A DNA stretch of 21,893 bases, from IMG/VR virus record IMGVR_UViG_3300021963_000737, positions 1-21,893 of that record, one strand, 5' to 3'. The translations under genes were made by a program, and so were the position numbers. This DNA comes from a virus. Positions 1-21,893 of this stretch are shown piece by piece. Below the pieces are notes generated by a model. It saw only the letters and a list, made by a program, of their open reading frames with translations. It was not told the origin of the DNA and made no database searches. Each line of letters opens with the position of its first letter. Within the stretch, counting starts at the first letter, position 1.

Positions 1-627
1 AATCAGTGGAGTTGGTTAACAGTTGTAGTTGATGCAGAAAATCAACAATCACATTTTTACTTAAATGGAACAGAAGTAGATTCTAAAGCAGGCTTTGGAA
101 GTAGTTCTCCTTGGAAGTATGAAGGAAAGCTTAAAACATATAGAAATAATAATATTTATTTAGGAACATCTACTACATTACCTGACGAAAGTACTCACAA
201 GTACTTTAAAGGGGATATTGCAAAAGTAGTAGCCTGGAATAGAGCACTAACTCCGGAAGAAGTTATTTCCGTACATAAAGAGTTGCCTAATCAAGGAATA
301 GTTCTTAACTTAGACTTTAATAATGAATACTCTGAACTTGTATACAACAATACTGAATATAGAACTGAAAATATCAGAGTACCAAACTCTATTCTACCTC
401 ATAGAGTTCCTGGGCGTTTTCGTTGTTTGCCTCATGTAGATGAAGGACTAGTTAACGGAGTTTGGGCTAAAGGTAAAACAACAGCTCAAAACGAAGAGAG
501 ATACGTATTACAGATGCAACAAGGAAAAGTTGATTATAAACAAGACGGAATTAATAATGTAAGTTATAAGTTCTTAGGAGAACAAAAATTAACTCCTTGG
601 GCTAAAATTTTAAATATAGAGTTATGA
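1..627 (+). CDS. LamG-domain protein, 3' part (probable tail adhesin or glycan-binding protein)
   Basis: The frame is open from the first base, so the true start lies upstream; 208 residues are visible. Residues about 1-93 look like the end of a LamG/concanavalin-A-like fold: WSWLTVVVDAENQQ, then a strand containing FYLNGTEVD, a NIYLGTST strand, and the typical closing DIAKVVAWNRALTPEEV helix. Such domains bind carbohydrates and are common in phage adhesins and surface proteins. The remaining ~115 residues (from about LNLDFNNEY, including PHRVPGRFRCLPHVDEG and a KQDGINNVSYKF strand) form a separate domain. From memory it resembles the C-terminal segment of some bacterial and phage galactosyltransferase-like proteins; this is low certainty. 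An internal TTG at 283 is not a credible start because the LamG fold is upstream of it. The stop overlaps the next gene by 4 bases (ATGA), implying coupled translation with the radical SAM gene. Confidence 0.8.
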   Translation, partial: NQWSWLTVVVDAENQQSHFYLNGTEVDSKAGFGSSSPWKYEGKLKTYRNNNIYLGTSTTLPDESTHKYFKGDIAKVVAWNRALTPEEVISVHKELPNQGIVLNLDFNNEYSELVYNNTEYRTENIRVPNSILPHRVPGRFRCLPHVDEGLVNGVWAKGKTTAQNEERYVLQMQQGKVDYKQDGINNVSYKFLGEQKLTPWAKILNIEL

Positions 628-2063
628 ACAAAGAGAAAAATGAGTTAACAGTCCTCAGAGAAGAGTTAAATAAAACTGGTTGTGGCTTCTGTGCAGCAAA
701 ATGGACACAAGTTACAATACACCTACAGATGGGAGAAACTCACTCTTGTCACCACCCTAGAACACATAAAATACCGGTAGCAGAGTTAGTAAGGAATCCT
801 TCTGCACTACATAATACAAAGTACAAGAAAGAACGTAGAAAAGAGATGCTAGAGGGTAAAAGACCTTCTGAGTGTGACTATTGTTGGAATGTAGAAGACA
901 ACTCAAAAGAATTCTCAGATAGAATTTATAAGTCAAATGAACCATGGTCTAAACCGCATTTAGAAGAGATTATAAACTCTGATTGGAGAAAAGACTACAA
1001 CCCTAGATACGTAGAAGTAGCTTTTTCAAATGTTTGTAATTTTAAATGCTCTTACTGTGGACCTTCTTTCTCATCTCAATGGGTACAAGAGTTAAAGAAA
1101 CACGGAGCATATCCAACATCTACAAAATTTAATGATTTAAAATGGGTTGAAGAGCAAGGTAGAATGCCATTTAATCATGGGGACCCTAACCCATACTTAG
1201 AGGCATTTTGGAAATGGTGGCCAGACTTATATAGGGATCTACATACATTCCGTATCACAGGAGGAGAGCCTTTATTAGCAAAAGATACATGGCAGGTATT
1301 AGATTATATTATTAATGAAGAAAAACCTAACAGAAACCTTAACTTAGGAATTAACTCTAACCTCGGAGTGCCTGATGAGTTGATAGATCAACTTATTGAA
1401 AAGATCCAAATTATTGAGAACGATAGTAAAGTTAAGGAACTGGTACTGTATACATCAATTGATACATGGGGTAACCATGCAGACTATATCCGTAATGGAA
1501 TGGACTATACAAGGTTTAAAAAGAATGTAGAAAAAATATTAGAAAACTGTAAAAGAGTTTCAGTTGTGTTTATGTCTACGTTTAATGCTTTATCTGTATT
1601 CAGGTACAAAGAGATGTTAGCATTTGCATACAATTTAAAAAAGCGCTTTAATAGCCCAGTACGTTACTGGAACCCGGTAGTGATGGTAGATTCATCTTAC
1701 CTAAGACATCCAGCACACCAAACTGTTCAATTACTTCCCCAGGAGTATAAAGAGTTGATCTTAGACGCTGCTAAATTCTGTGATGAATTACGCTACGTAA
1801 ATAAAGTAGAAAGCGAACAGTGGCAACCTTGGCATACAGGTTTTACAGATATCGAAACCGATAAAATTAAACGTATTGCAGACTGGATGTCAGCTCCTCA
1901 GGATCCTTTAATATTGGCTAGAAACAGAGAAGATTTTTATAAGTTCTTTACTGCACACGATAAACGAAGAGGAACTAATTTTGTAGAAACATTCCCACAA
2001 TTAGCTACATTTTTTAACGACTGTAAAGACGCAATGAATGAATTTAATCGCACACAGGGGTAA
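624..2063 (+). CDS. Twitch-type radical SAM enzyme
   Basis: This is a 479-residue protein with the CxxxCxxC radical SAM signature at C138-C142-C145 (CNFKCSYC), which holds the 4Fe-4S cluster that cleaves S-adenosylmethionine. The SAM-contacting motif ITGGEPLL lies at about 211-218. Two further cysteine groups occur before the core: CGFC at 20-23 with C42, and CDYC at 84-87. They could bind an auxiliary cluster or zinc. Proteins of this layout are usually named 'twitch domain-containing radical SAM protein' and occur in many marine phages; their substrate is not established. The start ATG overlaps the stop of the LamG gene, so the two are probably translated together. Substrate candidates, by context only, are a sugar intermediate of the downstream cassette or the upstream adhesin. 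The family call is firm and the reaction is unknown. Confidence 0.9.
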   Translation: MNKEKNELTVLREELNKTGCGFCAAKWTQVTIHLQMGETHSCHHPRTHKIPVAELVRNPSALHNTKYKKERRKEMLEGKRPSECDYCWNVEDNSKEFSDRIYKSNEPWSKPHLEEIINSDWRKDYNPRYVEVAFSNVCNFKCSYCGPSFSSQWVQELKKHGAYPTSTKFNDLKWVEEQGRMPFNHGDPNPYLEAFWKWWPDLYRDLHTFRITGGEPLLAKDTWQVLDYIINEEKPNRNLNLGINSNLGVPDELIDQLIEKIQIIENDSKVKELVLYTSIDTWGNHADYIRNGMDYTRFKKNVEKILENCKRVSVVFMSTFNALSVFRYKEMLAFAYNLKKRFNSPVRYWNPVVMVDSSYLRHPAHQTVQLLPQEYKELILDAAKFCDELRYVNKVESEQWQPWHTGFTDIETDKIKRIADWMSAPQDPLILARNREDFYKFFTAHDKRRGTNFVETFPQLATFFNDCKDAMNEFNRTQG

Positions 2064-2460
2064 TCTTAACGGACCGAACCCAGAACAGGAAAATAACCCA
2101 GAGTATTTAGCAATAGCTATAGAACAGGGGTATGACGTAGAGGTAGATGTTTGGTACAAAAACCATAAGCTATTCTTAGGTCATGATTTTCCCGTATACG
2201 AAACCTCTTTAGAATTCCTTAAAAAAGATTTTATTTGGGCTCATGCTAAAAACTTAGAAGCTCTTCACTATTTATTAGAGAATGACGTACATTGCTTCTG
2301 GCATGAAGAAGATCAACATACGTTAACAAGTAGAGGTTATATTTGGACTTATCCAAATATGGCTGTAACTTCTAAGAGTATAATTGTAGATTTACAACCG
2401 CAAGTAAAATTAAGACCGTGTTATGGAATTTGTTTCGACTGGACACCTATCCAAAAATAG
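2038..2460 (+). CDS. Short GDPD-like (PLC-like TIM barrel) phosphodiesterase
   Basis: This 140-residue protein begins IAHRGN, matching the HRG signature of glycerophosphodiester phosphodiesterases. It keeps the other expected acid and base positions: E18 in the PEQEN segment (equivalent to PENT), E35 and D37 in the strand DVEVDVW, and H49-D50 in LGHD. It is clearly shorter than ordinary GDPD enzymes (about 240 residues or more). A compact version of this sort is known to me from capsule and surface-glycan loci, where it probably acts on a phosphodiester or sugar phosphate; that assignment is inference. The start lies 26 bases inside the radical SAM gene, and the HRG motif sits only five residues from the start, as in full-length family members, so the start is credible. 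The end overlaps the next frame by 38 bases. Confidence 0.72.
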   Translation: MNLIAHRGNLNGPNPEQENNPEYLAIAIEQGYDVEVDVWYKNHKLFLGHDFPVYETSLEFLKKDFIWAHAKNLEALHYLLENDVHCFWHEEDQHTLTSRGYIWTYPNMAVTSKSIIVDLQPQVKLRPCYGICFDWTPIQK

Positions 2461-3067
2461 TAGAATAGCTATATGCTTATTTGGGAATATAATCGATTCT
2501 TCCAAACTAACTAAAGGGTTAAAACTACTTACATACAACATACCAGACATATCTATCGATTACTTTGCGAATACGTATCAACAGCTCGATGAAAGTTTTG
2601 TAGACAGTTTAAATATAAAAAACTACCAAACACAGCCTAACTTAAACACTTACGAACCTTCACTAGAAGACGCATTTAGTCTAGCTAGAGTTAGTATACT
2701 GAAGCAACGATTTGAAGCCGATTGTAAATTCAAATACGACGCAGTTATTGCTGTAAATACAAGCTCAGAAATAAGGTATACAGTTTTATCAACAAATCAA
2801 GAAATAACTGATCAAACAGTATATGGATTTGGATACTACATGGACACCTCCGTAATGCAATTTAGGTTAGATAACCTAGTATGGTTCTCAGATTCAAACA
2901 CCTTTGACACACTTTCTCGAATCTATTTTGACTTCGCTAAGAATCCACTACTATCTTTAAAAGAAGAAGTAGCTTGGCATTCTTACATAAAGAAACATAA
3001 CATCAACATAACACCTTTGGAATATAGAGCAGTTATTCTTGATGCTAAAAAAAGACCCTTAATCTAG
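2423..3067 (+). CDS. Divergent glycosyltransferase-like protein (HTW family, copy 1)
   Basis: This is a 214-residue protein of uncertain function. Its layout matches the two proteins at 3068-3886 and 7786-8439. It has an N-terminal hydrophobic strand (RIAICLFGN, about 14-22), a segment IDYFANTY where the others have the FVHTW motif, a central helix before YDAVIAV (about 105-111), and a C-terminal helical region. The pattern 'strand - xVHTW - YDxVxxxRxDL' recalls capsule-locus glycosyltransferase-like proteins. This copy has lost both the HTW and the acidic DL motif, so it may be inactive or have a different acceptor. The only ATG before the conserved core is at 2423, 38 bases inside the GDPD-like gene. 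The first 13 residues have no counterpart in the paralogues and may simply reflect this overlap. It directly abuts the next gene (TAGATG). Confidence 0.5.
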   Translation: MEFVSTGHLSKNSRIAICLFGNIIDSSKLTKGLKLLTYNIPDISIDYFANTYQQLDESFVDSLNIKNYQTQPNLNTYEPSLEDAFSLARVSILKQRFEADCKFKYDAVIAVNTSSEIRYTVLSTNQEITDQTVYGFGYYMDTSVMQFRLDNLVWFSDSNTFDTLSRIYFDFAKNPLLSLKEEVAWHSYIKKHNINITPLEYRAVILDAKKRPLI

Positions 3068-3886
3068 ATGCAAAATAAACCTAAAATAGCAGTATGTATC
3101 GCGGGTGAAATAAGAACCGGAATAGAAGACTTTAAAGTATTTTCTGAATTCTTTAAACATTACGACATAGATGTATTTGTACATACTTGGAATGTGGTAA
3201 CTTCCGACAATTTAAAATTTGGAGAGGACATCTGGAAGGGGAACGAAGGGTATGATACAAAAGGTATTCAACAGAAAATAGCAGAACTTTACAAACCTGT
3301 TAGGATGCTAGTAGAAGATCCTTTAGAGAAAACTGATACATTAGCTTTTGAATCAATGATGTACAGTATATACAGAGCTGATTTACTTAGACAGGATTAC
3401 GAATTAGAGACTAACAAAATATACGACATAGTAGTAAAGTACAGGTTTGATTTAATATTTGAAAAAGGAATTACATTCCCACCTTTTCAAGTAGAACCAA
3501 GAACGTTATACTATGTCAACCGTAACCAAGGATGTACTCCTCAAGACTGCGGCAGACATGGGTTAAGTGATTTATGGTTTTATGGAGATTCTAATACAAT
3601 GTCTACTGTGTGTAGTATGTATAATTTCTTTAGGTATAAATTAAAACCTTTGAGAAATCCGAATTACTTTACGGGAGTAGAGTTAAAAAGAGATATGAGC
3701 TTTGCAACTTTTTCACCTAGTCAACTTTATTACAACCAATGTATAAAATATAATATCAGACCTGTAGACATCTCAATGATGGATAATAACTATAATAGAC
3801 AGAGTCTACATAGAACTGCTGTAAAGCATTTAGACCCTTATGATAATTTTAAAGAAATAAACGAATACTACAACTCACATGTCTAA
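3068..3886 (+). CDS. Glycosyltransferase-like protein (HTW family, copy 2)
   Basis: This 272-residue protein has an N-terminal Rossmann-type strand KIAVCIAGEIRTG (6-18), then DIDVFVHTWN (33-42), a helix SMMYSIYRADLLRQDYE (about 96-112) and YDIVVKYRFDL (119-129). The last motif, an acidic residue after a basic stretch, has the position of a nucleotide-sugar-binding DxD-like element in GT-A enzymes. This arrangement is seen in putative glycosyltransferases of capsule and lipopolysaccharide loci. The donor and acceptor cannot be read from sequence. It is the best preserved of three related proteins in this operon and starts immediately after the stop of copy 1. Its last eight bases overlap the next gene. 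No signal peptide or membrane segment is visible, so it should be cytoplasmic. Confidence 0.6.
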   Translation: MQNKPKIAVCIAGEIRTGIEDFKVFSEFFKHYDIDVFVHTWNVVTSDNLKFGEDIWKGNEGYDTKGIQQKIAELYKPVRMLVEDPLEKTDTLAFESMMYSIYRADLLRQDYELETNKIYDIVVKYRFDLIFEKGITFPPFQVEPRTLYYVNRNQGCTPQDCGRHGLSDLWFYGDSNTMSTVCSMYNFFRYKLKPLRNPNYFTGVELKRDMSFATFSPSQLYYNQCIKYNIRPVDISMMDNNYNRQSLHRTAVKHLDPYDNFKEINEYYNSHV

Positions 3887-4826
3887 AGATCTAACACTTA
3901 TAACTTTTGGAGATAGCTGGACATGGGGAAGTGAACTTCGCAAACCAGGTCTGAAAAAATCAAAAGAAGATTGGGATACTTCTAATGATGAGTATCGTCT
4001 AAAAAACGTCTGGCCTACCTACTTATCAGAACAGTTAGGCTTTACTAAACATATTAATAGATCATTCCCAGGAGCATCTAACGATATGATAGTAAGACAT
4101 TTAGTAAACTATATACTCCAAGAGTATTTAAAACCTGGTAAGCCAACTGATGACTTATTTTTAACAATAGGATTAACCTCTCCAGATAGAGTAGATCTTT
4201 ATTTTAAGAATGAACAAATATTAGGAGACCAAGGTTGGATGACACTTTGGCCGTATATGGATATAGATTACGGAGATAAGCTTCGTAATAACTTTGCTAA
4301 GACATACTCTTTATATTTTGCAAACCCAGAAGAGTTTGTATACCGCTATATAAATCAAATACACTACCTGCAGACTTTTTTAACTGCTAATAATATTAAG
4401 CATTTAATATTTCAATCCTTTTATCAAACATTTGGGCATGTTCATATAACTGAATGGGAGGATAAACCACATGCATTTACGTACAAGTCTATTATGAACC
4501 AATCGTACTGGGAGTTAATTCACCCGGTAACCTTTATGAATAAGAATGTACCTGCTCATAGTTTTCATGCACATGTAAAACTTAAATCTATGCTAACAGG
4601 AGAAGAAGGTTTTAAGGTACAACATCCTTCTGAGATAGGACATAAATGGTGGGCAGATCATATGAAAGAATATATAGTAAAAAATAAACTTTTAAAAAGT
4701 ATTCCAAAACTACATACCTACGACTTTTCAGATCCAGTAAAGACACTGCCGGTTACATTGAAAAACACAGGGCCTGTAGAACAAGATATAGAAACAAAAA
4801 AACCAGTTTTTAGAACATTAATATGA
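3879..4826 (+). CDS. SGNH/GDSL-like hydrolase, copy A
   Basis: This 315-residue protein opens with LITFGDSWTWG, the block I GDS motif with the presumed nucleophile S13. Block II is seen as SFPGASND (G65, N68). Block III carries GLTSPDR instead of the usual GxND, a replacement that I associate with phage-type members. The C-terminal catalytic block is HPSEIGH (H249 to H255). SGNH enzymes remove acyl groups from sugars, lipids or glycans, and in this glycan cassette a deacetylase or deacylase role is the natural guess. There is no signal peptide, so it acts in the cytoplasm or on the virion. It overlaps the preceding gene by 8 bases and the following paralogue by 4 (ATGA). Confidence 0.72.
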   Translation: MSKDLTLITFGDSWTWGSELRKPGLKKSKEDWDTSNDEYRLKNVWPTYLSEQLGFTKHINRSFPGASNDMIVRHLVNYILQEYLKPGKPTDDLFLTIGLTSPDRVDLYFKNEQILGDQGWMTLWPYMDIDYGDKLRNNFAKTYSLYFANPEEFVYRYINQIHYLQTFLTANNIKHLIFQSFYQTFGHVHITEWEDKPHAFTYKSIMNQSYWELIHPVTFMNKNVPAHSFHAHVKLKSMLTGEEGFKVQHPSEIGHKWWADHMKEYIVKNKLLKSIPKLHTYDFSDPVKTLPVTLKNTGPVEQDIETKKPVFRTLI

Positions 4827-5641
4827 GAACACTTTATTCACTCGGAGATAGCTTTAGCGTAGGAGTAGGTTTAGATATTAGATCTCTACCTCATAAAACT
4901 TACTCTGGAATTTTAGCAAGTAACCATGAGTCTACTCTAAAACTATTAGGAAGAGCCGGATGTGATATGTTTACAATATACCTTCAGGTTCGAAAATTAA
5001 TTAAACTCAGTAAAGGTAGAGACGAACTTGCAATAATAAGCCTTACTTGGCCTGATAGGTTTTCTTTTGCAACCGAAGAAGTACACTACCTGGACGTTGA
5101 TCTAAAAAATGTAGATTACCTCTCTTACGTACCATATAGAGATGCTTTAGCATGTAACCCTGATATTATACCAGCTTTCGATTTTTCAAACAATCCTAAA
5201 ATATTTAGCAATACATTAGTAGATATCGACGGATTACTAAACGGAAAGATGTATAATAAAGACGGTATGCATGTTTTAAGTAGAGAGCATAGAAAAGCTT
5301 TAGAGTACTATATTACGTATCTACACAACCACCACATAAAACGAGAACAAGATACAGGGTTGGCATTGTATATGCATACGCTTTTAAAGCAAGCTAATAT
5401 CCCTCACGTATTTCTAGACCCGATAGGGTATTTCCTTCACGAACCTCATAATAAACTGACAACACTTATAGACAAGAAGCACTTTATTATACACGACTGG
5501 TACAAGTTCGCAGAAAAATACCCGGACGTACAAGGAACAAGCCATGTTAATGAAGAAGGTCATCAAGTAGTTTCACAAATTATACAAGAACATTTAGATA
5601 AACATAATATAATTGAAGAATGGAAAACGCCCCTTATATAG
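4823..5641 (+). CDS. SGNH/GDSL-like hydrolase, copy B
   Basis: This 272-residue protein starts TLYSLGDSFSVG with the presumed nucleophile S10. Block III is SLTWPDR, parallel to GLTSPDR of the upstream copy, again without the canonical GxND asparagine. The C-terminal block is HVNEEGH (H241 to H247), with exactly the spacing found in copy A. The two genes are therefore adjacent, diverged paralogues of one fold rather than two unrelated hydrolases. The pair could act as a heteromer or on two acyl positions of one glycan; this is inference. The start is fixed by the ATGA overlap with copy A, and the 3' end overlaps the nucleotidylyltransferase start by 22 bases. Confidence 0.68.
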   Translation: MRTLYSLGDSFSVGVGLDIRSLPHKTYSGILASNHESTLKLLGRAGCDMFTIYLQVRKLIKLSKGRDELAIISLTWPDRFSFATEEVHYLDVDLKNVDYLSYVPYRDALACNPDIIPAFDFSNNPKIFSNTLVDIDGLLNGKMYNKDGMHVLSREHRKALEYYITYLHNHHIKREQDTGLALYMHTLLKQANIPHVFLDPIGYFLHEPHNKLTTLIDKKHFIIHDWYKFAEKYPDVQGTSHVNEEGHQVVSQIIQEHLDKHNIIEEWKTPLI

Positions 5642-6348
5642 TTTTTCCTATGCTAGGAGAAGGTTCTAGGTTTGTAACTGCAGGTTACACCACACCTAAG
5701 TATTTATTAGAATACAAAGGTAAGACGATGTTAGAACACGCGGTAGATACGTTAGGAGTTAATGGAGAACTTATTTTTATAATAAGAGGAGATCATGATC
5801 AAGCGTATAAAGACCAGATTGATAGACTAACTAAAAAGTATGATGCTAATCTTCTAATAGTTAACCGAAAGACGCAAGGAGCAGCGGAAACAGTATCACT
5901 TATCCGTCCGTACATCCAAGATCTTTCCCGTCCATTAATAACAGTTAATGCTGATCAGTATATGCACTGGAATGGAAAAAAGTTTGAAGAATTACTTGCT
6001 TCTGATCCGGAAAGTTCGTATATTGTTACACATACCGACTCTTCCCCTAAATGTAGTTATGTGAGGTTAGAAGGAGATGAAATTGTAGAAGTACGAGAAA
6101 AGATCGTAATAAGTAATACTGCTACAGTCGGAATATACCATTGGGCATCTACTAAAGATTTTTTAGAAGATGTAGACCAGATGATGGAAGAAGGTGTTAA
6201 AGATAACAATGAATATTATATAGCACCGGTTTATAACTACACTATTAAGAAAGGAAAGAAAGTCAAGATGTATCATATACCTCCAGGACAATTCTACCCA
6301 GTAGGAACACCAGAAGATTTTGAATATTTTAAAAACTTAGAACTATAA
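5620..6348 (+). CDS. Sugar-phosphate (or related) nucleotidylyltransferase
   Basis: This 242-residue protein has the N-terminal nucleotide-binding signature of NTP transferases: GEGSRFVTAGYTTPKYLL, about residues 13-30, with the conserved R17 and K27. It is followed by KTQGAAET (84-91) and the metal-binding VNADQ strand with D112. NNEYYIAPVYN and a terminal FYPVGTPEDFEYF segment are typical of short, core-only sugar-1-phosphate nucleotidylyltransferases without a C-terminal beta-helix. It should activate a sugar phosphate, or a similar phosphorylated compound, as an NDP or CDP derivative; the nucleotide and sugar cannot be told. It starts 22 bases within the SGNH gene and is joined to the cupin gene by a 1-base TAATG overlap, a strong hint that the two products act on the same intermediate. 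Confidence 0.88.
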   Translation: MENAPYIVFPMLGEGSRFVTAGYTTPKYLLEYKGKTMLEHAVDTLGVNGELIFIIRGDHDQAYKDQIDRLTKKYDANLLIVNRKTQGAAETVSLIRPYIQDLSRPLITVNADQYMHWNGKKFEELLASDPESSYIVTHTDSSPKCSYVRLEGDEIVEVREKIVISNTATVGIYHWASTKDFLEDVDQMMEEGVKDNNEYYIAPVYNYTIKKGKKVKMYHIPPGQFYPVGTPEDFEYFKNLEL

Positions 6349-6674
6349 TGAAAGCAGGTAGAATAGAAGATTTTAAGAAAGGATGGTTTATTGGAAACTT
6401 TGAACCAAGTCTACTCAAAGCAGATTTTGAAGTAGCAATTCAACATTACAAGAAAGGAGAAGTTCATAACGATCACTTTCATAAAAAAACAACCGAGTAC
6501 AATGTAGTACTGGACGGTGTTATTAAGATTAACGAACAAGAGTTTGTAGAGGGAGATATCTTTATTATAAAACCTTATGTAGTTAGCCAGGCATCTTACT
6601 TAACGGACGTAAGGTTGTTAGTAGTAAAGACAGAAAGTGACCCAAAAGATAAATACGAATTTGAATTAATATGA
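6348..6674 (+). CDS. Single-domain cupin, partner of the nucleotidylyltransferase/RLP pair
   Basis: This 108-residue protein contains a complete cupin motif 1, G37-x5-H43-x-H45-x4-E50-x6-G57, which normally binds a divalent metal. Motif 2 is recognisable as G69...P76 but its metal-binding histidine position is Q81, so metal coordination should be altered. Small cupins act as isomerases, epimerases, lyases or sensors. In Rhodospirillum rubrum a cupin works with a RubisCO-like protein in methylthioadenosine metabolism, a precedent for the neighbour seen here. It is coupled on both sides: TAATG with the nucleotidylyltransferase and ATGA with the RubisCO-like gene. The fold assignment is strong and the reaction is unknown. 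Confidence 0.85.
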   Translation: MKAGRIEDFKKGWFIGNFEPSLLKADFEVAIQHYKKGEVHNDHFHKKTTEYNVVLDGVIKINEQEFVEGDIFIIKPYVVSQASYLTDVRLLVVKTESDPKDKYEFELI

Positions 6675-7789
6675 ATATAGTAATAGATAAAATACCAGCA
6701 GACCATTTTTTAGTAGAGTACTATCTTGAATCAAGAACTACCTTATACGAAGCAGCATATGCTTTAGCAGTTGGTCAAAGCATAGGAAACCCTTCTGTAC
6801 GTAATGTATTTGAAACTCCTGAATTAATTGCAAACCATTGTGCTAAGATAGTAGACATAAAAGAACGTTTAGATTCTAAAAATAAAGGAACAGTAGCTAT
6901 TGCATTCCCTGCAGCAAATATAAACTGGGAAGAGGATGGTATCTCACATTTAGTATGTAACATAATGGGAGGGCAGACTGATATTGATATTATAGAGAAA
7001 TGTCACATTACTGATATTGAATTACAGAACCTATACCCAATCTTAAAACCTAAATTTGGAATAACAGGTATTAGAGAAAAGACAGGTCAGTACGAAAAGC
7101 CGCTACTAGGATGTATACTTAAACCTAAAATTGGTTTAAAACCTACAGAGATTGTCTCTATTGTAAAAGATATGATTGAAGGAGGAGCAGATTTTATTAA
7201 AGAAGATGAAATTATGTCTAACCCAATTTTCTGTAGTTATGAAGATAGATTACCTCTTATTAAAGAGATATTACCTGACAACGTAATATACCTAGCAACA
7301 TGTAATTCAGATCCACACAAGTTAGTAGACAGAGCTAAAAAAGTACACGAGTATGGATCAAACGGTATTCATATCAACCTTTGGAGTGGGTTAGGAGCTT
7401 ACGCTTCAGTTAGACAACTAGACTTACCTCTTGTAATGCATTATCAGAAAAGTGGAGATAAGGTGATTACCCATATCAATAACCCTTATCGAATTGACTG
7501 GAGAGTTTTATGTAAGTTAGCTGCAATTAGCGGCATTGATACTATACATGCCGGAATGTGGGGCGGTTACTTAAGCGACGAACCTACATATCTACAAGAG
7601 GTTATGGATATATTAAGAGAGAGAAATGTACTACCGGCTTTAAGTTGTGGTATGAATGCTCAATTAATTCCAAAAGTAACTGAAAAGTTTGGATATGACT
7701 ACTTAGCTAATGTAGGAGGAGCAGTACACTCACATAAAGACGGTATCAAACCAGCTGTACAAGATTTAAGAAAAGCTATAGATAAATGA
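6671..7789 (+). CDS. RubisCO-like protein (form IV type, non-carboxylating)
   Basis: This 372-residue protein has the whole RubisCO large-subunit layout. The N-terminal alpha/beta domain includes HFLVEYYLES and EAAYALAVGQSIGN. The barrel then follows with KPKIGL (K151, K153, matching K175/K177 of plant RubisCO) and GGADFIKEDE (K177, D179, E180, matching carbamylated K201 and metal ligands D203/E204). N97 matches N123, H293 matches H327, S325 matches S379, and G349-G350 fall in the phosphate-binding GGG loop. The loop-6 catalytic K334 is replaced by Y300 (GMWGGYLSDE). H294 and R295 appear to be Q259 and K260, and E60 aligns to G35. It should therefore form an enolate on a sugar-phosphate-like substrate but not fix CO2. 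Known RLPs act as enolases, isomerases, decarboxylases or transcarboxylases on MTA- or apionate-derived compounds; which applies here is open. It is coupled by ATGA overlaps to the cupin upstream and the GT-like gene downstream. Confidence 0.92.
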   Translation: MNIVIDKIPADHFLVEYYLESRTTLYEAAYALAVGQSIGNPSVRNVFETPELIANHCAKIVDIKERLDSKNKGTVAIAFPAANINWEEDGISHLVCNIMGGQTDIDIIEKCHITDIELQNLYPILKPKFGITGIREKTGQYEKPLLGCILKPKIGLKPTEIVSIVKDMIEGGADFIKEDEIMSNPIFCSYEDRLPLIKEILPDNVIYLATCNSDPHKLVDRAKKVHEYGSNGIHINLWSGLGAYASVRQLDLPLVMHYQKSGDKVITHINNPYRIDWRVLCKLAAISGIDTIHAGMWGGYLSDEPTYLQEVMDILRERNVLPALSCGMNAQLIPKVTEKFGYDYLANVGGAVHSHKDGIKPAVQDLRKAIDK

Positions 7790-8439
7790 TCGCAGTAATT
7801 GTATCGGGTAAATTAAAAGGACTTTCAGATAACTTTCCGAAGTTTATAGAATCCTTACATGAACCGGTACAATGTTTTGTGCACACCTGGGATACAGAAG
7901 AAAATAGTAGATGGTTAAATAAACTTAACAGGTACGGTGATATAGTCGATTTAGAGTATGTAACAGAACCGCCGATAGACAATAAGAAGTTTGCGATACT
8001 TCACTCTACGTATCAAGCAGTAAGTTTAATACCTGATTTAAACAAGTATAGCACTATAATAAAGTTTAAACCTGATCTAGATACCGATACTATTATATAT
8101 GATAAGAATATTACAAAATATTTTCAAGAAGCTACTTTACACACCTATCCGCTTCTTAAAGGAAAAACAAAAGAAGATTTTATTTACGGTAGGGTATTGT
8201 ATAAAACACTAGACGAAAGAATGTTTAGCACATTCCCAAAAGCAATAGAGACGTTATTTAAAAGATCATACGGGGATTATATTACAGATCTACAAATGAT
8301 AGATAATTTTTTAATAAAAAAATACGGACTCTACTACGAAGGGAGCATCCTCTGGACTAATTATATTAGAGAAAGAGGTTTAGATATTATACAAGACCTA
8401 ACACTCCAATTACCAAATTGCAAAGTTATAAACAATTAA
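7786..8439 (+). CDS. Glycosyltransferase-like protein (HTW family, copy 3)
   Basis: This 217-residue protein is related in layout to the products of 3068-3886 and 2423-3067. It begins MIAVIVSGKLKG, has QCFVHTWD at 29-36 and IIKFKPDLD at 91-99, parallel to the HTW and YRFDL motifs of copy 2. A C-terminal helical part includes FLIKKYGLYYEGSILWTNYI. The acidic PDLD element sits where a GT-A type enzyme binds its nucleotide-sugar donor. Function as a glycosyltransferase is inferred from this pattern and from the neighbouring sugar nucleotidylyltransferase. The ATGA overlap with the RubisCO-like gene makes it the last gene of the coupled cassette; a 4-base gap follows before the next start. Confidence 0.55.
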   Translation: MIAVIVSGKLKGLSDNFPKFIESLHEPVQCFVHTWDTEENSRWLNKLNRYGDIVDLEYVTEPPIDNKKFAILHSTYQAVSLIPDLNKYSTIIKFKPDLDTDTIIYDKNITKYFQEATLHTYPLLKGKTKEDFIYGRVLYKTLDERMFSTFPKAIETLFKRSYGDYITDLQMIDNFLIKKYGLYYEGSILWTNYIRERGLDIIQDLTLQLPNCKVINN

Positions 8440-8443
8440 TTAT

Positions 8444-8704
8444 ATGAGCGAAGAAAAAGTTTTTTTAACAGAACAAGAATTATTAGATCTAAAACTAGTA
8501 CAGGAGCAGAAAGTACGTTTAAATGAAGAGCTAGCTGCTATTAGTTTAGCAGAGTTTGAAATTAAAAATAGAAAACAAGCAGCAGAAGCTTATTATAATT
8601 CTCTTAAAGAATTAGAAGCTAGGGTTGTAACACAGATGGGAGAAAATTACGGAGCTGGGAGATTAAATGTTAATTTAGAGACAGGAGAGATTTTACCAGA
8701 ATAG
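8444..8704 (+). CDS. Small coiled-coil protein of unknown function
   Basis: This 86-residue protein is charged and largely helical. Residues about 8-62 (ELLDLKLVQEQKVRLNEELA and onward, rich in E, K, A and L) fit a coiled coil. A short beta-like tail LNVNLETGEILPE closes the protein. Small helical proteins of this kind sit next to structural genes in many T4-like marine phages, but I do not recognise a function. It starts 4 bases after the cassette stop with no visible ribosome-binding purine run. It is followed by the first substantial non-coding gap of the window, so it is probably the last gene of the upstream transcription unit. Confidence 0.6.
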   Translation: MSEEKVFLTEQELLDLKLVQEQKVRLNEELAAISLAEFEIKNRKQAAEAYYNSLKELEARVVTQMGENYGAGRLNVNLETGEILPE

Positions 8705-8740
8705 TCAATATTTCCAAAATATGTTTCAAATGTTCCTACC

Positions 8741-8752
8741 TATTTATTTAAG
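8741..8752 (+). promoter_or_regulatory. Candidate late promoter element, distal copy
   Basis: TATTTATTTAAG lies in the 131-base gap before the sheath gene, the longest gap in the window. The same 12-mer recurs exactly 57 bases downstream. The TATTTAT core is found in every gap of 34 bases or more in the tail region. The gap is otherwise AT-rich with no clear hairpin or small gene. Confidence 0.45.
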
Positions 8753-8797
8753 TACGGTAACTATATTACAAATAAAAGGGTTTTGATTTTAACAGGA

Positions 8798-8809
8798 TAT
8801 TTATTTAAG
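8798..8809 (+). promoter_or_regulatory. Candidate late promoter element before the tail sheath gene
   Basis: Second exact copy of TATTTATTTAAG, ending 26 bases before the sheath ATG. That spacing suits a -10-like box with a short leader. The leader reads AACCCAACTAACAAATAATAAGAGAC with no strong Shine-Dalgarno sequence, apart from a weak GAG. Confidence 0.5.
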
Positions 8810-8835
8810 AACCCAACTAACAAATAATAAGAGAC

Positions 8836-10581
8836 ATGGCAGAAACATTAATTTCACCAGGTGTATTAACGAGAGAAAATGACATTTCGTTTATTCAACC
8901 AGCAGCCGCTGCTGTAGGCGCAGCTTTCATAGGACCTGCAGTAAAAGGTCCAGTAGAGCAACCTACTGTAGTAACATCTTACGGTCAATATCAAAGATTG
9001 TTCGGAACCACTTTTCAATCTGGTTCTAACTCTTTTGAATTTTTAACTTCAATTGCAGTAAAGAGCTATTTTGAGCAAGGCGGTAACACGGCATTAGTAA
9101 CAAGAGTTGTATCTGGATCATTCACAGCAGCATCCAACACAACTATTACAGCTTTAACAGGAGCTGCACCATTTACATTAGAGACAATCGGTAAAGGTGC
9201 AATCTATAATAATGCTAAATCAGCATCTACTATCCAAGAAAATCCAGACGGTTCATTAGCTACTGGTTCTGCGGATAACGTTAGATGGGAGATTGGTAAT
9301 ATTAACAACCAAAGCGGTACATTCTCATTGTTAGTTCGTAGAGGTGATGATAGTAGAAAAAATAAGATCATCTTAGAAACATTTAACGACTTATCTTTAG
9401 ATCCAAATTCAGAAAACTATATTGAGAAAGTAATCGGTAACCAAGCTGTTAGCAAAACAACAGAAGGTTCTGAAGTATTTGTAACAACAAATGGTGAGTA
9501 CGTAAACAGATCAAACTATATTAGAGTAGCTTCTGTAGCTAGACAAACACCTAACTACTTAAGCACAGACGGTATTACAGTTAATAAAACAGCAGCAGGA
9601 GTTTCTTATTCAGGTTCATTACCAACAGCTAAGTCAGGTTCATTCTACGGAGCTACAGGTAACCTATACGGCCCTCGTGCAAGCAAATTCTTTAAGAATA
9701 TTAACAGTGTAGATACTCAAGGTATTACAGCAGCTTGTTATGCAGATGCTATTTCAATCTTAGGTAATAAAGACGAATATCAATTCAATATTATATCTGC
9801 TCCAGGTCTTATCTACTCAATCGGTACTCATAAAGTTCAATTAGATTCAATTATCTCATTGGCAGAGACTAGAGGAGATGCTATTGCAGTAATCGATCCA
9901 CAAACATTTGCATCAACAGTTAGTAACGTAACAGCAACAGCAGGTACAGTTAACAGTTCTTATGCAGCTGCTTACTGGCCTTGGTTACAAACACAATCTG
10001 CAACTGGTAAGAACGAATGGGTTCCAGCTTCTACAGTTATCCCAGGTGTTTACGCCTTCACAGATAGCGCAGCAGCACCATGGTTTGCACCAGCAGGTTT
10101 AGTTAAAGGAGGTATTCCTAACGTAATCCAAGCAGAACGTAAAGTAAGCCGTGAGCAACGCGATACTTTATACCGCGCTAATGTTAACCCAATTGCTACA
10201 TTCCCTGGACAAGGTATTGCAGTATATGGTCAAAAGACTTTACAGAAAAAAGCTTCAGCTTTAGATAGAGTAAACGTACGCCGTTTATTAATCGAATTGA
10301 AACGCTTCATCGGTAGTCAAGCTAACAACATTGTATTCGAACAAAATACAATCGCTACTCGTAACAAATTCTTAGCAATTGTTAACCCATACTTAGAATC
10401 AGTAGTACAGAGACAAGGTCTTTATGCATACCGTATAGTAATGGATGATTCTAACAACTCTGCTGATGTAGTAGATAGAAACCAAATCGTAGGACAGGTA
10501 TTTATCCAACCAGCAAAAACTGCAGAATTTGTAGTACTTGATTTCACAATTGAACCAACAGGTGCGACATTTGTAGCATAA
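8836..10581 (+). CDS. Contractile tail sheath protein
   Basis: This 581-residue protein opens with the sheath hallmark SPGVLTRENDIS (7-18), then AVGAAFIGPAVKGPVEQPT, a SYGQYQRLFG segment and SYFEQGGNTALVTRVV. The C-terminal domain (RLLIELKRFIGSQANNIVFE onward, VNPYLESVVQRQGLYAYRIV, QVFIQPAKTAEFVVLDFTIE) is the conserved inner part that packs on the tube and carries the linker strands. T4 gp18 is 659 residues, so this member is somewhat shorter in the outer domains. It defines the phage as a myovirus. It is preceded by two copies of the candidate late promoter and followed after 37 bases by the tube gene, the classical order. Confidence 0.97.
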   Translation: MAETLISPGVLTRENDISFIQPAAAAVGAAFIGPAVKGPVEQPTVVTSYGQYQRLFGTTFQSGSNSFEFLTSIAVKSYFEQGGNTALVTRVVSGSFTAASNTTITALTGAAPFTLETIGKGAIYNNAKSASTIQENPDGSLATGSADNVRWEIGNINNQSGTFSLLVRRGDDSRKNKIILETFNDLSLDPNSENYIEKVIGNQAVSKTTEGSEVFVTTNGEYVNRSNYIRVASVARQTPNYLSTDGITVNKTAAGVSYSGSLPTAKSGSFYGATGNLYGPRASKFFKNINSVDTQGITAACYADAISILGNKDEYQFNIISAPGLIYSIGTHKVQLDSIISLAETRGDAIAVIDPQTFASTVSNVTATAGTVNSSYAAAYWPWLQTQSATGKNEWVPASTVIPGVYAFTDSAAAPWFAPAGLVKGGIPNVIQAERKVSREQRDTLYRANVNPIATFPGQGIAVYGQKTLQKKASALDRVNVRRLLIELKRFIGSQANNIVFEQNTIATRNKFLAIVNPYLESVVQRQGLYAYRIVMDDSNNSADVVDRNQIVGQVFIQPAKTAEFVVLDFTIEPTGATFVA

Positions 10582-10594
10582 TTTTTAAAACAGA

Positions 10595-10605
10595 TATTTA
10601 TATAA
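10595..10605 (+). promoter_or_regulatory. Candidate late promoter element before the tail tube gene
   Basis: TATTTATATAA in the 37-base gap between sheath and tube genes, 13 bases before the tube ATG. The leader ends AACAGATAATAAAATG, an A-rich, non-Shine-Dalgarno type. The short spacing means that, if it is a promoter, the transcript leader would be very short; it could instead be a translation-related element. Confidence 0.38.
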
Positions 10606-10618
10606 AACAGATAATAAA

Positions 10619-11104
10619 ATGGCAGTATTAGATTCAAACGAAATAATGTTCAGAGCCTTCGAACCGAAGGTACAGAATAGATTTATCCTATATAGTGAGG
10701 CTATACCAGCTTTCATGGTAAAAGCAGTAACTGCTCCTTCATTCACAGATGAAGAAGTTAAGTTAGATCACATTAACACTTACAGAAAGATTCGTGGTAA
10801 GAGAAACTGGGAGAACATGGATATGACTTTATATGATCCAATTAACCCTTCAGGTGCACAAGCAGTAATGGACTGGGCACGTGCTTCTTACGAGTCTGTA
10901 ACTGGTAGAGCTGGTTATTCAGATTTCTACAAGAAAGATTTAACTTTGAATCTTTTAGGACCAGTAGGTGATATCGTATCAGAGTGGATCGTTAAAGGTG
11001 CATTTATCGTAAACATGGCTCAAGGTTCTTTGGACTGGGGTACTAGCGATGGTGTTGAATTAACAATCACTGTAGCGATGGACTACTGCGTATTGAACTA
11101 CTAA
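10619..11104 (+). CDS. Tail tube protein (T4 gp19-like)
   Basis: This 161-residue protein is close to the 163 residues of T4 gp19. Recognisable family features are EPKVQNRFILYSEAIPAFMV near the start, TYRKIRGKRNWENMDMTLYDP, a DWARASYESVTGRAGYSDFYKKDLTL segment and the closing strands WIVKGAFIVNMAQGSLDWG and VELTITVAMDYCVL. The protein polymerises as hexameric rings inside the sheath and forms the channel for DNA. It lies directly after the sheath gene and just before a strong terminator, so both can be made from one short, abundant late transcript. Confidence 0.95.
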   Translation: MAVLDSNEIMFRAFEPKVQNRFILYSEAIPAFMVKAVTAPSFTDEEVKLDHINTYRKIRGKRNWENMDMTLYDPINPSGAQAVMDWARASYESVTGRAGYSDFYKKDLTLNLLGPVGDIVSEWIVKGAFIVNMAQGSLDWGTSDGVELTITVAMDYCVLNY

Positions 11105-11131
11105 TAATCTGCCTTATATTAATAAAAGAAG

Positions 11132-11157
11132 CCCGGAAAGAAATTTCCGGGTTTTTT
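11132..11157 (+). terminator. Strong intrinsic terminator after the tail tube gene
   Basis: A perfect 8-base-pair stem CCCGGAAA/TTTCCGGG encloses a GAAA tetraloop and is followed at once by TTTTTT. A-rich sequence before the stem can extend pairing into the T-run. It lies 28 bases after the tube stop codon. It is the only clear rho-independent terminator that I find in the window. Confidence 0.93.
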
Positions 11158-11183
11158 GTTGGTTCAAAAAGTTATTTTTCATA

Positions 11184-11191
11184 TATTTATA
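11184..11191 (+). promoter_or_regulatory. Candidate late promoter element restarting transcription before the chaperone gene
   Basis: TATTTATA, 28 bases before the ATG at 11220 and 26 bases after the terminator T-run. Its position fits re-initiation for the chaperone/tape-measure unit. Nearby GTTATTTTTC and GTTATTTAAA flank it. On the minus strand it reads TATAAATA, the T4 late consensus, but all genes here are on the plus strand. Confidence 0.48.
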
Positions 11192-11219
11192 GGAAATAAC
11201 GTTATTTAAAATCAAATTT

Positions 11220-11960
11220 ATGGATCAACCACAAAAATTCCCTACAGAGATTGTAGACCTACCTTCTAAAGGGTTACTTTACCCAGAAGAACATCCATTA
11301 GCATCAGGTACTATTGAAATGAAGTATATGACAGCTAAGGAAGAGGATATCTTAACCAACCAAAGCTTTATTGAGAGAGGAGTAGTAATCGACAAGTTAT
11401 TACAGTCTCTAATTGTAACTAAGTTTAACTATGATGATCTTTTAGTTGGAGATAAGAATGCTATATTAGTAGCAGCACGTATCTTAGGTTACGGTAAAGA
11501 TTACGAATTTAACTACCAAGGACAAAAAGAAAATGTAGATTTATCTTTAATTGAAAATAAGGTTTTTGATGAGAGCTTATTCAAAGATAGAAAGAATGAA
11601 TTTACTTACGAATTACCTGCTACAGGAAACGTAGTTACTTTCAAACTTTTAACTCATGGAGATGAACAAAAAATCCAACAAGAGATAAAAGGTCTTAAGA
11701 AAATTAACAAAGACGCTTCACCAGACTTATCAACAAGGTTAAAACACATAATCATTGGTGTTAATGGAGCTACTGATTCTAAAAGTATTAGAGATTTCGT
11801 AGATAATCATTTCTTAGCAAGAGACTCTCGTGCATTTAGAAAACATATCTCAGAATTTCAGCCAGACGTAGATTTGAAATTCTATCCAGAAAATGGACCA
11901 GAAGGAGGGGTTGACATTCCAATCGGGGTTAACTTTCTTTGGCCTGACGCCAACGTATAG
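11220..11960 (+). CDS. T4 gp26-like tail/baseplate assembly chaperone
   Basis: This 246-residue protein starts with PTEIVDLPSKGLLYPEEHPL and contains MKYMTAKEEDILTNQSFIERG (about residues 35-56), then DKLLQSLI and DLLVGDKNAILVAARILGYG. These features are typical of the T4 baseplate-hub assembly/gp26 family (Pfam T4_baseplate-like). It ends VDIPIGVNFLWPDANV. The place between tube and tape measure is where tailed phages keep their tail assembly chaperone (lambda G and G-T). Its last 83 bases overlap an open +1 register that continues as the next gene. Together they look like a frameshift pair. The gene is preceded by a TATTTATA element and has the non-Shine-Dalgarno leader AAATCAAATTTATG. Confidence 0.8.
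   Translation: MDQPQKFPTEIVDLPSKGLLYPEEHPLASGTIEMKYMTAKEEDILTNQSFIERGVVIDKLLQSLIVTKFNYDDLLVGDKNAILVAARILGYGKDYEFNYQGQKENVDLSLIENKVFDESLFKDRKNEFTYELPATGNVVTFKLLTHGDEQKIQQEIKGLKKINKDASPDLSTRLKHIIIGVNGATDSKSIRDFVDNHFLARDSRAFRKHISEFQPDVDLKFYPENGPEGGVDIPIGVNFLWPDANV
11878..11960 (+). other. Candidate programmed frameshift window (+1 or -2) in the tail chaperone pair
   Basis: The +1 register is open from 11878, just after an in-frame TGA at 11875, and the zero frame ends with TAG at 11958. Any switch must therefore happen inside these 83 bases. Candidate slip sites are GGA GGG GTT at 11904-11912, where a glycyl-tRNA on GGG can re-pair exactly on GGG one base on, and CTT TGG near the 3' end, which shares the CUU-U slip of the prfB frameshift. 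A late switch near CCT GAC GCC AAC GTA TAG would best keep the conserved FLWPD end joined to YRVAIFNQ. Which site is used, if any, cannot be decided here. Confidence 0.5.
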
Positions 11961-12198
11961 AGTTGCTATTTTCAACCAGATTCATGAGATAGTATTTCAC
12001 GGAAAAGGAGGATATGATCACGATACAGTATATGCAATGCCTATATGGTTACGTAACTTTACCTTCCAAAAGATGAATGAATTCTACGAAAAAGAACAGG
12101 AAGAAATAAATAAATCTAAAAGTAAGACACCTTCTAAAGCAGCTCCGAAAGGACCTGCAGTAAGAAAACCGTCTTATAGTGCTAAGGCTCGCCCATAA
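11893..12198 (+). CDS. Downstream part of tail chaperone (G-T-like extension) or separate small tail protein
   Basis: Read from its own ATG it would be 101 residues, but the first ~22 lie over the end of the preceding gene and look unlike a natural N-terminus. The convincing protein starts near YRVAIFNQIHEIVFHGKGGY and continues DTVYAMPIWLRNFTFQKMNEFYEKEQEE. A basic, Ser/Pro/Ala-rich tail (about 75-101) follows. Sequences with 'MPIWLR' after an 'IHEIVFHGxGG' helix follow the FWP end of gp26-type proteins in other marine phages as I remember them. The ATG at 11893 has no ribosome-binding site. I favour production as a fusion with the upstream protein by +1 (or -2) frameshifting, giving about 325 residues. 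An independent start or an assembly indel remain possible. Confidence 0.6.
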   Translation: MDQKEGLTFQSGLTFFGLTPTYRVAIFNQIHEIVFHGKGGYDHDTVYAMPIWLRNFTFQKMNEFYEKEQEEINKSKSKTPSKAAPKGPAVRKPSYSAKARP

Positions 12199-12208
12199 AG
12201 CGAGCTTT
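12184..12208 (+). terminator. Weak hairpin over the stop codon of the chaperone extension
   Basis: AAGGCTCG pairs with CGAGCTTT across a 9-base loop that contains the TAA stop; seven pairs are Watson-Crick and one is G-U. Only three T residues follow, interrupted by AC, so termination would be weak. It could slow readthrough into the tape measure or protect a 3' end. Confidence 0.35.
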
Positions 12209-12211
12209 ACC

Positions 12212-12220
12212 TATTTATAT
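12212..12220 (+). promoter_or_regulatory. Candidate late promoter element before the tape measure gene
   Basis: TATTTATAT in the 42-base gap, 20 bases before the tape measure ATG and directly after the weak hairpin. The start context is CAGTTAATAAATG, again A/T-rich with no Shine-Dalgarno sequence. Confidence 0.42.
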
Positions 12221-12240
12221 CATATAAGTACAGTTAATAA

Positions 12241-15200
12241 ATGGCCGGAAACGATAATAGACAGTTAGAAGAAGCAAAAAGACTCTTACAGGAGATAAAT
12301 ACCTTAAGAGCTAGGCTTAATCAACAACCGTTAACAATGACGGATGCTGATGCAGTAGCAAATGTGCAAAGCCTTCGTAACGAACTAAGAGGAGTACAAA
12401 ATGCTTTTCAGGATGTAGATGATTCTGCAACAAGTCTCTATGATCAGGTTAGAGCAATTTCTGGTGAATTTAAGAACCAGCCAGGCGCTTTGCAGAAGAT
12501 TAGATCATCTATGAAGAAGATTACCTCTATTGCAGAAGATTTAAAACTACAAGAACAGGGTATTAAAGATCTTTCTACAAAGCAACTAGACGATTTAGCT
12601 CAAAGATTAAAAGAAAATAAAAAAATATTAGATGACGAATCAACACGTTTATTAAACGGAGAGGATTTATCAGATATTGCACAAAGAGAGGTTCAGGCTC
12701 TTCAAGATTTAATACAAGAACAAGGTGGGTTAACTAACATGACTAGAGACCAGGTAGATGCTGCTCTAGAGTTAGTTAACGTAATGGATAATCTTTCCAC
12801 AGAACAAAAAGCCGCTTTAGCTAACTATGTAGACCAAGGTAATGCATTAGGTAATATAGAGGATAAAATTAGTGCTATAAAAGAACAGCAGAAAGAAGTC
12901 AATAACTTGATGGGTGTTGGTGGTGCTGTAGTAGATGGATTGGACGGTCTAATGGGTAAACTCGGTATGAGCTCCAGTAGATTCAAAGATGCAGTATCAG
13001 AGGCTAAAGATAAAATGAAAGCAACTGCAGAAGCAATTCAATCAGGTGCTCAAAAAGGAAATAAGTTAACAGTACTAATGTCTGGCTTAGGGCCTTTAGC
13101 AAAAGGCTTTGGAGCTGCTTTATTAGATCCGTTAACTATTATCATGAAGATAGTAGATGCGTTCTTCAAATTAGATAAAGCAAGCACAGAAGTACAGCGA
13201 TTAACCGGACAAAACTCAGATTTAGTTGCAGGAGCAAATATGAGATACGCTACTTCGGTAGATTATCTTGAAACCGTAGCAGAGCTTACAAAGCAGACTG
13301 GTATGAATGCTCAAAATATATTTACACCAGATGTTATTGCAGGAGCCGCTGAATTAAAAAATACAATGGGACTTGCTGCTGACGAAGCAGGAGGTCTTGC
13401 AATGATAGCTCAGACTACAGGTGGGAATATAGATAAGACAGTCGATAGTATTGTTGCTGAAACTAGTGCTTTTAACAAAGCAAATAGATCAGCTGTATCT
13501 CAAGGACAGGTACTTAGAGACGTAGCTAAAACTTCAGATGGAATTAAAGCTTCTTTAGGAGGTAACCCTAAATTAATAGCTGCCGCTGCTACACAGGCTC
13601 GTAGATTAGGAATGGAACTTAGCCAGGTAGACGGTATTGCTAGTTCTTTATTGGACTTTGAAGATTCTATTTCAAAAGAAATGGAAGCTGAACTACTTAC
13701 AGGTAAGGACTTAAACTTAAATAAAGCTAGAGAGTTAGCTTTAAATAATGACTTAGCAGGCGTAGGTAACGAATTATTTAAGAATGCTGCTGATATCAAT
13801 GAATTCGGTAAAATGAACCGAATCCAACAAGAGTCTTATGCGGCTGCATTAGGTATGACTAGAGACCAGCTAGGTAAAATAGCTTATCAGAAGGCAATTG
13901 AATCCGGAATGACAGAAGAACAAGCCGCCGCAGCAGCGAATGTAAATGCAGAGGATATGAAGAGAGCGGAAGTACAAGAGAGAATTCAAAAATCAGTAGA
14001 TAAGTTAGCACAAGCATTTGCACCAATATTAAGTATAATAGGAGATATTGTTAACATACTTGCACCAATAGTACAGGTAGTGGGAGGAATAGTAGGATGG
14101 GTTGTAAAACTTGCATCTGAATTTAGTGTAGTAAAGTATATCCTTTATGGAATCGTCGCTATAATAGCAGCTCAAAAAATCGCAGGATTCTTTGGTACTT
14201 TAGTTGGAGGCGCTTCATCTTTCTTATCTTCGATAAAGAATATAGGTTCTTCATTCAGTGGAATGATGGATACAATGAAAGGCTGGGGACAGGGTATCAA
14301 AGATGCTTTTTCAGCCGGTAAATCAGGAGCAGGTAAGATAACAGAAGCTGCTAAAACGGCAACCGATGCCGCTGGACCAGTAGCAGATACTGCTTCTAAA
14401 GTTGCAGGCCCGGTAGCGGATAAAGCAACAGAAGCAGCTAAGTCTGCACAAGGTGTATCAAAAACAGCCGGTACAGGTATAAAAGAATTCTTAACAAACT
14501 TAGGAGAAGGTTTACGTAACTTAGGTAAGAAATTTGGAGATGTATTAAAAGGTATATTAGCTTTAGGATTAGCCGCAGTAGCAATTGTGGGACCTTTAGC
14601 TGGAGCAATGTTAATAATTAAAGACGTACCTGCCGCTGCAATGATTGCATTTGCTGCTTCAATTGGAGTGTTAGGTTACTCTTTAGCACAAATAGGAAAG
14701 AATGCAGGTGATGTAGGTAAAGGAGGTCTTGCTTTAATAGTAGCAGGAGCAGGTATTGCCGCAGCAGCATTTGGATTTTCACTATTAAAAGGAATTGACC
14801 CAGTAGGAATGTTAGCATTCTCAGGAGCAGTAGCTATATTAGGATTATCCTTAATTGTAATAGGAAAGAACGCAACAGATGTAATAAAAGGAGCAGCTGC
14901 AATGTTAATTGTAGGAGCTGCTATAGTCGTAGCATCATACGGACTTTCAATGTTATCAGGAATAGATCCAACATCTATGATGGTATTTGCCGGTTCGTTA
15001 ATTGCTCTTGGTTTAGCCGCTGCATTATTAGGAACAATAGCTAGTCAGGTAATGATGGGAGCAGTTGCTTTACTTGTATTAGGAGCAGCTCTAGTACCAG
15101 CCGCATATGCCTTTTCATTATTAGCAGGAGTTGATACAAGTACAATAGTAGCCTTTTCAGTAGCTTTACCTTTACTTGCATTAGCAGCAGCAGGATTAGG

Positions 15201-15849
15201 ATTCTTAGCACCATTTATTATAGCAGGTGCAGGAGCGTTAGCAATCCTAGGACTTGCTTTAATTCCTGCAGCAGCAGCATTTGCATTAATGGGATCTGTT
15301 GACGTAGCAGGTATAACAGCAGGTTTCGCACAACTTGGAGGAATTGCCGGAAGCTTATTACTAGCATCAGTTGGTATTCTTGCATTAGCATCTGCTTTAG
15401 GTGTATTTGCTGCAGTAACAGCAGGAGGAGGTATAATGACCGGCCTTACTTCTTTATTTACAGGAGGAGGGCTTATCGGTGATCTTCAAACCTTAGCAGC
15501 TATGGCAGATCCGTTATCTCAAGTAGCAGGATCTCTAACAGCAATTTCAGCTGCATTAATGGGTATTGGAGCATCAATGGCTGTAATAGATACAGAAAAG
15601 TTGAAAGAGTTAGAAGGATTAGTAATGACAACAGCCTTCGCAGCACCAATGGTAGCAGCAGCCGGAGCTATTGGAGAAATGGTTAGTGGAATTGCTGGAG
15701 CACAAAAAGACGACAAAGGTGATGCTAATGCCGCTGTAGTAGCAAAATTAGATGAGCTTATAGCAGCAGTTAGAGCAGGAGGCGATGTGAAGATCGATGG
15801 TAGAAAAGTAGGAGAGCATATGGCTTTAAATGCAACCAATACTAAATAA
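12241..15849 (+). CDS. Tail tape measure protein
   Basis: This 1202-residue protein is by far the longest gene, in the expected place after the chaperones. Residues ~1-240 are highly helical (EEAKRLLQEINTLRARLNQ and many Q/E/K heptads). A middle part is soluble. Hydrophobic segments follow at about 590-655. An Ala-rich linker with AGPVADTASK/AGPVADKATE repeats lies at about 710-745, and five hydrophobic repeat units follow from residue 770. The C-terminus carries KLDELIAAVRAGGDVKIDG, an ending often seen in tape measures of related phages. Its length sets tail length; at the usual ~0.15 nm per residue this predicts roughly 180 nm. The hydrophobic repeats probably insert in the host membrane during ejection. 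No lytic domain is apparent within it. Confidence 0.95.
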   Translation: MAGNDNRQLEEAKRLLQEINTLRARLNQQPLTMTDADAVANVQSLRNELRGVQNAFQDVDDSATSLYDQVRAISGEFKNQPGALQKIRSSMKKITSIAEDLKLQEQGIKDLSTKQLDDLAQRLKENKKILDDESTRLLNGEDLSDIAQREVQALQDLIQEQGGLTNMTRDQVDAALELVNVMDNLSTEQKAALANYVDQGNALGNIEDKISAIKEQQKEVNNLMGVGGAVVDGLDGLMGKLGMSSSRFKDAVSEAKDKMKATAEAIQSGAQKGNKLTVLMSGLGPLAKGFGAALLDPLTIIMKIVDAFFKLDKASTEVQRLTGQNSDLVAGANMRYATSVDYLETVAELTKQTGMNAQNIFTPDVIAGAAELKNTMGLAADEAGGLAMIAQTTGGNIDKTVDSIVAETSAFNKANRSAVSQGQVLRDVAKTSDGIKASLGGNPKLIAAAATQARRLGMELSQVDGIASSLLDFEDSISKEMEAELLTGKDLNLNKARELALNNDLAGVGNELFKNAADINEFGKMNRIQQESYAAALGMTRDQLGKIAYQKAIESGMTEEQAAAAANVNAEDMKRAEVQERIQKSVDKLAQAFAPILSIIGDIVNILAPIVQVVGGIVGWVVKLASEFSVVKYILYGIVAIIAAQKIAGFFGTLVGGASSFLSSIKNIGSSFSGMMDTMKGWGQGIKDAFSAGKSGAGKITEAAKTATDAAGPVADTASKVAGPVADKATEAAKSAQGVSKTAGTGIKEFLTNLGEGLRNLGKKFGDVLKGILALGLAAVAIVGPLAGAMLIIKDVPAAAMIAFAASIGVLGYSLAQIGKNAGDVGKGGLALIVAGAGIAAAAFGFSLLKGIDPVGMLAFSGAVAILGLSLIVIGKNATDVIKGAAAMLIVGAAIVVASYGLSMLSGIDPTSMMVFAGSLIALGLAAALLGTIASQVMMGAVALLVLGAALVPAAYAFSLLAGVDTSTIVAFSVALPLLALAAAGLGFLAPFIIAGAGALAILGLALIPAAAAFALMGSVDVAGITAGFAQLGGIAGSLLLASVGILALASALGVFAAVTAGGGIMTGLTSLFTGGGLIGDLQTLAAMADPLSQVAGSLTAISAALMGIGASMAVIDTEKLKELEGLVMTTAFAAPMVAAAGAIGEMVSGIAGAQKDDKGDANAAVVAKLDELIAAVRAGGDVKIDGRKVGEHMALNATNTK
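14548..15222 (+). repeat. Tandem 56-residue hydrophobic repeats inside the tape measure
   Basis: Three adjacent units of exactly 168 bases start at 14719, 14887 and 15055 (residues 827, 883 and 939). They share the plan K/M-G-A-x-A-L-x-V-x-G, then xFSLLxGxD, then an AFSxALxxLxLxxxxxG helix. A 57-residue unit at 14548-14718 precedes them, and a degenerate fourth unit starts at 15223. DNA identity is low, so the duplication is old and conserved in phase rather than a recent expansion. Confidence 0.85.
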
Positions 15850-15854
15850 TTAAC

Positions 15855-15862
15855 TATTTATT
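15855..15862 (+). promoter_or_regulatory. Candidate late promoter element after the tape measure gene
   Basis: TATTTATT in the 34-base gap between the tape measure and a 72-residue gene, 21 bases before that ATG. The leader ends AAAAACAATAAAATG, nearly the same as the tube-gene leader (GATAATAAAATG). Confidence 0.42.
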
Positions 15863-15883
15863 AACGAACTTAAAAACAATAAA

Positions 15884-16102
15884 ATGGCAACAACAACAAA
15901 AGGAATCCTAACAAATCAGGCCCCAAAGTCTAGATTAGGTTTAAAAGGAGCAACCCCGAAGGTACCGATTGGAGCAACTAAAGCGTCTAAATTACATGGC
16001 ACTTCTTCTATCAACAACATACCAGAGTTCTTGGGAAGCCCTTCCAACTTAGATTTGAACGGACAAGCACCATCAAAATACTTAGATAACCCACCAGCTT
16101 AG
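15884..16102 (+). CDS. Small proline/glycine-rich tail-module protein of unknown function
   Basis: This 72-residue basic protein (MATTTKGILTNQAPKSRLGL at the start; NNIPEFLGSPSNLDLNGQAP later) is rich in Pro, Gly, Ser and Lys and probably has little regular structure. It is preceded by a TATTTATT element and an AATAAAATG start, as for true late genes, and ends two bases before the next ATG, so it is very likely expressed. Its location between tape measure and baseplate genes suggests a minor tail component or assembly factor. No family is recognised. Confidence 0.6.
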   Translation: MATTTKGILTNQAPKSRLGLKGATPKVPIGATKASKLHGTSSINNIPEFLGSPSNLDLNGQAPSKYLDNPPA

Positions 16103-16104
16103 TA

Positions 16105-18231
16105 ATGCCAAGACAAGATCTAATAACAAGAAAGACAGATCTTAAGAGCTTAAAGTATGGGAGTAGTGGTCCTTATATTCAAAAAGATATAAATAACCCA
16201 CCTGTCTACAATTCCATTAGTTCAGAAATAACTCATCGTATAGATGATACTGTTCGAATTGGTAAAATGTTAGTAGATACTCCAGGTCTTAAGTTTGCGT
16301 TAAACCAAGCTTTCTTAAACTATTCTTCTTCAGAGAAGAAAGGGTTTGGAAAAAGACTACTCGGCGCTCTAGGAGATACTGCCAAAGTACTAGCAAGTAC
16401 TATAGCACAGGTACCCGTTAATGGAACAGGTACTCACTTTGTTATTGGATTTGGAGGACACGAATATCTAAAACAAGGAGGACAAAGAGGAGGATGGTTA
16501 GATAGGGTATTACAGACAACCGCTGGAACAGGTGGTGTAAATGGTGCATCAACAGTATTAGCTGGTAAGAATGTAATTTTTGATCATAGAGGAGAAGAAG
16601 GTTACAAACCTATGACCGACTCAGAGTTAATAGATCAAGAATACAAAGATCAGCTTAAAGTAGATATAGCAACTTCTTATATTAAACAGGAAGGTAGAAC
16701 TCTTGCAAAGGCAGGTTCTATTATTATTCCTGAAAATGCAGGACAGGAAGGATATACTCCTATAAATCCCGGCATAGATAGAACAGATGCATACACTGAT
16801 GTAGATATTAATCAAACATATACTGGTCAAGACGGTAGAGTCCTATTAAAAGGAATCGCAGGTACAAGCATAACAGCTTCTGTACCCACACGTATCGATG
16901 ATGATTCACAGGCGGTAGTAGATAAGTTTAAGACTTCTTTAGAAAACGTTCAAGTAGACGCTAAGACACAGTATGATATAACAGCAGCTGTAAGTAGAGA
17001 TCAAAAAGATCCTTTCCATCAATCAGGAAAGGGATTAGGACCAAAAGTAGATCCAAACGCAGCAACTACAAAACCACATAAGGATGCTCCAATTCAGGAG
17101 AATACTTTAACACCTTATTTAGGTCAAGGAGGTCAGCCAGCTGAAACTGGTAAACCACAAACAGGAACATCACCTAGTAAACAGAAATCTGATTTAGGTG
17201 CTCCTAAAACTGTTGTAAATAAATCAAAAACAGTAACAGGCAAGCCTGCTATTAGAGATTATAAAGAAGCGGATACAGGAGTAAACGCCAAGACGAGTTA
17301 TAATACTCAAGCGGTTGATAAAAAAGGTATGCTTGATCGTTACGATAAGATAACACACGAGTACGGAGCAAATAAGTATACAAGTAAGATAAAGAAGAAT
17401 GACGATATGATACCATTCGTATTCTCTATCGTTACTCCAGAAACAGCAGAAAAACCAACACAGTTAGCTTTCAGAGCATATCTAGATAGTATGAATGATA
17501 ACTATTCATCTACTTGGAATAGCTTTAATTATATCGGTAGAGGGGAAAAATTCTATACATATGGTGGCTTTGAAAGAAAAAGTTCCGTATCTTTTAAAGT
17601 AGCAGCTATGAATAGCGGTGAACTAGACGTTCTTTATAAGAAAGTTAACCACTTAGCATCAGCAACAGCTCCTACATATGATGCAGCTGGAACTTGGATG
17701 AGAGGTACTTTTTTAAGAATGACAATAGGTACTTATTTTGATGATCAGCCTTGCCTACTTAACTCAGTAGGTATTACTGTAGATCAAAATGTACCTTGGG
17801 AAATTGATATAGACGGAACAGTTGGAATGGAAGTTCCTCATGTACTTTCGGTAGCCTTAGATCTTACTTTATTGCACGATACAACACCTAAGACAGGTTT
17901 TGAAAAGTACTTTGGATTTAGAAAGGCAGGTTCAACATCTTCTAAAGCATCTGGGGATCAAGACCCAAGTGAAAAAGAAAAGAAAGCCGATAAAGGAAAC
18001 AAAGGCGGCGGTAAAAAAGCAAAAGTAGATCCTATCAAAATAGATCCAGTAAAGATAGAACCACTACCGCGTACAAAACTAGACTTAAGTAAATTTCAAC
18101 CAATACCAATAGCAAAAGATAACACAAGAGATGTTAGAATGGAGCAGTTGGTAGCAAGAGCAGATAAATTAAAAGCAGATAGAAGAGCTGCAACCGCAGC
18201 AGCCGGTAAAGCTGTAATTAAGAAACCTTAA
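16105..18231 (+). CDS. Baseplate / tail-tube-initiator-like structural protein
   Basis: This is a 708-residue protein. The N-terminal ~130 residues are mixed and end in a Gly-rich stretch GTHFVIGFGGHEYLKQGGQR. Two imperfect 50-residue repeats start at 163 and 213. A low-complexity, Pro/Thr/Lys-rich linker (about 300-400) leads to the best preserved domain (about 430-600): PFVFSIVTPE, NYIGRGEKFYTYGGFERKSS, then GTWMRGTFLRMTIGTYFDDQ and VPWEIDID. This resembles a tube-like domain of the kind in T4 gp48/gp54, which cap the baseplate and start tube growth; the assignment rests on pattern and position. The C-terminus is Lys-rich with a DPIKIDPVKIEP repeat. The large spacer region is unusual for a tube initiator, so it may carry extra virion functions. 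Confidence 0.62.
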   Translation: MPRQDLITRKTDLKSLKYGSSGPYIQKDINNPPVYNSISSEITHRIDDTVRIGKMLVDTPGLKFALNQAFLNYSSSEKKGFGKRLLGALGDTAKVLASTIAQVPVNGTGTHFVIGFGGHEYLKQGGQRGGWLDRVLQTTAGTGGVNGASTVLAGKNVIFDHRGEEGYKPMTDSELIDQEYKDQLKVDIATSYIKQEGRTLAKAGSIIIPENAGQEGYTPINPGIDRTDAYTDVDINQTYTGQDGRVLLKGIAGTSITASVPTRIDDDSQAVVDKFKTSLENVQVDAKTQYDITAAVSRDQKDPFHQSGKGLGPKVDPNAATTKPHKDAPIQENTLTPYLGQGGQPAETGKPQTGTSPSKQKSDLGAPKTVVNKSKTVTGKPAIRDYKEADTGVNAKTSYNTQAVDKKGMLDRYDKITHEYGANKYTSKIKKNDDMIPFVFSIVTPETAEKPTQLAFRAYLDSMNDNYSSTWNSFNYIGRGEKFYTYGGFERKSSVSFKVAAMNSGELDVLYKKVNHLASATAPTYDAAGTWMRGTFLRMTIGTYFDDQPCLLNSVGITVDQNVPWEIDIDGTVGMEVPHVLSVALDLTLLHDTTPKTGFEKYFGFRKAGSTSSKASGDQDPSEKEKKADKGNKGGGKKAKVDPIKIDPVKIEPLPRTKLDLSKFQPIPIAKDNTRDVRMEQLVARADKLKADRRAATAAAGKAVIKKP
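16591..16890 (+). repeat. Two imperfect 50-residue repeats in the baseplate protein
   Basis: Unit 1 starts GEEGYKPM (residue 163) and unit 2 GQEGYTPI (residue 213). Both continue with an acidic helix and then QEGRTLAKAGS versus QDGRVLLKGIAGTS. The regular 50-residue phase and the shared Gly-x-x-Gly-Tyr opening support a duplicated small domain. Confidence 0.55.
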
Positions 18232-18236
18232 AGGTA

Positions 18237-18539
18237 ATGGACAGATATAGACAAATAGAAGAGTATAGAACAGAAGAAGGAGTGCGTTATAGACGTAACC
18301 CTATCTACCCGGATATACCTGAACATGAAGAAGATCTATACGTAATTACCACAGGAGGCGACCGTTATGATACGCTAGCTAATCAATTTTATAATGATCC
18401 GACTTTATGGTGGATTATAGCATCAGCAAATAACTATAACAAAGATAGCCTCGCAATAACACCCGGTGTACAATTAAGAATACCGGCAGATAGAGACGGA
18501 ACTATACTTGAGTATTATAGAATAAATAATATAAGATAA
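18237..18539 (+). CDS. LysM-like baseplate protein (T4 gp53 type)
   Basis: This is a 100-residue protein. Residues 34-83 form a LysM-like unit: LYVITTGGDRYDTLANQFYN, then PTLWWIIASANNYNKDSLAI and closing PGVQLRIP. Short proteins of this form occur beside the hub genes of contractile tails, as gp53-type wedge proteins or as XkdP-like connectors. There the fold joins protein subunits rather than binding peptidoglycan. It is much shorter than T4 gp53 (196 residues) and carries little beyond the LysM core. It lies five bases after the preceding gene and overlaps the hub gene by one base (TAATG), pointing to stoichiometric co-translation with the hub. Confidence 0.78.
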   Translation: MDRYRQIEEYRTEEGVRYRRNPIYPDIPEHEEDLYVITTGGDRYDTLANQFYNDPTLWWIIASANNYNKDSLAITPGVQLRIPADRDGTILEYYRINNIR

Positions 18540-21442
18540 TGGGAGGTTTTTTAGGAGAAGGGCTTACACCTGGGGTTATAACACAGATCACAGCAAGGAA
18601 AGCACTACTGACCAAAGCAGATAGAAACAACGTACACCATGCGTTACTTAATTCTAACGTACCTTGGGTAGCGCTATATTCCGGTGTGAAGCGTGGAGAT
18701 TCTTTTGCTAAATCTGGAATAACATTTAAACTAGAAGGTGGCGCCGCTTTTCAAGGAGATATAGGACAGAATGGAGCTCCTGCTGGATATTGGATCAGTA
18801 CCGATACAGGTAAATCAACAGGTATCAGACCAAGAGCAGGTATAACAGATGTTAAGGTAAAATCAAAAGGAACTTTTGGTACTCTACGAGATGTTGAAAT
18901 AAACATTAAAGCATGGACCACAGAAGACTTTGAAACTCTCTATGACCTTTATATGAGACCAGGCTTCCACTTCTTATTAGAATGGGGGCATTCGGCATAC
19001 ACTACTTCTGGGAACGATATTGCTCAAGTTAGACCAACTGCTTCAGGTACTTTTCTACAAAGCTCAGTTAGCTATAAAACAGTAATGCAAGAGGTAGTTA
19101 GCCAGAGACAAAAATCAGGCTATAACTACGACGGAATACTAGGTGTATGTAAAAACTTTTCTTGGTCTCTAAACGAACAAGGAGGTTATGATATTACTAT
19201 TAACTTAATTTCAAAAGGAGAAGTTATTGAATCGATAGGTGTTGCTTTTGATCCAGGACCTAACGTAAATGCAGAAGACCTTAAAAAAGGTAACAAAGAT
19301 AAATCGGAAAGAAAAAGCCCTATACATTTCCTATTAAAGAGAATTGAACTTTCAGAAGCAGAAGGAGCAGTGAAGTTGGATGGATTAGGTACCGGGCAAT
19401 TTAAAGAAGCTACTTCATTATTAGATCCGGCAAAATTCGATGTATTCCAAAAAACAGGATTTGACGTAGAAGAACCGGGTAGTATGTTTGATAAATCTAA
19501 AACACTTACTTGGATCTCCTTACGAACAATTTGCGATATTATTAATGCATTTGCGGTAACTAGAGAAGGTCCAGATAAAGGGCAAGTAGCTTTTGAGATT
19601 AACACAGAATTAGGAAATAAGTACGTAACTCATCCAAGTCAATTTAGTATAGACCCTATTGTATGTGTAACTTCCACACCTAATAACATGTCTATGAATG
19701 GCAAAGAGTTAGGAAAAGTTACATTAACAGGAACTGATGAACGTATAGCAAAATTAGGACCGCTTCAAAATGATGTCTTAGCAATATGTGTTACAAACTT
19801 ATACTTGTACGAAGTATTAGATCCTTTATTTGATAGAGGAGATGCAAAAGAAAACCCCGTTAGTATTTTAGATACCTTTAAGGCTATCCTAGGAGGTGTT
19901 AACGAAGCTATGGGCGGTATAAATGAATTAGAATTAGCCTACGACGAAGAGACGAATAAATGGGCTATTATAGATAGAAAGTGGCAAGAAGATCCTGCAA
20001 AACTCCCTAAAATAACTTTAACAGGATTAGGTTCAAACATTAAAACTTTAAGAACAGAATCTAAGATTACTAATAAGCTAGCTTCTATGATTTCAATAGG
20101 AGCTACAGCTGGTAGATCCGGTACAAAAGAGAATGTGGATGAGCTGTTAGCTTGGAATAGAGGAGATAGTGATAGGATTGCTCCTGTAAAATCACAGACT
20201 AAGAAAGGAGATAAAACAGCTCCAACTCCTCTTCCTGATCCTCAACAAGCTTTTAATGAGTGGGCAGAACGTGTTGATGAGGCTTTCCAAGCTGTTAACG
20301 GAGAAGGTTTGCTAACCGATCAAAACTACGATAAAGACTCTTTTCAGGCATTAAAATCAGGCCATCAGTTATACCAAGCAGAAAAACTTGCTGAATTTAA
20401 CGGAGGTTCAGGTAAACCACCTAAAGGGCTAATCCCAGTAGAGTTAAGTTTTACTATGCAAGGTATTGCCGGGTTTAAGATTGCACAAGCTTTTAAGATA
20501 GAGACAGGACTAATCCCAGCTGTATACACAGGGGATAATATGGGTTACTTAATTACCAAATGTGACCATACCATAAACGCTAACGAATGGACTACCGAAG
20601 TAGGAGCATTAATGTACAACATTAAACCCTACCCTGGTTATAAATCAGGAATTAATACATCTGCTACAGGAAGCCCTAACACAGTAGTAAAAACAACCAC
20701 AGATACAGGAACCGCTAGTGGCGGAGCAGATGGACCAGTAACCGGAGCAGAGCAATCACAACAAGCTTTAGGTAAATCAGTAAGTTACGATAGAGTAAAA
20801 GCTGCTATTCAGAAAAAAGGATATAAGTGGTATGGTAACGAACTTGAGTTAAATATTATTGGAGTTAGAAATATACAAGGACAGAAAGATTCTGGACACG
20901 GAAAACTTCATCCGATTACAAATAAGTTCAACGATATCTTAATTGTAGCTTGGATAGAGAATGGAGTTAGAACAGCTGAATCATATCCTGCAACCACAGT
21001 CCCTGGAGCTGGCTATACCCTGAAGAGTAATAAGTACTTTAGTAATATGAATAAACTAGGTACTGGAGCTAAGCAAGAAGGTCAATGGCTTGCTCACTAC
21101 TTTGCAAGCTCTCATAAAGGACATCCTGCAATGCGTGATAGGACTGCCATTGGTGTACACCGTGATAATAACTACACAGATAGTTGGATAGACTTAGCAA
21201 TTAACCCTAAAGGTAAAGCACCTGGTTTATTTAATGACCAAGCAGGTATGTTAATTCACAACTCAGGGGATTATGGAGATCCAAAAACAAAGTTAGTTAA
21301 CAACTGGTCAGCTGGATGTCAGGTTCTTGCAAATATGAAGCAAACAAACAGATTAGTTGCATTAACAGAAAAAAGTAGTAAGAAGACAGGTAATAAGTTC
21401 TTCACATATACATTAATTAACAGTAACGATATTCAACTATAA
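18539..21442 (+). CDS. Baseplate hub protein with C-terminal YkuD-like cell-wall domain
   Basis: This is a 967-residue protein. The N-terminal two thirds look like a tail hub: GITFKLEGGAAFQGDIG and GIRPRAGITDVKVKSKGTFG are followed by RDVEINIKAWTTEDFETLYD, FHFLLEWGHS, and later VTSTPNNMSMNGKELGKVTL and FTMQGIAGFKIAQAFKIETG. A Gly/Thr-rich linker (about 700-750) leads to a separate domain of ~210 residues. That domain contains MLIHNSG with H907 and NNWSAGCQVL with C927. Sixteen residues separate H907 from S924, which fits the L,D-transpeptidase (YkuD) pattern H-x(14-17)-[S/T]-H-G-C, except that the second histidine is alanine. I infer a peptidoglycan-active or peptidoglycan-binding domain at the tail tip that opens the cell wall. 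No lysozyme or other lytic enzyme is seen elsewhere in the window. Hub assignment is by pattern and position. Confidence 0.75.
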   Translation: MGGFLGEGLTPGVITQITARKALLTKADRNNVHHALLNSNVPWVALYSGVKRGDSFAKSGITFKLEGGAAFQGDIGQNGAPAGYWISTDTGKSTGIRPRAGITDVKVKSKGTFGTLRDVEINIKAWTTEDFETLYDLYMRPGFHFLLEWGHSAYTTSGNDIAQVRPTASGTFLQSSVSYKTVMQEVVSQRQKSGYNYDGILGVCKNFSWSLNEQGGYDITINLISKGEVIESIGVAFDPGPNVNAEDLKKGNKDKSERKSPIHFLLKRIELSEAEGAVKLDGLGTGQFKEATSLLDPAKFDVFQKTGFDVEEPGSMFDKSKTLTWISLRTICDIINAFAVTREGPDKGQVAFEINTELGNKYVTHPSQFSIDPIVCVTSTPNNMSMNGKELGKVTLTGTDERIAKLGPLQNDVLAICVTNLYLYEVLDPLFDRGDAKENPVSILDTFKAILGGVNEAMGGINELELAYDEETNKWAIIDRKWQEDPAKLPKITLTGLGSNIKTLRTESKITNKLASMISIGATAGRSGTKENVDELLAWNRGDSDRIAPVKSQTKKGDKTAPTPLPDPQQAFNEWAERVDEAFQAVNGEGLLTDQNYDKDSFQALKSGHQLYQAEKLAEFNGGSGKPPKGLIPVELSFTMQGIAGFKIAQAFKIETGLIPAVYTGDNMGYLITKCDHTINANEWTTEVGALMYNIKPYPGYKSGINTSATGSPNTVVKTTTDTGTASGGADGPVTGAEQSQQALGKSVSYDRVKAAIQKKGYKWYGNELELNIIGVRNIQGQKDSGHGKLHPITNKFNDILIVAWIENGVRTAESYPATTVPGAGYTLKSNKYFSNMNKLGTGAKQEGQWLAHYFASSHKGHPAMRDRTAIGVHRDNNYTDSWIDLAINPKGKAPGLFNDQAGMLIHNSGDYGDPKTKLVNNWSAGCQVLANMKQTNRLVALTEKSSKKTGNKFFTYTLINSNDIQL

Positions 21443-21443
21443 T

Positions 21444-21893
21444 ATGGCAGAGAATTTAGGATACTTACCTCTCTCTCAATTTGTAGAAGAGAAAATAGGA
21501 CAAACTGAATTACCTAATTTGGAAATTGACAGTACCGTTATAACTAACGAACTTAAAGAACAGGTTAGGGATTTTACAGGTGTTGTAACCTCTTTTGGTA
21601 AAAAGTACTTAGTATCTCCTGAAGATTTAGCTAAAGGTCTTTTTACAAAAGCGATGGAAGTAGCGGTACCTAAAGGAACTTCAAAAGGAGAATCCGCAGC
21701 AATACCGGGTCTAATAAACAAAGCCGATGAATTATTTCACTACCCTACTCCTACTGAAGATGACTACCAGACTGGTTTTATAAGAAGGTACTTTCTACAG
21801 GATGTTCGATCTACTGAAATTAAAGAAATTGATGCTCCAACTTATAAAAGTATTGCAAGCAAGGCGTACTTCAGAAGAGTTAAGTTAGAGTGG
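21444..21893 (+). CDS. Virion structural protein, 5' part (runs off the window)
   Basis: An ATG one base after the hub stop opens a frame with no stop up to the window end; 150 residues are visible. It begins MAENLGYLPLSQFVEEKIGQ. It contains an alternating region with GVVTSFGKKYLVSPEDLAKG, then TGFIRRYFLQDVRSTEIKEI and a C-terminal visible part rich in basic residues. The RRYFLQD...EIKEID pattern is one I associate with hypothetical structural proteins in baseplate clusters of marine T4-like phages, but no function is established. Tight spacing to the hub suggests a baseplate component. Confidence 0.7.
   Translation, partial: MAENLGYLPLSQFVEEKIGQTELPNLEIDSTVITNELKEQVRDFTGVVTSFGKKYLVSPEDLAKGLFTKAMEVAVPKGTSKGESAAIPGLINKADELFHYPTPTEDDYQTGFIRRYFLQDVRSTEIKEIDAPTYKSIASKAYFRRVKLEW

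Follow-up and report, generated by a model that had tools for sequence, protein, structure and literature searches.

A new clade of RubisCO-like proteins in phages, encoded in a conserved operon of sugar-nucleotide type

We report that a RubisCO-like protein (RLP) encoded by a phage is part of a real, widespread and new RubisCO-like clade, which occurs in phages with a conserved operon of sugar-nucleotide type. The protein is no lone oddity but one of a large family found in viruses and in cells. Its most likely activity is the enolisation of a phosphorylated keto-sugar or keto-acid within a pathway leading to a nucleotide-activated glycan residue. RubisCO-like proteins are a classic case of one fold taking up new chemistry, and none of the RLP examples that we compared takes part in nucleotide-sugar biosynthesis. 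With its constant set of partners, this large viral clade also offers a pathway that can be tested. A literature search, with most subscription journals and preprints outside its coverage, found no description of the clade or of the operon.

The gene and its phage setting

The window (the whole stretch of DNA analysed, a linear virus record of 21.9 kb) carries at positions 6671-7789 of the + strand an ORF for a complete 372-aa protein, whose ATG start overlaps the stop of a cupin gene. A first-pass annotation, made from the sequence alone, had placed this ORF correctly in both coordinates and strand. The protein belongs to the RubisCO superfamily, with both large-chain domains (PF00016, E=5.1e-35; PF02788, 2.7e-5) and a RubisCO fold. 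Both matches lie above the curated Pfam cut-offs, so that homology to RubisCO is far above chance; with the NCBIfam models for RubisCO, MtnW and OiaX, however, its scores remain far short of every cut-off. An AlphaFold2 model built from 40 family members (pLDDT 94.1, pTM 0.92) has as its closest PDB structure the form III RubisCO of Pyrococcus horikoshii (2cwx/2d69; TMq 0.90).

Downstream (3') of the RLP gene lie genes for a tail sheath, a tail tube and a baseplate-hub protein, and positions 9848-12015 share 74.7% nucleotide identity with the tail region of Flavobacterium phage immuto, in agreement with the phage-tail setting originally proposed. In immuto the sheath gene is preceded by tail-fibre and lysozyme genes, not by a sugar island. 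When the tail proteins of the window were compared by tblastn with the other RLP loci, no match was found; the tail setting is therefore particular to this phage group, and it is the cassette that the loci share. The first-pass annotation had pointed out that a chimera with a bacterial locus would undermine its reading. A separate IMG/VR contig matches positions 1-17786 at 99.95% and spans both RLP junctions, so that this second contig likewise links the RLP gene with phage genes, and the window is, as far as this can be tested, not a chimera. The GC content of the island (31-36%) differs too little from that of the tail genes (34-40%) to argue for a recent import, and this idea was discarded. 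A scan for promoters and terminators gave sites no more numerous than in shuffled sequences.

Since the RLP gene adjoins tail genes in the window, its product might be a non-catalytic binding or structural protein built on the RubisCO fold. We consider this very unlikely. Relatives with about 50% sequence identity still share invariant catalytic residues, and the median dN/dS of the family is 0.05 (52 pairs), which implies strong purifying selection and indicates a working protein. This agrees with the earlier argument that the surviving metal residues belong to a functional enzyme rather than to a relic. In addition, the operon partners of the RLP are enzyme families, and these recur at loci lacking the tail genes of the window.

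Active site and place within the RubisCO superfamily

Two residue numberings are used here, that of the window RLP (K151, Y300 and so on) and that of RubisCO (K175, K334 and so on). In the first numbering, the residues invariant in 82 relatives are K151, K153, K177-E178-D179-E180, Q259, S261, G262, Y300, S325, C326, G327, G349 and G350. The first-pass annotation had correctly listed K151, K153, K177, D179, E180, S325 and the phosphate loop (G327, G349) as kept, and Y300 as the replacement of the loop-6 lysine. N97 and H293, which it also listed, are not conserved in the family (Asn occurs at the former in 15 of the 82 relatives, while the latter is His in 47 and Gln in 35). Of the Gln/Lys that it described in place of the RubisCO pair H294/R295, the first (Q259) is invariant and the second, K260, is either Lys or Ser.

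In RubisCO numbering and by comparison with the reference proteins, the family retains K175, K177, K201, D203, E204, S379, G381 and G403, and nearly always G404. Equivalents of the metal-site residues K201, D203 and E204 are thus present in the alignment, as would be expected of a working metalloenzyme with predicted carbamylation of the lysine and Mg binding. Three losses are invariant (E60 to Gly, H294 to Gln and K334 to Tyr), and further replacements concern T65 (Asn), W66 (Pro), R295 (Lys or Ser) and H298 (mostly Asp). Those of E60, T65 and W66 are additions to the first-pass annotation. Within the set compared, K177 is otherwise found only in true RubisCO and Gln at position 294 is unique to the RLP family, the register near H294 being less sure for MtnW. 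In RubisCO, E60 and K334 act jointly; in the RLP family both are replaced. Judged by a residue set that includes E60, T65, W66, H294, R295, H327 and K334, the window RLP does not have the active site of a bona fide RubisCO (forms I-III). The metal and phosphate residues that remain suggest Mg-dependent enolisation of a phosphorylated keto compound, while the lost residues argue against carboxylation of ribulose bisphosphate (RuBP) and suggest a different substrate, perhaps one with a single phosphate.

That the protein is an auxiliary carbon-fixation gene product, a phage RubisCO carboxylating RuBP during infection, is therefore extremely improbable. It does share with form III RubisCO not only the fold but also K175, K177, K201, D203, E204, S379, G381, G403 and G404, including the phosphate loop and K177, otherwise confined to true RubisCO in the set, and a metagenomic study has reported carboxylase activity for a 'viral rbcL1' from soil (PMC12615777), which has 25-36% similarity to known genes and is not known to be a member of the RLP family. 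However, it is only about 26% identical to form III RubisCO, is shorter, has lost E60, H294 and K334 invariantly and T65, W66, R295 and H298 besides, and is encoded in an operon whose partners are of sugar-nucleotide type and in which no phosphoribulokinase or Calvin-cycle gene was noticed. The earlier suggestion of sugar chemistry rather than carbon fixation agrees with what the neighbouring genes indicate.

The tree (60 rows, site-mixture model, with two very long branches of a first tree left out) resolves the RLP family as one clade with support of 100/100 and a stem of 0.88. This clade is apart from forms I-III and from the MtnW, DeepYkr-type, IV-Photo and NonPhoto/OiaX references; the tree was calculated without IV-GOS, IV-AMC, IV-Aferr and IV-Global, and the separation concerns the other reference clades alone. 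Cellular RLPs form deep branches (Legionella, Azospirillum, Elusimicrobia) and also occur within the viral group. Given its substituted RuBP residues and its own clade outside forms I-III, the window RLP is, as in the first-pass annotation, a form IV RubisCO-like protein in the broad sense of a homologue with substituted RuBP active-site residues. The 2007 GOS paper listed 65 RubisCO homologues outside the known clades (PMC1821046), and these might include the RLP family.

We also compared the RLP with several form IV types. It does not group with the IV-Photo structures 1tel and 2qyg. With the MtnW/YkrW 2,3-diketo-5-methylthiopentyl-1-phosphate enolases (2zvi, 2oek) it shares the fold, the carbamylatable lysine, the metal acids and the change of E60 to Gly, but MtnW lacks K177, has a different loop 6, serves another pathway and lies in a separate clade, and the window RLP reaches only 85 and 116 bits with TIGR03332 and NF007095 against cut-offs of 513.6 and 409. 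The DeepYkr-type RLPs of the methylthioadenosine (MTA)-isoprenoid shunt (R. rubrum/R. palustris RLP1) were represented by alphaproteobacterial RLPs with cupin neighbours, standing in for the R. palustris-type RLP (3qfw) and identified as DeepYkr from their length, tree position and cupin neighbours. Here too an RLP is paired with a cupin and the carbonyl-migration chemistry is a plausible model, but E204 is His and K177 mostly Gln in these proteins.

A role in methionine or MTA salvage, either as an MtnW-like enolase or as a DeepYkr-like 5-methylthioribulose-1-phosphate isomerase working with the cupin, is unlikely. RLPs in general accept ketose monophosphates and the RLP-cupin pair is known from the MTA-isoprenoid shunt, in which the RLP moves a carbonyl and passes its product to a cupin (PMC5893883). 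Against this, the clade is separated with strong support from both MtnW and the DeepYkr-type RLPs, the cupin shows no detectable relation to the one beside a DeepYkr-type RLP (locus L173; hhalign probability 0.2%), no MtnA/MtnP-like gene was noticed nearby, and the nucleotidyltransferase is closer to sugar-phosphate types than to IspD. As the two systems differ in both their RLP clade and their cupin, the likeness is one of manner and not of membership; the specific MTA-isoprenoid combination of RLP, cupin and IspD-like enzyme was rejected on the evidence of the tree, the cupin and the nucleotidyltransferase.

An OiaX-like decarboxylase acting catabolically on a sugar-acid phosphate and feeding the host is quite unlikely. 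OiaX (NF042437) demonstrates that the RubisCO fold supports decarboxylation of beta-keto acids, and the OiaX/IV-NonPhoto proteins (3nwr) have the fold and metal residues in common with the window RLP. The latter nevertheless scores only 106.6 bits, far below the 700-bit cut-off, and falls outside their clade. They retain H294, R295 and K334, which the RLP family has lost, and belong to catabolic operons; the plasmid OiaX-type genes that we examined adjoin transporters, acid-sugar kinases and reductases, not nucleotidyltransferases.

The operon and its proposed function

In the window, four genes overlap end to start: a nucleotidyltransferase (5620-6348), a cupin (6348-6674), the RLP and the following ORF (7786-8439), which, like the upstream genes described below, are on the + strand. 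The nucleotidyltransferase (242 aa, phrog_3980) is of sugar-phosphate type (PF00483, 1.8e-6), and its family profile has as top PDB match 4evw, an NDP-sugar pyrophosphorylase (1.5e-34). The cupin (phrog_24762, 4.5e-28) is a small single-domain protein of 108 aa with no close characterised relative. The ORF overlapping the RLP stop has no Pfam or PHROG match and no relatives at other RLP loci. The first-pass annotation, which had placed the RLP between a cupin and a glycosyltransferase-like gene, had given the latter name to this ORF.

Further partners lie upstream. A 140-aa mini-GDPD-like protein (2038-2460), 3 kb upstream of the nucleotidyltransferase gene, carries HRG, EN, ExD and HD motifs; residues H6, R7, G8, E18, N19, E35, D37, H49 and D50 are invariant in 23 sequences. 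The similarity of its profile to GDPDs covers the first 50 residues, with an E-value somewhat biased by one full-length GDPD in the profile. A protein of GT-A type (3068-3886; model pLDDT 80) finds GT6-type galactosyl/GalNAc-transferases as its top PDB matches (E 8e-7), with TM values of only 0.4-0.5, so that its assignment as a glycosyltransferase is weak. A family search identified a second member (2423-3067) with 17% identity to the first. The island also includes genes that are not core partners: a radical SAM protein (624-2063; PF04055, 1.3e-7), present in 18 of 111 viral loci, and two SGNH/GDSL-like ORFs (3879-4826 and 4823-5641; the first matching PF19547 at 2.8e-9 and, weakly, GDSL), which recur in 24 and 19. 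The window and its nearest relatives among the matches listed (L003, L005 and L105) have the stretches with radical SAM, GDPD, cupin and RLP genes in common.

Conservation was assessed in these 111 viral loci, taken from among the matches listed, and in 23 loci from a genome collection. The nucleotidyltransferase is found near the RLP in 103 viral and 19 genome loci. The cupin lies within 3 kb in 86 viral loci (abutting in 76), and the order nucleotidyltransferase-cupin-RLP is observed in 73, with the mini-GDPD next in 43 of these. After dereplication to below 80% identity, 45 viral loci had enough flank, and the nucleotidyltransferase and cupin lie within 3 kb of the RLP in 44 and 37 of them, respectively. 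The more distant flanks (beyond 4 kb, about 1,010 kb in all) contain no member of either family. The mini-GDPD (78 viral and 12 genome loci) and the glycosyltransferase-like family (74 viral loci) are frequent, with looser linkage (density ratios 5.5 and 3.2). The pairing extends to cells (SAR11, Crocinitomicaceae, Legionella and Elusimicrobia), with the RLP and nucleotidyltransferase genes side by side in SAR11 and Legionella. In Legionella, a LicD gene directly adjoins the RLP; LicD enzymes transfer phospho-groups from nucleotide-linked donors. Other recurrent neighbours include an NAD epimerase, a DegT aminotransferase, an FkbM methyltransferase, a phosphomannomutase-like HAD protein and a carbamoyltransferase. 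One such HAD protein (L019, 11253-11957; PF03332, 3e-20; phrog_29277) is encoded just downstream of the RLP, and a cluster of similar length lies directly 3' of the RLP in several other loci.

With these partner genes, the pathway most likely ends in a nucleotide-activated product used for a glycan of the surface or the virion, and we consider it rather probable that the RLP is a metal-dependent enolising enzyme that feeds a nucleotide-activated residue into a glycan. From the fold, the residues and the operon we infer the following steps. The RLP would bind a keto-sugar or keto-acid that is phosphorylated, perhaps only once, and remove a proton next to the carbonyl to give a Mg-bound enediolate, which would yield an isomerised, epimerised or decarboxylated product without addition of CO2. 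The cupin may act on this product or on its precursor. The nucleotidyltransferase would couple a phosphorylated product to a nucleotide, and an enzyme of glycosyltransferase-like or LicD-like type would place the residue on a host-surface or virion glycan. The neighbourhood could instead reflect co-transfer of unrelated surface genes, but this is at odds with how strictly the RLP is paired with the nucleotidyltransferase.

The surface-sugar islands of cyanophages (for example, Bellamy, SynMITS9220M01, S-SM2 and S-CAM9) resemble the proposed glycan pathway in combining a related cupin and/or mini-GDPD with nucleotidyltransferases and glycosyltransferases, but they have no RLP, and in some its place is taken by phosphoheptose isomerase and aldolase genes. 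Around the cupin and mini-GDPD relatives of cultured cyanophages lie genes for phosphoheptose isomerase, aldolase, sugar kinase, nucleotidyltransferase and glycosyltransferase.

Carriers of the RLP and published 'viral rbcL' genes

Scans of IMG/VR identified at least 171 relatives with patterns derived from the query and at least 356 with looser family patterns; the loci inspected are a part of these (up to 80 per scan among the matches listed). The 23 loci of the genome collection include SAR11, three Legionella species, Azospirillum oleiclasticum, Elusimicrobia, Patescibacteria and archaeal MAGs; phage contigs within MAGs may account for a few of them. The RLP is present in 4 of 22 Legionella genomes and 2 of 297 Pelagibacterales genomes and is therefore a patchy accessory gene. 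Some viral RLP loci also carry genes for a late sigma factor, a DnaB-like helicase, a clamp-loader and thymidylate synthase, like T4-like phages.

No RLP was found in 50,697 records of cultured phages (tblastn with two family members, up to E 10), no PHROG family matches it, and the BFVD predicted viral structures contain no RubisCO fold (top TMq about 0.44, generic barrels). The first-pass statement that no phage RLP was known thus applies to the cultured-phage collection and to BFVD, but not to metagenomic work, in which 'viral rbcL' has been listed among genes of carbon fixation: in Great Salt Lake (PMC8506154), in landfills, there grouping with 'RbcL-like' proteins (PMC12607003), and in mining soils, there credited with activity (PMC12615777). 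RubisCO matches in viromes need not imply viral carbon fixation, a claim now in print. These published auxiliary genes might include the apparently non-carboxylating RLP family, and such calls deserve comparison with it. We give even chances to the broader proposal of a new RubisCO-fold reaction. In this view, the RLP clade, together with the cupin and the nucleotidyltransferase, would provide phages and some bacteria with a nucleotide-activated glycan or polyol-phosphate building block of a kind not seen before, used on surfaces or virions, and many of the 'viral rbcL' annotations would be this enzyme.

Several individual loci merit mention. In SAR11 single-cell genomes (loci L089, L092, L093, L094 and L096), GDPD-like, nucleotidyltransferase, RLP and second nucleotidyltransferase genes occupy similar chromosomal settings, mostly near ThyX-like and Mrp/HflKC-like genes; the arrangement resembles a variable site for surface genes. 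A contig of a 'Sphingobacteriales' MAG (L099), on which phage-like genes, PhoH-like ones among them, surround the RLP, is probably a phage contig binned as bacterial. Finally, a Ponticoccus plasmid (L154, 812-1945) encodes an extremely divergent RubisCO-like protein (branch 4.17) that adjoins a gene for a transketolase C-terminal domain.

Follow-up and report, generated by a model that had tools for sequence, protein, structure and literature searches.

A pair of overlapping reading frames in the window, as the whole stretch of 21,893 nt analysed here is called, very probably encodes a tail assembly chaperone in two forms. The two parts, ORF A and the downstream frame B, would be joined by a programmed +1 frameshift at the tetranucleotide TTT_C, yielding a long form of 325 residues. 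A programmed frameshift in a tail chaperone pair had already been claimed in the initial annotation of this DNA. The claim stands after comparison with relatives, and a +1 shift is its best-supported reading.

Organization of the Locus

ORF A (11220..11960; like all features of this locus, on the plus strand) runs from ATG to TAG and encodes a protein of 246 aa, the putative short tail assembly chaperone (TAC-N) of the T4 gp26/gp51 family. Its reading frame is bounded by stops at 11190 and at 11958 (TAG, 11958..11960), the latter 24 nt downstream of the proposed slip codon. In the +1 frame relative to ORF A, a TGA at 11875 is followed by the next stop, TAA, at 12196, leaving this frame open over 11878-12198. 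In phage immuto of Flavobacterium sp. LMO8, the end of ORF A has the sequence TTT CTT TGG CCT GAC, as in the window. The two frames overlap at 11878-11957, which amounts to 80 nt, or to 83 if counted from stop to stop. After the slip, frame B would be read from 11938 to the end of its TAA stop (11938..12198), adding a C-terminal extension (TAC-C) of 86 aa.

The upstream neighbour of ORF A is a tail tube gene (phrog_4542, E 1.8e-22); downstream, a 1202-aa tape-measure-like ORF starts at 12241. The same order of tube, chaperone and tape measure genes is found in immuto. ORF A itself matches phrog_150, "baseplate hub", with an E-value of 6.7e-8. All this agrees with the initial annotation, which had called ORF A gp26-like, had placed the pair between tube and tape measure, and had described a +1 register with an open window of 83 bases between TGA 11875 and TAG 11958; its coordinates are correct. 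A terminator-like hairpin with a T run (cccggaaagaaatttccgggtttttt) is located at 11131-11158, between the tube and chaperone genes.

Elsewhere in the window, this contractile-tailed phage carries a gene for a RuBisCO large-subunit-like protein upstream of its sheath gene (6671-7789, plus strand; PF00016, E 5e-35; PF02788, E 2.7e-5). A metabolic or glycan-type cassette lies around it (624-8439, plus strand), with radical SAM (624-2063), DUF6071 (3879-4826), nucleotidyltransferase (5620-6348) and cupin-like (6348-6674) members and several ORFs without a family. Further along, a small baseplate wedge-like protein (18237-18539, plus strand; phrog_7145, E 1.3e-12) is followed by a 967-aa ORF (18539-21442, plus strand), whose C-terminus matches phrog_3000, with a weaker match to an endolysin family.

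Conservation of the Register among Relatives

Relatives with both parts were collected by two scans of viral contigs and by tblastn of a phage collection. Close to the window, B is in the +1 register to A in all 118 distinct loci (duplicates removed), the overlap between the two frames ranging from 20 to 194 nt. A distant seed, the Microcystis phage Mel-JY01 (49% identity between its A and that of the window), brought 80 further loci: two of these contigs end too early, and the 78 scorable loci all have the +1 register. In total, the register is +1 in 196 of the 196 relatives in which B was locatable, more than expected by chance, even if the loci are related and the counts not independent; the statistics were made on representative sets at 75-85% identity. 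These matches include two cultured phages, Immutovirus and Mel-JY01, which were sequenced independently. The huge phage LR756508 also has the +1 register, with a clear homologue of B (E 3e-25); its A, used as a seed against the viral contigs, found no relative.

The comparison of homologues called for by the initial annotation hence gives a conserved +1 register. Relatives with both parts in one continuous frame, named there as evidence against a frameshift, were not encountered among the 118 close and 78 distant loci. Downstream of A's stop, frame B evolves like a coding sequence, with substitution rates of 0.126, 0.094 and 0.395 at codon positions 1, 2 and 3 (570 pairs). B alone matched no family in the library searches. 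Phage RM378 has an open +1 frame downstream of TTT TTT TGG, without significant similarity to B.

The Proposed Slip Site

All pairs share a short block near the end of A, of the general form YTT-YTT/CTA-T..-CCT, which begins 15-27 nt ahead of A's stop, counted from the first base of codon 1. In the window, this block is TTT CTT TGG CCT (11934..11945), read as F-L-W-P in A and as (F)-F-G-L in B. Among 176 distinct pairs, 173 have TTT as codon 1, the other three having CTT; codon 2 is more variable (TTT in 102, CTT in 71, CTA in three), codon 3 is TGG in 172, TAC in three and TTC in one, and codon 4 is CCT in every pair. The tetranucleotide at codon 1 is TTT_Y in 173 pairs and CTT_T in the other three.

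The silent sites of A help to place the putative slip. A has 102 conserved degenerate codons, and only two of them, F239 (TTT) and P242 (CCT), are without synonymous change: among 108 representatives, P242 is CCT in all 108, and F239 is TTT in all 105 that bear a Phe. The commonest codon has a mean share of 0.62 across those 102 codons, and the other conserved Phe codons of A use one codon in 61-83% of cases. The third codon positions of A are the second codon positions of B. CCT is frozen because the Leu of B (CTN) needs its T, which places the shift upstream of CCT; likewise, the T of codon 2 is needed for the Phe or Tyr of B, which implies that reading of B has already begun at codon 2. The third T of codon 1 is required by neither protein if the shift occurs at codon 1, and it is required for the re-pairing of tRNA-Phe with UUY.

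Judged from these alignments, a +1 shift at TTT_C (11934..11937), with the P-site tRNA-Phe moving from UUU to UUC, is the most likely slip site, and +1 is likelier than -2 as the direction. As in sites of the UUU_C type, UUU is followed by a base that allows the re-pairing of tRNA-Phe. Short as this +1 site is, a natural freeze of silent sites points to its slip codon. Another TTTC stands in frame at 11856.

It is rather unlikely, though worth weighing, that the same programmed frameshift takes place on another codon or in the other direction: +1 on YTT_T (codon 2, a prfB-like CUU_U), +1 on CCT, or -2 on codon 2 to TTY. CTT_TGG or a similar sequence, resembling the CUU_UGA of prfB, is present in 71 of the 176 pairs, the run TTT TTT T permits several re-pairings, and phage Mu uses a -2 shift (PMC5009743). 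In three loci (L051, L053 and L155), however, codon 2 is CTA next to an unchanged TTT at codon 1, and a tRNA slipping on this CTA would mispair, whether by +1 or by -2. A +1 slip on codon 2 moreover leaves the third T of codon 1 unexplained, and with a slip on CCT, neither of the T-rich codons would be accounted for, the Leu of B at CTN being conserved. The chaperone of the Streptococcus phage GXN1 (L157:3167-3229) ends in TTC TTT CGT CCC CGA and has a long +1 frame. Because of its TTC TTT_C and of the three loci with CTT as codon 1, the slip codon may not be at the same place everywhere.

With the slip at TTT_C, A and B would each be one half of a tail assembly chaperone. The majority of ribosomes would read A and terminate at 11958, producing the short form of 246 residues. 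In a minority, with UUU (11934-11936) and tRNA-Phe in the P site, the tRNA would re-pair one base forward with UUC (11935-11937), and reading would go on with UUU GGC CUG ACG. The resulting long form would combine residues 1-239 of A with 86 residues of B. For the window sequence, the junction peptide predicted by +1 at TTT is FYPENGPEGGVDIPIGVNFFGLTPTYR (...DIPIGVNFFGLTPTYR; VNFFGLTPTYR). The alternatives predict other junctions: ...VNFLFGLTPTYR for -2 at CTT, ...VNFLGLTPTYR for +1 at CTT and ...VNFLWPTPTYR for +1 at CCT.

Entry into Frame B

Start codons were searched for in the 176 distinct A/B pairs, over a range that begins where frame B opens and extends ten codons beyond the site. No ATG, GTG or TTG occurs in this range of frame B in 56 pairs, nor in 24 of 63 representatives (A less than 75% identical), and ATG is missing near the site in 117 of the 176 pairs. 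Furthermore, in 22 of the 63 representatives, a frame-B stop ends at most 8 nt upstream of codon 1 of the block. Together, these stops and the missing starts indicate that ribosomes come to B from A, no earlier than the start of the block. The initial annotation had seen no credible start for the second frame, and this is borne out: the ATG at 11893 is not conserved.

That B is a small gene in its own right, translationally coupled to A, is very improbable. Its start would have to be the ATG at 11893, the TTG at 11911 after AAGGAGGGG, or a non-standard codon. The ATG and an SD-like tract (11902-11910) are indeed present, and Mel-JY01 and immuto have been annotated with a separate small CDS. 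The TTG of the window, however, lies just 2 nt away from the SD-like tract and lacks conservation, and the pairs devoid of any ATG, GTG or TTG argue that B is not a separate gene, as do the frame-B stops just before the block. This reading would also leave the frozen TTT unexplained.

RNA polymerase slippage on the T run, leading to a mixed mRNA pool, could be considered for the many relatives with seven T in a row (TTTTTTT); it is highly unlikely, as TTTCTTT or TTTCTAT takes its place in the window and in 73 other pairs, where no T run exceeds three. An assembly error, indel or pseudogene, conceivable in a single contig but favoured by no tool result, is excluded for all practical purposes by the same register in 196 relatives, independently sequenced cultured phages included, none of which has A and B in one frame.

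Sequences around the Proposed Slip Site

An SD-like purine tract, AAGGAGGGG (11902..11910, with AGGAGG at 11903-11908), is found 25 nt 5' of the slip codon, and no start codon is present at the usual spacing from it. Such a tract, 25-30 nt upstream of the slip codon, is conserved among the relatives to a degree beyond that due to codon usage. A match to SD of at least 5 nt occurs there in 65% of the 63 representatives, compared to 44% (sd 5.4, maximum 60%) in a null of 1000 draws with redrawn synonymous codons; for a 6-mer match, the values are 43% and 15% (maximum 29). The Glu codons in the region of the tract are GAG in 65%, versus 22% elsewhere.

The arrangement differs from the prfB type of +1 site (CUU before a stop, SD 3 nt upstream): the A-site codon is not a stop, and the SD-like tract is 25 nt away. 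In F. johnsoniae, SD is rarely used for initiation, yet the prfB site has AGGAGG (PMC8710568); elongating ribosomes of such hosts may hence read SD-like tracts. RNA structure was rejected as a stimulator: the fold z-score around the site, about -0.6, is the same as in controls, and RNAalifold gave no conserved base pair there.

A bacterial class of +1 signal could tentatively be proposed, although this generalization is more doubtful than the frameshift itself. Its members would need neither a stop codon nor RNA structure nor an SD next to the site: tRNA-Phe would slip at UUU_Y, aided by the SD-like tract 25-30 nt further upstream. They would occur in phages whose hosts, like Flavobacterium, make little use of SD for initiation, and the direction of the slip would have changed between lineages of one chaperone family.

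Relation to the T4 gp26/gp51 Family

T4 gp26 (208 aa) and gp51 (249 aa) are both members of phrog_150 and PF12322, gp51 being composed of a gp26-like part and a C-terminal extension. Protein A of the window does not reach PF12322; its relatives in LIS04 and RM378 do. The profile of B aligns over 50 columns with an alignment of the gp51 extension (rows T4, P-SSM2, S-PM2, phiM12, HTVC008M and Melnitz), with an hhalign probability of 87% and a P-value of 3.7e-6; against the single T4 gp51 sequence, it is not significant. A B-like part in the +1 register is also present in the Firmicute phages LIS04, SP-15 and GXN1; its alignment to B has a P-value of 8.6e-9. On the basis of these profile comparisons, A is the counterpart of what T4 gp26 and gp51 have in common, and B that of the C-terminal extension.

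Kyanoviridae and phiM12 encode the extension in the -1 register, at a T run. In a tree built from 28 A proteins, the -1 rows cluster with T4 and the +1 rows stand apart; the Xanthomonas phage XacN1 (-1) is loosely placed with the +1 rows. The direction of the slip follows this tree, with three changes versus 7.6 when shuffled; its branches are long, its deep order is uncertain, and the root serves only for drawing.

The AlphaFold model of A has a pLDDT of 90.8; the viral proteins that it matches are baseplate hub proteins of the T4 type, that of SP-15 among them. Among solved structures, neither Foldseek (best E 1.6) nor VIA-align gave a strong match for A. VIA-align ranked the HK97 tail assembly chaperone 2OB9 first among solved chains (Z 4.0, 96 residues, rmsd 5.1), a weak match in line with the proposed chaperone role. 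The model of B is helical (pLDDT 80.9), and its structure comparison gave no strong match.

Comparison with Known Systems

The locus has three of the features by which a frameshifted chaperone is recognized: the gene position, an overlapping C-terminal part in another register without a conserved start, and a slippery sequence near the end of the ORF. Frameshifting between G and T is widely conserved except in T4, according to the review of Atkins (PMC5009743), and T4 was thereby listed as the exception to the rule of frameshifted tail chaperones in long-tailed phages. As for lambda gpG/gpGT, a short form and a low-level frameshifted long form would be tied to tape measure and tube (PMC5009743); the lambda shift, in contrast, is -1 and uses a different slippery site. 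By analogy, the short form would coat the tape measure, and the B domain would recruit tube subunits.

A +1 register between the parts, as in the window, is also known from Mu (by a -2 shift), HSTV-2 (very likely +1) (PMC5009743) and the chaperone of the Bacillus phage Moonbeam (+1; PMC4299906), but these are not described in the two papers as being of the T4 gp26/gp51 type, nor as having a conserved UUU_Y signal. The proposed move of the P-site tRNA-Phe from UUU to UUC is that of influenza A PA-X, whose UUU_C was proven as a +1 site by mass spectrometry (PMC3498833). PA-X is made by eukaryotic ribosomes with the rare codon CGU in the A site, whereas here the ribosomes are bacterial and the A-site codon is CUU or UUU.

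Vladimirov et al. 2022 (Virology) reportedly treats the tail chaperones of T4-like phages, T4 itself having separate genes. The general idea has thus been known since 2022; the present comparison adds the +1 direction, the TTT_Y site, the conserved SD-like tract 25-30 nt upstream and the breadth across many environmental phages. T4 genes 26 and 51 are reportedly named in that earlier work, and frameshifting is said to be kept in several other T4-like groups. For immuto and Mel-JY01, the present reading would correct the annotation, the B part having been deposited as a separate hypothetical protein.

A close comparison is with P-SSM2, S-PM2, HTVC008M and Melnitz (Kyanoviridae) and the Sinorhizobium phage phiM12, which have a homologous A with a gp51-type extension and a T-rich junction near A's stop. 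Their B is in the -1 register at the T run, whereas here it is +1 at TTT_Y. In T4, the two forms come from two separate genes; here, they would come from one gene and a +1 shift. The locus, the cyanophages and T4 would hence represent three routes to the same two proteins: a +1 shift, a -1 shift and two genes.
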